From: Proteus appendicitidis
GTDB lineage: Bacteria > Pseudomonadota > Gammaproteobacteria > Enterobacterales > Enterobacteriaceae
DNA: 64,000 nt
Assembly: GCF_030271835.1 (NCBI RefSeq)
Contig: NZ_CP127389.1
Span: 2,392,001 to 2,456,000 of the forward strand
Direction of reading: 5' to 3'
Part shown: positions 1 to 64,000 of the stretch, in pieces
How positions within the stretch are numbered: position 1 is the first letter of the stretch
How the letters are laid out: the number at the start of each line of letters is the position of its first letter
Translations under genes and position numbers: made by a program
The notes under the pieces: generated by a model
Told to the model about the DNA's origin: nothing
Database searches by the model: none
The model's input: the letters and a program-made list of their open reading frames with translations, nothing else

Positions 1-2
1 GA

Positions 3-404
3 TTGAGCGACTTAAAAAAAGCACAAATATATACACTCAACACTACACGAAAAACAAAACTCATTGATATGTCAAAATTACAGGGCATACTGCATATCAC
101 TGCGGATAAAACTATGGGTAAACGTTATAATTTTACTCAATCCATTGTTGATTGGGCTGCCAATACACCTGAACTTGATTATGATGGTATAACCTATCCT
201 TCAAGACACTATTTGGGAATGTGTACTGCGTTTTGGGCTAGAAAAGAGCGTATTAATCCTTTAGCAGAAATATCACACTGCTCTCTTGATATTTATCATG
301 ATGATAAAAAAGAAAATTTTCCTCAGAATTGGCAATATGATGATATTTCAGGTATTGAGATCATTACAGAAACATTAAGATTTGAGATTAATGCGGATGA
401 GTAA
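3..404 (+). CDS. RES-domain protein, 3' part (toxin-like), cut by left window edge
   Basis: The reading frame is already open at the window edge. The first possible start (TTG at 3) has no visible ribosome site, so the real start probably lies upstream and only about 133 C-terminal residues are seen. The segment YDGITYPSRHYLG followed by MCTAFWAR resembles the RES-domain pattern (a Gly-Ile-x-Tyr-x-Ser-Arg-His stretch, then a Cys-x-Ala-hydrophobic strand). RES proteins are toxins of RES-Xre toxin-antitoxin pairs; characterised members deplete NAD+. The neighbouring convergent gene encodes an antitoxin-like DNA-binding protein, which supports the reading. Odd points are the convergent orientation and the missing 5' end. 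The family call rests on motif recognition only. Confidence 0.55.
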   Translation: MSDLKKAQIYTLNTTRKTKLIDMSKLQGILHITADKTMGKRYNFTQSIVDWAANTPELDYDGITYPSRHYLGMCTAFWARKERINPLAEISHCSLDIYHDDKKENFPQNWQYDDISGIEIITETLRFEINADE

Positions 405-425
405 ACAGCTCGAATTGAGCTGTTT
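403..425. terminator. Shared hairpin between two convergent genes
   Basis: AAACAGCTC (403-411), a five-base loop, then GAGCTGTTT (417-425) forms a nine-pair stem with A/T-rich flanks. It starts inside the stop codon of the left gene and ends just before the stop of the right gene, so it can end transcription from both sides. Confidence 0.65.
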
Positions 426-426
426 A

Positions 427-1059
427 TCAAAAAGAAGTATGTTTGCCAAAAAGTTTAGTTTGATGAATTATTTCCTGCATTTGTTCACTCATACGACCAT
501 ATTTTTTTAATATTTCGATAATATTCAGATCCTTATCATCATCATCAAAAAAATACATATTGGTTAAAAATGATACTTTTGTTGTTGAACTCAGATCACC
601 CAATAACACCAAAATTTCTTCTAACCCATCAATTAATTTATTACCATCAAACTGAAATACTGGTAATCGGTATTCTCCTCCAACTTTAACCGCTAATAAT
701 TTATTGGCTTTCAGACGATTATTAATTGTTTGACGTTTAACATCCAAAATTTCAGCCGCTTGGCTTGTTCGGCAAACTCCACCTAATGCTGTTAGTTGTT
801 CTGAAAATTTAATCGCACCTTCATTTAAGCGAGCAATTTTTTGTTGTTCTCTCGGAGATATTTCACAGGCTCGTTCAAGTTGAGTTTCAAAAATAAGCTT
901 AGCTAACTCATTATCAGTCATCTCTAAAGCATGAGTTAAGCTTTTTTTCTCTGCTAAGGCTTCAACTAGCTCTTTTGTCAAATTAGCTATTCTTTTAAGA
1001 ACAGCCGTTCTCTCTACTGAGAGTTGTTGTATTGATCTTTTTTGCATTGTGCTGTTCAT
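427..1059 (-). CDS. HTH protein resembling RES-associated (MbcA/ParS/Xre-like) antitoxins
   Basis: About 210 residues. The N-terminal third (to about residue 80) is rich in Lys/Glu/Leu and likely coiled coil. A helix-turn-helix follows at about 100-120 (TSQAAEILDVKRQTINNRLK), of the excisionase/MerR-like DNA-binding kind. The C-terminal part (GLEEILVLLGD and onward) looks like the toxin-binding domain of MbcA/ParS antitoxins. The start ATG at 1059 is preferred over the GTG at 1065, because AAGGAGG sits five bases before the ATG and overlaps the GTG. It is convergent with the RES-like gene, whereas classical pairs are co-directional. A perfect inverted repeat over its promoter and ribosome site suggests autoregulation. 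It could also be a plain phage-type regulator. Confidence 0.6.
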   Translation of the reverse strand: MNSTMQKRSIQQLSVERTAVLKRIANLTKELVEALAEKKSLTHALEMTDNELAKLIFETQLERACEISPREQQKIARLNEGAIKFSEQLTALGGVCRTSQAAEILDVKRQTINNRLKANKLLAVKVGGEYRLPVFQFDGNKLIDGLEEILVLLGDLSSTTKVSFLTNMYFFDDDDKDLNIIEILKKYGRMSEQMQEIIHQTKLFGKHTSF

Positions 1060-1068
1060 TAACACCTC

Positions 1069-1108
1069 CTTTACACTTTATTTATTATATGATGAGTAAA
1101 GTGTAAAG
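1069..1108. promoter_or_regulatory. Perfect 12-bp inverted-repeat operator over the HTH gene promoter
   Basis: CTTTACACTTTA (1069-1080) and TAAAGTGTAAAG (1097-1108) are exact complements 16 bases apart. Read on the minus strand, the spacer holds a TATAAT-like -10 and the proximal arm runs into the AAGGAGG ribosome site of the HTH gene. This arrangement suits autorepression by the gene's own product. The site is seen directly; the role is inferred. Confidence 0.7.
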
Positions 1109-1191
1109 AACAAGTATAAATAATAGTCATTTATTTGATTGAAATAGAAGGTATGCAATAAGAATTAAACTTGTTTTTATTCGGAGACAAA

Positions 1192-1215
1192 AAAGGATGC
1201 CTCATGGCATCCTTT
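1192..1215 (-). terminator. Rho-independent terminator of dtpA
   Basis: AAAGGATGCC (1192-1201), loop TCAT, GGCATCCTTT (1206-1215). On the minus strand the stem is followed by a run of T, 36 bases after the dtpA stop. Confidence 0.85.
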
Positions 1216-1250
1216 ATTTTTCTTAAGATTTTATTTTTTAATGGCACAAA

Positions 1251-2717
1251 TTACTGTGTCATTTTGCTTAGCGTAGGTGCAGTGATCAGCATTAAAATTG
1301 CGATAACACCCGTTACAATACCGATTTGTAAGAATACGCTACTGTAAATTTCTAATGAAGCGTGAGCACTTTGTACGTCTTCTGGTACTGCCATCAGGCT
1401 TGCAACTTTACCTGCAATAATTGCAGCGGCTGCCGAAGTTAAGAACCAAGCACCCATAATAAAGCCCATTAAACGCTGTGGTACAAGTTGAGCAACCATT
1501 GCAAGACCCAGCCCTGAAATCATTAGCTCACCAATACTTTGGAAACCATAACTTGCAACTAACCACCATGAAGACACAATACCCGCCTCATTTGCCATGC
1601 TTGCACCCAATGGTAGCACTAAGAATGCCGTCGCACTTAAGAACATCCCTACGGTGAACTTATATGGCATAGGCAGTTTATCACCCATAAAGTTATATAC
1701 CGCCGCTAATATCGGGCTTGCTAACATGATCCAGAATGGATTAAGTGACTGGAATTGCTCAGGTTGAACACTGAAACCTAAAATAGAATGCTCAACGTTA
1801 TGGATTGCGAAGAAGTTTAAAGATGTTGGCATTTGATCGTAAAGAACGAAAAAGACCACGGCTTCAACCATCAGCAAGAATGCCACAATCATCTTACGAC
1901 GTGCCGCACCTTTCATCATAAAGGTTTCACGCGCAAAAATCAGGATGATCCCTAATGAGATAACAGCTAAAGACCAACTTGCCACTTCATTATTATGTAA
2001 CAACCAAGTCGATACCGCCGTTAAAGCTACAATACCCACCAGCGTTAATAACAATTTTGAATAATTAAGCGGTTCAAAATCAGGTCTAGAACCCTTATCT
2101 TTGATCCAACCACGGCAAACCATAAAGTTTGCTAAGGTGATCAGCATTCCCACAACGCTTAATGCAAACGCAACATCCCAACCATAATTAGCCGCTAACC
2201 ATGGCGTTGCTAACATAGATAAGAATGAACCTACGTTGATAGACATATAGTACATCGTAAATGCACCGTCTAATTGCGGGTCGTCTTTCTCATAGCAAGT
2301 TGCTAATAATGAAGATGGGTTAGCTTTAAATAAACCGTTACCTACTGCAATTGTTGCAAGTCCCCAATAAATCACGTCTTTATCGTGATCAGAGAATGCC
2401 ACCATCGCATAACCAATTGCCAGTACGATTGCCCCAAGAATAATAACCCTTTTAGTACCAAGGACTTTATCCCCAAGCCATCCACCGATAGCCACAAAAC
2501 CATAAACTAATGCGGTAAATGCAGCAAAAACAGTGATAGCTTCTGCTTCACCCATGCCCAGCATTTTAACCAAGTAAACGGCCATGATCCCTTGCAGACC
2601 GTAATAGCCGAAACGTTCCCATAATTCGATTGAGAAGATGAGATAAAACGCACGAGGCTGTTTAAATGCATTCAGGCTCGGTTTTTGTCCATCGTCAGGT
2701 GTGTTTGCAGTTGACAC
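1251..2717 (-). CDS. dtpA: Di-/tripeptide:proton symporter DtpA (POT family)
   Basis: 488 residues, close to the E. coli DtpA length, with near-continuous similarity to remembered DtpA, including the N-terminal [18 protein letters not shown]. The POT signature ExxERFxYY is at residues 31-39 (ELWERFGYY). The protein is strongly hydrophobic with the expected 14 membrane segments. It imports di- and tripeptides with protons across the inner membrane. It is a single-gene unit with its own terminator. In E. coli the gene answers to EnvZ/OmpR, but no clear OmpR site could be assigned here. Confidence 0.93.
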
Positions 2718-3278
2718 TAAAAACCTCTAATTATTTTATTACGCCTTTATATTTAGGCTAATTTTTACAAAAATTTCGTTATTCAAGACAGAGTTAAAGC
2801 TCGGTGAATTTCATACTGGATTGTTATTCTTTGAAAAGAGTTCAACGCAGAGAAAAACAAGGTTGGCATTCTATCACTGGAAAGCATAATTATCTAAGAA
2901 TTATAACTAACTATTGCGTTTTATCATAGTTACAGGCATTTGTACAAAATAGTTATGCGATTAAAAAAACATCAAACAAAATAACTCACTGATAATCAAT
3001 AATTTATTTTCTACTTAATTATCGCTATATAAACAATTAAGCTATGCTACTGCTTATCTCTATTTTGCTAAATTAGCACTTATTGAATAACAGCGATAAA
3101 AAAATACCAGTAGCAATTTGTTTTAACTGATTAAAATAACGCCAACAAAACACATTCCTTGACTTAATTTCCATATTTCCTCCATTTTTAACCGTGAAGA
3201 AACAGGTAGAATGTCACCATTCCAGATTTTCATTTCAGTATTTCTGATTAGCTAGTTGCCAGTGGGATCACAAAAGTA
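2718..3278. other. Divergent regulatory region between dtpA and mdtABC
   Basis: This 561-base AT-rich stretch has no credible gene. It must hold the dtpA promoter (minus) and the mdtA promoter (plus). The only recognisable site is a BaeR-box-like sequence at 3176-3192. Confidence 0.6.
3176..3192 (+). promoter_or_regulatory. Candidate BaeR box upstream of mdtA
   Basis: TTTCCTCCATTTTTAAC matches the remembered E. coli BaeR consensus (TTTTCTCCATnATTGGC) at about 13 of 17 positions. It lies about 90 bases before the mdtA start, a plausible distance for a response-regulator site. The baeSR genes sit at the end of the same operon, so this would give positive feedback. Confidence 0.45.
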
Positions 3279-4514
3279 ATGAATAAAAACAAAAATGCTA
3301 AAAAAAGAGTTTCTCTTATTATTGCTTTAATTGTCGTAATCGCAGGAGGTTACGCTTATTGGCAATTTAATACAGCAAAAACAGTGTCGCCTGAAAATAA
3401 AGAAACTCAAGCAACAAGCTCACAAAGCCGAGGTACAGCTGGATCTCGTCGCCCTCCTTTACCTCCTGTTCAAGTTGCAACATCAACACAAGAAGATGTG
3501 CCTCAATTTTTATCTGCTTTAGGTACGGTAAAAGCCACTAACAGTGTAACCGTCACTAGCCGTGTTGAAGGTCAATTAATGGCATTACATTTCACCGAAG
3601 GGCAACATGTTCAAAAAGGTGATTTATTAGCTGAAATTGACTCTCGCCCATTTGAAGTTCAATTAGCTCAAGCCAAAGGACAACTTGCAAAAGATCAGGC
3701 TACATTAGCTAATGCACGTCTTGATTTAGCGCGTTATCAGAAATTAGCAAAAACCCATTTAGTCTCACAACAAGAGTTAGATAATCAGCAAGCTTTAGTT
3801 AAACAGTCTGAAGCCAGTATTCGTATTGATGAAGCCACTATCAGTAATGCACAACTGCAACTCACTTACAGCAAAATCACGGCACCTATTTCTGGGCAAG
3901 TAGGTTTAAAACAAGTTGATGTGGGTAATTATATTTCTGGTGGTTCATCTACGCCTATCGTCGTTATCAATCAAATGGATCCGGTTGATGTGCTTTTTAC
4001 ATTGCCAGAACAAGATCTCGCGAATGTTATTCAAGCACGTAAAAATAATGCTGATTTACCCGTCACCGCATTAGATAGAAATAATCAATTTGAATTAGCT
4101 AAAGGAAAATTATTTAGTGTTGATAACCAAATTGATGCAACAACGGGCACGATTAAATTAAAAGCACGCTTCCCTCAACAAGAGACGACACTGTTTCCTA
4201 ATCAGTTTGTAAATGTCCGTCTTTATGTCACCACATTAGAAAAAGCCGTTGTTATTCCTAATGCAGCTTTACAAATGGGCAATGAAGGTCACTTCGTTTG
4301 GGTTGTAGACAGTGAAAATAAAGTGAATAAATTAGGTGTTGAAGTTGCCTTACAAAATGCGGAAAAAGTGGTAATAGCCTCTGGTTTATCAGCAGATCAG
4401 CGTGTTGTAACCGACGGTGTGGATAGATTAACGCAGGGTGCAAAAGTCGATATCGTGACACCTACGGCACCAAAGACGAAAGAAAATAACCGTGTTGTTG
4501 CGGAGAAAGCGTAA
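3279..4514 (+). CDS. mdtA: MdtA, periplasmic adaptor of the MdtABC RND efflux pump
   Basis: 411 residues. The N-terminus has one membrane anchor at about 11-30 and no lipobox Cys. A linker rich in Ser/Thr/Pro follows, then the HlyD-type lipoyl/hairpin body ([20 protein letters not shown], the start of the lipoyl domain) with a long Gln/Ala-rich alpha-helical hairpin at about 125-190, then the beta-barrel. It bridges the inner-membrane pump to an outer-membrane TolC-type channel for export of bile salts, novobiocin and similar compounds. The mdtB start overlaps its stop (TAATG), so translation is coupled. It is the first gene of mdtABC-baeSR. Confidence 0.95.
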
Positions 4515-7500
4515 TGACTGAAAAAACACACGGTACAGGTGGGGGACCTTCTCGCTTATTTATTCTACGCCCTGTTGCAACAACTTTATTTATGGTTGCC
4601 ATACTCCTCGCAGGGATTGTCGGCTATCGCATGCTTCCCGTCTCTGCATTACCTGAAGTTGATTATCCCACTATTCAGGTCGTTACTCTCTATCCCGGAG
4701 CAAGCCCTGATGTAATGACATCAGCAGTTACTGCGCCATTAGAGCGCCAATTTGGACAGATGTCCGGATTAAAACAGATGTCGTCACAAAGCTCTGGCGG
4801 TGCATCGGTGATCACACTGATGTTCCAATTAACATTACCCTTAGATGTTGCAGAGCAAGAAGTACAAGCTGCAATAAATGCGGCTACTAATCTGCTCCCC
4901 TCTGATTTACCTTATCCACCGATTTACAGCAAAGTAAATCCGGCTGATCCGCCTATTTTAACCTTGGCGGTTACTAGCTCCACATTACCGATGACACAGT
5001 TGCAAGATATGGTTGAAACCCGTATCTCGCAAAAAATTTCACAAGTTAATGGCGTAGGTTTGGTGGCATTAGCAGGTGGTCAGCGCCCTGCTGTTAGAGT
5101 CAAACTCAATGCTCAAGCCGCAGCATCTTACGGTTTAGATAGTGAAAAAATTCGTGTAGCAATCAATAATGCGAACGTTAACTCCGCGAAAGGGAGCCTT
5201 GATGGGCCAACTCGCTCTGTGACGTTATCTGCAAATGATCAGATGAAATCATTAGAAGATTACCGTCAATTAATCGTTACTTATAAAAATGACGCGCCTA
5301 TTCGTTTATCTGATATCGCAACTATTGAGCAAGCGCCTGAAAATAATCAATTAGGTGCATGGGCAAATAATGAGCAAGCAATTATTATCAATGTTCAACG
5401 ACAACCCGGTGTTAATGTTATTGATACCACTGATAATATTCGTAATTTATTACCTGATTTAGTCTCTAATTTACCAAAATCCGTTAATGTTGAGATCTTA
5501 ACCGACAGAACCACCACGATCCGCGCTTCAGTTAAAGATGTGCAGTTTGAACTTGGTTTGGCTATCGCCCTTGTGGTAATGGTCATTTATCTCTTTTTAC
5601 GCAATGGTGTCGCAACCTTAATTCCAAGTATTGCCGTACCGCTTTCATTAGTGGGTACGTTTGCCGTGATGTATTTTTGTGGATTCTCTGTCAACAACCT
5701 CACGTTAATGGCATTAACCATTGCAACAGGCTTTGTTGTCGATGATGCCATTGTCGTGATTGAAAATATTTCCCGTTATCTTGAACGTGGTGATAAACCG
5801 TTAACAGCCGCTTTAAAAGGTGCCGGTGAGATTGGTTTTACCATTATTTCACTCACTTTCTCTCTGATTGCTGTGCTGATCCCGCTGTTATTTATGGGTG
5901 ATATTGTGGGGCGCTTATTTAGAGAGTTTGCAATCACCCTTGCTGTTGCCATTCTTATCTCTGCGGTAGTTTCGCTCACATTAACGCCAATGATGTGCGC
6001 TCGATTGCTAAAACCTGAAAATGAAATCAAACACAACCGTTTTGAAATGGCGTGCGAGCGTTTCTTTGAAAGAATGATTGCCGTGTATGCAGTTTGGCTC
6101 AAACGTGTTTTAAACCATCAATGGATAACACTTGGCGTAGCCCTTAGCACATTAGTACTAACTGTATTGCTATATATGTTTATCCCTAAAGGCTTCTTTC
6201 CATTACAAGATAACGGGCTATTGCAAGGTACTATTGAATCCTCACAATCTATTTCTTATCAAGCAATGGTAGAAAAACAACAGCAAGTCGTTGATAAATT
6301 AATTGATGATCCGGCTATTGATAATATTGCTAGTTTTGTGGGTATTGATGGAAGCAACGCAACCTTAAATACAGGTCGTTTGCAAATTACGTTGAAGCCT
6401 CTTGATCAAAGGGATTCCCGTATTGATGTGATTATTCCTCGTTTACAAGAGCGTATTGCTTCTATTTCAGGAATGACGCTCTATCTGCAACCAACTCAAG
6501 ATTTAACGATTGATACGCAAGTTTCTCGTACTCAATATCAATTTACGTTACAAGCAACATCATTAGATGAATTAGCTTATTGGGTACCTAAGCTCTCTCA
6601 AGCACTAAAAGATAGCCCAGAATTAACGGATATCAGCAGTGATTGGCAAGATGGCGGCATGATGGCGTATATCAAAGTGGATAGAGACTCGGCAAGCCGT
6701 TTAGGTATTTCAATGAGTGAAATAGATAACGCACTTTATAATGCTTTTGGTCAGCGTTTAATTTCAACTATCTACACTCAAGCCAATCAGTATCGCGTGG
6801 TATTAGAACAAGATATTCGTAATGGTGATGGATTACAGGCACTTTCAGCCGTGCATTTAACGGGTAAAGATGGGGCGATGGTACCTTTATTATCTATTGC
6901 ATCCGTTGAGCAACGCTTAGCGCCACTTTCTATTAATCATCAAGAGCAATTTCCTTCAGCAACATTCTCATTTAATGTCGCTGAACAATCGTCTCTTGAA
7001 GAAGCGGTGAAAGCAGTGAAATTGGCTGAAGAGCAAATTTCTATGCCAAAAGATATTACCACCCAATTCCAAGGGGCGACGTTAGCATTTGAAAGTGCGC
7101 TTTCAAGTACTTTGTGGCTAATTATCGCGGCAATTGTCGCAATGTATATTGTATTAGGTGTGCTGTATGAGAGTTTTATTCACCCTATTACCATTTTATC
7201 TACACTACCAACAGCAGGTGTCGGTGCATTATTGGCTTTAATCGCCGCAGGCAACGAGCTTGATATTATTGCGATTATTGGGATCATCTTACTTATCGGG
7301 ATCGTAAAGAAAAATGCGATTATGATGATAGACTTTGCTCTTGCCGCTGAGCGAGAACAAGGTTTAACACCTTATGAGGCTATTTATCAAGCATGCTTAT
7401 TACGTTTCCGTCCCATCTTAATGACCACAATGGCAGCGCTTTTAGGTGCTTTACCTTTAATGTTAAGTACTGGTGTTGGGGCAGAATTACGTCAGCCATT

Positions 7501-7645
7501 AGGGGTTTGTATGGTTGGTGGCTTAATTATGAGCCAAATTTTAACCCTATTTACAACACCGGTAATTTATCTGTTATTTGATAAATTATCGCTCTATATC
7601 AACCGTAATAAACACGTTGAGAATAATAACGGGGCTGTATCATGA
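4514..7645 (+). CDS. mdtB: MdtB, RND transporter subunit
   Basis: 1043 residues, the standard RND length, with 12 membrane segments in two halves split by large periplasmic loops. The proton-relay motif [16 protein letters not shown] is in TM4, and the C-terminal repeat carries [14 protein letters not shown]. The N-terminus has the [16 protein letters not shown] start of TM1. MdtB and MdtC form a heterotrimer (2:1 in E. coli). The gene overlaps mdtA by one base and mdtC by four (ATGA). Confidence 0.96.
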
Positions 7646-10600
7646 AGTTCTTCTCCCTCTTTATTCAACGACCAGTAGCAACCACATTGCTCAGTTTAGC
7701 GATTTCACTTTGCGGTGTATTAGGCTTTATGTTACTTCCTGTGGCACCTTTGCCACAGGTGGATTATCCCGTTATTAATATCTCTGCCTCTTTACCTGGG
7801 GCATCTCCTGAAACCATGGCATCCTCTGTGGCAACACCGCTTGAGCGCTCTTTAGGGCGTATTGCGGGCATTGATGAAATGACATCAAGCAGTTCGCTGG
7901 GGAGTACCAATATCACACTGGTGTTTGATTTAAACAAAAATATCAATACCGCAGCTCGTGATGTACAAGCGGCATTAAACGCTTCACAAAGCTTATTACC
8001 ATCAGGTATGCCAAGCCGTCCGCGTTATTATAAATCGAATCCTTCTGATGCACCGATTATGATCTTAACGCTCACCTCTGATACCCAAAATACAGGGGAG
8101 CTTTACGATCTCGCCTCAACTCGCTTGGCACAAAAAATCTCGCAGATTGAGGGTGTCAGTGAAGTTTCTGTCGGTGGAGGATCATTACCCGCGATACGTG
8201 TTGCTCTCAATCCTGATGCGTTATTTAACCAAAATGTCAGCCTTGATGATGTCAGAAAAGCGATTAGCCAAGCGAATGTGCGCCGACCTCAAGGCTTCGT
8301 AAATAATGACGAGGGGCGCTGGCAAATCCAAACTAACGATGAGCTGAGTAAAGCCGCTGAATATCGCCCAATTATTGTGCATTACAATCAAGATGCTGTT
8401 GTGCGTCTAAGTGATGTGGCACAAGTCACAGATTCCGTACAAAACTCACGAGCCGCAGGAATGAGTGGCGGAGAGCCTGCTATCTTACTGGTTATTCGTC
8501 GTGAAGCGGGTGCCAATATCATTGAAACCGTCAATCGCATTCGTGAAGAGCTTCCAGAATTACGTGAGCTTATTCCTGCCAGTGTTGATTTAAAAGTTGC
8601 ACAAGATAGAACCCCTACTATTCGCGCATCCCTAGCGGAAGTTGAACGTGCGTTAGCCATTGCGGTGGCGTTAGTCATTTTAGTCGTGTTCTTATTTTTA
8701 CGCTCAGGTCGCGCCACGCTGATCCCAGCAATTGCTGTACCCGTTTCATTAATTGGTACTTTTTCAGCCATGTATCTCTGTGGCTTTAGTTTAAACAACC
8801 TTTCATTAATGGCATTAACTGTGGCTACGGGCTTTGTGGTTGATGATGCGATTGTGGTGCTTGAAAATATCTCTCGCCATATTGAGAATGGTTTAAAACC
8901 TAAAGATGCTGCGTTGAAAGGGGTTGGTGAGGTTGGTTTTACTGTTCTTTCGATGAGTCTTTCTCTTGTTGCTGTTTTTATTCCATTACTGTTAATGGAT
9001 GGTCTCGTTGGGCGACTATTTAAAGAATTTGCGATCACCTTAACAACCGCTATCGCTATCTCACTATTTGTTTCTCTAACGCTAACCCCAATGATGTGCG
9101 CGCATTTATTAAAAGGGATAAAACCGAAAGCACAGTCGCATTTACGGGGGTTTGGTAAGTTACTTTTCCGCGCTCAGCAAGGTTACAGTGTCACATTACA
9201 AGCCGCCTTACGCCATAAACGCTGGGTTATGGCGATTTTTCTCGCCACATTGGGCTTAAATATTTATTTATATATCAGCGCACCAAAAACCTTTTTCCCC
9301 GATCAAGATACGGGTCGTTTAATGGGATTTGTGCGTGCTGACCAAAGTATTTCATTCCAATCGATGAAAGAAAAAATGACCCGCTTTATGCAAGAAATTA
9401 ATGCCGATAAAGACGTTGATAGCGTAACGGGTTTTACTGGCGGAGGACGCATTAACAGTGGATTTATGTTTATTTCCCTTAATCCACTGTCAGAACGTAC
9501 AGATAGCGCCAATAAAGTGATCGACCGTTTACGAGCCAAACTCGCTAATGAGCCGGGAGCGAATCTCTTTTTAATGCCAGTGCAAGATGTTAGAGCGGGT
9601 GGACGCCAAGCGAATGCCAGTTATCAATTTACATTATTAGCAGATGATTTAAGCGAATTGCGTAAATGGGAGCCTATTGTTCGTAAAGCGTTAGGCGAAT
9701 TACCTCAGCTTGTAGACGTTAACTCTGATAAAGAAGATAAAGGCGCTGAAATGGCACTGACTTACGATCGCGATACGATGTCGCAATTAGGTATTAATGT
9801 CAGTGATGCCAATAATCTGCTGAACAATGCTTTTGGTCAACGACAGATCTCCACCATTTATGCGCCGCTAAATCAGTATAAAGTGGTGATGGAAGTCTCT
9901 GAACAATATACCCAAGATGTCTCTGCGTTAGATAAAATGTATGTGGTCAATTCACAAGGTGAACGTATTCCATTATCCGCATTTGCAAGTTGGTATCCTG
10001 CTAATGCACCATTAAGTGTGAATCACCAAGGATTATCTGCATCTTCAACAATTGCCTTTAATATTCCCGAAGGCTATACATTAGCTGATGCCATTGATTC
10101 TATTGAACGCACAATGACAGAGTTAGGTGTACCTAATACCGTCAGAGGCACCTTTGCAGGAACCGCGCAGATTTTCCAAGAAACCATAAAATCACAGCTT
10201 ATTCTTATCTTAGCGGCGATTGTAACGGTCTATTTGGTATTAGGTGTGCTGTATGAAAGCTATATTCATCCTCTGACCATTTTATCTACCCTGCCGTCTG
10301 CGGGCGTAGGTGCGTTGTTAGCATTACAGCTTTTTAATACACCTTTTAGTCTGATTGCACTTATTGGCATTATGTTGCTTATTGGTATTGTGAAGAAAAA
10401 CGCCATTATTATGGTGGATTTTGCAATTACCGCGCAGCGCGAAGGCAAGTTATCAGCTAAAGATGCCATTATTCAAGCCAGCTTATTGCGTTTTCGTCCT
10501 ATTATTATGACAACGCTCGCGGCTTTATTTGGCGCGTTGCCATTAATGTTAGGTAGCGGAGATGGGGCCGAGTTAAGACAACCTTTAGGGATAACAATTG

Positions 10601-10725
10601 TAGGTGGTTTATTAATGAGCCAACTACTGACCCTTTATACAACCCCGGTTATTTATCTATTTTTTGATGGATTGCGTGAACGTTGGCAACAACGACGTAT
10701 CAGCAAAAAAGAGGCAAATGCATGA
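7642..10725 (+). CDS. mdtC: MdtC, RND transporter subunit
   Basis: 1027 residues, paralogous to MdtB along its whole length and in the expected second position. Visible marks are [19 protein letters not shown] at TM1, [17 protein letters not shown] in TM4 and [14 protein letters not shown] in the C-terminal half. It is the partner pump subunit of MdtB. In E. coli the next gene is mdtD (an MFS transporter), but here mdtC runs by a four-base overlap straight into baeS. Confidence 0.96.
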
Positions 10726-12098
10726 AATTGAGAAGCAAGCTGTTCTTAGTCATATTCGCCACTTGTATGGCCGTTGTGCTTGCGATGCATATCGGTATTC
10801 GAGGTAGCTTTCAGCAGGGATTTATTGGCTATATCAAAAAAAACAGCGAACAGCGTGCAACTCTTTTAGCTGAAGCCTTAACAGATCAATATGCAATAAC
10901 GGGTGATTGGCGTTTTCTCAATAGAGATGATCGTTCTCTTTATCAAATATTACGTAGTATTGACCAAATAAGCCAAAGTGGTGAAGGACCTGCGCCAAGG
11001 GGCTGGCGTACTCAGTTTTGGATCGTTGATAAAGAGATGAAACGTTTATTTGGTCATGATAATCAATTTCCTGAAGAGATATTCAAAAAGCCCATTACTT
11101 CTCATGATGAAATTGTCGGTTGGGTGATTGTCAGTGCCGCTGATAAAATCAGCAGTGAAGCGGATATTAGTTTTGATAAACAACAACTGCGTACCAGTTG
11201 GATAATTGCAGGTTTAGCAGTTCTTTTTGCTTTACTCATCACACTTATTCTTTCTCGCAATATGATACGCCCTGTTAAACGACTGGTTGAGGCAACACAT
11301 AAATTAGCGGCTGGTGATTTTTCTGTTCGTGTGACGCCCACCAGTAAAGACGAGATCAGCCAACTCGCTACCGATTTTAATCAACTTGCCAGCACACTAG
11401 AAAAAAATGAGCAAATTCGTCGCGATTATATGGCTGATATCTCACATGAATTGCGAACTCCCCTTGCCATTTTAAAAGGGGAACTTGAAGCGTTGCAAGA
11501 TGGTGTCAGAAAGCCCACAGCAGAAACACTAAACTCCCTTTTATTTGAAGTCACAAATTTGACTAAATTGGTGGGTGATCTCCACCAGCTTTCATTATCA
11601 GACAGAGGCTCGTTAACTTATCGTAAAGATTTTATCGATATTAATGAGGTGATTTTGTTGGCGGTGGCTTCTTATCGTCACACCTATCAAACTAAAGATA
11701 TTACACTACTCACCGAATTAGATGATTTATCTCCACTGATTGTGCAAGCCGATCCTGATAGGTTGATCCAGCTTTTCCATAATCTGTTAGAGAATAGCGT
11801 ACGCTATACTTATTCAGGTGGGCAATTGCATATCAGAACTAAAAAAGAACAAAATCATGTTGTTATTTCATTAGAAGATAGCGCTCCTGGGTTAGATAGC
11901 GCTCAATACAAAATTGTTTTCCAGCGCTTTTATCGCGCAGAAAACTCACGAAATCGTGCAAGTGGAGGTTCAGGTTTAGGTCTTGCAATTTGCGAAAATA
12001 TTGTTGAAGCTCATAATGGTAAGATAAGTGCGATGCCTTCCTCTTTAGGTGGCATGAAAATCCTTATAGAATTACCTGCATATTCTGATGATCTTTAA
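10722..12098 (+). CDS. baeS: BaeS, envelope-stress sensor histidine kinase
   Basis: 458 residues from ATG 10722, which overlaps the mdtC stop as ATGA and has AGAGGCAA just upstream. A longer frame from 10683 exists but lies inside mdtC. Order: TM1 (residues 5-25), periplasmic sensor, TM2 (about 160-180), HAMP ([19 protein letters not shown]), HisKA with H-box [12 protein letters not shown]-box [11 protein letters not shown], and G-box GSGLGLAIC. It senses envelope stress or toxic compounds and phosphorylates BaeR. All catalytic boxes look intact. Confidence 0.94.
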
Positions 12099-12122
12099 GC
12101 CTAATAACTATTGAGCCAATAA

Positions 12123-12830
12123 ATGACAGTATCTGAATCCCTCTATTCAATTCTGATTGTTGAAGATGAACCTAAACTTGCCCAATTGCTTATTGATTAC
12201 CTTCAAGCATCAGGTTATCAGACTCATTGGTTAGCAGATGGTGCTGAAGTGAGCCATTGTGTAAAACAGCAACACTACGATTTAATACTATTAGATCTGA
12301 TGTTGCCCGTTAAAGATGGCATTACGATCTGTAAAGAGTTACGTCAGTTTTCAGATATTCCAATCATTATGGTGACGGCTAAAACAGAAGAAGTTGATCG
12401 ATTACTCGGACTTGAGATTGGCGCTGATGACTATATTTGCAAACCCTATAGCCCAAGAGAAGTCGTCGCCAGAGTCAAAACGTTATTGCGTCGTTTTTAT
12501 CGACCACAAGATATTATCCAAAGTGATAAATTAGTGGTCATTGATGAGCAGGCTTATCAAATTCAATACAACAATAAAATTCTCGATTTAACCACTGCTG
12601 AATTTCGTTTACTAAAAGCCTTAGCGACTCAACCGGGCAAAATATTAACCCGTGATCAATTAATGGATCATCTTTATGATGACTACCGCATTGTGACGGA
12701 TAGAACCATTGACAGTCATATTAAAAACTTACGACGTAAACTTGAGCAACTTAACGATCAAATTGAATTTATTCGCTCAATTTACGGTCAAGGCTATCGT
12801 TGGGAAACCCAAGCTTACCGTTTTCGATGA
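12123..12830 (+). CDS. baeR: BaeR, OmpR-family response regulator
   Basis: 235 residues. The receiver domain has the acidic pocket VEDE near residue 15, the phospho-acceptor Asp in [10 protein letters not shown], and the conserved Lys in ICKPYSPRE. It is followed by an OmpR/PhoB winged helix ([13 protein letters not shown] and [16 protein letters not shown]). It activates mdtABC and other envelope-stress genes. It starts 24 bases after baeS, at the end of the operon. Confidence 0.94.
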
Positions 12831-12949
12831 TATTTTTTCAGGAATACATTGAACCTCGCTACACTTAAGCGCTAGAATCCACCCCTTTATGATATACCCC
12901 TACCCAATGTGTGGGGGACTGACTTGAAATCAGAACCAGGAAATTAACC

Positions 12950-14329
12950 ATGTTTACACCCGAATTGCTCTCCCCTGCTGGCTCCTTAAAAAATATGCGC
13001 TATGCCTTTGCTTATGGCGCAGATGCCGTTTATGCAGGTCAGCCACGTTATAGCTTACGTGTGCGTAATAATGAGTTTAACCACGAAAACCTTGCTAAAG
13101 GTATTCAAGAAGCCCACGAATTAGGTAAACGCTTCTATGTTGTGGTTAATATCGCACCGCATAATGCTAAATTAAAAACCTTTATCCGTGACCTAAAACC
13201 CGTCATTGATATGGGACCTGATGCGCTGATTATGTCTGATCCGGGTTTGATCATGATGGTGCGTGAAGCCTTCCCTGAAATGGATATCCACCTTTCAGTC
13301 CAAGCCAATGCGGTTAACTGGGCAACCGTAAAATTCTGGCATCAAATGGGATTAACTCGCGTGATCCTTTCTCGTGAACTCTCTATTGATGAAATTGCTG
13401 AAATTCGTAAGCAAGTACCAGATATGGAATTAGAAGTGTTTGTTCACGGTGCTTTATGTATGGCTTACTCCGGCCGTTGCCTATTATCTGGCTATATCAA
13501 TAAGCGTGACCCGAACCAAGGTACATGTACTAACGCTTGCCGTTGGGAATATAAAGTCGAAGAAGGCAAAGAAGACGATGTCGGTAATATCGTTGAAAAA
13601 TACACGCCAATTCCAGTTAAAAACGTAGAGCCTACTTTAGGTGTTGGCGCGCCAACAGACAAAGTCTACTTAATTGAAGAAGCTAAACGCCCTGGCGAAT
13701 ATATGACTGCGTTCGAAGATGAACACGGTACTTATATCATGAACTCTAAAGACTTACGTGCGATTGAGCACGTTGAGCAATTAACACAAATGGGTGTGCA
13801 TTCGCTGAAAATTGAAGGTCGTACTAAATCCTTCTATTACTGCGCCCGTACTGCACAAATGTATCGTCGTGCAATTGATGATGCAGTTGCTGGTAAACCT
13901 TTTGATCCAACATTACTAACAACATTAGAAGGCTTAGCACACCGCGGTTATACCGAAGGTTTCTTACGTCGTCATACCCATGATGCGTACCAAACTTATG
14001 AATATGGTTATTCTGTCTCTGACACGCAACAATTTGTCGGTGAATTCACAGGTAAACGCGTAAACGGCTTAGCTGAAGTTGATGTTAAAAATAAATTCGT
14101 TTTAGGCGATAGCCTAGAATTAATGACACCAACAGGAAATATTCAATTTACGTTAGAAACACTGTTTAACAAAAAACAGCAGCCAACAGATGTTGCACCA
14201 GGTAATGGTCACATGGTTTATTTATCTGTTCCTGAAGATGTTGATTTAGATTTTGCACTGCTGATCCGCAACCTACAAGGTACAACAACACGCCAACCGC
14301 ATAAAATTGATGCGGTAGAAGTGAAGTAA
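12950..14329 (+). CDS. trhP: TrhP (YegQ), U32-family tRNA hydroxylation protein
   Basis: 459 residues starting MFTPELLSPAGSLKNMRYAF, the hallmark of the YegQ branch of the U32 family. Conserved Cys residues lie in VHGALCMAYSGRC and GTCTNACRW and are likely Fe-S ligands. In E. coli TrhP makes 5-hydroxyuridine at U34 of tRNAs from prephenate, without O2. The position after baeR matches E. coli. A G/C hairpin (ACCCCTACCC...GTGGGGG, about 12894-12917) in the leader could affect expression. Confidence 0.92.
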   Translation: MFTPELLSPAGSLKNMRYAFAYGADAVYAGQPRYSLRVRNNEFNHENLAKGIQEAHELGKRFYVVVNIAPHNAKLKTFIRDLKPVIDMGPDALIMSDPGLIMMVREAFPEMDIHLSVQANAVNWATVKFWHQMGLTRVILSRELSIDEIAEIRKQVPDMELEVFVHGALCMAYSGRCLLSGYINKRDPNQGTCTNACRWEYKVEEGKEDDVGNIVEKYTPIPVKNVEPTLGVGAPTDKVYLIEEAKRPGEYMTAFEDEHGTYIMNSKDLRAIEHVEQLTQMGVHSLKIEGRTKSFYYCARTAQMYRRAIDDAVAGKPFDPTLLTTLEGLAHRGYTEGFLRRHTHDAYQTYEYGYSVSDTQQFVGEFTGKRVNGLAEVDVKNKFVLGDSLELMTPTGNIQFTLETLFNKKQQPTDVAPGNGHMVYLSVPEDVDLDFALLIRNLQGTTTRQPHKIDAVEVK

Positions 14330-14360
14330 AGCGTCATAATCTGATTTAATGTGGTCAATT

Positions 14361-14376
14361 TCAAATACAGATCACA
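14361..14376 (+). promoter_or_regulatory. Candidate CRP half-site of cyaR
   Basis: TCAAA-N6-TCACA: the right arm is perfect and the left arm poor against TGTGA-N6-TCACA. Its centre (14368.5) is exactly 41.5 bases before the start inferred for CyaR at 14410, the class II CRP position. E. coli CyaR is known to be CRP-activated. A -10 (TATCAT, 14398-14403) fits the same start. Confidence 0.5.
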
Positions 14377-14409
14377 TCAATAATAATTTGTTTACCGTAT
14401 CATCAGTTC

Positions 14410-14498
14410 CGAAAAATAAAGAACTAGAATGAATACAGTAAGACTAGGAACCACCTCCTTGGCAAATCCAATCTCCCTTGGATTTGCCTTTTCTTTTT
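14410..14498 (+). ncRNA. cyaR: CyaR, Hfq-dependent small RNA
   Basis: The core AGGAACCACCTCCTTGGC (from 14446) is nearly identical to the E. coli CyaR seed region, which represses ompX, luxS and nadE. It is followed by a terminator stem GGCAAATCCA / TGGATTTGCC (14461-14488) with loop ATCTCCCT and a T-rich tail to 14498. The 36 bases between the inferred start and the core equal the E. coli spacing. Synteny also agrees: downstream of trhP. The 5' end is inferred by alignment; the core and terminator are clear. Confidence 0.93.
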
Positions 14499-14626
14499 GT
14501 CCCCTTCTTATCAACGTCCTTTTGTCTAAAACACACGCCCTTTTTCGTTATCATTTGTAAAAAAAATAGTAATTTTCTCGATATCCGTTACCTTTAAAAG
14601 AGTGATTTAATTAAAGGAACTCATCA

Positions 14627-15520
14627 ATGAGTAAAATTAGTTTGCTAATCATTAATGGAAAAAGCGCGAATAATAACGCATTGAGAAAAGCCGTTTACCA
14701 ATTACGTGATGAAGGTTTTGATCTCCAAGTCAGGGTTACTTGGGAGTCCTGTGATGTACGGCGTTTTGTACAAGAGGCTATTGATATAAATGCTGAAACG
14801 GTGATTGCTGCGGGAGGTGATGGCACAATTAATCGTGTTGCTTCTGAACTTATTCATTTATCACCTTCATCGCCGCCAACCCTTGGTATTATTCCATTAG
14901 GCACAGCAAATGATTTTGCCACCAGCGCACAAATCCCTCGTGATATGGAAAATGCACTTAATTTAGCCGTTAAAGGTCGCGCAAGACCTATTGATATTAT
15001 TGCCGTTAATAAGACCCACTATTTTATCAATATGGCAACAGGCGGCTTTGGAACAAAGATCACAACAGAAACCCCTGAAGCCTTAAAATCAGCATTAGGT
15101 GGAGCTGCCTATTTTATTAATGGTCTTTTAAGTATTGACGCTTTAAAAGCGGATCATTGCACAATTGAAGCAGAAAATTTCCACTGGGAAGGTGAGTCTC
15201 TTATTTTAGCTATCGGCAATGGACGTCAAGCGGGTGGAGGACAAAAACTGTGTTCCGAAGCCTTAATTAATGACAATAAACTCAATCTTACCATCGTTGA
15301 AGCTCACGAACTTCTCCCCTCAATTTTAAGCAGCATGTTTGATAGCAAGAAAAATGACAAGATAATCGAGCGAGAAAGTCGCTGGGTAAACATTAGTGCT
15401 TCTCATGAAATGGTATTTAATTTAGATGGAGAACCCCTTTTAGGGAATAAATTTGAATTTATTGTGTTACCTGAAGCGATCCACTGCCGGTTACCGCCTC
15501 AATGTGACTTGTTATCTTAG
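14627..15520 (+). CDS. yegS: YegS, lipid kinase (diacylglycerol kinase-like)
   Basis: 297 residues. The nucleotide motif AAGGDGTINRVASEL (GGDGT) is near residue 65 and PLGTANDFATS near 93, both typical of the DAGK/NAD-kinase fold; the C-terminal beta domain has FNLDGEPL. E. coli YegS phosphorylates phosphatidylglycerol in vitro. AAAGGAAC lies eight bases before the ATG. The position between cyaR and fbaB fits enterobacterial order. Confidence 0.9.
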   Translation: MSKISLLIINGKSANNNALRKAVYQLRDEGFDLQVRVTWESCDVRRFVQEAIDINAETVIAAGGDGTINRVASELIHLSPSSPPTLGIIPLGTANDFATSAQIPRDMENALNLAVKGRARPIDIIAVNKTHYFINMATGGFGTKITTETPEALKSALGGAAYFINGLLSIDALKADHCTIEAENFHWEGESLILAIGNGRQAGGGQKLCSEALINDNKLNLTIVEAHELLPSILSSMFDSKKNDKIIERESRWVNISASHEMVFNLDGEPLLGNKFEFIVLPEAIHCRLPPQCDLLS

Positions 15521-15569
15521 TGTAGATAAATGACAATCACTCTCATCTCATCATGAACTGGAGTATGTA

Positions 15570-16619
15570 ATGACTGATATAGTAAGTTTGTTAGGTACTG
15601 ATGCAAAATCATTATTAGAACATCGTTGCCAAACCATCCCAAGCGAAAATCTCTACCTGCCAGGTTCTGACTTTGTTGATCGTGTTATGATTGATAACAA
15701 TCGCCCTAATAGCGTGTTACGTTCAATGCAAACCCTGTTTAATCACGGGCGTTTAGCGGGAACGGGTTATCTGTCTATTTTACCTGTTGACCAAGGTGTA
15801 GAGCACTCTGCCGCAGCCTCTTTTGCAGCAAATCCACTCTATTTTGATCCAAAAAATATTGTTGAATTAGCTATTGAAGCGGGTTGTAACTGTGTTGCTT
15901 CTACTTATGGTGTTCTTGCTTCTGTTTCTCGTCGCTATGCACATAAAATCCCTTTTCTTGTGAAATTAAACCACAATGAAACTCTAAGCTACCCAGCGCA
16001 ATATGACCAAACACTGTATGCCAGTGTAGAACAAGCCTTTGAAATGGGTGCTGTTGCCGTGGGTGCGACTATTTACTTTGGTTCACAAGAAAGCCGTCGC
16101 CAAATTGAAGAGATTTCAATGGCCTTTGAGCGCGCACATGAATTGGGTATGGTCACTGTATTATGGGCTTATTTGCGTAATCCAGCCTTTAAGAAAGATG
16201 GTGTAGATTACCATGCAAGTGCAGACTTAACTGGTCAAGCAAACCATTTAGCCGCGACAATTGGCGCGGATATCGTTAAACAAAAAATGGCTGAAAACAA
16301 CGGTGGCTTTAAAGCAATTGGTTTTGGTCATACTGATGAGCGCGTTTACACAAAACTCACCACTGAAAACCCCATTGATTTAGTCCGTTACCAATTAGCC
16401 AACTGCTATATGGGTCGTGCAGGATTAATAAACTCTGGTGGCGCTTCAGGTAATAATGACCTTGAAGATGCTGTACGCACTGCGGTTATCAATAAACGTG
16501 CAGGTGGTATGGGTTTAATTTTAGGGCGTAAAGCGTTCAAGAAATCAATGAAAGACGGTGTTGCACTAATTAATGCAGTACAAGATGTTTATCTGAATAA
16601 ATCTGTCACTATTGCTTAA
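15570..16619 (+). CDS. fbaB: FbaB, class I fructose-bisphosphate aldolase
   Basis: 349 residues, matching E. coli FbaB (350) almost throughout, for example [41 protein letters not shown], and [11 protein letters not shown], which should carry the Schiff-base Lys region. It cleaves fructose-1,6-bisphosphate to DHAP and glyceraldehyde-3-phosphate. E. coli uses it mainly in gluconeogenic growth. CTGGAG precedes the ATG. It ends at a terminator shared with the opposite operon. Confidence 0.95.
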
Positions 16620-16637
16620 CCGATAGATTTAAATGTG

Positions 16638-16661
16638 AAAGCCACTCAAATGAGTGGCTTT
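16638..16661. terminator. Terminator between fbaB and the convergent four-gene operon
   Basis: AAAGCCACTC, a short loop, then GAGTGGCTTTT. A-tract and T-tract on the two sides let it act in both directions. Confidence 0.85.
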
Positions 16662-16667
16662 TATGGT

Positions 16668-18059
16668 TTAGCGACTAAATGTTTTTGGTTTTTGCACTTG
16701 CGTTATTGCATGTTGAGGAGCCATATCTTCACGCTCTATCACTTTCATTGCATTTTGCCCTGCTGGCAATGCTCGCTCAATCAATAACTCTGCATGAGAC
16801 TTCGCTAAAATCGATTGTAATTGCTGATGCTGATTGCACCAAATGGCATCAACATCTTTATCTCGCGTTGTATCACGTTGATGTGTTAACGCCACCGTTC
16901 TAGCTTGAAAACGCGCCTGTTTTCCGCCTAACTCTAAACCATAATCAGGAATTGTGGCATGAGACACAACAACTTGCCCTTTATCAAGCCATGCATTTAC
17001 GGCATTTTCATGCACCACATAACCTAATTCACTTAAACCAGCCAATACCGCCTCACATTGTTTTTTCATTGAAAGTTGCTGTTCATGCATTTCAATGGAC
17101 TGTTTTAACTTTATGATCATTACATCAAGTTGTTCATTGGTTGCTAATGAAGCAACCGCTTCTGTATCTCGACTAAGAGTCAGCATCTCTTTATCATCAA
17201 AGCTTTCAAGCTCTGCACATAAACGTGTTAATTCTTCCATTAATTCAATATGCTTCACGCTATTACGTAAGCTTTCAGCGATATTCATGATCATGGAATC
17301 TGCGAGTAAACGCAGTTTTTTGCGATTATCCTGTTCTTTATTACCACCCTGCTCTTTGCTATTAACAAGCTTTTGCATTTCAATAAGCTGGTTTGCATTA
17401 TCATTGGCTTCTGCTTCATTCCCCACCAGCCGTAATTTTTCAATCATCAATTCAATTTGATGACATTGTTGTGCAAAGGGGCTTTGAGGCTCGCCACTTT
17501 GCCATAATTGTTGGGTATATACAGATTGCGCTTTTAATTGCGTCAATAGTTCAGTTTGAGCGGGGCTGAGTTGCGCTTTTTGCGCTTCAATTTCACCCGT
17601 TACACGAAATAGCAATAAGCTAATGTCCTCGGCACTGATATTTTCACTCTGTTCAATTTCAGTGATTAAAATACTGTCAGATGCTAATTGTGATTTTAAT
17701 TGTTTTAACAGTGCCAATGATTTTTGTTTGCTTTGTTGGATATGACGTGCAAGCGCTTTTTCTTCAAGCACTTGTTCTCGTAGGTTTTTCATATCTTGTC
17801 GTAAGGGTGCAATAAACTGGCTTAATTTATCCGTTAATCCACTCACTGATTGAGCACTTAATGCATCCAATTGCTGATTATCTTTCACTAATGCATTAAA
17901 GGTAGATTCAATTTGGCTCACTCTTTCATCTTGATATGTGAGCTGTTCAACCAATGCCCGCCATTGCTTGAATTGTTTTTTGCTATTCGCTAATTGTCGA
18001 TGATAACGGATAACATTGGTTTCTTTTACAGAGATATAATGTACTGATGAACTCATCAT
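16668..18059 (-). CDS. Coiled-coil protein of unknown function, last gene of the AAA+/radical-SAM/helicase operon
   Basis: 463 residues. I do not recognise a family. It is dominated by Leu/Gln/Lys/Glu heptad-like stretches from about residue 25 to 340 (for example QSKQKSLALLKQLKSQL), so long coiled coils are expected. A small globular part follows at about 340-420 (ELGYVVHENAVNAWLDKGQ...IPDYGLELGG). No signal peptide, membrane segment or catalytic motif is visible. Its start overlaps the stop of the large helicase gene by four bases, so the two are translationally coupled and probably act together. It may be a structural or DNA-clamping partner, which is inference. Confidence 0.8.
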   Translation of the reverse strand: MMSSSVHYISVKETNVIRYHRQLANSKKQFKQWRALVEQLTYQDERVSQIESTFNALVKDNQQLDALSAQSVSGLTDKLSQFIAPLRQDMKNLREQVLEEKALARHIQQSKQKSLALLKQLKSQLASDSILITEIEQSENISAEDISLLLFRVTGEIEAQKAQLSPAQTELLTQLKAQSVYTQQLWQSGEPQSPFAQQCHQIELMIEKLRLVGNEAEANDNANQLIEMQKLVNSKEQGGNKEQDNRKKLRLLADSMIMNIAESLRNSVKHIELMEELTRLCAELESFDDKEMLTLSRDTEAVASLATNEQLDVMIIKLKQSIEMHEQQLSMKKQCEAVLAGLSELGYVVHENAVNAWLDKGQVVVSHATIPDYGLELGGKQARFQARTVALTHQRDTTRDKDVDAIWCNQHQQLQSILAKSHAELLIERALPAGQNAMKVIEREDMAPQHAITQVQKPKTFSR

Positions 18060-21000
18060 TCACTCACTTTTTCATTCAGTAAAGAGGCATGTTGTAAGGC
18101 TTCAAGAAGTTGTTGTTGGGCTTCTTGGCGATGATAAAACCATTGTGTCAACGAAACACGATAATGATAAGGCACCACTTTACGCAAAATATCTTTTCGC
18201 CATAGCTCACGCGCGCAAGCCTGAGATAACCACTCATGTTGTGGCATATCGCACTCAATTCCCATCAGTAATTTACCTTGGCCCTCATCTTCAATTAAAC
18301 AGTCAAAAGAGAAAATTCCCGCTTGTTGTGAGGGGGCAATATGATATCCCTGAGATTGAATAAAACGAGTGACATCGATAACAAATTGATCGTTTATCTG
18401 CTCTTGAGTTACCACACTAGCTTGAGTACGACATAAGCGGGCTAATAAACGTTTATTTTCCTCTTGTTTATTAATCTGATGGCAATAACTCGCGTAAGTT
18501 AAATAGCCTTGTAAGTAATCACGCGGAATTTCAGGGTGTTTATTGGTGCTTAATAAATCAGAGATTTCATCAATCGGCATTGATGACATGATCACCACTT
18601 GCTTTTTCGCTCTGGTGATAGCGACATTTAAACGACGCTCTCCTCCCGTTTGCCCTAATACACCAAAATTACGCCTAAAGGTACCTTGTGCATTACGACC
18701 AAACGTTGTCGAAAACAAAATAACATCTCGCTCGTCACCCTGTACATTTTCAACGTTTTTCACAAAAAACGACATATCTTCATCGTTATCCAAGCGCGCG
18801 CTTTCTTCAGTGTAAGCCTTTAAAAAATCCACATCATAGTCATTGCGATCACGAATATGCTGATTAATTAATTGAGCTTGTTTTTGGTTAAACGTCACCA
18901 CGCCGACAGACGGACGTTTATCAAAAGGCATCTGCCATAAGGTTGCTAAATGCTCAACGATCGCCAAAGCCTCTTTTTCATTGGTTTGATTGACATAAGT
19001 ACCATTGATAGCCATGAAATGCAGCGGTTTTACTGTATCAATGGTTTTTGCTGAGTGTTGAGCAGGAATATTTAGCCGATTCTCGTAAAAGGCATAATTT
19101 GAGAAATTAATTAGCTCTCGAAATGCTGAGCGATAATGAATATCTAACGTATGAATAGGCAATACTGTTCGAGCGAGGTGAAGTAAATCAGGGCAATGGC
19201 AAATTTGACTGGAGTCCCATTGTTCACTGCTTTTCTCTTGTTGTTCATCTTCCTCGTTATCGTTATCTTCATCGTCTTCATTTTCATTAAATTTACCGCT
19301 GAAAAAAGAGGAAGGCGGCATCTGTTTCTCATCACCACTTACAATAGCTTGTTTACCGCGATATAACGTTGGTAATGTAAATTCAATCGGCATTTGTGAG
19401 GCTTCATCATAAATAACACTGTCAAAAAGCCCTGCTTGTAAAGGTAATATTTGGCTTGCCACATCCGGTGTCATCAGCCAAATAGGACGTAATCTTAACA
19501 ATCCCAGTTGCGTTGCTTGATCAATAAATTCGCGTAACCGTAATGCTCTAGGCCCAGTTAAACGTGTTATTTTTTCCCAATGACGCGCATTTTCAATTCT
19601 CGATAATTCGATATTTTCCGTTAATAACGCACGATTAGTTTGCTGTAATTGCTGATAGCTCTCTGTCAGTTGCTCAATATATTTCTGCAATTGTTCAGAC
19701 TGAGTCTTTAATACCGGATTTTTTATTTCAATGTCCGTTCTGACAACGCTATAAAACAGATAGCTCAATGTCGCTTTTAAAAGATCGATAGGATCAGAGG
19801 ACGAGTTTTCATCAACCAACTGGCGTGATAATGCTAAAACTTGCCAATCATTGGGTGAAAAATGTGTCGTTCTTTGTCGGAATAACTGAAATTGACTTAA
19901 AGCAGGCAAGCTGAGTGCTAATTGCTGTAATTGGGTTGTCAGCAATTCACCTTTATTGATCGCACCATAAAATTGTTGATAGCAGAGATCGGTAAGTGTT
20001 TCTTGTAAACCCACTAGTTTATCAAGGCTAGTTTGCTGTGTTTTAGCACGAATAATGGCATTCTCAATTTCTAAACATTGCTGTTCAAAGCCCTGTTTTT
20101 TCGCTGATTGAATCGACTCAATAAAATGTTCAGGTTGAGGATATAACGCTAATAGCGCGATATCATCACCACAGGCTTTAAGCTGAGTCATCACCGTACT
20201 GATTGTGTTCTGCCACTGCGTATTTTGTTGTTCAAGGTGCTGTTCTAGCCCTAGTTGTTGATAAATAGGTTGCAACTCTTGATACAACAAACGCCATTGT
20301 TGTTCTGTGGTGATCGTTTTGTGTAGCGTTATATAATGTTCAACCTTATCTTCTTTACCACTTTGCGCAATAAAGTTTTTTAACTTACTGTTTCGACTAT
20401 AATAATAAGGATTTAAGAAACGTAAAAACGAAGGCTTTAATTTATCAGCTACGGCTCTTGATAACGTTGCTAATGTGGCATTATCTAACGGAGCAAGTAA
20501 GCGGAAAATCAAAGGATCACTACTTTCACTATCAATTTGCTGTAAACGTGTTGCTAATTGCTCTAATTGAGCAATCAACTGCTCTCCTTTATTTTGCTTA
20601 CCTTGTTCATTTAAAAACAGCGTTAGCCAACGCGATAAATTATTCCATTGTTGATCATTACGATTTTTTAATTGCTGTTTGCACTGCATGAGTGCTGTTT
20701 CGTGAGTGGTTAATTTATCGATTGTGATTTGTTGATAAGGTAAGCTATATGCCGTATCGCGCTGTTTTTCTGCTTCAATAAATCGCGTAATATTTTCATT
20801 AAATTGGCGATATAACGTGCTGTCAGGCAAAAATAAAGCAACGTTATTTAATGGCGTGTTTTCATAATTAATCGCATACCAATCTAAACCATATAACGTT
20901 AAATTATCGATAAGCTGAATAAACGTTGCTTTATTATATTGAGAAAGCAAGGTGTTTAATTCATCCGAACTTGTAGCCCACTTTTGTTGTGACTCTAATT

Positions 21001-24000
21001 CGAGTAATCCAGATAACACTTCTCGATATGAATAATCATATTGTTTATCAGTGAGATATAACGCTTTATAGTAAGAATCTAACGTTGTTTCATAAAATTG
21101 AATTAAGTTAAGTGTTCTATCACGATTAAACGGTGTGTCTTGCTTAACATCTGCGATCAGTTGTCGTTTATACTCTAATGCCAGTTGCTCTCTGATCGCT
21201 GAAATAATCTCTCGCCCTTTAGGGTTTTGATGAATAATCAATACCCTATCTTGCAAGCCATTAGCCACTAATCGTTTATAAACCACATCTAAAGCGGCAG
21301 GCTTTTGACACAGCACAAGCGCTGTTTTTTGTCGCCCTATTGCATCAGCAATTAGGTTAACAATAGTTTGGCTTTTCCCTGTTCCCGGAGGTCCTTCTAT
21401 CAATAATCCTGTTTGCTTTCTTGCCGCTTGAATAATGGTATTTTGAGAAGGATCTGCCAGCGACAACAAATAGTTATCTGTTAGTGTCTCTTGTGTTTCT
21501 AAAGCTTGTGCTGTCGTATTCACTTTCAGCATAGTGGCAAGAGCAGTGCCGTTAATAGGTAAATGGGCAATTTGTTGTAGATCAGCACTTATCATTTGCC
21601 CAATAAAAGAGGTGTGAAATAACACCGCAGAACAATGAATATAAGCACTGTTTTCTGGTATTTCTTCAGTTAATGAAGGTAAGGGACTTAATGTATGATC
21701 TGACGTGGTTAATAAAGACGAGAGCGTGAGCATCATTTCACTGACACTCAAGCCCGTTTGTGACATTAAGCTATCGAGTACTTTTTGCCATTCATTAACC
21801 GCAGGAATACCGACAAAGTTTGCAAGGGCTGGATTTAAACGTACCGATGCACGCTCTGTATCAAACGCAATTTGCACCGCACCTTGAGCGCCACCCAAAA
21901 TATTCATTGAAACAGGCCACAAGAAAAGCGGGGCAATACGTGGCTTTATTTTATTGGGTTGCGTATTTAGCACTAAAAAAGGAAAGCCTAAATACATGCC
22001 ATTAATACCCGTATCTCGTTGGTAAGACTGAGTATTAAGTTGTAAGATCCACAAGCGGTTATTTAATTTTTCACGTTGACGTAAGACTTCGCCTTCTAAT
22101 GAAAACAATCTTTTCTTACGGTTAATTAAATGCTCAAGTAAGTTTGTCGCTTTTTCATTATCAAAACAGCATTCGGTTAAATCAACGCGCCCTGCATTGG
22201 GTGTTAAACGCATTCTGACTAAATTACCGCGTTGACTTGTAGAAACTAATTTTTTAGCAAAAAAATGTAACACTTCTAAAATATATTTTTGCGATTCAGG
22301 TACTTGCCATTTCTCAACGGGAATACAAAGCATCACAATAATATGTTCAAGAGGCAATCTGCGCGTTAAGAGAAAATCATCAGCCCACCTATCAATAATA
22401 TCGTGATTAACGCGCTTAAAATCCCCTATTCTTTCGCTAAGCTGTTCAATAAGTTGATATCGCGGTGTGGCTAATAATACTTTAGCTTGTTGTTTATCAA
22501 ACGTCTTAATAGCCAGATCTCTGGCTAATTTAGCCGCATTATTCACCAGTGAATCTAACGTGATATATTGCCCAATCTCTGCACTTAATAACAAAATATA
22601 GTCATTTTCATGCATATTCTTACGATCGATTAAAGCACGTAGATTTTCATTATAAGTATCTGGAAATTCTGCACGAATAATTTCCCAACGCGCCACTAAT
22701 TGACTTAAAGAAGTGATTAACAAATAAAGCTGTAAGCTTTCTTCATTTAATGGAATACGTTGTTGCTGTGCTCTTTCACGAACAGTGCATTGACGATAAT
22801 AAAGCTGAACAAGCCAATGCGTTTCATCAATAGATTGCAGTTCAGTGGCAAGAGGCTGACAAATTAATTGATAACCTAATAAGGGGTGCTCTAAAAGCCA
22901 TGCAGGAGTGATGATCTCGCCACGATAAATCAATGGCATATTAGGATTTAAAATTCGTAGCGCGAGTGTAAAACGTAAATCTGGCTCAATATCTTGTTTT
23001 TCAACTAATGACTGCAATTGGGCAACTTGTTTGCCACTATTATCAAATTGGCTTAACCAAGTCGTGATTTCACCATGAATAAGTAATTCCGTTGCTTGAT
23101 CCCAGAATTGTGCTTGGGCAGCTACCATTGCAAATGCATCAGGTTGATTAAAAGGCTGATCTGCAAATTGAAATTGATAATATTGCTGATTTTCATTGTT
23201 GCGATTAATTTCTGGCGCTTGTACCGCTAAGCCTTGTAGCCACGCATTGACTTCATTCCATTGCCAGCGTTGAAAGCGATCACGACAGAGTAGGCCACGT
23301 AAAAGTAATTGAATATTAGGATCTAAATCATCTGGTAGCTCAACACCATTGGTCATTACTTGAATTAAAAACGCATTATCATGGATATGTTTAAAACAGG
23401 CTCCTTGCGTTAATTGCTCAAGTAAAATTATCCCTAAACTCCACCAATCTGATGCTGCCGAAACGCCACCCGCTAATATTTCTGGCGCACTATAACGTGA
23501 AATTTCAAGCGGAGAGACAATATCGAGATCAAATTCAGATAAACATGCCGAACCATATTCAATCACCACAATATCAAGGGGTTCGCGAGTGCGGATCATC
23601 AAATTGGAGGGCTTTAACGCACGATGACGCACACCATGTTCCGTTAATGCCGCAATAGCCGTACCTAATTCTGAGACTAAAGCATTAATTTCATTCGGTT
23701 GCCAAAAATCACCACGTTCAATAAATTGGCTTAGTGAACCACCATCTAATCGCTCGGTAACATGCCAAGCTCGGTTTTCCCATCGACCCGTTTCATAAAA
23801 CACGGGTATATGGTCAGTAGAGATCAGATTTAAGACTTGATAAATAGTAGGATCAGGCTCTTCACCTTTAAGATAGAGTGTTAATACGCCCTCTTGTTCT
23901 GTTTTGAGATTGCTTACGTTGTAGCGTTCTCTTTCGCTATTAATAGAATTGATACGTTGTTCAAGACGCCAATCACCAATCAACCTAAACGTTTCATTAT

Positions 24001-24310
24001 CAGTAACGTCGTTATTTTCAATCTCATCCGTTGGATCAGCACCACATTCAAAACAGATAAAATCGTCTTCTCCCATCAAATGTCCGTTGACACACTTGCG
24101 AGGCTGAAAATGATTAAGATCGGGGATTACCGTAGATGCCTCAATGGAAGGAGATGAAGATATAGGAGGAGATGGACGCCAACCTGATTCATGAATAGGT
24201 TCAATCGTTAGATCCCATCCACACGGTTTATCATTAATCTGTCCTGCACAGAAAATCTCAGTTAATTGGCGCTCCGTTTGGCAGTGAGGACAAAAACGTA
24301 TCATGGTCAT
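18056..24310 (-). CDS. Zinc ribbon - pseudokinase - SF1 helicase - nuclease fusion protein (2084 aa)
   Basis: Domains in order. Two zinc-ribbon-like knots: C7/C10/C21/C30 and C73-x3-H77...C86/C89. A protein-kinase-like domain (about 112-360) keeps APE (275-277) and DWWSLG (288-293), but HRD is HRA (HRALKPSN, 229-236) and DFG is EYG (251-253), so it looks like a pseudokinase. A long linker follows. The SF1 (Upf1/COG1112-like) helicase has Walker A GPPGTGKS at 973-980, a roughly 650-residue largely helical insert, DEAS at 1635, GDEKQMPPS, VQGDERDVI and LNVAITRAKK. The C-terminal restriction-endonuclease-like domain has D2003 and E2019-C-D2021, like the MTES_1575/Vsr-type nuclease group. It is third in a four-gene operon, 17 bases after the radical-SAM gene. 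Kinase-plus-helicase-plus-nuclease recalls Mokosh-type defence proteins, but the neighbours differ. Confidence 0.88.
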   Translation of the reverse strand: MTMIRFCPHCQTERQLTEIFCAGQINDKPCGWDLTIEPIHESGWRPSPPISSSPSIEASTVIPDLNHFQPRKCVNGHLMGEDDFICFECGADPTDEIENNDVTDNETFRLIGDWRLEQRINSINSERERYNVSNLKTEQEGVLTLYLKGEEPDPTIYQVLNLISTDHIPVFYETGRWENRAWHVTERLDGGSLSQFIERGDFWQPNEINALVSELGTAIAALTEHGVRHRALKPSNLMIRTREPLDIVVIEYGSACLSEFDLDIVSPLEISRYSAPEILAGGVSAASDWWSLGIILLEQLTQGACFKHIHDNAFLIQVMTNGVELPDDLDPNIQLLLRGLLCRDRFQRWQWNEVNAWLQGLAVQAPEINRNNENQQYYQFQFADQPFNQPDAFAMVAAQAQFWDQATELLIHGEITTWLSQFDNSGKQVAQLQSLVEKQDIEPDLRFTLALRILNPNMPLIYRGEIITPAWLLEHPLLGYQLICQPLATELQSIDETHWLVQLYYRQCTVRERAQQQRIPLNEESLQLYLLITSLSQLVARWEIIRAEFPDTYNENLRALIDRKNMHENDYILLLSAEIGQYITLDSLVNNAAKLARDLAIKTFDKQQAKVLLATPRYQLIEQLSERIGDFKRVNHDIIDRWADDFLLTRRLPLEHIIVMLCIPVEKWQVPESQKYILEVLHFFAKKLVSTSQRGNLVRMRLTPNAGRVDLTECCFDNEKATNLLEHLINRKKRLFSLEGEVLRQREKLNNRLWILQLNTQSYQRDTGINGMYLGFPFLVLNTQPNKIKPRIAPLFLWPVSMNILGGAQGAVQIAFDTERASVRLNPALANFVGIPAVNEWQKVLDSLMSQTGLSVSEMMLTLSSLLTTSDHTLSPLPSLTEEIPENSAYIHCSAVLFHTSFIGQMISADLQQIAHLPINGTALATMLKVNTTAQALETQETLTDNYLLSLADPSQNTIIQAARKQTGLLIEGPPGTGKSQTIVNLIADAIGRQKTALVLCQKPAALDVVYKRLVANGLQDRVLIIHQNPKGREIISAIREQLALEYKRQLIADVKQDTPFNRDRTLNLIQFYETTLDSYYKALYLTDKQYDYSYREVLSGLLELESQQKWATSSDELNTLLSQYNKATFIQLIDNLTLYGLDWYAINYENTPLNNVALFLPDSTLYRQFNENITRFIEAEKQRDTAYSLPYQQITIDKLTTHETALMQCKQQLKNRNDQQWNNLSRWLTLFLNEQGKQNKGEQLIAQLEQLATRLQQIDSESSDPLIFRLLAPLDNATLATLSRAVADKLKPSFLRFLNPYYYSRNSKLKNFIAQSGKEDKVEHYITLHKTITTEQQWRLLYQELQPIYQQLGLEQHLEQQNTQWQNTISTVMTQLKACGDDIALLALYPQPEHFIESIQSAKKQGFEQQCLEIENAIIRAKTQQTSLDKLVGLQETLTDLCYQQFYGAINKGELLTTQLQQLALSLPALSQFQLFRQRTTHFSPNDWQVLALSRQLVDENSSSDPIDLLKATLSYLFYSVVRTDIEIKNPVLKTQSEQLQKYIEQLTESYQQLQQTNRALLTENIELSRIENARHWEKITRLTGPRALRLREFIDQATQLGLLRLRPIWLMTPDVASQILPLQAGLFDSVIYDEASQMPIEFTLPTLYRGKQAIVSGDEKQMPPSSFFSGKFNENEDDEDNDNEEDEQQEKSSEQWDSSQICHCPDLLHLARTVLPIHTLDIHYRSAFRELINFSNYAFYENRLNIPAQHSAKTIDTVKPLHFMAINGTYVNQTNEKEALAIVEHLATLWQMPFDKRPSVGVVTFNQKQAQLINQHIRDRNDYDVDFLKAYTEESARLDNDEDMSFFVKNVENVQGDERDVILFSTTFGRNAQGTFRRNFGVLGQTGGERRLNVAITRAKKQVVIMSSMPIDEISDLLSTNKHPEIPRDYLQGYLTYASYCHQINKQEENKRLLARLCRTQASVVTQEQINDQFVIDVTRFIQSQGYHIAPSQQAGIFSFDCLIEDEGQGKLLMGIECDMPQHEWLSQACARELWRKDILRKVVPYHYRVSLTQWFYHRQEAQQQLLEALQHASLLNEKVSE

Positions 24311-24327
24311 CCTTTATTCCATCTCTC

Positions 24328-24957
24328 TTATCTTTTTATCTGTTTTAATTGAGTATCTTGTTGTGCTAATACTTCACGCAAACGAGCCATATCGCCCTTT
24401 TGAGGAATACCGGTAAGATAAATACGCCCTTGGTTATCCAGTGAGAGATCAAGCACTTTGTCTTCTTCGGTTACACTTCTGTCAAAAGCACTAAAACGCG
24501 CACGCCCCTTGGCTGTTAAACAATGAAGTTGCTGATTATCACTGCCTCGTAACATCAAACTTTGCGTATTTTCAACTTGATATCGACCACTCATTAACGC
24601 ATCAATTAAGCCTGACATTTTAGTGACTTGTGGCTCTATCTCATTCCAGTGATAACCACTGTAAATAAAAATATCTCCCGAAAATTGCTGACGCAAAGCC
24701 GTTAATAATGCATAAAGCGCTTCTGGTTGTTCAAAAGGTTCACCGCCAGAAATCGTAATACCATCAGCAAATGAAAACCAAGGGTGAATTTGTTGAATAA
24801 TCGCATCAACCGTGATGCTTGCGGTTTTTCTTTCCCATGTATCTGGCGATAAGCAGCCTTTACAGCGCAAAGAGCATCCTTGAAACCAGATACCAATTCG
24901 TTTTCCTGGCCCTAATGTTGTCACTGGGAAATGAGTTCGCGATAAACTGATCAACAT
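24328..24957 (-). CDS. Radical-SAM protein resembling NrdG/PflA activases
   Basis: 209 residues. The cluster motif is C28-x3-C32-x2-C35 (QGCSLRCKGC), followed by the SAM-binding TISGGEPFEQP near 75. WFQGCSLRCKGC and the size fit the activase subfamily, which makes glycyl radicals or small modifications. No glycyl-radical enzyme is in the window, so its substrate is unknown; it may modify a partner in the operon or a nucleotide. It overlaps the upstream AAA+ gene by seven bases and lies 17 bases before the helicase gene. Confidence 0.88.
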   Translation of the reverse strand: MLISLSRTHFPVTTLGPGKRIGIWFQGCSLRCKGCLSPDTWERKTASITVDAIIQQIHPWFSFADGITISGGEPFEQPEALYALLTALRQQFSGDIFIYSGYHWNEIEPQVTKMSGLIDALMSGRYQVENTQSLMLRGSDNQQLHCLTAKGRARFSAFDRSVTEEDKVLDLSLDNQGRIYLTGIPQKGDMARLREVLAQQDTQLKQIKR

Positions 24958-26795
24958 TCATTTACCTGTGGCACCAAAATAATATTGGTCATTTCACCTA
25001 TCTGAATATCTGCAATTTGATAAGCTTTTTCTATTGCCAAATCACTATCAAAAATAGCTCTTGAGAGTGGATTAATTAAATAAATCTCTAATTGGTTGCG
25101 AATACCACGACCGCCATTTGATAAATCAGATAAACAGTAGAATTTTAACGTCGATTTAGCCGTTTCAGATATCGACAATCTGAGTGATTGTTTATCAAGG
25201 CTAGATAAGATATTTGCGACCATTTGTTCAAATATCTGCTCCGCAACATCTTCTCGAATAAAATCAAATACAATAATATTTTCACCAATACGGTTTAATA
25301 ATTCAGGTCGATTTAAAACCAATTTAAAGTGGCGCTCTATTTCACTTTTTACTTTACGGCTGACATTTTCAAAAGGTTCATGAGGTAGAACATTCGCCAC
25401 TCTTTCACCATTATTATCAACATGGTAGATCCCAAGATTTGAAGTAAATATAATTAATGCTTCAGAAAAATAAACGCGATCACCACGCCCTGACGTTAAT
25501 ACCCCATCATCAATAATCTGTAGGAATTTATCCATTAAATGAGGATGCGCTTTTTCTATCTCATCAAATAACACAACGCTAAAAGGCTTTTCGCGAATCG
25601 CATTGGTTAATTCACCACCAGAGTCATAACCCACATAACCTGGAGGCGCACCAATCAAACGTTGATCAGCGTGTTCGGCACTAAATTCAGACATATCAAA
25701 GCGAATATAAGCACTTTCATCACCGAAAAGCAGTTGAGTAACCGTTTTTGCTAACTCAGTTTTCCCCACACCAGTTGGTCCGGCTAAAAACAGCACGCCT
25801 CGAGGTCTTCCCCCTTTATTGCTGCCCACGCCCGTCATTGCGCGCTTAATAATATCTAATAAATGCGTCACAGCATGTTGTTGCCCTTTAACGCGACGTT
25901 GTATAACTTGTGGTGCATTACGAATTTTTTGTTTATCGATTTTTTGCCACGGATCTTCGGTGATCCCCACTTTGTAACGTCTTACTGCATCACTAATTCG
26001 CGTTATTCCGACTTCTTCAATTCGCGCTAATTGCACAATCGCCACTAAATCTAGCAGTAATAGCCCTTCTGTTTCATCGATAAAATCATTAAGGATCAGT
26101 TCTTTTTCACTTTCAATAAGCGATGAAAACCCAGCCAATGACACCAATAAATTTGGCGCTAGCGCTCTGCGGATCTGACTATCGGGTTTTGCAACAGGAA
26201 TGGCTCGAATTCGAGGATTATTAACGGTAAACCAATCGGGTAAATCGGTTTCTTTTTCCACTACCCAAAAAACGCTATTAAAGAAAGGTTGATTATGTTC
26301 GCCAGCAGGTCTTGCTCTCGCTTGATGAGAAGTCACTAATGCTCGTGTAAATAAGCTATGTTCGGCAGGCATCAGATTATCACGATGAGAAAGCAAGCAA
26401 GAAGCGAAATCAATACATAACGCAATCGGCTGACCTGTTATTGTTTGCCATTTTTCTAATACACTATTTAAGCTATCAATATTACCTGATGCACGATCGC
26501 CCGTAACGGTTAATCCTAATTGTTGCATCAACATTGCGCCATCTTGCAAAGAGTGTGTAGGATTAGCGACCCATTGAAACCCCGTTAATGGCGTATAAGT
26601 GATGATATGAACGTAACCCACTTCATACAAACTGTTATAAAGTGTCTGGTTAAAAGGCAGTGGCGTTATAATATTAGGCGTAACTTCACTAGCTTGTAAG
26701 TCACGCACATTACCAAATAACACAAACTGGCTTTTCAATGGAATAAAACGAAGTAAATCGCGTAACCAGCGTGGTTTTTGAAAAGTAGTATTCAT
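24951..26795 (-). CDS. Clp-like AAA+ ATPase, first gene of the operon
   Basis: 614 residues. The N-terminal half (about 1-300) looks like a degenerate AAA module: a start WLRDLLRFIPLKSQFVLFGN without a clear Walker A, and LCIDFASCLLS as a possible relic Walker B. The second half is a ClpA/B D2-type AAA_2 domain: Walker A GPTGVGKT at 339-346, IGAPPGYVGYDSGGELTNAI pore region, Walker B VVLFDEIEKAH, TSNLG sensor 1, and a ClpB small domain to the end. It probably remodels or unfolds protein partners; no peptidase-docking loop was recognised. AAGGGATGAT precedes the ATG. It heads a tight four-gene minus-strand unit. Confidence 0.88.
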   Translation of the reverse strand: MNTTFQKPRWLRDLLRFIPLKSQFVLFGNVRDLQASEVTPNIITPLPFNQTLYNSLYEVGYVHIITYTPLTGFQWVANPTHSLQDGAMLMQQLGLTVTGDRASGNIDSLNSVLEKWQTITGQPIALCIDFASCLLSHRDNLMPAEHSLFTRALVTSHQARARPAGEHNQPFFNSVFWVVEKETDLPDWFTVNNPRIRAIPVAKPDSQIRRALAPNLLVSLAGFSSLIESEKELILNDFIDETEGLLLLDLVAIVQLARIEEVGITRISDAVRRYKVGITEDPWQKIDKQKIRNAPQVIQRRVKGQQHAVTHLLDIIKRAMTGVGSNKGGRPRGVLFLAGPTGVGKTELAKTVTQLLFGDESAYIRFDMSEFSAEHADQRLIGAPPGYVGYDSGGELTNAIREKPFSVVLFDEIEKAHPHLMDKFLQIIDDGVLTSGRGDRVYFSEALIIFTSNLGIYHVDNNGERVANVLPHEPFENVSRKVKSEIERHFKLVLNRPELLNRIGENIIVFDFIREDVAEQIFEQMVANILSSLDKQSLRLSISETAKSTLKFYCLSDLSNGGRGIRNQLEIYLINPLSRAIFDSDLAIEKAYQIADIQIGEMTNIILVPQVNEC

Positions 26796-26904
26796 ATCAT
26801 CCCTTACTGAAAATAAGCTATATCTTACCCTAATTCCTCGATATACAGGCTGTTTATATTAAAAGCAGTGTTAATTATTTGAAGAGTCCGATCATAAATA
26901 TGAG

Positions 26905-26927
26905 AATAGAGCCATAGCGGCTCTATT
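26905..26927 (-). terminator. Hairpin after thiD, before the AAA+ operon
   Basis: AATAGAGCC, loop ATAGC, GGCTCTATT. On the minus strand it follows the thiD stop, but the T-run is short, so read-through from thiD into the AAA+ operon is possible. Confidence 0.55.
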
Positions 26928-26953
26928 TAAGATAAGTGTTGTTGTAAGCAACA

Positions 26954-27751
26954 TTACCACCAGCGATGAAAATGATGTACAGGGCCGAAACCTTGCCCAA
27001 CTTCTAAGCTGTCGGCATATTCTAACGCTTGCTGTAAATAGGCTTTTGCTTGTTCAACACAAGTTTGCCAGTTAGAAACTTGAGGGCGAATAGCAGCTAA
27101 AGCCGCTGAAAGTGTGCATCCTGTACCGTGAGTATTTTTCGTATTAACGCGTTTGGAAGTAAATCGCCACTCGCCATCTTGCGTAAATAACCAATCAGGG
27201 CTTTCATTTTCCGTTAAATGTCCACCTTTCATCAACACCGCATTGCATCCTTGTTTTAGTAATGCATAACCTTGTTGTTTCATCGTTATTTCATCTTTAG
27301 CGACTTCACAACCTAGCAGTGCTGCCGCTTCGGGCAAATTAGGCGTGATCAAATCAACCAGAGGCAAAAGCTGAGTGACCATTTTATTAACCGCATCAGC
27401 CTGTAATAGAGGATCACCACTTTTTGCAATCATCACGGTATCAAGTACAACAAAGGGGATCGTATATTGCTGAAGCTTGTCGCAAACCACGTCAATAATC
27501 GAAGCATTAGAAAGCATGCCAATTTTGGCACTATCAATTCGAACATCAGATAAGACCGCATCTAATTGAGCGGCAACAAAATCAGGGGATAAATCATAGA
27601 CACTACGGACACCACAGGTATTTTGAGCAACAAGTGCTGTCATTACTGTTGTGCCATATACACCCAGTGCGGAAAATGTTTTCAGATCGGCCTGAATACC
27701 TGCACCACCACTGGGATCGGTGCCTGCGATAGACAATGCATTGAATCTCAC
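26954..27751 (-). CDS. thiD: ThiD, hydroxymethylpyrimidine/phosphomethylpyrimidine kinase
   Basis: 265 residues. The N-terminus ALSIAGTDPSGGAGIQADLK and the NTHGTGCTLSAALAA anion-hole motif are diagnostic. It phosphorylates HMP to HMP-P and HMP-PP for thiamine synthesis. The start is GTG at 27751, backed by AAGGAGGAG nine bases upstream. A TPP riboswitch lies in the leader, so thiamine pyrophosphate should shut it off. In E. coli thiM precedes thiD; here thiD stands alone. Confidence 0.94.
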   Translation of the reverse strand: MRFNALSIAGTDPSGGAGIQADLKTFSALGVYGTTVMTALVAQNTCGVRSVYDLSPDFVAAQLDAVLSDVRIDSAKIGMLSNASIIDVVCDKLQQYTIPFVVLDTVMIAKSGDPLLQADAVNKMVTQLLPLVDLITPNLPEAAALLGCEVAKDEITMKQQGYALLKQGCNAVLMKGGHLTENESPDWLFTQDGEWRFTSKRVNTKNTHGTGCTLSAALAAIRPQVSNWQTCVEQAKAYLQQALEYADSLEVGQGFGPVHHFHRWW

Positions 27752-27799
27752 TGATTAACTCCTCCTTTCACCAGTTACAGAAAAGTCGGGCTCTGTTAA

Positions 27800-27890
27800 T
27801 CAGCAGAGTTACCTTGACTTCCCTACGCTGGCATTATCCAGATCAGGTTATACGGGTTCATCTCAGCCATAAGGCGCCCCGAGCCAAAGC
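27800..27890 (-). promoter_or_regulatory. TPP riboswitch (THI element) upstream of thiD
   Basis: Read on the minus strand, the leader carries CGGGGCGCC, then CTGAGATGAACCCG and ACCTGATCTGGATAATGCC, then GCGTAGGGAAG: the conserved P2/J and pyrophosphate-sensing parts of the THI box, in order. It lies about 50 bases before the strong thiD ribosome site, so control could be at translation start. The ends are approximate. Confidence 0.95.
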
Positions 27891-28207
27891 CTGTAAATTC
27901 AGGCGATAACGAGTATCGCATGCTCAAGATAAAGAAGCTAGTTTGATAGCTCATCTCGATCTATAGATCCTCTATTGTTGAGATTTGTGATTCAGTAAGA
28001 TAAATCAGCTAAGGTTGTATATAATAAATACTAAGCCGATGGCTTCTATTGCATGACACATCAATTTAAGGAATATATTTTAGCTATATTTAAATAAGAA
28101 GAATAAAATAAATTATTTTGTTCGTTTTAACGACAATCGATATATTATCTGCTAGATGAGGTATTTATAATGCATTTCTGGACAATCACACAATGCGGAG
28201 GGGCTAA

Positions 28208-28852
28208 ATGAAAAATGAACCATCGCAACAGAATAATGGACAATCAATGCCTTATCTTATTCCTGATGCAGATTTTAATGTAAAGTTGAAAATTCACTCT
28301 AGAAATATTGATCATACAAAAGAATTCCTTGAAAAAGGTGTGGAAGACTTTGTATTACCAGAATATAGCATCCCTAATGGGTATCGTTTTGTTAAATCTT
28401 TAAAACGCAATCAATATCGTTTAATTTCAACTACCAATGCACCTGAAACAGTTTATCTTGTAGAGCTTATTTTTCGCAAAGACATTATATTTAGTAAAAC
28501 AACATGTACCCAAGTTAAAGTATGGCGAACTGTTTCTGAAGAACATGATATTGCGACAAGATATCTCCCTAGACACTTCTTTAGTTATTTACTTAAAACA
28601 TACAACATTGTTGTTTCTGATGAAGAGCAAACCGGTGCAGGTAAGCGTTTTTGGGAAACAATGATTGATTGGGCTTTTACTGCTCACCTTAATGTTTATA
28701 TTTCAGATGGAACAGAAGAAAACCGTCCTCTAACAGTAGTGAAAGATACTGATGATCTTTATGAAAATTGGGACGCTTTCTGCTGGGGTAAGGATCGTGA
28801 TACTCATACTCACCGACTCCTTGTTATTAGCCAAGAAAAATTATCTCAATAA
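28208..28852 (+). CDS. Hypothetical protein, 214 aa
   Basis: I do not recognise this family with confidence. It is soluble, without signal peptide or membrane segment, with many aromatic and charged residues. Notable stretches are GYRFVKSLKRNQYRLIS, VSDEEQTGAGKRFWETMIDW and a C-terminal FCWGKDRDTHTHRLLVIS. The start is well supported by GCGGAGGGG ten bases before the ATG. It is a lone gene between the thiD leader and pagP. A hairpin (28869-28909) follows the stop. It may be an accessory gene of phage or island origin, which is only a guess. Confidence 0.75.
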   Translation: MKNEPSQQNNGQSMPYLIPDADFNVKLKIHSRNIDHTKEFLEKGVEDFVLPEYSIPNGYRFVKSLKRNQYRLISTTNAPETVYLVELIFRKDIIFSKTTCTQVKVWRTVSEEHDIATRYLPRHFFSYLLKTYNIVVSDEEQTGAGKRFWETMIDWAFTAHLNVYISDGTEENRPLTVVKDTDDLYENWDAFCWGKDRDTHTHRLLVISQEKLSQ

Positions 28853-29465
28853 ATGCTTTCTTCCCGTTGAGAGAGTGTAAGCAACAATTCTTTAATTTGC
28901 ACTCTCTCACCATAGGATTATCTGTATAAAAAACAGACTGCACTCCTGTTGTTAACGGTTAAACCTAAACGTTTTATAAACCAACCTCTGTTTTTTTCTT
29001 TTTTTTATTTAACTCTTCTTATTCGTTACTCTATTATCCGCTGGAAATTAATCTCTTTTTATAACCTAATGTTATTGATATTAAATTTATCTCAATATTT
29101 TCATTAAGTCATAAAAATAGCTATTTTATGGAATTTTGCTGTTGAAAATGACCAACCTAAAATTATTTCTCTTTAACCTTATTTATCAGCTATTTATTAG
29201 CAATCTAATAAAAACTTAATTTTTCATTAAAAACAATACATTATCATAAAAAATAATAGTATTTAATATCAGAAAAAATTACGTTCATAAGTACAATAAA
29301 TCTATTTGTTTTCTTCTTAACCGATTCTAATCCCTTAAGATTTTATTTAAGAAGTAAAGTTTCAGATACCTCTTATCTTAAATACTTGTCGATTAAATAA
29401 CACTATTAGTAATGTTTATTTGTCATCACCAGAATCACTGTTTATGCCGTACTCGGAGTTATATT
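28853..29465. other. AT-rich gap before pagP
   Basis: 613 bases without a credible gene. It begins with a long imperfect hairpin, GAGAGAGTG...CACTCTCTC (28869-28909), probably ending the upstream gene. The rest is AT-rich and should contain the pagP promoter. Two TGTTTAT words (29411 and 29439) lie near pagP but are not spaced as a PhoP box. Confidence 0.5.
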
Positions 29466-30101
29466 ATGTCATCATCCTATTTTCACCCTAGCGTATTAGC
29501 CACAACGCTGTTGTCTCTTGCATTAACAACGTCTGCTTTCGCTTCTGAAAATAATTCCAATACCCATCAGATTATTACGACAGAAAACCAACAAATCACC
29601 AGTAATCCATCTCAATCTAATAATGAAGAGAGCTACTGGGGAAAATTCAAACGTAATGTCAATCAAACTTGGGACAATGACCAATATAACTACTATTTGC
29701 CTGTATGGACTTGGCATAATCGTTTTACTTACGATAAAGAAAAAACGGATCGCTATAACGAAACACCTTGGGGTTTTGGTATGGGTAAATATCGTTATGA
29801 CAACGATGGTGATTGGCACTCTCTTTATGCGATGGCATTTATGGACTCTAATAACCGTGTACAGCCTATTATGGGTTATGGTTTTGAGAAAATGTGGTAT
29901 CCCGGTGATAAAGATGGATTTCGTATGGGCGCAGGTTTTACACTAAGTATTACAGCACGCCATGAATACAACTATATTCCTATGCCACTCCCGTTACCGT
30001 TAGTTTCTGTCGGTTACGGACATCTTTCATTACAAGCCACTTATGTTCCTGGTACTTATAACAATGGTAATGTGTTATTTGCTTGGTTACGTTGGCAGTA
30101 A
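29466..30101 (+). CDS. pagP: PagP, lipid A palmitoyltransferase
   Basis: 211 residues from ATG 29466, which opens a clean signal peptide ([18 protein letters not shown]). An in-frame ATG at 29412 would add 18 residues that spoil the signal. The mature part is an eight-strand outer-membrane barrel with the PagP core SYWGKFKRNVNQTWDNDQYN. Predicted catalytic residues are His in TWHNRF, and Asp-Ser in AFMDSNNR. It moves palmitate from phospholipid to lipid A, giving resistance to cationic peptides. In other enterics it is PhoPQ-controlled. Confidence 0.92.
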   Translation: MSSSYFHPSVLATTLLSLALTTSAFASENNSNTHQIITTENQQITSNPSQSNNEESYWGKFKRNVNQTWDNDQYNYYLPVWTWHNRFTYDKEKTDRYNETPWGFGMGKYRYDNDGDWHSLYAMAFMDSNNRVQPIMGYGFEKMWYPGDKDGFRMGAGFTLSITARHEYNYIPMPLPLPLVSVGYGHLSLQATYVPGTYNNGNVLFAWLRWQ

Positions 30102-30151
30102 TTTTTTATTTTTTCCGCTCAAAATAATTGCAGATAATAAAAATAGAACAT

Positions 30152-30184
30152 AAAAAAACGCATCTTAATGATGCGTTTTTTTAT
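30152..30184. terminator. Terminator between pagP and the convergent permease gene
   Basis: AAAAAACGCATC, loop TTAA, GATGCGTTTTTT. A and T tracts on both sides allow bidirectional action. Confidence 0.85.
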
Positions 30185-30206
30185 TATCCCAATAAGTCAG
30201 TAATAT

Positions 30207-31589
30207 TTAAATATCTTGGCTTGCTTGGGCGCTATTAGGTATTTTCTTCATACGGGAAATCTTAAATCCAACCCATAAGAACGCAATCCAGAATGGCATT
30301 AAAATTACCGAAATATTCACTTGTGGCATAAATAAGATAATCACTAAAATCATGCATAAGAAAGCCAGGCAGATATAGTTACCATATGGATACCAAAGTG
30401 CTTTAAAGAAAGGCTCTACACCCTCTTTGGTTTTTGCCGCTCTGAATTTTAAATTCGCTAAACAGATCATTATCCAGTTAAGTACTAGCGTGGTTACAAC
30501 CAACGCCATTAATAGTTCTAGTGCCTGATCAGGTAATAAGTAGTTAACTAAAATACCTAATGAAGTCGCAATCGCAGACAATAGTAATGACACTACTGGT
30601 ACACCACGTTTATTAATACGAGAAAGCACATGTGGTGCATTACCTTGTTTTGCCAAGCCATAAAGCATACGACTATTAGAATAAACACCACTGTTATAAA
30701 CAGACAGTGCAGCAGTTAATACCACGGCATTTAAAATATTCGCGATTAAGAAATTATCCAAGTTATGGAAAATCAGAACAAATGGGCTTTCACCTTTTAC
30801 AACTTGAGTCCAAGGATAAAGTGAAAGTAACACTAACAATGAACCGATATAGAAAATTAAAATACGATAAACAACTTGGTTAGTCGCTTTTGGAATGCTC
30901 ACTTTTGGGTTTTCCGCTTCAGCTGCGGTGATCCCCACCAGTTCGAGTCCACCAAAAGAGAACATCACAATGGCTAATGCAGACATGAACCCCGTAAAGC
31001 CATGAGGAAAAAAGCCTAGCTCCCATAAATTGCTAACCGAAGCTTGAGGACCACCATTACCACTTGCCAGTAAGTAGCTCCCAAATAAAATCATACCAAC
31101 AATCGCCAACACTTTAATAATGGCAAACCAGAATTCTGTTTCACCATACATTTTAACGTTAATCAAATTGATTAAGTTGATTGCCACAAAGAAGATAGCA
31201 ACGGAAACCCAAACAGGAATATCAGGTAACCAATAGTTAATGTATTTCCCTGCTGCGGTTAATTCTGCCATACCGACAAGAATAAACATCACCCAATAAT
31301 TCCAGCCAGATAAGAAGCCAGCAAATGGGCTCCAATATTTATTAGCAAAGTGACTAAACGAACCCGCAACTGGCTCTTCGGCAACCATTTCGCCCAATTG
31401 GCGCATGATCATAAACGCAATAAAACCACCAATAGCATATCCTAATATTACTGAGGGGCCTGTCATATTAATAGTTTGCGCTATACCAAGAAACAGACCA
31501 GCGCCGACAGCACCACCCAGCGCAATTAGCTGGATATGTCGATTTTTCAGACCGCGCTTAAGTTCTGTCTGTTGCGACTCTCTCGCCAT
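30207..31589 (-). CDS. pheP: Aromatic amino acid permease, PheP/AroP type
   Basis: 460 residues, 12 membrane segments, APC superfamily. LKNRHIQLIALGGAVGAGLF is the amino-acid-transporter signature. Stretches such as GWNYWVMFILVGMAELTAAG, YGETEFWFAIIKVLAI and SVYNSGVYSNSRMLYG fit remembered PheP better than AroP, so phenylalanine uptake is the favoured role. AroP-like breadth cannot be excluded. It is a single-gene unit. Confidence 0.78.
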   Translation of the reverse strand: MARESQQTELKRGLKNRHIQLIALGGAVGAGLFLGIAQTINMTGPSVILGYAIGGFIAFMIMRQLGEMVAEEPVAGSFSHFANKYWSPFAGFLSGWNYWVMFILVGMAELTAAGKYINYWLPDIPVWVSVAIFFVAINLINLINVKMYGETEFWFAIIKVLAIVGMILFGSYLLASGNGGPQASVSNLWELGFFPHGFTGFMSALAIVMFSFGGLELVGITAAEAENPKVSIPKATNQVVYRILIFYIGSLLVLLSLYPWTQVVKGESPFVLIFHNLDNFLIANILNAVVLTAALSVYNSGVYSNSRMLYGLAKQGNAPHVLSRINKRGVPVVSLLLSAIATSLGILVNYLLPDQALELLMALVVTTLVLNWIMICLANLKFRAAKTKEGVEPFFKALWYPYGNYICLAFLCMILVIILFMPQVNISVILMPFWIAFLWVGFKISRMKKIPNSAQASQDI

Positions 31590-31738
31590 ACATCCTCTTC
31601 TCTTTATTATTTTATCAACTTAACGTGTAAACTAATATTTACGATTTTGTTTATTTCAAGCCCCCATTAAAACACTATTCTGACTTGAATAACAAATACA
31701 TTTTATGCTAGGCGAAAAATAATAAGAAAAGCTATCTT

Positions 31739-31894
31739 TTAGTGATGTTTAGAGGGGAATAATGTGGTAAAGCGACAAAGACCTTGTTGGAAATCCTCTC
31801 CTCGATCGCAAAAATTATCTAAAGCCACAAGATAGAGGCCAAAGGTAATGGCTAATGCAATAATTAAGCTAATAATTATTTTCTTTGCGTTCAA
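31739..31894 (-). CDS. mgrB: MgrB-like small membrane protein (PhoQ feedback inhibitor), TTG start
   Basis: 51 residues if translation begins at TTG 31894, which has AAGGA seven bases upstream. Longer starts (GTG 31936, ATG 31915) lack ribosome sites, and the GTG would lie before the start expected from the TATAAT at 31937-31942. One membrane segment (IIISLIIALAITFGLYLVAL) is followed by a short periplasmic tail, FCDRGEDFQQGLCRF. This matches the MgrB pattern CDxxxxFxxGxC with both essential Cys. MgrB binds and inhibits PhoQ. Confidence 0.78.
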   Translation of the reverse strand: MNAKKIIISLIIALAITFGLYLVALDNFCDRGEDFQQGLCRFTTLFPSKHH

Positions 31895-31936
31895 TTTAAA
31901 ATCCTTTAAATACATTTTGTTAGTATGACTTATCAC

Positions 31937-31942
31937 ATTATA
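31937..31942 (-). promoter_or_regulatory. -10 element of mgrB
   Basis: A perfect TATAAT on the minus strand, placing the start near 31930 and leaving a leader of about 35 bases with AAGGA before the TTG codon. The upstream TTGTTATCGTATTT could be a degenerate PhoP half-box, but not convincingly. Confidence 0.5.
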
Positions 31943-32254
31943 AGCATTCGCTTAAATACGATAACAAGACAGGGAGTTGTTGTTATAAAATTCGCAATCA
32001 ATTATCTCTATGAGTAAATTTAGCATAACTTTCATTATGAAAGGTAAACGCTTCCTCGACAGATTTCAGATAATTTGCATTATTTCGCTCTAAACTGTAT
32101 GTAAAATGACCTTATATTATTTTAAGTACACATTTTGCCAACGATTAGAGATAGCTATTCATTAATATGGATTTCTCTGTCTGTTATTTTTTGTATAAGA
32201 TTAGGGAGTTAATTTTGATTTTTACCTTAACTTCATTGATAGAATGGAACTGTA

Positions 32255-32641
32255 ATGCCACAAGATAATCATCTCGCATTGGTTTGCGCGCTTAGTAAAT
32301 GGATTGAGGAGCATTTAGGTCGTGTTATCCATCTTGAAGAGTTGGCGGCTTATTCTGGGTATTCTCTTTGGCACATGCAGAAAATCTTTAAAGAAGTCAC
32401 AGGCACCTCTTTAGGAAAGTATATCCGTCAGCGTAGATTAGCTGGCGCTATTCATTTATTACGTACCAGTGAGCGCTCTATCTTCGATATCGCCCTTGAT
32501 TTCGGCTTTGGTTCACAATCTCACTTTACTTATATGTTCCGTAAAGAGTATGGCATCACGCCTTTCGACTTTCGGCAAAATCAAGAGATCGTTTTAGAAA
32601 CCAAACAACCTTTACATTTACAATCACCTTGTTGTGATTAA
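32255..32641 (+). CDS. AraC-family regulator, SoxS/MarA/RamA/PqrA type
   Basis: 128 residues, essentially only the two-helix-turn-helix DNA-binding domain, as in SoxS and MarA. First HTH: HLEELAAYSGYSLWHMQKIFKE. Linker: GKYIRQRRLAGAIHLLRTSERSIFDIALDFGFGSQ. Second HTH ends HFTYMFRKEYGITPFDFR. These regulators activate efflux and oxidative-stress genes. Proteus vulgaris PqrA belongs here, but the match could not be checked, so no symbol is given. It has no sensor domain, so activity would be set by its own level. It is monocistronic. Confidence 0.85.
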   Translation: MPQDNHLALVCALSKWIEEHLGRVIHLEELAAYSGYSLWHMQKIFKEVTGTSLGKYIRQRRLAGAIHLLRTSERSIFDIALDFGFGSQSHFTYMFRKEYGITPFDFRQNQEIVLETKQPLHLQSPCCD

Positions 32642-32768
32642 CCCTTCCATTTATGTGGCATTATACAGATAGCCTTTAATGTCACATAAATAATACTCAA
32701 GCTATGTGATGATAGACCGCTTCGCCCTTCCTTTATCATAATTGCTTTTATTTAATATGGGGATGCTA

Positions 32769-33575
32769 ATGAGTATTAAGCTTATCGCGATTGATTTAGA
32801 TGGAACCTTGCTTAACAAACAACACGAAATTACGCCAGAAGTAAAACAAGCAGTTCAGCGAGCAAAAGAGGCAGGAGTTAAGATTGTATTAGCTTCAGGA
32901 CGCTCCTTTAATGGCATCTCTCCCTATTTAAAAACACTCGGTCTTGATACCTCTAATTGTTACTGTATCAGCAATAATGGTAGCCAAATCCATCAAGCAG
33001 ATAATGGTGAAGTTATTATTCAAGATCTGCTCAATTTTGAAGATTACCTCTATTTTGAAAACCTAGCTCGTGAGATTGGCGTCCATTTTCACGTTATCAG
33101 TGATAATAAGATTTATACTACCAATAGCCATATTAGCCATTTCACCTGCCAAGAAGCCTTTCTATCTTGGACACCGCTTTATTATCGTCCACTGAATGAA
33201 ATGCAAACTGATATGTATTTTAGTAAGTTTATGATTGTTGATGCGCCTACCGTTTTGGATAATGCCATTCAATATCTTCCTGCTAATATTTATGAACAAT
33301 ACAGCATATTACGTAGCGCTCCTTATTTTATTGAAGTGTTGAACACCAATGTCAATAAAGGGAGTGCGGTTCAAAAAGTCGCCGAACATCTAAAAATTAC
33401 GCCAGAAAAAATTATGTGTATTGGTGATCAAGGTAATGATTTAGCAATGCTGAAATATGCGGGTTTAGGCGTTGCGATGGGAAATGCCCCTGAAGAAGTG
33501 AAGAAAGTCGCTAAATTCGTCACACTTTCTAATGAAGAGCATGGTGTTGCAGTGGCTATCAATAGATTTATTTAA
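32769..33575 (+). CDS. yidA: YidA-type HAD sugar phosphatase
   Basis: 268 residues from ATG 32769 (MSIKLIAIDLDGTLL, as in E. coli YidA); an upstream in-frame ATG at 32742 has less support. HAD motif I is DLDGT at 9-13, with D9 as nucleophile and D11 as acid/base. Motif IV is GDQGNDLAML. The Cof-type C2 cap lies between, and VNKGSAVQKVAEHL marks the family. It dephosphorylates sugar phosphates such as erythrose-4-phosphate and glucose-1-phosphate. Confidence 0.87.
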   Translation: MSIKLIAIDLDGTLLNKQHEITPEVKQAVQRAKEAGVKIVLASGRSFNGISPYLKTLGLDTSNCYCISNNGSQIHQADNGEVIIQDLLNFEDYLYFENLAREIGVHFHVISDNKIYTTNSHISHFTCQEAFLSWTPLYYRPLNEMQTDMYFSKFMIVDAPTVLDNAIQYLPANIYEQYSILRSAPYFIEVLNTNVNKGSAVQKVAEHLKITPEKIMCIGDQGNDLAMLKYAGLGVAMGNAPEEVKKVAKFVTLSNEEHGVAVAINRFI

Positions 33576-33877
33576 ACACGATCTTTTTTTTGTTTTATCG
33601 CGAATACCTACAAAATTATATAGCAATTGTGATCCTTAGCAGAGGATCACACTGCTTTTCAACCAAAAACATAGCCTTTTATTATTCTATAATTACTGTT
33701 AAATAAGCGTTAAATCCGCCTTTCTTCTTACATATCTCTCAGAATTTGCTACTATTAATTCACTTTTCGTTATTCAAACTGCATTTTTACAACATATTCA
33801 GCTAATAAATAGGCTAATGGTAGAATAACAAATATAAATCATTAATATATTTTCTTCACAGACAGGTAGTTTTAGTT
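33576..33877. other. yidA terminator and brnQ leader region
   Basis: 302 bases, no gene. A hairpin TGTGATCC-TTAGCAGA-GGATCACA (about 33628-33651) followed by CTGCTTTT probably ends yidA. The rest is AT-rich and should hold the brnQ promoter. Confidence 0.55.
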
Positions 33878-35224
33878 ATGCTTTCTACAAAAGACATGCT
33901 CGTTCTTGGAATGATGGTTTTCGCACTCTTCCTCGGTGCTGGCAATATTATTTTTCCCCCTATGGCGGGTTTCCAATCAGGAAACCTCTGGTTTAGTACA
34001 TCTTTAGGTTTCCTTGTTACGGGTGTCTTACTTCCTTTTCTTACCTTAGTTATTGTTGCAATTCGTGGACGTGGAGAGCGACTTTCTGTTGATTTACCTT
34101 CATGGGTTGCCGTCATTTTCTGGGTAGCACTGTATTTGATCGTGGGTTCTACTTTTGCGATGCCTCGTGTTACCAATACTGCTTATGAAATGGGTTTCTT
34201 ACCTTTAGGTCTTATTGAGAAAAATACCGCAACACATCTGACTTTCGCGCTTGTTTTCAATATTACAAGTATGTTCTTTATGCTTAAACAAGGTACGATG
34301 ATCAGCGCCATTGGTAAGTTTATGACGCCAGCACTATTAGTCCTGCTGGTGGTTGTGGGCATTGCTGTTGTGGCTAAACCGATTTCGCCAATGGGTGAAC
34401 CGACAGGTCTTTATGCGGTAAATGGCTTCTTCTCTGGCTTTATTGATGGTTACCAAACCATGGATGTCCTTTCTGCTATGGCATTTGGGGGGATCGTTGC
34501 TCGTGCTTTATATACCAAAGGCATTACTGAACCACGTCAAATCGGTTTTATTACCGTAAAAGCAGGCATGATTTCAGTTTTACTGTTAGCCGCACTTTAT
34601 CTGTGCCTTTTCTACTTAGGTGCGACAAGCCACTCTGTTTCTGTTTTTGCTGATCCTGCACTCAATGCCACTAACGGTGGCCAAATATTCTCTCGTTATG
34701 TTGATGCATTATTTGGCTCTGTGGGTACTTGGCTGATGGGAGGAATTGTTTTATTAGCCAGTATGACCACACTTGTAGGTGTAACAAGTGCTGCTGCAGA
34801 CTACTTTGCAACATTCCATCACCGTTTAGGCTATCGCTTTTGGGTTGTGGTATTTACGTTAATGACCACTGTCGTATCAACGTTTGGTCTTGATACACTA
34901 TTACGAGTGACTATTCCTGCATTATTAATGATTTATCCAACATCAGTCACATTAGTATTACTGCAATTTATTCGTAATAAATTAAAATCACCTCGCTTTA
35001 CCTATCGCTTTACAATTGCAGTCATTGTTTTGATGAGCCTTTTCGATACATTGAAACAATTGAAGTGGTTAAATGCTGATTTACTGCAATTATTTAGCTA
35101 TATCCCACTGTCTGATTACGGCTTAGGTTGGGTATTACCAGGTGCGATTGCCTTTATCATCTCGCTGGTTGTTAGCTTAAATTTTAAAGAAGAAAATCTT
35201 TCAATAGAAAGTACAGCGAAATAA
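33878..35224 (+). CDS. brnQ: BrnQ, branched-chain amino acid:cation symporter
   Basis: 448 residues with about 12 membrane segments (LIVCS family). The N-terminus FALFLGAGNIIFPPMAGFQSG is the family signature, and GFIDGYQTMDVLSAMAFGGIV is also conserved. It imports Leu, Ile and Val across the inner membrane with Na+ or H+. GACAGGTAG precedes the ATG. It is monocistronic, ending at the bidirectional terminator near 35288. Confidence 0.93.
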   Translation: MLSTKDMLVLGMMVFALFLGAGNIIFPPMAGFQSGNLWFSTSLGFLVTGVLLPFLTLVIVAIRGRGERLSVDLPSWVAVIFWVALYLIVGSTFAMPRVTNTAYEMGFLPLGLIEKNTATHLTFALVFNITSMFFMLKQGTMISAIGKFMTPALLVLLVVVGIAVVAKPISPMGEPTGLYAVNGFFSGFIDGYQTMDVLSAMAFGGIVARALYTKGITEPRQIGFITVKAGMISVLLLAALYLCLFYLGATSHSVSVFADPALNATNGGQIFSRYVDALFGSVGTWLMGGIVLLASMTTLVGVTSAAADYFATFHHRLGYRFWVVVFTLMTTVVSTFGLDTLLRVTIPALLMIYPTSVTLVLLQFIRNKLKSPRFTYRFTIAVIVLMSLFDTLKQLKWLNADLLQLFSYIPLSDYGLGWVLPGAIAFIISLVVSLNFKEENLSIESTAK

Positions 35225-35267
35225 CCAGCATATAACACCTAATTTGTAATACTGGTTATAAGTTGAT

Positions 35268-35308
35268 AAAAAAAGCGTCTTCCAAATTTTATCTTGGAGA
35301 CGCTTTTT
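35268..35308. terminator. Bidirectional terminator between brnQ and amiD
   Basis: AAAAAGCGTCTTCCAA, loop, TTGGAGACGCTTTTT. A-run before and T-run after serve both convergent genes. Confidence 0.85.
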
Positions 35309-35367
35309 GCTTTTCTATTATCTGCATTTAGCTGTATTTTTTACTATCTTATTTATCACAGGAAATT

Positions 35368-36207
35368 TTAAGTTCGGTATTTCTCAATCAATGCCCTTAA
35401 AATGGCTTCTGATTGAGCATCAGGAAGCCCATTTGCTTTCTCTGATCTAAAATGCATTTGGAAAGCCTTCACTACTTTTTGTGCATTATTATCTAACACA
35501 CCATTTGTTGGTGTTTGATAACCGTATTGCTGCAATAACTTTTGGAAATTAGCGACATCAACAGGCTCTGAAGGATCTCTACCCGCTAAATAAGTTTGTA
35601 CTAATTTCTTATCTGGCCAAGCACCAATTCCTTGGTGGGCTAATCTTTCCCAAGGGAATAAAGGACCAGGATCAACTTTTCTAAGAGGTGCAATATCACT
35701 GTGACCTAAAACGTTTTGAGGCTCGATATCATAACGTTCAATAATATCTTTCATTACCATTGAAATCGTCACGATTTGATCTGCGGTATAAGAATACCAA
35801 TACCTAAATTTACCATTGTCACGGTAGCCCAGATTGACTATCTCAATCCCAATGGAGCAATTATTTAAGCTTGTTGCGTCTCCCCACTGACTAATGCCCG
35901 CATGCCATGCAATTTGCCGTTCATCCACTAATGAAGTAATCACTGGCTTTCCATCAATAGATGAAGGATGTGTAGGGATCAAATAGTGGCTACTGACTCT
36001 TCCCCCAGTAAGAACCTTAAGCGAGCGCTCATCATCTAACGCGGTATAGTGCATCACCAGATATTTTACACAGTCATTTGCTTCCTGCTTATTAGGAATA
36101 ACTTTAACTATATATTCACCTCTATCAATAAATACTGGTTGTTTGGCACAACTAGTTAAGAGGCTTATTGCAATAAGTAATCCTATATAATACCGACTAG
36201 ATCTCAT
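35368..36207 (-). CDS. amiD: AmiD, lipoprotein N-acetylmuramoyl-L-alanine amidase
   Basis: 279 residues from ATG 36207, chosen because AAGGATC sits seven bases upstream and it opens the lipoprotein signal YYIGLLIAISLLTSC (lipobox Leu-Thr-Ser-Cys). The amidase_2 zinc fold shows VMHYTA, WHAGISQWG and GHSDIAPLRKVDPGPLFPW. A C-terminal peptidoglycan-binding domain ends QMHFRSEKANGLPDAQSEAIL. It cleaves the amide between MurNAc (or anhydroMurNAc) and L-Ala, from the periplasmic face of the outer membrane. Confidence 0.9.
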   Translation of the reverse strand: MRSSRYYIGLLIAISLLTSCAKQPVFIDRGEYIVKVIPNKQEANDCVKYLVMHYTALDDERSLKVLTGGRVSSHYLIPTHPSSIDGKPVITSLVDERQIAWHAGISQWGDATSLNNCSIGIEIVNLGYRDNGKFRYWYSYTADQIVTISMVMKDIIERYDIEPQNVLGHSDIAPLRKVDPGPLFPWERLAHQGIGAWPDKKLVQTYLAGRDPSEPVDVANFQKLLQQYGYQTPTNGVLDNNAQKVVKAFQMHFRSEKANGLPDAQSEAILRALIEKYRT

Positions 36208-36247
36208 TTCTGATCCTTGATTAATTATTCCCAAAGTTAAATTGTAA

Positions 36248-36276
36248 TAAAAAAACCCATATTAAAGAATATGGGT
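36248..36276 (-). terminator. Terminator of the AlsT-family symporter gene
   Basis: AACCCATATT, loop AAAG, AATATGGGTT, followed on the minus strand by seven T. Confidence 0.85.
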
Positions 36277-36318
36277 TTTGAGTTTTGACGCTTTTTTATT
36301 ATTTTTTTGGTTATTGCT

Positions 36319-37791
36319 TTAGTTATTGCTCACTTTTTCACATCGAACTAAAGGTTCATCAGGAACAATATTCTCATCCCAAATACCTTCTTCAATATCA
36401 TCTTGTAATTCTGGATATTGGCGAATATCAAATGTAGGCAGTAAACCAGCTTGTCGTTGCTGGTTATAATCTTTAACTAATTTTAAGGCGACACCAGAAA
36501 GCAAGATGATTGCGATTAAATTAGTCATTGCCATTAATCCCATTGAAAGATCGGCCATTTTCCAAACTAAAGGCATATCGGCTAATGCGCCAAACATTAC
36601 CATCACTAATACCGCTGAGCGTAAGAGAAATAATCCTGTTGTGTGATTACGCCCAAGGAAAATCATATTGCTCTCAGCATAAGCATAATTGGCAATAATG
36701 GATGTGAAAGCAAAGAAGAAAATAGCTATCGCAATAAAAGTACTTCCCCATCCACCAACTGTTGATGATAAGGCTAATTGTGTTAATTGAATGCCGTTAA
36801 TACCTTCAGGATAACTGTCTAGCACACCTGATGATAAAATGATCACTGCAGTGGCACTACAAATCACCAAGGTATCCATAAATACCCCTAGCATTTGAAC
36901 ATAGCCTTGAGATGCAGGATGTGGTGGATAAGGTGTTGCGGAAGCAGCGGCATTAGGTGCAGACCCCATACCTGCTTCATTAGAAAAGAGACCGCGCTGA
37001 ATACCTTGTGTCATCGCTTGGCTAATACCGTAGGCAACGGCACCAGCAGCCGCTTCTTGTAACCCAAAAGCACTTTTAAAAATTAAAATGAAAACTTCGG
37101 GTAAGCGTTCGATATGATCTGCGACAACCCAAAATGCTAATAATAAATATGCTGTTGCCATAACAGGAACAACTAATTCAGCAACACGAGCAATCCAGCG
37201 CAGACCACCAAAAATAATAAATCCGCTGGTGAGTACTAAAAAGATCCCCACATAAAGTGGATCAAAATTAAAGGCAGAAGCTGTAGCTTGAGCAATCGAA
37301 TTCGCTTGAACAGCATTAAAAACTAAGCCAAAAGCGATAATTAAGAAAATGGCGAAGAGAACTCCCATCCAGCGCATTTTCAGTCCTTTTGTCATATAAT
37401 AAGCAGGACCGCCACGGTAGTTACCATCATCATCTTTTGTTTTATAAAGTTGCGCGAGTGTACTTTCTATTAATGATGTCGCCATACCAATTAAAGCGAC
37501 AACCCACATCCAAAAAATAGCGCCAGGGCCGCCCGCAGTTAAAGCAATCGCGACTCCCGTCAAGTTTCCTGTACCTACGCGCGCAGCTAGACTGGTGCAT
37601 AATGCCTGAAAGGAAGAAATCCCTGATTTATCTGACTTATGGCTATTTTTTAAAATAGAGAACATATGACTAAAATGTCGGATTTGTATAAATCCGGTAC
37701 GGATAGTAAAGTAAATACCTACTCCAAGAAGCAAATAGATAAGAACATATCCCCATAAAATGTTATTCGCAAAGTTTATTAGCCCTGTCAA
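36319..37791 (-). CDS. Sodium:alanine (or glycine/glutamine) symporter, AlsT/AgcS family
   Basis: 490 residues, about 11 membrane segments. Family marks are GIYFTIRTGFIQIRHF near the N-terminus, CTSLAARVGTGNLTGVAIALTAGGPGA and QRGLFSNEAGMGSAPNAAA, which form the substrate and Na+ sites in the AgcS structure. It drives amino acid uptake with Na+. Substrate (Ala, Gly or Gln) cannot be told from sequence. The C-terminal acidic tail (ELQDDIEEGIWDENIVPDE) is cytoplasmic. It is monocistronic with a very long AT-rich upstream region. Confidence 0.88.
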   Translation of the reverse strand: MTGLINFANNILWGYVLIYLLLGVGIYFTIRTGFIQIRHFSHMFSILKNSHKSDKSGISSFQALCTSLAARVGTGNLTGVAIALTAGGPGAIFWMWVVALIGMATSLIESTLAQLYKTKDDDGNYRGGPAYYMTKGLKMRWMGVLFAIFLIIAFGLVFNAVQANSIAQATASAFNFDPLYVGIFLVLTSGFIIFGGLRWIARVAELVVPVMATAYLLLAFWVVADHIERLPEVFILIFKSAFGLQEAAAGAVAYGISQAMTQGIQRGLFSNEAGMGSAPNAAASATPYPPHPASQGYVQMLGVFMDTLVICSATAVIILSSGVLDSYPEGINGIQLTQLALSSTVGGWGSTFIAIAIFFFAFTSIIANYAYAESNMIFLGRNHTTGLFLLRSAVLVMVMFGALADMPLVWKMADLSMGLMAMTNLIAIILLSGVALKLVKDYNQQRQAGLLPTFDIRQYPELQDDIEEGIWDENIVPDEPLVRCEKVSNN

Positions 37792-38530
37792 ATCAATCCC
37801 CTTATATAATAACGTATATAACCTATCCTTACATCGCTATTGAAATAAAAAAGTAAACAGATATCGTGTAATTGAGTCAATTACTGATCCGAATCTGTAT
37901 TAAAGTAATATCAAAAATTACTGTGTGAAAAGCGAACTAAATGTAGCACAATATTGCATGATATGTATATTTTTTGTTTATTTTTTTACATATTATTATT
38001 TTAATTTAATTATCTCATTAACCAAAATGAACAATATTGAAAAATAAAAAAACCATACATATCATTAGGATAAATAATTATTTCTTTATTTTATTAACTC
38101 TAAAAAGTAAAGTAAATACTTTAGTCATTAAGTTAATCAGTCATTTTAGAAAAAAAGTAAACAGATTAAAAAAACATCAATTAATAATCTTTTCTATTTA
38201 TCTAAAATAAGATTTAGATGAACTATTAAAGTGATTAATTAAGATTTTTTCAATTTCCAATTTAACGGTTCAGTAATTAACATTTAAGAAATAAATATTT
38301 TTACAACAATTAACAATAAATATTTTATATTGTCGTATCAATAAAACTCTTTAATATTAATAAGATATTAAAATAAGATAAAAAATCAATTTTACATCTT
38401 TATTTTATTACACATCCATAATGCATTAATTCAAGTCTAGTTTGTTATCTTTCATTTTTAATGAAAACTGTTGGTTGGTTTCTCTTCTTTTTTTATTCAC
38501 TAACTATTCATTAATAACCCTATTCTTTTT
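37792..38530. other. Very AT-rich gene-free stretch upstream of the AlsT-family gene
   Basis: About 740 bases dominated by A/T, with no ORF of credible composition. It should hold the symporter promoter near 37800-37900. Nothing else is recognised. The low complexity and composition resemble sites bound by H-NS-like proteins, which is inference. Confidence 0.5.
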
Positions 38531-38535
38531 TGAAT

Positions 38536-38550
38536 ATTAATTAAAGTTTA
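38536..38550 (+). promoter_or_regulatory. Candidate ArcA box upstream of arcZ
   Basis: ATTAATTAAAGTTTA matches GTTAATTAAATGTTA at 12 of 15 positions and lies just before the inferred arcZ start. E. coli arcZ is repressed by ArcA-P. In such AT-rich DNA a chance match is possible. Confidence 0.4.
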
Positions 38551-38574
38551 ATAACACTTTATTTCATATTAATA

Positions 38575-38692
38575 AAAAAATGTAGAATCACGTAAGTTTA
38601 CCTATTAACCATTTAGTTAATTTTATTTATAATATGTTTTTCCCTGGTGTTGTATTAATTTTCGCCCTGTTTCCCCAACAGGGCATTTTTTT
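38575..38692 (+). ncRNA. arcZ: ArcZ, Hfq-dependent small RNA (rpoS activator)
   Basis: TTTCCCTGGTGTTG (38639-38652) is identical to the 5' seed of processed E. coli ArcZ. It is followed after 11 bases by the terminator GCCCTGTT-TCCCC-AACAGGGC (38664-38684) and seven T. Seed, spacing and terminator have the same layout as the processed form of about 56 nt in E. coli, though stem sequences differ, as expected for a conserved sRNA. The 5' end is a guess from the E. coli precursor length. It is not next to arcB here. Known targets include rpoS (activated) and flhDC (repressed), relevant to swarming. Confidence 0.85.
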
Positions 38693-38819
38693 ATCTCAAT
38701 ATTTCAGCACCTTAACGTAACTCTTTGTCAAATAATATAAAATAAAAACAGATAGAATATCCAATTGATAAATTAACATTATTCAACTATTTTTAATGCA
38801 AAATCCCACTTTCTTTTCC

Positions 38820-38833
38820 TTGATCTAAATCAA
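38820..38833. promoter_or_regulatory. FNR-type palindrome TTGATCTAAATCAA
   Basis: A perfect match to TTGAT-N4-ATCAA in the gap between arcZ and holE. No promoter with a fitting -41.5 spacing could be assigned on either strand; holE starts 300 bases downstream. The target is unknown. Confidence 0.45.
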
Positions 38834-39133
38834 ATTAAACATTCATATTATTTACCCTTTTTAGAGGTAAACTGATTTTTTCTCTATTTAAAAATTTATT
38901 TAATAAGGATTAAAACGGCTTATTTTATCATTCACCTTATTTGAATTACTCATAAAGTGGTATAAAAATTAAAGAGGAATAAGATTTTATTGTTATATTT
39001 AATGGTCTAGATTAAATATCAACCCAAATAAAGCACATCATTTTTACTACACATTAATGACTAATATCTTTATTTGCTTGCATTAATAAGCATGCTCTTT
39101 TACCTTACTGATATTGTTATAGAGGGAAAGATA

Positions 39134-39367
39134 ATGAGTTATAACCTTTCAGAATTAACACAAGAAGAAAAAGATAAGTTAAATATAAGCTTAGCCGCTT
39201 CAGGCGTCGCTTTTAAAGAGCGCTATAACATGCCCGTTGTAGCAGATGCTGTTTTAAGAGAACAGCCTCAAGCTTTTCAAGCCTTCTTTCAAGAAAGACT
39301 GGTATTTTATCGTGCAAGAAGCCAACACTATTCTCGTTTACCTTATGACCCACCGGTAAAAAAATAG
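39134..39367 (+). CDS. holE: HolE, DNA polymerase III theta subunit
   Basis: 77 residues, like E. coli HolE (76). Matches LAASGVAFKERYNMPVVADAV, REQPQAFQAFFQERL and the C-terminal SRLPYDPPVKK (E. coli SRLPYEPKLK). ATG 39134 is preferred over an upstream in-frame start because GAGGGAAAG precedes it and it aligns with the family. Theta binds epsilon (DnaQ) and stabilises the proofreading core. A divergent paralogue lies at 63104-63334. Confidence 0.92.
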   Translation: MSYNLSELTQEEKDKLNISLAASGVAFKERYNMPVVADAVLREQPQAFQAFFQERLVFYRARSQHYSRLPYDPPVKK

Positions 39368-39397
39368 TCAAACACGCTCCGTTATTTTGATAATGGT

Positions 39398-39432
39398 AAA
39401 AAAAGAGATAAACCTTGGTTTATCTCTTTTTC
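39398..39432. terminator. Bidirectional terminator between holE and yebF
   Basis: AAAAAGAGATAAACC, short loop, GGTTTATCTCTTTTT. Confidence 0.85.
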
Positions 39433-39470
39433 TTTCAAGCGATTAACTACAACTCACTAACACCTATCTA

Positions 39471-39860
39471 TTATTTAGGAGAAACATAAGTAATAGTATT
39501 GTCATCACAATTGACTTGAACATTGTAACGAAGATCTGTTCTCGCTCCTCTTACATTTAATACCATCTGATAGTTATTATCCATCTTGATAACTTCATTA
39601 GCATTAATACTTGCAACAGGTTTTGGACCTAATGTATTTTTATCATCTTGCCAGCGAGGTAAACGATTTTGTAAAAAATCATTTTTTACTCTTGTAACAA
39701 GTTGATTGTTATCTAAATTAACACAACTCGCAAATGGCGCAGAACGCACAATATCTTTATTCACATTTTCGATACTTTCTGCAGATGCTCCAAAAGAAAC
39801 GGCAAGTAAAAGACCCGCTCCAAATATTCCTGTTTGATTCATAAGCTTGCTTAATTTCAT
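39471..39860 (-). CDS. yebF: YebF-family secreted protein
   Basis: 129 residues. A Sec signal peptide (GIFGAGLLLAVSFGASA) precedes a mature domain that aligns with YebF: CVNLDNNQLVTRVKNDFLQN, RLPRWQDDKNTLG, then VRGARTDLRYNVQVNC. The two Cys probably form the disulfide seen in YebF and the related colicin M immunity protein. E. coli YebF reaches the medium through porins; its role is unclear. E. coli also has yebF near holE. A ribosome site (GGGAGG) lies before the ATG. Confidence 0.85.
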   Translation of the reverse strand: MKLSKLMNQTGIFGAGLLLAVSFGASAESIENVNKDIVRSAPFASCVNLDNNQLVTRVKNDFLQNRLPRWQDDKNTLGPKPVASINANEVIKMDNNYQMVLNVRGARTDLRYNVQVNCDDNTITYVSPK

Positions 39861-39956
39861 ATAACCTCCCGAAAATATCCCTTAAAACAGGATGTGTTTT
39901 CATTAAGCATAGCATATGGTTAATAACACTATTGTGACATTTGTTAAAAAATTGTT

Positions 39957-40139
39957 TTATTCATTTTCATCATCAAATACAATAGAAACAGATTCACGGG
40001 TTGAGTGTTTCTCTCTTAACTCTTGAGCGACTAATTGAATAGCCTCTCCACTGCTCATTCCCTCAGCCATAAGAGATTGAATTTTTTCTACCGCTTTTTG
40101 TTGCTCTTCATGTGTTAATGTAGGCATTCCTAGAAACAT
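39957..40139 (-). CDS. yoaH: YoaH family protein
   Basis: 60 residues, matching E. coli YoaH (59) across its length: [37 protein letters not shown] and an acidic C-terminus. It is divergent from pabB, as in E. coli. Small, soluble, acidic, function unknown. Confidence 0.88.
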
Positions 40140-40251
40140 AATGTTACTCTTATCTTTATTAACGTCTATTTTGTATTTACATGAGTGTAATCTTTTTGAT
40201 TACAGTTTATTGTGCAAATAATACAACACACTTTGTTTACATGGTCATAAG

Positions 40252-41637
40252 ATGGATATGCAATTACAACAACGCGAATTAACTTATACCCCTGATCTAG
40301 CTCTGCGGGTATTTTCTCCTATTGCGTCATTGCCTTGGTCTAGTTTACTTCATTCCGGCTTTGCCGAACATCCTCATAATCGTTTTGATATTGTTGTCTC
40401 CGATCCTGCTGTGACTTTAGAAACTCGCAAACAAACGACAACAATTAAAGAAAAAAACGGCACGGTAAAACGTTCCAAAAAAGATCCTTTCACTCTCATT
40501 CAATCTGCGTTAGAACAATTCGATTTTCACCCAGAACAAAGTGAGTCATTGCCTTTTTTGGGTGGCGCTTTAGGTATCTGGAGTTATGATTTAGGTCGTC
40601 GTTTTGAAAACTTACCTGAACTAGCGAAAAATGAACTTAATTTCGCAGATATGGCAATTGGTATTTATGATTGGGCGCTGATTGTCGATCACCACTTAAA
40701 AAAAGCCACTTTAATTAGCTATCAAAATATTGATGAACGCTTACAGTGGTTAGAAAGCCAGTCTTCCACAGCGCTTGATTTACAATTCACCTTAACAACA
40801 GAGTGGCAATCAAACATCAATAGTGATGAATATAACAAGAAAATTGCTAAAATTCATCAATACTTACTTTCGGGTGACTGCTATCAAGTTAATTTAGCTC
40901 AACGTTTTTGTGCAAGTTATACAGGTAGCGAATGGGGTGCATTCTTAACATTGAATCAAGCGAATAAAGCCCCTTTCTCTTCTTTTATGTGCTTGCCAAA
41001 TAACTTTGTGATTAGTGTTTCACCTGAGCGCTTTATTCATTTAGCAGATAATAAAATAGAAACACGACCAATAAAGGGAACATTACCTCGTAAAGCAACA
41101 CCAGAAGAAGATGATGAACAAGCTCAATTATTAGCAAATTCACGTAAAGATCGCGCTGAAAACTTAATGATTGTAGATTTGATGCGTAATGATATTGGCA
41201 AAGTTGCAGTAACAGGCTCCGTCAAAGTACCCGAGTTATTTGTTGTTGAGCGTTTCCCAGCAGTACATCATTTAGTCAGTACGATTACAGCGCAATTACC
41301 GTCTCATTTGACAGCTACTGATTTATTAAGAGCGGCTTTCCCGGGCGGTTCTATCACTGGCGCCCCAAAAATCAGAGCAATGGAGATCATCGAGGAACTT
41401 GAACCTCATCGTCGCCATGGATACTGTGGTGCAATTGGTTATATCAGTTTTTGTGGCACAATGGATACCAATATCAGCATTCGTACTTTATTAACTGAAA
41501 AAAATAAAATTTACTGTTGGGCGGGTGGTGGTATTGTTGCTGATAGCGTTGCTGAAAAAGAGTACCAAGAAACATTTGATAAACTTGGGCAAATATTAAC
41601 TGTTTTAAGTGAGTCAACTATCGATGACACCCATTGA
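40252..41637 (+). CDS. pabB: PabB, aminodeoxychorismate synthase component I
   Basis: 461 residues, the E. coli length. The N-terminal Trp-binding-like domain is followed by the chorismate-binding domain: PIKGTLPRKA with the key Lys that separates PabB from anthranilate synthase, GSITGAPKIRAMEIIEELEPHRR, and CWAGGGIVADS. With PabA glutaminase it makes 4-amino-4-deoxychorismate for folate. The nudL start lies inside its 3' end, so the two are coupled. Confidence 0.94.
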   Translation: MDMQLQQRELTYTPDLALRVFSPIASLPWSSLLHSGFAEHPHNRFDIVVSDPAVTLETRKQTTTIKEKNGTVKRSKKDPFTLIQSALEQFDFHPEQSESLPFLGGALGIWSYDLGRRFENLPELAKNELNFADMAIGIYDWALIVDHHLKKATLISYQNIDERLQWLESQSSTALDLQFTLTTEWQSNINSDEYNKKIAKIHQYLLSGDCYQVNLAQRFCASYTGSEWGAFLTLNQANKAPFSSFMCLPNNFVISVSPERFIHLADNKIETRPIKGTLPRKATPEEDDEQAQLLANSRKDRAENLMIVDLMRNDIGKVAVTGSVKVPELFVVERFPAVHHLVSTITAQLPSHLTATDLLRAAFPGGSITGAPKIRAMEIIEELEPHRRHGYCGAIGYISFCGTMDTNISIRTLLTEKNKIYCWAGGGIVADSVAEKEYQETFDKLGQILTVLSESTIDDTH

Positions 41638-42187
41638 TACTTTTATCAATCGTTTTCAACTCACATTACCTGATGACAAGGTAAGTCAGCCTCTTCATGC
41701 CCAAAAATCGGCAGCCGTCTTGCTGCCGATTATCAATAAACCTAACCCAACATTATTATTAACCGAGCGTGCATCAACGCTACGCTCTCATGCAGGGCAA
41801 GTCGCTTTACCCGGTGGTAAACGTGATCCAGAAGATAGCAACCTTATTGCAACTGCACTAAGGGAAGCACATGAAGAAGTGGCTATTCCCCCCAATGCCG
41901 TATCTGTAATTGGTCAATTAGCCCCTTTACAAAGTTCTAGCGGATATTTAGTTACCCCTATTGTTGGCGTTATTCCTGCGGGTTTACCTTTGCGCCATAA
42001 TCCAGCGGAAGTTGCCTCTATCTTTGAAATGCCACTAAGTCATGTACTTAATGCCCAACATTATCAACCTTTAGATTTTCATCGTGCTGGTGAAAATCAT
42101 CGTATCTACTTTTATCCCTATAATGGACATCTCGTCTGGGGATTAACCGCTGCTATTTTGCATAGACTCGCTTTACATATTACTTAG
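41624..42187 (+). CDS. nudL: NudL (YeaB), Nudix CoA pyrophosphohydrolase-like protein
   Basis: 187 residues from ATG 41624 (MTPIDTFINRFQLT); GTG 41609 is an alternative. The Nudix box is intact: GGKRDPEDSNLIATALREAH followed by EEVAIPP. The UPF0035/CoA-type motif just before it (LRSHAGQVALPGG) fits the CoA-hydrolase subfamily. It overlaps pabB by 14 bases, as in the E. coli pabB-nudL-sdaA order. Confidence 0.88.
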   Translation: MTPIDTFINRFQLTLPDDKVSQPLHAQKSAAVLLPIINKPNPTLLLTERASTLRSHAGQVALPGGKRDPEDSNLIATALREAHEEVAIPPNAVSVIGQLAPLQSSSGYLVTPIVGVIPAGLPLRHNPAEVASIFEMPLSHVLNAQHYQPLDFHRAGENHRIYFYPYNGHLVWGLTAAILHRLALHIT

Positions 42188-42371
42188 CACGCTATTTTAT
42201 ATTCAGCTTGTGCTTTTTATCGCCGCCTTCACAACTCTACTTAGCTATTTTAAAAAAATGTTGTAAACTACATCATTAACGGGACGATATAATCGTAAAA
42301 ACGATCCCTTTACTATAAATAACTATATTTTATTCTTTTTAACCCTCTCTCTTATTATTAAGGAGTCTGAC

Positions 42372-43733
42372 GTGATTAGCGTTTTCGACATGTTTAAAGT
42401 GGGCATCGGACCATCTAGCTCTCACACCGTAGGGCCAATGAAAGCGGGTAAAGAATTTGTCGATGATTTAGTCAGCCAGGAATTGATTGCGTCTGTCACT
42501 CGTGTAGCTGTTGATGTTTACGGCTCCTTGTCTTTGACAGGCAAAGGTCACCATACTGATATCGCAATTATTATGGGGTTAGCAGGTAATGCACCAGCTA
42601 CTGTCGATATTGACAGCATTCCCGGTTTTATTCGTGAAGTTGAAGAAACTGGCAAGCTATCATTAGCAAACGGCTTAAAAGTGGTCGATTTCCCAGCAGA
42701 AAGTATGCATTTTAGCAACGACAACCTGTCATTACATGAAAATGGTATGACAATCCATGCTTTTGCTGGCGACCAAGAAGTCTATAGAAAAACGTATTAT
42801 TCTATTGGTGGCGGTTTTATCGTTGATGAAGAAAACTTCGGTAAATCAACATTAAATAGCAAGCCTGTTTCATACCCTTATGCTAGCGCAGAAGAGTTAT
42901 TAAAACACTGTAAAGAAACGGGTTTATCCATTTCTAGCTTAATGATGAAAAATGAGCTAGATCTGCATACTCAAGCAGAAATTAATACTTATTTCGCTGA
43001 TGTTTATAAAACAATGCAAGAGTGCATTGAACACGGTTTAAATACAGAAGGCGTATTACCGGGACCATTACGTGTACCTCGTCGTGCTGCCGCATTAAAT
43101 CGCTTATTAACATCAAGCAACAGCCTGTCAAACGATCCAATGAAAGTCGTTGATCTTATCAATATGTTTGCACTGGCGGTTAATGAAGAAAACGCCGCAG
43201 GTGGACGCGTTGTTACAGCACCAACAAATGGTGCATGTGGTATCGTTCCTGCTGTATTGGCTTACTACGATCGTTGCATAGAGCCTGTTACACAAGAAAC
43301 CTACTTACGCTATTTCTTGGCATCCGGTGCAATTGGTATTCTTTACAAAATGAATGCTTCTATTTCAGGGGCTGAAGTCGGTTGCCAAGGCGAAGTTGGC
43401 GTAGCTTGCTCAATGGCAGCTGCGGGTCTTGCTGAATTATTAGGCGGAAGCCCAGAGCAAGTCTGTATTGCTGCTGAAATCGGTATGGAACACAACCTTG
43501 GTTTAACTTGTGACCCTGTTGCAGGTCAAGTTCAAGTTCCTTGTATTGAACGTAATGCCATTGCTTCTGTTAAAGCTGTTAATGCCGCGCGTATGGCAAT
43601 TCGTCGTACCAGTGAACCTCGTGTTTCTCTCGATAAAGTCATTGAAACCATGTATGAAACAGGTAAAGACATGAATGCTAAATATCGCGAAACATCACGC
43701 GGTGGTCTGGCAATCAAAGTACAGTGTGACTAA
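42372..43733 (+). CDS. sdaA: SdaA, L-serine ammonia-lyase (deaminase) I
   Basis: 453 residues. The N-terminus ISVFDMFKVGIGPSSSHTVG is the beta-domain signature. Fe-S ligand Cys are in PTNGACGIVP, GLTCDPVAGQVQVPCIERN. It turns L-serine into pyruvate and ammonia with an oxygen-sensitive 4Fe-4S cluster. It has AAGGAG nine bases before the GTG start. A terminator (AAAAGCCATTC...GAATGGCTTTTTT, 43751-43780) follows. Confidence 0.95.
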   Translation: MISVFDMFKVGIGPSSSHTVGPMKAGKEFVDDLVSQELIASVTRVAVDVYGSLSLTGKGHHTDIAIIMGLAGNAPATVDIDSIPGFIREVEETGKLSLANGLKVVDFPAESMHFSNDNLSLHENGMTIHAFAGDQEVYRKTYYSIGGGFIVDEENFGKSTLNSKPVSYPYASAEELLKHCKETGLSISSLMMKNELDLHTQAEINTYFADVYKTMQECIEHGLNTEGVLPGPLRVPRRAAALNRLLTSSNSLSNDPMKVVDLINMFALAVNEENAAGGRVVTAPTNGACGIVPAVLAYYDRCIEPVTQETYLRYFLASGAIGILYKMNASISGAEVGCQGEVGVACSMAAAGLAELLGGSPEQVCIAAEIGMEHNLGLTCDPVAGQVQVPCIERNAIASVKAVNAARMAIRRTSEPRVSLDKVIETMYETGKDMNAKYRETSRGGLAIKVQCD

Positions 43734-43750
43734 TTAACACTATTTAGACG

Positions 43751-43780
43751 AAAAGCCATTCACTTTGAATGGCTTTTTTA
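43751..43780 (+). terminator. sdaA terminator
   Basis: AAAAGCCATTC, loop ACTTT, GAATGGCTTTTTT: a ten-pair stem with a T tail, 17 bases after the stop. Confidence 0.85.
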
Positions 43781-44156
43781 TTTTAGCTACTTTATTTTTA
43801 ATCATTGCTTAACTCTTAGATAACTAAAGAGAATAATTATAAAATACACAATTAAAATTAAGTAATATATCTTTTTATAATTTAAAAATTTCTTATTTTT
43901 CTATATTAAATAGATGTATTAAATATAGATATTAAATATACTCATTAAATATAGGCTTATTTAATATTCATTTAATTTCGTAGAAAATAGAGCTTATAAT
44001 TTTTAAGTGTATTCATTTCTATAAGAATTTAATTTCTTATTATAAAAATAATTAAAACCCATTGTTTATTATATGGTTAATTATTCATCATATTGAAATT
44101 TATCATTTTTTTAACATATGGTAATTATTTATAATATATTTAAACTCACCGGACTT
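43781..44156. other. AT-rich gap upstream of the mntP control region
   Basis: About 375 bases of nearly pure A/T with no gene, RNA motif or repeat that I can recognise. Confidence 0.5.
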
Positions 44157-44175
44157 AATAATGATAATTATTATC
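44157..44175. promoter_or_regulatory. Fur box upstream of mntP
   Basis: The 19 bases AATAATGATAATTATTATC match the Fur consensus GATAATGATAATCATTATC at 17 of 19 positions and extend as a palindrome. The site lies just before the Mn riboswitch. E. coli mntP is under Fur and MntR; no MntR palindrome was recognised here. Confidence 0.8.
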
Positions 44176-44239
44176 AATATCATCTTTGAAATATAATAAA
44201 TAATATGTTGCCTTTCAAAAATAATATGTTATCTTCTGC

Positions 44240-44430
44240 ATCAAGTCATTGGGGAGTAGCCTGTCTTAAAATAAGGATCATTATTTTAAGAAATCTGTAT
44301 CAACATACTCGCTTATTTTCATCTAGCGTGGTGCAGATGCCGTAATACGGTTGGCAAGACCATAGACACATAATTGTACTTCTTTGGTTGGGGGTCAATT
44401 GTGTGTATATGGAAATACCCCAACCGAGGC
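44240..44430 (+). promoter_or_regulatory. yybP-ykoY manganese riboswitch of mntP
   Basis: The leader contains the two conserved loops: TTGGGGAGTAGCCTG (44249-44263) and CGGTTGGCAAGACCATAG (about 44348-44365). A second hairpin, GGTTGGGG (44385-44392) with CCCCAACC (44418-44425), ends next to CGAGGC, the mntP ribosome site, and is likely the expression platform. Mn2+ binding should open the ribosome site and raise export. The 5' end is approximate. Confidence 0.92.
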
Positions 44431-44436
44431 TTTATT

Positions 44437-45024
44437 ATGAGTTTCTACGCCACTATCATTCTCGCCCTAGCCCTTTCTATGGACGCATTTGCTGTTGCTG
44501 TCTGTAAAGGTGCCACATTACACAAACCTCGTTTTCGCGAAGCACTCCGCACTGGATTTATATTCGGTATTATTGAAGCCAGCACACCCGTTATTGGTTG
44601 GGCGCTAGGTTTATATACAAGCCAATATATTATTCAATGGGATCACTGGGTTGCCTTTGGATTACTGTTTGTTCTTGGTAGCCGAATGATTTACCAAAGC
44701 TTAAAACGTGGAGATGATTGCCCTTGTGAAGAAGAAGCCCCACAGCGCCACGGCTCGCTGTCTTTAATCGCAACAGGTATTGCTACAAGCCTTGATGCAA
44801 TGGCAATTGGTGTCGGTTTAGCCTTCCTTCAAGTCAATATTGTTCATACCGCAATGACGATTGGTATGATGACCATGATCATGGCAACGCTGGGTATGTT
44901 AATTGGTCGTTATGTTGGCCCAGTACTTGGAAAAAAAGCAGAAATTATCGGTGGGATCGTATTAATTGCTATCGGCTTTAATATTGTATTCGAGCACTTA
45001 GAATTATTTATGTACGCTAACTAA
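44437..45024 (+). CDS. mntP: MntP, manganese efflux pump
   Basis: 195 residues from ATG 44437; the frame can be read from 44374, but that part lies in the riboswitch. Six membrane segments in two repeats, with [11 protein letters not shown] in TM1 and [13 protein letters not shown] in TM4 carrying the Asp residues needed for Mn2+ export. A Cys-rich loop (DDCPCEEE) joins the halves. It removes excess Mn2+ and is controlled by the riboswitch and Fur box upstream. Confidence 0.94.
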
Positions 45025-45040
45025 TTGCTAATAAAACATA

Positions 45041-45083
45041 TTAAAAAGCTTAGGTTTTAAATATCACAACCTAAGCTTTTTTA
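45041..45083. terminator. Terminator between mntP and rlmA
   Basis: AAAAAGCTTAGGTT, loop, AACCTAAGCTTTTTT: a strong stem able to act in both directions. Confidence 0.85.
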
Positions 45084-45115
45084 TTAATTTAATAAAATAT
45101 TTTTATTTCACATGA

Positions 45116-45931
45116 TTAAGCATGACGTTGATAAACACGAATTAAAAAGTCTGTTTCACATTCAAAGTTTTTACTTGCCGCTAATGTCTGTTTTACTTCT
45201 TCACTTGCACGCCATGCAAACGGTGTCATTTGTAATAAATCAAAAGCCTGCTTACCGTTTAAATTCATCATATAAGCAACTTGATGTTCAGACACTTTAT
45301 TAAATCCATCAAAATGTTCTTCTTTTAATGGATGAAGATGTACTTCTGAATAAATCAGTGCTTTTAACTGATAAAGATGACGAGGAGCCGGTGTAACCGT
45401 AATAATATAGCCATTGTGTACAATGACTCTTGCTAATTCATCACTATTACACGGAGCGTAAATACGCACAACCGCATTTAAAGAGGCATCACAAAAAGGT
45501 AAACGTTGACTTGAAGCTACACAAAAATGAATGGATGAATAACGTTTAGCGGCGTATTTAATCGCAACCTTAGAAACATCTAAGCCATAGACTTGTGGGT
45601 GATGTAATTTTAGATTTTGATAAATTTGATTGGTGTAATAACCTTCACCACAACCAATATCCAATACAACACTGTTATCTTCAGGCAATAATGTTTGTAT
45701 TAACTCAGCCACTTTATCTCGCATTGGCTGGTAAAAACCGGCATCTAAAAACTCACGGCGTGCGTTAATCATTTCAGCGCTATCACCAGGCTCTTTTGAG
45801 CGTTTAAATTGCACTGGCAACAAATTGACATACCCTTCTTTAGCACAATCAAATTGATGATTATTTTCACAAACCCAACTGTGAGCTTGAAGAGAAAGTG
45901 CCTGATAACATAATGGACATTGATAAGACAT
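45116..45931 (-). CDS. rlmA: RlmA, 23S rRNA (guanine-745 N1) methyltransferase
   Basis: 271 residues from ATG 45931 (MSYQCPLC, as in E. coli RlmA); a longer frame to 45991 is not supported. The zinc knot is CPLC...WVCENNHQFDC, followed by AKEGYVNLLPVQFKRS, a family hallmark, and the SAM site VLDIGCGEGYYT. It methylates G745 of 23S rRNA. In E. coli, as here, it is convergent with mntP. Confidence 0.93.
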   Translation of the reverse strand: MSYQCPLCYQALSLQAHSWVCENNHQFDCAKEGYVNLLPVQFKRSKEPGDSAEMINARREFLDAGFYQPMRDKVAELIQTLLPEDNSVVLDIGCGEGYYTNQIYQNLKLHHPQVYGLDVSKVAIKYAAKRYSSIHFCVASSQRLPFCDASLNAVVRIYAPCNSDELARVIVHNGYIITVTPAPRHLYQLKALIYSEVHLHPLKEEHFDGFNKVSEHQVAYMMNLNGKQAFDLLQMTPFAWRASEEVKQTLAASKNFECETDFLIRVYQRHA

Positions 45932-46077
45932 AATAATATTTTTGTATAACCCAGAATAGAATTGGGAGAGATAATAACATACCTCTCCCAATCTTGCGGA
46001 AAACCTTACTCTTTATTTTTAATCTTAAGTCATGCTTTTTCTGCTAAGTAGCTTACTAAGCACAACTTATAGGCGGA

Positions 46078-46491
46078 TCAAGTTCGTTTTAATTTTTCAG
46101 TATTAGCGATAAATAACGCAATAACTAACAATAATATTGCACCTGATTGAATTAGCGTATCAACAGAGTCTTTATGCTCAACAATAATTAAACGCACTAT
46201 TGCCGTTATTCCAATATAAATAAAATATCTAAGAGGGAAATGCCCGCCAGATAAAAAATACTTAACAATAAGTGCAATAAACTCAAAATAAAGAAAGTAG
46301 ATCAAAATACCTTCTAATAATTGATAAGACGACTCTTCTGCACCTAAATTAAATAATAATGAAGCGATTACATAGGTTTCTTTGATAAGAAAACTGACCA
46401 ATACAATCGCTAAAATAAGTAACCCAATATTAAGCACCCACTGTAATATAGTGGCAATACATTTCAGTAAGTCTTCGCTTGATTTTTTCAT
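46078..46491 (-). CDS. psiE: PsiE, phosphate-starvation-inducible membrane protein
   Basis: 137 residues, four membrane segments, strongly similar to E. coli Psi[21 protein letters not shown] followed by [19 protein letters not shown]. In E. coli it is induced by PhoB and CRP; its molecular role is unknown. No Pho box was recognised upstream. Confidence 0.9.
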
Positions 46492-46716
46492 ATAAACTAT
46501 AACCTAGTGGGATCATTCCGTGATGTGTAAAAATAATAAAAGGTTTATTAGACAATTTTAATGGATTTACGCATTCACCACACCATTTTTTTATCTTTTA
46601 GAGCCAAAAAACCAAGAATAATGATGCAATAATCGCAATATTTGCTTTTAAATTTCAACTTATAAGCTGATTTACTTATACTTAATTTAAGGGCTAATTT
46701 ATTGAAAAGGCACGCT

Positions 46717-47163
46717 ATGGCTAACAAATACCTCGTTGCAATTGATTTATTAGAAGATAGTAGAATTCAACGCATGATCGAAGATATTCACTTTCTAGCT
46801 AGGAAACCAGAAAATTATTTCCATTTCATTACAGTTATGCCTAATTTGCGCTCTTTAGAAGCTTACGGGCTTGATTGTAATAGCACATCTGTCATTGAAA
46901 AAAAGCAACAAGCTTTAGTTTTATTGACTGAAAAATTAGAGCAATGCGTAAAGCAACAATTTCACTTACCCAAAGAGCAATACCAATGCCATGCCGTTAT
47001 TGGTACACCTAATTATAATATTCTAGAGCTAGCAGATAAAATTGATGCAGATACCATTATTATTGGTTCAAGTTCTCGCAATAAACGTAATATTTTACTG
47101 GGTTCGACAGCGGATTATATTGTAAACAATACGTCACGTTCAGTAATGGTTATTCGCAAGTAA
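46717..47163 (+). CDS. Universal stress protein, UspF/UspG-like
   Basis: 148 residues from ATG 46717, with AAAAGG seven bases upstream; a TTG at 46702 is less likely. It has the UspA fold. The ATP motif G-2x-G-9x-G-S appears as GSSSRNKRNILLGSTADYI near the C-terminus, ending SVMVIRK. The N-terminal KYLVAIDLLED is an atypical first strand, since most have D at the end of it. It is one of two Usp genes flanking the MBL hydrolase gene. Confidence 0.8.
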   Translation: MANKYLVAIDLLEDSRIQRMIEDIHFLARKPENYFHFITVMPNLRSLEAYGLDCNSTSVIEKKQQALVLLTEKLEQCVKQQFHLPKEQYQCHAVIGTPNYNILELADKIDADTIIIGSSSRNKRNILLGSTADYIVNNTSRSVMVIRK

Positions 47164-47353
47164 AATCACCAATACACTTTCTTTTTGGCAATAAAGTTAG
47201 CTCATTTATTGCCAATAAGTATTCTACAATCCTCTTCGTTATAAATAGCACTAAATGTACTTTAATTTTTTTATTTCAATAGGTTAATTTGTTAGAATAC
47301 AGAACAAAAAACAAAAATTTCACCGCTTTCAATAGACTTCGTTGCATTAAATA

Positions 47354-48172
47354 CTACTCAAAAGATAAAGATTGCCCTGTATTGAAATCTTTCGCATTAA
47401 GATATTTTCGCCCTAATACACCAGTGCAATGACATCCATACACATCAATATTTTCATCTATGGCTTTTTTAGCGCGTTGTAATGCTGATGGTGTTGCACA
47501 ACGTAAATGCAACCCGCCTATAATCGCTTGAATTTGGTTATTTCCGGTTATTTTTTTTGCATGCCCAATAATGGATTCAATTCCCGAATGGCTACAACCC
47601 GTGATAATCACTAGCCCTTTTCTCCCTTGCCAAACAAGAAAGCTATCATCAAGAACGTAATCATCTTCTTCGCCTGATCCATGAATAATAACACCATAGC
47701 GTTTATCCACTTGGCGTTGAGTCACTTGTCCCGAATAGATAAAATTTTCTTCGATTACTAACGGTGCTTGTGTTAATTCAAAAGAAAACTGCGCTTCGAG
47801 TTTTGCTCGATCAAATAAAGGAGCTAACCGTTTAAATTTAATATTTTTATTGCCTAAAAAAAGGGCTGAATAACGAATAGAAAATAAATGTGGATGAGCG
47901 ATAACTCGTGGTTTATGGGTGAAAAAATCTGCAGGCAAATGTGTAAGCCCACCAAAATGATCATAATGCCCATGAGACACAACAATCGTTTTCAATGTGG
48001 TTAAATCAATACCCATTTTTTTTGCATTTGAAATAAAGGTAAGGTCTTTTCCAGTATCAAAAAGAATTTTAGCTTGGCACTCATCATCTTCTAACAATAA
48101 TGATAAACCAGGATAATGGCTAAGTTCAGGATTAATCGATTTGTTTTCTAGTAATGCGGTGATCGTTAACAT
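47354..48172 (-). CDS. MBL-fold metallo-hydrolase (MptA/DHPP-synthase-like group)
   Basis: 272 residues. The metal site SHGHYDHFGG (HxHxDH) is near residue 67, with GCSHSG near 205 and GGLHLR near 226. The C-terminal CHCTG motif is typical of the COG1237 group, named after 7,8-dihydropterin-6-yl-methyl-4-aminobenzene-phosphate synthase of methanogens. The true bacterial substrate is unknown. It lies between two universal stress protein genes; the other minus-strand one is upstream but 214 bases away. Confidence 0.8.
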   Translation of the reverse strand: MLTITALLENKSINPELSHYPGLSLLLEDDECQAKILFDTGKDLTFISNAKKMGIDLTTLKTIVVSHGHYDHFGGLTHLPADFFTHKPRVIAHPHLFSIRYSALFLGNKNIKFKRLAPLFDRAKLEAQFSFELTQAPLVIEENFIYSGQVTQRQVDKRYGVIIHGSGEEDDYVLDDSFLVWQGRKGLVIITGCSHSGIESIIGHAKKITGNNQIQAIIGGLHLRCATPSALQRAKKAIDENIDVYGCHCTGVLGRKYLNAKDFNTGQSLSFE

Positions 48173-48386
48173 AGGGATTTTTTAATTATTATCAGGAGAT
48201 AACTTAATAGTAATTAAAAAAAGAATTTGTTCCAAATATAAAAACTGCTGATTTGTGCGATTGCTTTGCCTTTTGGTCGCATAATCGCTGTTATGTGTGA
48301 ACAAAACATAACAGCGATATCACTAAACCTTGCAGATATTCTTACTATTCGCTTATAAACACATTAGGCTTATCTAACTCCCTCTA

Positions 48387-48821
48387 TTATCTCACTACCA
48401 TAACAGAACGTTTTGCATAACGTGTAATATCTGCGGCGGTTGAACCGATATGATAAGAATCATCTTCAGGATTATGCGAACTAATCACAATTAAATCTGC
48501 ATTCACTTCATCAGCAATCTGCAATATTGCATCTCGTGGTGTACCAATACAAATGTGAGTTTGCATTCGGTCATCAGGTAAATCAAAACGCTCGATTATT
48601 TTTTTAAGTTCTTTTTCTGCTGACGTTTTTAAGCATCCTTGATCTAATTGATCGCCATTCATAACAAGTCGATAATAAGAAGATTGTGGAAGTTTAGGCA
48701 GCACATACAAAAAGTGAACATAAGGATCTTCATTTTTTGCAATGTTTTCCACTAACGGAATTGCTTTGTTCATCAGGTTATCTTCATCAATATCAATGGG
48801 AACCAAAATATTCTTATACAT
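48387..48821 (-). CDS. uspF: Universal stress protein UspF/UspG-like
   Basis: 144 residues from ATG 48821, which follows AAAGGAGACGGT; the longer frame to 48887 has no ribosome site. It has a classic UspF layout: MYKNILVPIDIDE, VHFLYVLPKLP, and ATP motif SSHNPEDDSYHIGSTAADI ending SVMVVR. It is an ATP-binding stress protein linked to fimbriae and adhesion in E. coli. A run of four perfect 10-bp repeats lies 150 bases upstream. Confidence 0.8.
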   Translation of the reverse strand: MYKNILVPIDIDEDNLMNKAIPLVENIAKNEDPYVHFLYVLPKLPQSSYYRLVMNGDQLDQGCLKTSAEKELKKIIERFDLPDDRMQTHICIGTPRDAILQIADEVNADLIVISSHNPEDDSYHIGSTAADITRYAKRSVMVVR

Positions 48822-48970
48822 ACCGTCTCCTTTTATTTTAATTGTAGGATAGTGTATTTCTAGAAAAATGCCGGATGTAGTTAACATATTTTAAAAATAG
48901 TTTATTTCAAAAAAATAACGTCTATTTTTCACTCAAAATAAAGGTAAACACTAAGTAAAAAAACAAAAAT

Positions 48971-49010
48971 AGAAATAAATAGAAATAAATAGAAATAAAT
49001 AGAAATAAAT
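48971..49010. repeat. Four perfect tandem copies of a 10-bp repeat
   Basis: AGAAATAAAT repeated four times without change, with partial copies on both flanks. It lies between the cycA stop and the uspF promoter region. A unit of ten bases (one helical turn) could change promoter spacing by slippage without changing helical face. Confidence 0.9.
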
Positions 49011-49114
49011 ATAAAGTTTATTTTTAATCATTTTTTATTAGCAATAACATATTATTCTTAAATAAAAAGCCTTATTAAAATAAGGCTTTTCACTTTTACT
49101 AGATCGCTATTGTA

Positions 49115-50527
49115 TTACTTTTGAGAAAGATTTTTCTGCTTGTTCTTCTTAACGTATTGATAACCAATCGCTAAGGCAATAAACCATAATGGAGTCACAC
49201 TTAATGCTTGGCGAGTATCATGTTCAAAAGCGAGTAGCACAGTCATAAATGCAAAAAACGCAAGACATAACCATGACATAATAATTCCCAAAGGCATTTT
49301 ATAGATAGACTTCTCATGCAATTGTGGGCGTTTTTTACGATATGCCAAATAAGAGCATAAAATCATACTCCAAATAAACATAAATAATAATGCCGACACT
49401 GTTGTTACCAAGGTAAATACATGCATGACATCAGGAATAAAGTAAATTAATACAATTCCGCACGATAAACATAAGCTAGTAAATAACAGCCCATTGGCAG
49501 GTACGGCACGTTTAGATAATTGGCTAAACTGTTTTGGTGCTTCACCTTCTTTAGATAAACCAAATAACATTCGGCTTGTGGAGAATATCCCACTATTTGC
49601 AGAAGAGGCTGCTGCTGTTAATACTACAAAGTTTACTAAACTTGCAGCTGCAGGTATTCCTATCATAACGAATAACTCAACAAATGGGCTTTTATCCGCC
49701 AAAATAGAACGCCATGGGGTTACCGACATAATAATCGCTAATGCGAATACGTAAAAAGTAATAATACGGATAGGGATAGCATTGATAGCTTTCGGTAAGG
49801 ATTTTTCTGGATTACGCGTTTCTGCAGCTGCAGTGCCGACTAATTCAATCCCAACAAACGCAAAAATAGCAATTTGGAACCCGGCAAAAAATCCACTTAA
49901 CCCTTTAGGGAACATTCCTCCGTCATTCCAAATATTCTCTAGTGCTGCGGTATGCCCTGCTGGCGATTCAAACCCAATACTGATAAGAACAATACCCACA
50001 ATAATTAAAGAGACAATTGCGGTTATTTTTATCATCGAGAACCAAAATTCCATTTCCCCAAAGAGTTTGACTGTCGCTAAATTTAAAATAAGCAATGTCA
50101 GCACACAAATAAAGGATGTGCCCCATTCAGGAAAATTAGGAACCCAATAACTAATATAGGACGTTATCGCGACAATATCGGCAATACCCGTAATGACCCA
50201 GCAAAACCAATAAGTCCAGCCGACAAAAAAACCAGCCCATGGACCTAATAAATCACCAGCAAAATCACTAAATGACTTATATTCTAAATTTGATAATAAC
50301 AGCTCGCCCATGGCTCTCATCACAAAAAACAAGACAAAGCCAATTATCATATAAACAAAAATAATTGATGGTCCCGCTAACGAAATGGTTTTCCCTGATC
50401 CCATAAATAGACCAGTACCAATAGCACCACCAATGGCAATTAATTGAATATGACGATTTGTTAGTCCCCGCTGTAGAGTGGCATTTTTCACTCTAACGGG
50501 TGGAGAATTTTCTGTTTGATCTTCCAT
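49115..50527 (-). CDS. cycA: CycA, D-serine/D-alanine/glycine transporter
   Basis: 470 residues, 12 membrane segments, APC superfamily. It is near-identical to remembered E. coli CycA in LTNRHIQLIAIGGAIGTGLF, LLLSNLEYKSFSDFA and GFFAGFQIAIFAFVGIELVG. It imports D-Ser, D-Ala, Gly and D-cycloserine with protons. No small-RNA site was assigned, although E. coli cycA is a GcvB target. It ends 32 bases after a hairpin-like A/T region (AATAAAAAGCC...). Confidence 0.93.
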   Translation of the reverse strand: MEDQTENSPPVRVKNATLQRGLTNRHIQLIAIGGAIGTGLFMGSGKTISLAGPSIIFVYMIIGFVLFFVMRAMGELLLSNLEYKSFSDFAGDLLGPWAGFFVGWTYWFCWVITGIADIVAITSYISYWVPNFPEWGTSFICVLTLLILNLATVKLFGEMEFWFSMIKITAIVSLIIVGIVLISIGFESPAGHTAALENIWNDGGMFPKGLSGFFAGFQIAIFAFVGIELVGTAAAETRNPEKSLPKAINAIPIRIITFYVFALAIIMSVTPWRSILADKSPFVELFVMIGIPAAASLVNFVVLTAAASSANSGIFSTSRMLFGLSKEGEAPKQFSQLSKRAVPANGLLFTSLCLSCGIVLIYFIPDVMHVFTLVTTVSALLFMFIWSMILCSYLAYRKKRPQLHEKSIYKMPLGIIMSWLCLAFFAFMTVLLAFEHDTRQALSVTPLWFIALAIGYQYVKKNKQKNLSQK

Positions 50528-50749
50528 ACAATACCTGAAGTGTTTTCATATTTTTGATGTTGTTTTTACCGCTATTTTATTTTTTGGCGCGGTAATATGT
50601 TTGCGAAATTATTGTGACACAAATCTCAGTATAAGTAATGAAAAGATCACTTTTAGTAAAATGAATGGTGCTTTGATAACCAGATAAGATCCTTTCTTTA
50701 ATTTAATCGGCGATATTTTATCCATTTGAAAAAAAATCAAAATAAGCAC

Positions 50750-50778
50750 TTGACCATCGCATTTCAGAGGAGAATAAT
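50750..50778 (+). promoter_or_regulatory. Promoter of tRNA-Lys
   Basis: -35 TTGACC (50750-50755), 17-base spacer, -10 AATAAT (50773-50778), then a GC-rich discriminator GCGC before the tRNA. GC-rich discriminators are typical of stringently controlled stable-RNA promoters. Confidence 0.7.
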
Positions 50779-50787
50779 TAGCGCATC

Positions 50788-50863
50788 GGGTTGTTAGCTC
50801 AGTCGGTAGAGCAGTTGACTCTTAATCAATTGGTCGGGAGTTCGAGCCTCCCACAACCCACCA
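50788..50863 (+). tRNA. tRNA-Lys, anticodon CUU
   Basis: 76 bases with encoded CCA. Acceptor GGGTTGT pairs with ACAACCC. The anticodon stem TTGA/TCAA closes the loop CTCTTAA, so the anticodon is CTT. The T arm is GGGAGTTCGAGCCTCCC. The body is like E. coli tRNA-Lys(UUU), except the first anticodon base is C and the T stem differs. A terminator (GCCACTTGCAATAAGTGGC plus T-run, about 50893-50914) follows. Confidence 0.95.
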
Positions 50864-51274
50864 AATTTACGCTGAGAAATCAGATAATTAAGCCACTTGC
50901 AATAAGTGGCTTTTTTGTTTTTATAGCTGAATGTCGCAAAAGTGTCGCATTTATCTTAAGCTAAAAACTCAAAATAATACGATAATTAAAAAAACAGTAT
51001 CGACTTATCTTTCTTTCAGTTTTTATAATTAGTGAGTTCAACCAAAACAAACAATTAGTCTAATTTAATTAGATAATACAATATAAACCACAAGCAAACT
51101 TACTTTATCTCTTTCTTATTTTTAAATTCTCCGCCAAAATTACCAATCAAAATGTAGCTAATGGTATTTATTTTGCTACCCACTAAGTCGATTTTCTGTT
51201 TGTAAAATAGCATTTTAAATAATGGTATTTTTCCAATTGTTATTATACTTTTAAGTTACCATTTATATATTTCT
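50864..51274. other. Gap after the tRNA gene
   Basis: 411 bases. It starts with the tRNA terminator at 50893-50914 (GCCACTT...AAGTGGCTTTTTT). A close direct repeat, GTCGCA-AAAGT-GTCGCA (50934-50950), follows; such words are common beside tRNA-linked integration sites, but no integrase or copy of the tRNA 3' end is present. The rest is AT-rich without a gene. Confidence 0.5.
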
Positions 51275-51721
51275 TTAATCCAACCGTAAAACATTCTTAA
51301 ACTTATTTAGTTTCACTTTACTGAAAATGATAGAAATAAAAAGCATGTTGCTTACCTTTTTTAATGAAACTTCATAATCTCCTACTGGGAGAAAAATAAC
51401 TTCTCCTGCACGATATTGTGGATCATCTGGCTCTAAATCGCCGCCAGTTGTATCCTCTCCTGCACCAATGAAAATTTCACCTGATGGACAGTGTATGTTT
51501 ATTTTTACATCTGGAGCGTCAATTTTATCGCATAGATTAATCGTGTAAAAACTATCATTACCTAAACCAATAAATGCGATATTACCTTTGTTCATTTCAT
51601 CTAACTCATCATCAGGTATGCTCCACCAATCTGCTGTATCTGACTTTCTATGTTGGATTGCTTGTAAATCAAAAATAGCCAGAGTTGCCGTGTCAGTCAT
51701 AAATGAAAATGTGTTTAACAT
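51275..51721 (-). CDS. Hypothetical protein, 148 aa, possibly DUF6386-like
   Basis: Start ATG 51721 has GGAG seven bases upstream; the ATG at 51727 is too close to it. No signal peptide is present. The sequence is acidic in the middle, with motifs TDTATLAIFDLQAIQHRKSD, TADWWSIPDDELDEMNKGN, and a beta-rich second half (EVIFLPVGDYEVSLKKV). It resembles small uncharacterised proteins (DUF6386-like by memory), often of accessory origin. Function is unknown. Confidence 0.7.
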   Translation of the reverse strand: MLNTFSFMTDTATLAIFDLQAIQHRKSDTADWWSIPDDELDEMNKGNIAFIGLGNDSFYTINLCDKIDAPDVKINIHCPSGEIFIGAGEDTTGGDLEPDDPQYRAGEVIFLPVGDYEVSLKKVSNMLFISIIFSKVKLNKFKNVLRLD

Positions 51722-51968
51722 ATACATGCTCCAAAATATTTTTATTCTCTTTATGTATTGGTCAATTATATAGGATTTTATCTATACTATTTGGCAAGCC
51801 AATTACTTATACTGGACACATACCCTATACTTTATACTCTAAATAATTCTAGGTGTGGCTAGGCGACAAGCAAACGAGTTGCTAGGTGCATACAAAAAGT
51901 AGGTAACTAGCGTGAGTGCAGCCAACAACGCTACAACTTAAAATATGACGAGCATCATGGATGGCCTT

Positions 51969-52805
51969 ATGAAATTACAACAGTTCCTTATCCCTCTTTC
52001 CCTTTATGCGGTTTCTTCATTGCCAGCAATCGCAGCTTCAACTCAATGCACAGAGACTGAAAAACAAACCAATATTGCCAATAGCAACATTATATTGCTC
52101 AGTGCGTATAACGGCCCGGTTAAATCAGTCACGATGACAAGCACTTTACCTCATGACGGACGTTTTAAAGCACTAAAAGGTGAAATTCACTTTGATGAGT
52201 GTGGAAAGTTATTGAAAGATAGCACATCAATGCAAGAGTACGTTGAAGGCAATATAGAAACTAATTTAATAAGAACATTGCCTGATAACCCTTCTGTTAT
52301 CCGATATCAGTTTCAGATAAAAAATGCCTATGGCTCACACTCTATCTATATGCAAGAAACCTATCATAAAGATGGGCAGAACCGGTTCAACAAAAAAGTT
52401 ATTCAATATTATTCAAATGATGGTACTTTGCTGGATACCATTACCAGCCAATTCGACTATAAAGATGGACGCATTATTAAAGAAACGAGTAAATCGTCTG
52501 ATCCTACAACTGAGACTATCACAACAGAGTACATTTATAATCCTCAAGGAAAATTACAATCTGTAATTGAAGATGGCAAAATAAACCTAGAATATAAGTA
52601 TGATCTAACAGGAAAAGTAGTTACTCAATCAAACTATATCAAAGGTATTAATGGAGAAGATAAAGCCTTTATCACTACTTGCCTTGAATGGGACAAATTT
52701 GCCAATTGTTCAAAAGAGGAACTTGAAAGTACGATTAAATTTGATGATGAAGTCATTAATTTTAGTAAGGCTATGCTTCATAACGAGTTTATTTACTACG
52801 AATAA
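51969..52805 (+). CDS. YnfC-like secreted protein, copy 1
   Basis: 278 residues from ATG 51969. The signal peptide FLIPLSLYAVSSLPAIAAS has no lipobox Cys, so unlike E. coli YnfC this is probably a periplasmic or secreted protein, not a lipoprotein. Similarity to YnfC is at GPVKSVTMTSTLP, EIHFDECGKLL and a C-terminal CLEWDKFANC ending with aromatic residues (EFIYYE). Middle repeats like TEYIYNPQGKLQSVIEDGK recall RHS/YD-type beta hairpins. It is followed 226 bases later by a paralogue. Confidence 0.72.
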   Translation: MKLQQFLIPLSLYAVSSLPAIAASTQCTETEKQTNIANSNIILLSAYNGPVKSVTMTSTLPHDGRFKALKGEIHFDECGKLLKDSTSMQEYVEGNIETNLIRTLPDNPSVIRYQFQIKNAYGSHSIYMQETYHKDGQNRFNKKVIQYYSNDGTLLDTITSQFDYKDGRIIKETSKSSDPTTETITTEYIYNPQGKLQSVIEDGKINLEYKYDLTGKVVTQSNYIKGINGEDKAFITTCLEWDKFANCSKEELESTIKFDDEVINFSKAMLHNEFIYYE

Positions 52806-53031
52806 TATTTATATTATATTCTCATATCAAATTTAAGTTAATAATATAAAAATCAGACTATCAAAAATAGACTGGTTTTTATATTTATTACATATCATCT
52901 TATCTATGATTAAATACTCCCTCGTGATACTTTCATTAAAAAACAATTTGTGTAAAACTACTTAAATCAATTAATGATGAATATGCTTTATAGCGTGTTC
53001 TCTTTTAATAAAATTTAAGATGACTCATTAT

Positions 53032-53862
53032 ATGAAATTATCACTCCTTTCTATTTTTTCTCTATGCACACTTTTTATGTCACTCCCAGTATTTGCGACA
53101 TCAACATCTTGTAAAGATCAACAAAAACAGGTGAATCAGTCTAATAATATGCCCACCCTGTTAGAGTTTTATTATGGCCCTATAAAATCCATCATTATCA
53201 CTAGCACATTACCTGAAAAAGGTCGATTTAAAGCCTATAAAGGTGAAATTCAATTTGATGAATGTGGCTCTCTCACTAAATTTGATTCGTCTACGCAAGA
53301 ATATATTCATGAGCGGATCGAAACAAATCTTGTAAGAATGTCAACACCTTATAATATCAAATATAAATACCAGCTAAAGAGTTTACACAAGATCTATACA
53401 CTTTATCTTAATGAGATATATGGTAAAAATGATCAAAACCAGCTAATAAATAAAACCTCTCATTTTTATGATGGAGATGGAAAACTTATAGGTACTGATT
53501 TTTCAGAAATTTTTTATGATGGCAGTAAGATTGCATCAGAAACAATTATTGAATCTAACGCTGAAAATCAGGGAAGTACAATTTATTATTCTTATGATAA
53601 TAAAGGTCGTCTCTTAAAAGCAATTGATAATAATGAAGTTATATTAGAATTTAATTATGGTAAAGATGATAAAATCTTACATCAAACGCAAATATTTACG
53701 AGTTTGTATGATGATATAAGAGAGTATGATAGTACTTGCCAAGAATGGGATAAATATAATAATTGCTTAACATGGAAAATGGTAAGTGAAGTTAGAAAAG
53801 ATGGCACCATAATCGATACCAGCACAGCAATTGTATATAATAAATTTGAATATTATGAATAA
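53032..53862 (+). CDS. YnfC-like secreted protein, copy 2
   Basis: 276 residues from ATG 53032, with a signal peptide (LLSIFSLCTLFMSLPVFATS). It is a paralogue of the preceding gene across its length: YYGPIKSIIITSTLPEKGRF (copy 1 NGPVKSVTMTSTLPHDGRF), GEIQFDECGSL, ETNLVRM, CQEWDKYNNC and a final FEYYE. There is no lipobox. Its DNA is richer in A/T than copy 1. Function is unknown. The tandem duplication suggests diversification. A bidirectional terminator lies beyond at 53927-53957. Confidence 0.72.
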   Translation: MKLSLLSIFSLCTLFMSLPVFATSTSCKDQQKQVNQSNNMPTLLEFYYGPIKSIIITSTLPEKGRFKAYKGEIQFDECGSLTKFDSSTQEYIHERIETNLVRMSTPYNIKYKYQLKSLHKIYTLYLNEIYGKNDQNQLINKTSHFYDGDGKLIGTDFSEIFYDGSKIASETIIESNAENQGSTIYYSYDNKGRLLKAIDNNEVILEFNYGKDDKILHQTQIFTSLYDDIREYDSTCQEWDKYNNCLTWKMVSEVRKDGTIIDTSTAIVYNKFEYYE

Positions 53863-53926
53863 TTTATTAGTGTTAAAAGTTTAAAATCATACTCCCTTTT
53901 AAATTTATAATGAGTTTATATAACAA

Positions 53927-53957
53927 AGGTCACTTTATTTAATAAAGTGACCTTTTA
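53927..53957. terminator. Terminator between the YnfC-like gene and putP
   Basis: AAGGTCACTTTATT, loop, AATAAAGTGACCTT followed by T-rich sequence; usable from both sides. Confidence 0.85.
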
Positions 53958-53980
53958 TTTATCTCATTTTCTCTATTTTA

Positions 53981-55465
53981 TTATGTATTACGATATTGAG
54001 TTTCAGCTTCATCAAAGCGTTGTTGATTCTCTTTACTTGGCTCTTTACCCATTAAACTGATGACAACGATAGCAATAGAGGCAAAGATAAAACCAGGAAT
54101 AATTTCATATAACCCAAACCATTTATATTGCATCCACACTAACACAGTTAAAGCACCAATCAACATTCCAGCAAATGCACCATTACGAGTCATACGTTTC
54201 CACATTACAGAAATGAGGATCACAGGACCAAAAGCAGCACCAAAACCAGCCCACGCGTTACTCACTAAATCAAGTACCTTATTGTTTGGATCACGCGCTA
54301 GGAAGATTGCAATAATCGCAACTAATAACACCATGCCACGCCCTACCCAAACTAACTCTTTTTGGCTCGCACTTTTACGAATAAATGGCTTATATAAATC
54401 TTCAGTTAATGCACTTGCACAGACTAATAATTGACAGCTTAATGTACTCATTACTGCAGCTAGAATTGCAGACAACAGAATACCAGCAATCCATGGATTA
54501 AAGAGCAGTGAAGCCAACTCCATAAAAATACGTTCATTTTTAGCTGTTACAGCACCCGCTTGTGCAGGATTCATTTCAAAGTAAGCAATACCAAAGAATC
54601 CAACTGCAACCGTACCGCCTAAACAGAGGATCATCCACGTCATACCAATACGGCGTGCTTTACGAATAGTTTGGTTAGAGTCAGCCGCCATAAAACGAGC
54701 AAGAATATGAGGTTGCCCAAAATAGCCCAATCCCCATGCTAATAACGAAATAATTGCGATGAAATCAAGCCCTTTGAACATATCCAAATAAGATGGATCT
54801 TTTGCTTTAATGATAGCAACAGAAGTATCAATGCCACCCACGGAGAAAATAACAATAATAGGCGTCAGGATCAGAGCAAAAATCATTAAAGTCGCTTGAA
54901 CAGTATCTGTCCAACTTACAGCAAGAAAGCCACCTAAAAAGGTATATGCAATAGTTGCAAGCGCACCATAAATCATCGCTTCGTGATAAGGAATATGAAA
55001 TGTAGATTCAAACAGCATTCCACCAGCAACCACACCTGATGCGCAATAAATAGTAAAGAAGATAAGAATAACTAACGCTGAAATGATACGTAGCATTTTG
55101 CTTTTATCATCAAAACGCGATGTCAAATAATCGGGTAATGTTAATGCATTATTGTTTTTTTCAGTTTGCAAACGTAAACGCCCTGCCACTAAACGCCAGT
55201 TTAGCCACGCCCCTAAACAGAGTCCAATAGCAATCCAGCTTTCTGAAATACCAGCGAAAAACACTACGCCAGGCAATCCCATTAATAACCAACCACTCAT
55301 GTCTGAAGCACCCGCTGACAACGCAGTAACTACACTGCCAAGTCGCCGACCGCCAAGAATATAATCATCAAAGTTTTTTGTTGAACGATAAGCAAGGTAG
55401 CCAATAAAAAGCATACCCAAGATGTAGATCGTAAATGTAATTAGCATTGGCGAAGTTAAAGCCAT
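53981..55465 (-). CDS. putP: PutP, sodium:proline symporter
   Basis: 494 residues, SSS family, 13 membrane segments. Marks are LGGRRLGSVVTALSAGASDM and SGWLLMGLPG in the substrate/Na+ core, GWGLGYFGQPHILARFMAA-type sequence in the middle, and ALTEDLYKPFIRK. It imports proline with Na+. It is divergent from putA with a shared control region, as in E. coli and Salmonella. Confidence 0.95.
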   Translation of the reverse strand: MALTSPMLITFTIYILGMLFIGYLAYRSTKNFDDYILGGRRLGSVVTALSAGASDMSGWLLMGLPGVVFFAGISESWIAIGLCLGAWLNWRLVAGRLRLQTEKNNNALTLPDYLTSRFDDKSKMLRIISALVILIFFTIYCASGVVAGGMLFESTFHIPYHEAMIYGALATIAYTFLGGFLAVSWTDTVQATLMIFALILTPIIVIFSVGGIDTSVAIIKAKDPSYLDMFKGLDFIAIISLLAWGLGYFGQPHILARFMAADSNQTIRKARRIGMTWMILCLGGTVAVGFFGIAYFEMNPAQAGAVTAKNERIFMELASLLFNPWIAGILLSAILAAVMSTLSCQLLVCASALTEDLYKPFIRKSASQKELVWVGRGMVLLVAIIAIFLARDPNNKVLDLVSNAWAGFGAAFGPVILISVMWKRMTRNGAFAGMLIGALTVLVWMQYKWFGLYEIIPGFIFASIAIVVISLMGKEPSKENQQRFDEAETQYRNT

Positions 55466-55526
55466 AATTGCAGTTCTCCATAAATCTGTTTCCGATCATC
55501 GGTATGCTTTTGACTCGTACAGGAAC

Positions 55527-55542
55527 GTTGCACTTCGTTGCG
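55527..55542. promoter_or_regulatory. PutA operator pair near putP
   Basis: GTTGCA (55527-55532) and GTTGCG (55537-55542), ten bases apart. GTTGCA is the known core bound by the PutA ribbon-helix-helix domain. It lies 62 bases from the putP start. Confidence 0.75.
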
Positions 55543-55846
55543 CATTAATGATCTTTTCAGTTTTTAATTAAAATAATTTCTTACAGCAACAGATAAAGCA
55601 TTCACATCAATCCTAGAATAGGTTAACTGCATTTAACAAGAAATTAACGTTTAAATGTTTAAATTTTGTTTATGACTTCACACTATTTGTCTTAATTCGA
55701 GGATGCATTATAAATATAAACATCAATAAAATAAATATAATTAATTGATTTATATATAAATAAATAGAACAAATAAATTGTATTATTTTTAATCACTCGT
55801 AAAACCTGACTACTTTCACATTATTTATAAATAAATTGTTAACAAT

Positions 55847-55862
55847 GTTGCACAAAGTTGCA
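55847..55862. promoter_or_regulatory. PutA operator pair near putA
   Basis: Two perfect GTTGCA words (55847-55852 and 55857-55862), ten bases apart, 72 bases before the putA start. The same spacing occurs near putP, so the two ends of the 468-base control region mirror each other. The region between them is AT-rich with no gene. Confidence 0.8.
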
Positions 55863-55933
55863 ACATGAATGATATTAATAAAATAACGGGTAACTGTACT
55901 TGTGAATGAGAAATAGAATATGAGGAGCACTGC

Positions 55934-58900
55934 ATGAGTAGCACAACAATGGGTGTTAGACTTGATGAAGAAACCCGCAATAGATTAAAAGAAGCCGCAC
56001 AGAAATTAGATAGAACATCACATTGGTTAATTAAACAGGCTATTTTCAATTATCTAGAACAAATTGAAAATGATCAGGTCAATCTTGGTCACTCAACATT
56101 TGCAGAGCAAGATATTGATGAAAGCACCGAAACACCAACTGCCCATTATCAGCCTTTCTTAGAATTTGCTGAGCATATTCACCCGCAGTCTGTTTTACGC
56201 TCAGCAATTACTTCTGCTTATCGCACACCTGAAACACAAGCTGTACCTATGCTATTGCAACAAGCAACCTTACCTGAAAACGAGGCGCAAGCAACGCATA
56301 AATTAGCCTATTCCATTGCCGAAAAATTACGTAAACAGAAAAATGGAATTGGGCGTTCAGGGCTGGTTCAAGGTCTATTACAAGAGTTCTCACTTTCTTC
56401 ACAAGAAGGTGTTGCACTAATGTGTTTAGCAGAAGCTTTATTGCGTATACCTGATAAAGCCACGCGTGATGCACTTATTCGTGACAAAATCAGTCATGGA
56501 AACTGGCGTTCACATTTAGGACAAAGCCAATCGATGTTTGTGAATGCGGCGACATGGGGCTTGTTATTCACCGGTAAATTAGTTTCTACACATAATGAAG
56601 AAAAACTGTCTAACTCTTTAAATCGCATTCTCACCAAAAGTGGCGAGCCATTAGTCCGTAAAGGTGTTGATATGGCGATGCGTTTAATGGGTGAGCAATT
56701 TGTTACTGGTGAGACTATTTCTCAAGCTCTCGCGAATGCGCGCAAACTAGAAGAAAAAGGCTTTAGCTACTCTTATGACATGTTAGGGGAAGCGGCATTA
56801 ACAGAAAAAGATGCACAAGATTATTTAGTCTCTTATCAACAAGCCATTCACGCTATTGGCAAAGCCTCTAATGGTCGAGGTATTTATGAAGGCCCGGGTA
56901 TTTCTATCAAGCTTTCAGCGTTACATCCTCGTTATAGCCGTGCTCAATATGAACGCGTTATGTCAGAGCTTTACCCTCGCCTGCTCTCATTAACATTACA
57001 AGCAAAACAATACGATATTGGTATTAATATTGATGCAGAAGAAGCGGATAGACTTGAGATTTCACTCGATTTACTTGAAAAACTCTGTTTTGAACCTGAA
57101 TTAGCTGGTTGGAATGGCATTGGCTTTGTTATTCAGGCTTACCAAAAGCGTTGCCCATTAGTTATTGATTATGTGATTGATTTAGCACGCCGTAGCCGTC
57201 GTCGCTTAATGATCCGTTTAGTAAAAGGTGCTTATTGGGATAGCGAAGTAAAACGCGCTCAAATTGATGGGCTTGAAGACTACCCTGTCTATACTCGCAA
57301 GGTGTATACCGATGTCTCTTATCTTGCCTGTGCGAAAAAACTACTCGCATCACCTAATTTTATTTATCCACAATTCGCTACGCATAATGCTCACACACTG
57401 TCAGCAATTTATCATTTAGCTGGTCAAAACTATTACCCTGGGCAATATGAATTCCAATGTTTACATGGCATGGGTGAACCTCTTTATGCTCAAGTTGTTG
57501 GTAAAATAGCAGACGGAAAATTAGGTCGCCCTTGTCGTATTTATGCGCCAGTAGGAACTCATGAAACACTACTTGCTTATTTAGTCCGTCGCTTACTTGA
57601 AAATGGGGCTAACACATCATTTGTGAACCGAATTGCAGATACCACCATTTCTCTTGATGAATTAGTGGCAGATCCGGTTAAAGAAGTGAATAAAATGGCT
57701 CAAGCCGAAGGTCAAGTGGGGCTTTCTCATCCTAAAATTCCACTGCCTAATAAACTGTATGGTGATGAGCGTAAAAACTCACCGGGCATTGATATGTCAA
57801 ACGAACATCGCTTGGCTTCACTTTCTAGTGCCTTATTAACATCAGCAACTGAAAATATACATTGCGAACCTTTATTAGGTGATACGTTTAATTCTTCAGA
57901 AAAAACACCAGAACCTCAATCTGTATTAAACCCAGCCAATCATACGGATATTGTAGGTACAGTAAGAGAAGCCACAGAAGCCGAGGCAGATTTTGCCTTA
58001 ACCATTGCTCAAGAAAATGGTGAGATCTGGTTTGCAACACCACCAGCGCAAAGAGCTTCATTCTTGATCCGTGCTGCGGAATTAATGGAGCAGCAAATGG
58101 GACCGCTTATGGGAATATTAGTGCGTGAAGCGGGTAAAACTTATAGCAATGCGATTGCTGAAGTTCGTGAAGCGATTGATTTTCTCTATTATTATGCGGC
58201 GCAAGTAGCGCAAGACTTTGATAACAATACGCACCGACCTTTAGGGCCAGTGGTTTGTATCAGCCCTTGGAACTTCCCATTAGCGATATTCAGCGGGCAA
58301 ATTGCAGCAGCTTTGGCAGCTGGTAATACCGTTCTTGCAAAACCTGCAGAGCAGACACCTTTAATTGCATCAAAAGCGATTGAACTCTTCCATCAAGCGG
58401 GTATTCCTTCTTTTGCACTGCAACTGCTACCGGGGCAAGGAGAAACCATTGGCGCACGTTTAGTGGCTGATGAGCGCGTTCGTGGCGTGATGTTTACAGG
58501 TTCAACAGATGTGGCTCATATTTTACAAAAGACCTTAGCGGGTCGATTAGACAGTGAAGGTCACCCTGTACCTTTAATTGCAGAAACCGGTGGCTTAAAT
58601 GCCATGATTGTTGATTCCTCAGCATTAACAGAACAAGTGGTGACTGATGTTATGGCGTCTGCTTATGATAGCGCGGGTCAGCGTTGCTCTGCTTTACGCC
58701 TATTATGTATTCAAGAAGAAGTGGCTGATCATACTATCGAGATGCTTAAAGGTGCAATGGCACAAGCCACAATAGGTGATCCAAGTTTGCTCTCCACCGA
58801 TATTGGCCCTGTTATCGATAAAGAAGCAAAATCAGGCATAGAGAAACATATCCAATCGATGCGTACAACAGGCTTCGATATTTATCAAGCAGCACACAAT

Positions 58901-59902
58901 AGCCTGTCAAAACACCTTGAGAATAACAGTACCTTTGTTCAACCGACTTTAATTGAGTTAGATAAAGTCAGTTCATTGAAAAAAGAAATCTTTGGCCCTG
59001 TGTTACATGTTGTACGTTATGCAAGCCAAGATTTACCTGCTTTACTCGAAGAGATTAATGCCACAGGATATGGATTAACAATGGGTGTTCATACACGTAT
59101 TGATGAAACCATTGCTTATGTTGCCTCAAATGCCAAAGTGGGAAATTTATACGTAAACCGCAATATGGTTGGTGCCGTTGTGGGTGTTCAACCTTTTGGT
59201 GGTGAAGGGTTATCTGGTACAGGTCCAAAAGCAGGCGGCCCTGTTTATCTGTATCGCTTGTTATCTAAACGCCCTGAAAATGCCGCAACGCAAACACTCG
59301 CACGCCAAGATGAAACACTGCCTCTTGATACTTCTATGCGTAATACATTATTACAGACTTATCATAAGTATATGGAATGGCTATCAAACAAAGCAGATAA
59401 ATCACACTATGAAGCGTTAGAAAACTATGCCCTTGCATCCCAAGCAGGAACATTACGCGTATTGCCGGGTCCTACGGGTGAGCGTAATACTTATCAATTA
59501 GTTCCTTGTGGTAACGTGCTATGTATTTCTGACAACGAGCAGGATGCATTCACTCAAATTGCCGCTGTTCTCGCTTCTGGTTGTCATGCTGTTGTCGTTA
59601 ATAGCCTATTCTCACAAAAAACATATCGTGAATTACCTGATATTGTCAGAAAAGCCATTACACTGACTGAAAATTGGAATGATGAGTCACTGAAAATAAA
59701 TGCGGTGATTTATCATGGTGATGGTGATCAATTACGTGAAACTTGCCAGAAAATTGCGCAGCGCAAAGGCGCAATAATTTCTGTTCAGGGATTTTCTCGC
59801 GGTGAGACAGCCCTATTGTTAGAGCGTTTATTACATGAAAGAGCATTAAGCATTAATACAGCAGCCGCTGGAGGCAATGCAAGCTTGATGACGATTAGTT
59901 AA
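55934..59902 (+). CDS. putA: PutA, proline dehydrogenase / P5C dehydrogenase / repressor
   Basis: 1322 residues (E. coli 1320). Ribbon-helix-helix at 1-47 (TTMGVRLDEETRNRLKEAAQ). Proline dehydrogenase barrel at about 260-560, with LRRLMIRLVKGAYWD-like FAD-site sequence and THNAHTLSAI. Aldehyde dehydrogenase at about 650-1110, with ISPWNFPLAIFSGQIAAALA, FTGSTDVA and catalytic Cys in SAGQRCSALRLL. A C-terminal ALDH-like tail follows. It oxidises proline to glutamate at the membrane and represses the put genes when proline is scarce. GAGGAGC precedes the ATG. Confidence 0.96.
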   Translation: MSSTTMGVRLDEETRNRLKEAAQKLDRTSHWLIKQAIFNYLEQIENDQVNLGHSTFAEQDIDESTETPTAHYQPFLEFAEHIHPQSVLRSAITSAYRTPETQAVPMLLQQATLPENEAQATHKLAYSIAEKLRKQKNGIGRSGLVQGLLQEFSLSSQEGVALMCLAEALLRIPDKATRDALIRDKISHGNWRSHLGQSQSMFVNAATWGLLFTGKLVSTHNEEKLSNSLNRILTKSGEPLVRKGVDMAMRLMGEQFVTGETISQALANARKLEEKGFSYSYDMLGEAALTEKDAQDYLVSYQQAIHAIGKASNGRGIYEGPGISIKLSALHPRYSRAQYERVMSELYPRLLSLTLQAKQYDIGINIDAEEADRLEISLDLLEKLCFEPELAGWNGIGFVIQAYQKRCPLVIDYVIDLARRSRRRLMIRLVKGAYWDSEVKRAQIDGLEDYPVYTRKVYTDVSYLACAKKLLASPNFIYPQFATHNAHTLSAIYHLAGQNYYPGQYEFQCLHGMGEPLYAQVVGKIADGKLGRPCRIYAPVGTHETLLAYLVRRLLENGANTSFVNRIADTTISLDELVADPVKEVNKMAQAEGQVGLSHPKIPLPNKLYGDERKNSPGIDMSNEHRLASLSSALLTSATENIHCEPLLGDTFNSSEKTPEPQSVLNPANHTDIVGTVREATEAEADFALTIAQENGEIWFATPPAQRASFLIRAAELMEQQMGPLMGILVREAGKTYSNAIAEVREAIDFLYYYAAQVAQDFDNNTHRPLGPVVCISPWNFPLAIFSGQIAAALAAGNTVLAKPAEQTPLIASKAIELFHQAGIPSFALQLLPGQGETIGARLVADERVRGVMFTGSTDVAHILQKTLAGRLDSEGHPVPLIAETGGLNAMIVDSSALTEQVVTDVMASAYDSAGQRCSALRLLCIQEEVADHTIEMLKGAMAQATIGDPSLLSTDIGPVIDKEAKSGIEKHIQSMRTTGFDIYQAAHNSLSKHLENNSTFVQPTLIELDKVSSLKKEIFGPVLHVVRYASQDLPALLEEINATGYGLTMGVHTRIDETIAYVASNAKVGNLYVNRNMVGAVVGVQPFGGEGLSGTGPKAGGPVYLYRLLSKRPENAATQTLARQDETLPLDTSMRNTLLQTYHKYMEWLSNKADKSHYEALENYALASQAGTLRVLPGPTGERNTYQLVPCGNVLCISDNEQDAFTQIAAVLASGCHAVVVNSLFSQKTYRELPDIVRKAITLTENWNDESLKINAVIYHGDGDQLRETCQKIAQRKGAIISVQGFSRGETALLLERLLHERALSINTAAAGGNASLMTIS

Positions 59903-59936
59903 TTCCCCCCTCTCTTTCTCTCCTTGTCTTTGAGAC

Positions 59937-59969
59937 CACCTTTAAAGTTTGTTTTCTTAAAGGTGGTTT
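59937..59969 (+). terminator. putA terminator
   Basis: CCACCTTTAA, loop, TTAAAGGTGG followed by TTTTTTC, 35 bases after the stop. Confidence 0.85.
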
Positions 59970-60354
59970 TTTCTTTTGTTACTCTCTTATTTTTAAAGAG
60001 GTAGCCAAACGTATTATTTTTTTGAATGCTGTGACTATTCTCACTCTTTTTATATTAATTATTCGCGACGCGTTAGTTTAGTAAATATACTTAATCTCAA
60101 GTCAACCTAGAAGTTGATTTAATTATATCTTTATGATTACCTGAAATTTGCGCCCCACTGTGGGCGCTTTTTTTATCTATCACTATGTTATTAATGTAAA
60201 TATTCTTATTAAAGGATAAATAAAAAACTTTTTTAAGATAAGAGGAAAAACAGAAAGGTAAATAAAAAAGGTAAATAAATAAGGTGCGATTATTCGCGAC
60301 AAAAGAAAAAGGAGTAGGCTAGGCTACTCCTTTTAAGGTCTCTCTTGAGCGCAA
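59970..60354. other. Gap between putA and fliZ with two extra terminators
   Basis: A second strong plus-strand terminator, GCGCCCCAC-TGTGGGCGC plus seven T (about 60149-60174), has no gene before it, so a short transcript starting near 60060 may end there. A third, AAAAGGAGTAG-GCTAGG-CTACTCCTTTT (about 60308-60335), serves fliZ on the minus strand. Confidence 0.55.
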
Positions 60355-60885
60355 TTAGTGACTGCTACTCATCGATGATGGTTCTTGGCACCAATCGAGA
60401 TATTGCTCATACTTACGTAGCGCAATGTTGTAGTTACTAAATGCAGAGGGAGTGAGCTTTTTACTCAAGTCTGACTGAATTTTCTCTGTCGTAAACTCTT
60501 GACGTGGAAAATTAGTTGAAGTCAGTAATTCATCGAGCCGACGTAAACGAACCACATACTCACGAACAGTACTGTGGCTCATCTCCGTTTGTTCAAACAA
60601 ATACTGCTTAAAAGACATAATGTCAAAGTAGTCAGTTTCACTATTACAGTAAATCTCACTACAAAAACGGCATAGCGCAGAAAACTTCTCTTGTAACGTT
60701 TCCCACGTTTCATCATCAACTAAATCCGTCATTTCAGAAATGGCTTCTTTATTGATAACTTGGCGATTGAATACGAGAGAGATCCGATCAAGCGCCTTGT
60801 GGCAATGTAGACAATGAGTCTGGCTGTGTTTATAGTCTTTAATGTAACGGCTTAGCGGCCGTTTCTTTTGTGTTGAAACAGACAT
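60355..60885 (-). CDS. fliZ: FliZ, flagellar regulator
   Basis: 176 residues, with FliZ-type sequence: RPLSRYIKDYKHSQTHCLHC at the start and an integrase core-binding-like helical domain (DIMSFKQYLFEQTEMSHSTV...LRRLDELL). It modulates FlhDC activity and antagonises RpoS promoters. It has Cys in HCLHCHKAL and LCRFCSEIYC, a possible metal site. It follows fliA on the same strand after 58 bases, so the two are probably one operon. Confidence 0.9.
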   Translation of the reverse strand: MSVSTQKKRPLSRYIKDYKHSQTHCLHCHKALDRISLVFNRQVINKEAISEMTDLVDDETWETLQEKFSALCRFCSEIYCNSETDYFDIMSFKQYLFEQTEMSHSTVREYVVRLRRLDELLTSTNFPRQEFTTEKIQSDLSKKLTPSAFSNYNIALRKYEQYLDWCQEPSSMSSSH

Positions 60886-60943
60886 AAGAGATAAAGCCCT
60901 GTGTTGTAGTCTTAATAAACAAAAACAAAAATAAGCAAAACTT

Positions 60944-61666
60944 CTATTTCTCTGGGTTTAAGCGCGCTCGCAGCCTTTTTATAGCTTGGCTGTGTAGCTG
61001 ACTTACGCGGGATTCCCCGACATTAAGCACTGCGCCTATTTCTTTCAAATTAAGTTCTTCCTGATAATACAGAGTAAGAACCATTTTTTCCCTTTCGGGA
61101 AGCAATTCTATCGCGTCTATGACTCTTTGGCGAATATCACTTTCTAATAACATCTGTAATGGATTGTCATCATGATCTTCGTCTTGAGACGGTTCACAGC
61201 TTTCACCGTAAATTTCATGCCATTCGTCATAAGAGAACAATTGGCTGTTATTCGTATCCAATAGGATCTGCCGGTATTCTGCTAACTCAATCTGCAAATG
61301 ATCAGCAACTTCCTGTTCTAATGGGGGTCGTCCTAGATCCTGCTCTAATTGATGAATAGAATGGGTTACTTCTCTTGCATTGCGACGCACACTGCGTGGC
61401 GCCCAATCTCGACTGCGTAGCTCATCCAACATGGAGCCACGGATACGTTGAACAGCATAAGTGGTAAAGGCAGCGCCTTGCATTGAGTCATAACGCTCAA
61501 CGGCGTTTAATAACCCAATTCCACCTGCTTGCAAAAGATCATCCAATTCAACACTCGCAGGTAACTTGACCTGTAATCGTAATGCTTCATGGCGAACCAA
61601 CGGGACATATCGCTCCCAGAGGCTATTTTTGTCCATCACGCCTTCGGCGGTATACAAATCACTCAC
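60944..61666 (-). CDS. fliA: FliA, flagellar sigma-28 factor
   Basis: 240 residues from GTG 61666 (MSDLYTAEGVMDK, aligning with the E. coli start); GTG 61678 is the alternative. Sigma region 2 (LLQAGGIGLLNAVERYD, FTTYAVQRIRGSMLDELR), region 3 (RRNAREVTHSIHQLEQDLGR), region 4 (LPEREKMVLTLYYQEELNLK, VGESRVSQLHSQAIKRLR) are all intact. It directs class 3 flagellar transcription, including flagellin. Confidence 0.95.
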   Translation of the reverse strand: MSDLYTAEGVMDKNSLWERYVPLVRHEALRLQVKLPASVELDDLLQAGGIGLLNAVERYDSMQGAAFTTYAVQRIRGSMLDELRSRDWAPRSVRRNAREVTHSIHQLEQDLGRPPLEQEVADHLQIELAEYRQILLDTNNSQLFSYDEWHEIYGESCEPSQDEDHDDNPLQMLLESDIRQRVIDAIELLPEREKMVLTLYYQEELNLKEIGAVLNVGESRVSQLHSQAIKRLRARLNPEK

Positions 61667-62105
61667 AACAAAAGACACCTTTGGATAAAAGACCGGAAAC
61701 CATTATCTGGCTAAATAAATTTAGCAATCGACTGAACAGTGAAGCAAAAGCGCCTCTTTTTCACCTATGCCAAATTTTCAGTAAAAATTGGGTTTTCATT
61801 GATAATAATTTGTCATTGCATTACGAGAACTACTTTACCTTAAATGATCGCCGACTAATCCTTAGAAAAACCGTTAATTAAATTGATAATTTAGCTCATT
61901 AAAAGAAATCGACGTATTGAATATGCATTCTGTTCATAAAAAAATAACATATAAATCATAGTATTTTATTTTGTGAGATTTTAGCTTCTTGGGCGTAAGT
62001 TAAAATACTCATAAATGATTAATTAAAAAAACGATTGTTTTGATGATAAAACACCCACTGCAAAAATTGCAGTGGGTGTGATTTGAGGATTATTTAAGAT
62101 TGAAA
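61667..62105. other. fliA leader and flagellin terminator region
   Basis: 439 bases without a gene. CACCCACTGCAA / TTGCAGTGGGTG (62049-62076) is the flagellin terminator on the minus strand. The fliA promoter should lie at about 61700-61900; a TAAAGT word (61832-61837, minus) resembles a sigma-28 -35, but no good -10 partner is visible. Confidence 0.5.
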
Positions 62106-62930
62106 TTAACGAAGTAGTGATAATACGTTTTGAGGAATTTGATTTGCTTGGGCAAGGACAGAAGTACCCGCTTGTTGCAGGATTTGACCTTTACTCATAT
62201 TAGAGACTTCTGTTGCATAATCAGCGTCTTCAATACGGCTACGTGATGCAGTTAGATTGTTCACTGTATTACCTAAATTAGTAATAGTTGAATCTAAACG
62301 ATTTTGTACTGCACCCATTGCACTGCGTAAGCTATCGACTTGAGATAACGCTTTATCTAATGTTTCTAATGGTTTTTCCGCAATCGGATCGACGGTCATC
62401 GCTGTACCTGTTGCGGCCACTTTGACTGTTGCACCTGCTGTAGCACCAGTGGTTGCAGGGAGACTAAAATAGTCATCCTTACCATTTTTATCAACGGAAT
62501 GAACAACCAATATAGATTTATCGTCTTTACCATTAGCATCTACACCATAAGAAATATCGTAGCTTTTCCAATCTTTACTGGTAATTTTTGCATCCAAATC
62601 CGTTGTATCTAGTTTTTGCATCTCTTTTGTTGCAGGAGTACCCGTTAAAGTGACTTCAACTTCAGTAGCTTTAGAACCGAGTTTGCTTTTTGCTGATAAA
62701 TCCAATTTATCAATACCTAATGTAGTCGCATCGGTTTTTTTCAGCTCAACACTGATTTGTTCTTTATCATGCGCACCGACTTGTAAATTTAATGTGCTGT
62801 CTTCGCTTAATACTTTTACGCCATTAAATTGAGTCTGTTCTGAAATACGGTTAATTTCCGCAGTACGTTGATTCACTTCTTCCTGAATAGATTTAATATC
62901 GGATGATGTGAAAGTATTGATTAACGCTAT
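62106..62930 (-). pseudogene. Flagellin copy lacking its 5' part
   Basis: The open frame begins after a TAA (62931-62933). The first recognisable flagellin sequence is [20 protein letters not shown], normally about residue 110-120. A variable centre and an intact C-terminal D0/D1 end ([40 protein letters not shown]) follow, then a terminator. The N-terminal D0/D1 half needed for assembly is missing, along with any sigma-28 promoter. P. mirabilis has tandem flagellin genes near fliA, one silent and able to recombine with the other, so this may be a silent donor copy cut by a rearrangement. The GTG at 62876 could start only a non-functional protein. Confidence 0.85.
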
Positions 62931-63103
62931 TTAGCCTACAAAGCCACTATCCATGCCAGCCAGCAAATTTTGGCTTTGCAGAATTTAATCATTTTTACCA
63001 TCATTTCACATATATTGTGTCACAATCTCGACACAGTATGTCACACCTCCTCATTTTTAATTCCACACCCTGCTATACTCTCCAAAAACTAACCGGATCT
63101 GTT

Positions 63104-63334
63104 ATGAACCTCGCAAACCTAACTCAAGAAGAAAAAGACAAGATCAACGTCGATTTAGCCGCAAGCGGCGTCGCATATAAAGAACGACTCAATATGCCAG
63201 TTGTTGCGTCAGAAGTTGAACGACAGCAACCAGCACATTTGCGCGAGTACTTTAATGAACGATTAGCGTTTTATCGTGAGAGAAGTAAGAAATTGCCTGA
63301 TGGTAATTCAGTGCAGTATTTGAAAGTAGAGTAA
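63104..63334 (+). CDS. Second theta-like protein (HolE/HOT paralogue)
   Basis: 76 residues from ATG 63104, aligning with Hol[57 protein letters not shown]. It lacks the C-terminal SRLPYDP of HolE and ends VQYLKVE. It has its own -10 (TATACT, 63074-63079) and terminator. Phage P1 carries a theta homologue (HOT), so an acquired copy is possible. It lies in the gap where the missing half of the flagellin copy would be. Confidence 0.82.
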
Positions 63335-63342
63335 GCAATAAA

Positions 63343-63362
63343 AAACCCACCGAAGTGGGTTT
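63343..63362. terminator. Terminator between the theta-like gene and the acyltransferase gene
   Basis: AAACCCAC-CGAA-GTGGGTTT, a stable tetraloop hairpin with A and T tracts for both directions. Confidence 0.85.
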
Positions 63363-63366
63363 CTTG

Positions 63367-64000
63367 TTATAAAAACTTATTCAATACCATTCTGGCACCA
63401 ACATCAGTTAGGTGTCCCCCACTACTATATATAGCACCATCTTTATTTATTATGAGGCATTTTTCATTTTTACAAAAAATGTCATCAGTATAAACTTTAT
63501 GTAATCGTGGATTATCTTGCAAAAACTCGTCTAGTTTATTAGAAAGTTTGATTGTATCAGAGTATGCATTAACATTTGGCGTGTACTCGTCATGATATGA
63601 AGATGTAGGTCCATTTATCTGTTCAAATAAACTTTTTCTTACATCAGTTACTGGGGCTGGGAGCGGGTAAATTACATATACCTCATGCCCTTTTTCTATT
63701 AACAGGTTTATGTTTTCTGCATAACTTTTCCATGCGATATCATCACTTAAAACAACATCGTCTGGTAATTTATTTTGCGATAAACCTTTCACTGCAATCC
63801 TCTTCTTTGGCTGAGAGAATTGCCAGTAGTTAGCTGTGACTATGATGTTTTTCTTGTCTACCAAATTTGATAAAAACTTAATTCTTTCTTCGTTTATTAG
63901 TGAACATTCAGGAACTTTACCAAACCATATATCAGGTGAAACGAAAGGACATTGTTCATACGTCATGCTAATGAAACCATGACCTTTTTTTTCTAAAATT
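63367..64000 (-). CDS. SGNH-domain acyltransferase (OafA/YrhL type), 3' end
   Basis: The frame stays open to the window edge beyond the ATG at 63966 (ILEKKGHGFISMTYEQC...), so only the C-terminal 210 or so residues are seen. Features of the SGNH tail of surface-polysaccharide O-acetyltransferases: paired Cys (EQCPF...PECSL; DDIFCKNEKC), VTANYWQFSQ, EVYVIYPLPAPV and final SGGHLTDVGARMVLNKF. In relatives the catalytic Asp sits three residues before that His; here Ser occupies the place, which may reduce activity or reflect a shifted motif. It probably modifies O-antigen or capsule. The N-terminal membrane half lies outside. Confidence 0.7.
   Translation of the reverse strand, partial: ILEKKGHGFISMTYEQCPFVSPDIWFGKVPECSLINEERIKFLSNLVDKKNIIVTANYWQFSQPKKRIAVKGLSQNKLPDDVVLSDDIAWKSYAENINLLIEKGHEVYVIYPLPAPVTDVRKSLFEQINGPTSSYHDEYTPNVNAYSDTIKLSNKLDEFLQDNPRLHKVYTDDIFCKNEKCLIINKDGAIYSSGGHLTDVGARMVLNKFL

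Follow-up and report, generated by a model that had tools for sequence, protein, structure and literature searches.

A linked Hsp100, radical-SAM, helicase-nuclease and coiled-coil operon from Proteus as a candidate undescribed conflict system

Do four consecutive minus-strand genes in a 64-kb stretch of Proteus appendicitidis DNA (hereafter the window) form a functional unit, and what could such a unit do? Their coordinates confirmed overlaps of 7 and 4 bases and one 17-base gap, as a prior sequence-only reading had described, and domain and motif scans agreed with the parts it had named, which were an ATPase, an NrdG-like radical-SAM (rSAM) protein, a giant fusion protein and a coiled-coil protein (Table 1).

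Table 1. Features of the four-gene unit, in window positions
Feature	Position	Strand	Details
Inserted unit, approximate extent	16664..26930	.	Between fbaB (with its terminator) and thiD
Coiled-coil protein	16668..18059	-	463 aa
Fusion protein	18056..24310	-	2084 aa; Zn-ribbon / pseudokinase / DUF4011 / SF1 helicase / Vsr-like nuclease
MTES_1575 (Vsr-like) nuclease	18095..18385	-	
SF1 helicase core	18581..21454	-	Residues 953-1910, long insert; Walker A GPPGTGKS, Walker B YDEAS
DUF4011	21818..22084	-	Residues 743-831
Pseudokinase domain	23231..23977	-	Residues about 112-360
Two presumed Zn ribbons	24035..24310	-	Conserved Cys7, 10, 21, 30 and Cys73, His77, Cys86, 89
Radical-SAM protein	24328..24957	-	209 aa; CxxxCxxC, GGEP, GSxNQ and C-terminal extension
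AAA+ Hsp100-type unfoldase, operon gene 1	24951..26795	-	614 aa
AAA ring 2	24966..25946	-	Residues 284-610; Walker A GPTGVGKT, Walker B VVLFDE, threading pore loop PPGYVGY
AAA ring 1, degenerate	25986..26783	-	Residues 5-270, without Walker A

Of 80 loci gathered through the rSAM alone, 79 had the AAA gene adjoining it, and gene order was identical in all 74 loci where the four genes were detected, under seven phylum labels. The gap between AAA and rSAM never exceeded 7 bases (82 of 82 loci), and gaps longer than 50 bases were found in 1/81 loci between rSAM and helicase and in 4/74 between helicase and coiled coil; since ORFs in these loci were called mechanically, overlaps are upper bounds. 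Pairwise distances of the four protein families correlated with one another (r 0.81-0.95). The four genes thus make up one unit, as had been claimed, and they do co-occur in other genomes, their failure to do so having been named beforehand as grounds for dropping the claim.

Among 20 genomes of the host genus, the unit was present or absent as one block: in 7 it interrupts the fbaB-thiD interval as a clean insertion of about 10.3 kb, and in the remaining 13 that site is empty. In Providencia the flanking ORFs differed from locus to locus, and plasmid copies exist. The unit was retrieved from 4 of 398 Pseudomonadota genomes (including the window's own and one partial match), and 5,426 E. coli genomes yielded no near-identity DNA match. 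Its tree largely follows bacterial families, and places Legionella with two Chlamydiota, a grouping subject to long-branch warnings. Scanning viral contigs for the rSAM returned 44 relatives (strongest match 31% identical, best identity over any stretch 43%), and none of 147 phage records matching the AAA protein reached 80% coverage. Two loci depart from the four-gene arrangement: the rSAM of L088 occurs without the other three genes, and on a Microvirga plasmid (L169) a C-terminal piece of the helicase and a downstream gene neighbour a transposase, and neither AAA nor rSAM is annotated.

The AAA protein has the two-ring fold with a threading second ring that is typical of the Hsp100 proteins ClpB and ClpC. 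It differs from them in that its single Walker A motif lies at residue 339, leaving no nucleotide-binding signature in the first ring, in that its 614 residues have no space for a Clp N-domain, and in that the ClpP-docking motif I[GL][FL] is absent; it scores under the ClpB and ClpA equivalog cut-offs. A census of Bacteroidota using a first-ring profile (E 1e-8) was passed by 74 of 296 genomes, with a best value outside the centre genome of 3.6e-20. The three of these that were inspected (L192, L195 and L204) were rejected as relatives, as they encode a different protein of 570-626 aa, and no rSAM ORF was seen in the short stretch inspected around them.

For the rSAM, the best models were NrdG and PFL activases, with which it shares a Fer4_12 core and the CxxxCxxC and GSxNQ motifs, the latter being common to the same cell's 154-aa NrdG. 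The operon protein is unlike these activases in its extra C-terminal part, which that NrdG lacks, in its score (95.2 bits against the TIGR02491 cut-off of 126.1 bits), and in its carriers. Glycyl-radical enzymes were found in 0/11 carrier genomes with PF01228 and in 0/11 with PF13597 (completeness of the genomes not stated; 12 of 83 loci were chosen, from mostly aerobic genera, and all but L060 were covered), so the rSAM does something else there. The window's own genome encodes NrdD, with a separate NrdG close by, and other glycyl-radical enzymes; an activase lies near three of the four of these enzymes that were fetched. The rSAM motifs are intact in all 19 aligned sequences, and no R[VT]xG[YFW] motif was present in the four window proteins.

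A Pfam scan of the 2084-aa protein retrieved Pkinase, AAA_11/AAA_12 and MTES_1575. Its kinase domain looks dead, whereas the helicase and Vsr-like nuclease motifs are intact: the later SF1 motifs are also present, and the nuclease residues Asp2003, Glu2019-Cys-Asp2021, His2025 and Arg2034 are kept in 70-75 of 75 rows.

The AAA and rSAM genes also recur as a pair with other partners. In one arrangement they stand with a PIN protein and a helicase that among PADLOC models matches MkoA best (340 bits, from a scan of one protein), and in another with a PDC-S37-like helicase-REase (1308 bits), kinases, FHA and PP2C. An FHA and a weak PP2C match were found in L168, a type that occurs in Bacillota, an intact-looking kinase in L185, and double-GTPases in L170.

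The coiled-coil protein comprises an N-terminal strand, long helices and a C-terminal alpha/beta domain. A sequence search retrieved 116 proteins, of which those named belong to Proteus, Providencia and Xenorhabdus; the wider family was recognised by gene order alone. Homology to the protein of the PIN type was not detected (hhalign probability 0.2 and 0.4), and the counterparts in L168 and L185 gave weak matches (E 0.01 and 0.006, probability 4 and 6). Its N-terminus reads MSGPK in 58 of 72 rows, LSGPK or VSGPK in 4 more, and MSSS or MSAS in 9, including the window protein (MSSS); the MSGPK start is also found in the L168 counterpart. We considered this start as a substrate of the rSAM and rejected it, since the segment is a strand in the model and aligns with the C-terminal domain, so that its conservation can be structural.

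Defence, which had been put forward as a role for the operon, was not established by its surroundings. A scan of 108 flanking ORFs without a control (of 202 collected from 39 loci; the ORFs were mechanical and some are not genes) matched 7 PADLOC model rows, each with a single member, and the ten neighbours scanned in the window were housekeeping genes or unnamed. We found no phage test of the unit. Its P. aeruginosa counterpart presumably corresponds to PA2725-PA2728 in PAO1, and an open-access PMC search found no paper on the function of these genes. A P. aeruginosa DUF4011 gene, taken to be the counterpart of the unit's helicase, is described in the accessible part of PMC10250203 as core and has already served there as the marker of the edge of a defence hotspot, cDHS1.

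We estimate at about 0.5 the probability that the unit is a self-contained, undescribed conflict system, namely a chaperone-controlled helicase-nuclease that is probably anti-phage or directed against foreign nucleic acid. This reading draws on the fixed gene order, AAA-rSAM linkage, tight gaps and correlated distances, on the conserved helicase and nuclease residues and the two-ring Hsp100 fold with its threading loop, and on the clean insert carried by 7 of the 20 congeneric genomes, the variable Providencia flanks, the plasmid copies and the Legionella-Chlamydiota grouping. It also draws on the recurrence of the AAA-rSAM pair with other nuclease modules and on the chaperone-switch proposal in the accessible text of PMC7159879. 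We count against it the lack of a phage test, the few flank matches, the housekeeping neighbours, the core DUF4011 gene, the family-following tree, the rarity of the unit, the L088 and L169 loci and the weak or undetected coiled-coil homology across types.

From these features we infer a nucleic-acid target, a defence role, an order of action and a partner polypeptide as rSAM substrate. The 2084-aa protein would be sensor and effector in one: its SF1 helicase would load on foreign or abnormal nucleic acid, which the Vsr-like nuclease would then cut, while the Zn ribbons and pseudokinase may lock the protein in an inactive state or serve as binding sites for a partner or ligand. The coiled-coil protein could be an adaptor joining the parts. 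The Hsp100 would thread a protein of the complex (our first guess being this adaptor), so that the assembly is switched by unfolding, and would act as one unit with the rSAM, which may use radical chemistry to modify a partner polypeptide exposed by the unfoldase.

A broader and doubtful proposal is that the Hsp100, its first ring dead, and the NrdG-like rSAM together form an 'unfold-and-modify' engine, the constant core of a class of conflict systems with exchanged effectors. A client protein would be threaded past the rSAM, which would edit its backbone or side chain, and the exchanged modules would be the Vsr-nuclease helicase, the Mokosh-like helicase with PIN, the kinase/FHA/phosphatase sets and the double-GTPases. 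To our knowledge, this would be the first case of ATP-driven unfolding feeding a radical-SAM protein-modifying enzyme.

Alternatively, the unit could serve the cell's own stress response or repair rather than defence: DNA or RNA complexes that are damaged or have stalled would be processed by the helicase-nuclease, and the Hsp100 would strip proteins from them. An intact helicase with a nuclease, housekeeping neighbours, a largely family-coherent tree and the core status of the DUF4011 gene in P. aeruginosa (PMC10250203, in its accessible part) would suit such a role; we nevertheless regard it as unlikely, given that 13 of 20 congeners lack the unit and show a clean empty site in its place, and that it is rare in Pseudomonadota, has plasmid copies and varies in its nuclease module between types. 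The kinase of L185, the FHA and PP2C matches of L168 and the double-GTPases of L170 would suit a system for phospho-signalling or regulated assembly, the kinase having died in this branch and nucleic-acid cutting being a side branch, but the four-gene type combines a degenerate kinase with intact helicase and nuclease, and we find this distinctly improbable. It is very improbable that the rSAM is itself the effector, viperin-like and making a nucleotide-type or peptide-type product, with the other three genes sensing and regulating: its motifs are intact in the 19 aligned proteins and the rSAM of the PIN type in Moellerella has a weak pVip match (24 bits), but the window rSAM reaches 11.7 bits with the pVip model (E 0.032), its best models are activases, and the intact, conserved nuclease and helicase mean that an effector is already present. 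Finally, the rSAM could be an ordinary NrdG-like activase that lies next to an unrelated helicase operon and serves a glycyl-radical enzyme elsewhere in the cell. This would fit the 95-bit NrdG score and the glycyl-radical enzymes of the window's genome, but is hardly credible given the separate NrdG near NrdD, the 79/80 linkage, and the 11 carriers without either family, for which it is already contradicted.

If the conflict-system reading holds, a scattered, tightly linked operon would count as a distinct system, belonging to a larger class as one of its branches, and would bring non-viperin radical-SAM chemistry and a threading unfoldase into the helicase-nuclease conflict systems. Even without defence, an rSAM locked to an Hsp100 in carriers without known glycyl-radical enzymes poses a testable question, as we know of no job for such a pair.

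The unit fully fits no named system that could be tested here. The likeness to Mokosh raised by the sequence-only reading is loose. Mokosh carries a kinase-like domain, and the 2084-aa protein likewise combines one, though degenerate, with an SF1 helicase and a nuclease; we know of no Hsp100, rSAM or coiled-coil partner in Mokosh. With the models of PADLOC-DB (2023), the window helicase scored 157 bits for MkoA (best stretch residues 1622-1912) and 95 bits for MkoC, making its PIN-type cousin, at 340 bits, the nearer to Mokosh. The nuclease domains differ: according to the accessible part of PMC10952713, PLD-like domains occur in Mokosh types I and II and NERD in type I, whereas the operon protein bears MTES_1575. 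The Pfam scan of the four proteins found no PLD family, and neither MkoA nor MkoC is the best model over most of the protein, PDC-S37 and Hhe scoring higher. PDC-S37, a single-gene PADLOC candidate, was the best PADLOC model (494 bits, profile 275-1343 of 1550, residues 933-2077 of 2084), and the PADLOC tool might assign the protein to it; this model covers the helicase-nuclease half and leaves outside the Zn ribbons, pseudokinase, AAA, rSAM and coiled coil. The same half resembles the anti-phage proteins Hhe (NF042953, 299.8 bits against a cut-off of 2000) and ProA (NF058533, 471.1 bits against 1500), both NCBIfam models.

In the open-access PMC literature we recognised no paper describing the four-gene unit, PMC10250203 being the nearest, and the accessible parts of PMC10853773, PMC4158269, PMC13092281 and PMC12629846 held nothing on it; PMC12935923 is, by its accessible part, a Providencia defence survey. 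A conceptual parallel comes from the accessible text of PMC7159879, where AAA+ chaperones are proposed to act in other conflict systems as threshold switches combined with effectors that vary, including kinase/PP2C and GTPase variants, and in which one rSAM effector of FtsH ternary systems is thought to modify a separately encoded peptide. The operon resembles these in pairing an AAA+ switch with changing effectors, and is unlike them in its Hsp100, where the systems described there use MoxR-vWA or GTPases.

The window's four minus-strand ORFs agree with the sequence-only reading in length, in their two overlaps (7 and 4 bases) and in the 17-base gap. A Pfam scan detected AAA_2 and ClpB_D2-small in the AAA protein (Hsp100-type), Fer4_12 in the radical-SAM protein (rSAM), and Pkinase, DUF4011, AAA_11, AAA_12 and MTES_1575 in the 2084-aa helicase-nuclease (hereafter helicase); the coiled-coil protein had no Pfam match over the cut-off. 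To assess linkage elsewhere, an rSAM profile was run by itself against named genomes, and the 80 top-scoring loci of a larger set of matches were analysed, each with flanks of up to 10 kb. The AAA gene adjoined the rSAM in 79 of these loci. Detection of the helicase succeeded in 78 loci and that of the coiled-coil gene in 71; the contig stops before the coiled-coil position in L029, L037, L039, L046, L053, L059 and L076, and in L073 the gene was located by eye, beyond automatic detection. The exception, a Verrucomicrobia MAG (L088), had no other unit gene detected upstream of the rSAM, and its contig stops ~300 bases past it. After three plasmid loci were joined to this set, gene order and strand were identical in 74/74 loci with all four genes detected, so the operon proposed from the window alone recurs in other genomes. 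Titles label the loci as Pseudomonadota, Chlamydiota, Acidobacteriota, Cyanobacteriota, Verrucomicrobiota, Bacteroidota and Candidatus Melainabacteria. Pairwise distances of the four families, compared over the window and 64 loci in which every protein is full length (65 rows), correlated with r of 0.81 to 0.95, highest for helicase and coiled coil, which is supporting evidence only because related sequences are non-independent. The helicase gene in L011, L044 and L051 and the AAA gene in L029 are each broken into two ORFs (frameshift or assembly error).

Coordinates of the unit and of features at related loci
Feature	Locus	Position	Strand
Four-gene unit	Window	16668..26795	-
214-aa hypothetical gene adjoining thiD, no NCBIfam match	Window	28208-28852	
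rSAM	L088, Verrucomicrobia MAG	5113-6069	
Transposase, then helicase C-terminal piece and downstream hypothetical gene	L169, Microvirga plasmid	10300-15002	
Array of double-GTPases (PF19975/PF19993) between rSAM and AAA genes; two uncharacterised proteins sharing a YxRTYEVDFRFI stretch	L170, Geminocystis plasmid	3584-9299	
PIN-type unit, then genes annotated AAA ATPase, radical SAM protein, hypothetical protein	L172, Acinetobacter plasmid	14733-16715	
Two further radical-SAM genes upstream of unit	L173, Photobacterium	1452-3520	

With the AAA from a plasmid of Aristaeella (Clostridia) as query, a plasmid search yielded 19 records with 80% coverage. We inspected nine of them (L006, L007, L008, L168, L170-L174) and Leisingera L175 (54% coverage), and found an rSAM in all 10 stretches, ~9 kb off in L170. 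Type A has AAA, rSAM, helicase and coiled coil, as in the window. Type B (Moellerella, Acinetobacter, Photobacterium, Polaromonas, Leisingera) reads helicase, PIN, hypothetical, AAA, rSAM, and its Moellerella helicase scores 340 bits against the PADLOC model MkoA. Type C, from Aristaeella, comprises a PDC-S37-like helicase-REase (1308 bits), kinase, coiled-coil-like protein (N-terminus MSGPK), Zn-ribbon-FHA, rSAM (39% identical), AAA (38% identical along almost its full length), a phosphatase that matches PP2C_2 weakly, DUF6273 and a second kinase. Type D (Geminocystis) joins AAA and rSAM with double-GTPases, and type E (L185) has an intact-looking kinase, rSAM, AAA and a candidate coiled coil, the kinase resembling the pseudokinase region together with the stretch that follows (E 3e-16). 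Across the types inspected, AAA and rSAM therefore form a recurring pair; homology in the coiled-coil slot was not established for all types. The Microvirga stretch, in which neither AAA nor rSAM is annotated, resembles a decayed unit.

The AAA first-ring profile matched in 8/398 Pseudomonadota genomes. In a sample of the phylum of locus L085, 74/296 genomes pass E 1e-8; there, the profile matches the N-terminal portion of an AAA protein (570-626 aa) encoded at L192, L195 and L204; in L192 its gene adjoins one resembling class I fructose-bisphosphate aldolase.

The window's genome is complete (4.1 Mb), with Proteus as closest named relatives. Among 20 genus genomes, all with thiD, seven carry the helicase (the window's own counted); the AAA gene adjoins thiD in these carriers and fbaB directly adjoins it in the other 13. 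Junction comparison gave an insert of ~10.3 kb, including the four genes, bounded by the terminator of fbaB on one side and the end of thiD on the other; no integrase gene was seen inside it, and its ends showed no target duplication. The 214-aa gene beside thiD is 45-100% identical among congeners or was undetected in a short stretch, and thiD of congener L167 matches as two overlapping pieces (likely a frameshift). Providencia L009 and L015 have flanking ORFs in common and L010 has others, so insertion sites differ; the unit also occurs on plasmids. It is rare among sampled genomes: the helicase was found in 8/60 relatives, and 4/398 Pseudomonadota genomes match at E 1e-150 (both counts include the window's own genome, and one of the four matches is partial), while megablast against an E. 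coli genome collection gave no match. A quick tree of AAA and helicase (72 rows, long-branch warnings) was mostly family-coherent, with Legionella grouping with two Chlamydiota and Stenotrophomonas nested within Pseudomonas.

Eleven carrier genomes, from 12 loci chosen in mostly aerobic genera, contained neither PF01228 (0/11) nor PF13597 (0/11), both of which matched in E. coli and other control genomes. In these carriers the rSAM is thus without a known glycyl-radical partner. The window's own genome has glycyl-radical enzymes, and three of the four fetched (L089, L090, L091) have an activase ORF nearby.

We give roughly even odds (about 0.5) to the unit being a conflict system, in which the 2084-aa protein would combine the roles of effector and sensor, with the Hsp100/rSAM pair serving it as switch and maturation engine; in the boldest reading, the rSAM might receive a client unfolded by the Hsp100. 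We consider rather unlikely the main rival, in which the unit serves the cell itself in repair or stress. Against the conflict-system reading count the few defence-model matches among flanking ORFs and literature searches that found no phenotype data. PMC10250203 describes the DUF4011 gene, presumably the unit's helicase, as core in P. aeruginosa, at the edge of a defence hotspot, and this core status also speaks against a conflict system.

Compared with known systems, the unit's proteins score below the curated cut-offs of Hhe, ProA (NCBIfam anti-phage proteins), NrdG and ClpB. The PLD domain, a Mokosh feature according to PMC10952713, is absent from the window's four proteins by Pfam scan. 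PDC-S37 is the best PADLOC model for the helicase but covers its second half only, which makes the helicase a possible member of PDC-S37. The closest printed notice found is PMC10250203, and the P. aeruginosa locus reported there is probably this unit. In a protein search with a Pseudomonas AAA of the four-gene unit as query (L056), the P. aeruginosa proteins among the matches listed were 81-82% identical to it.
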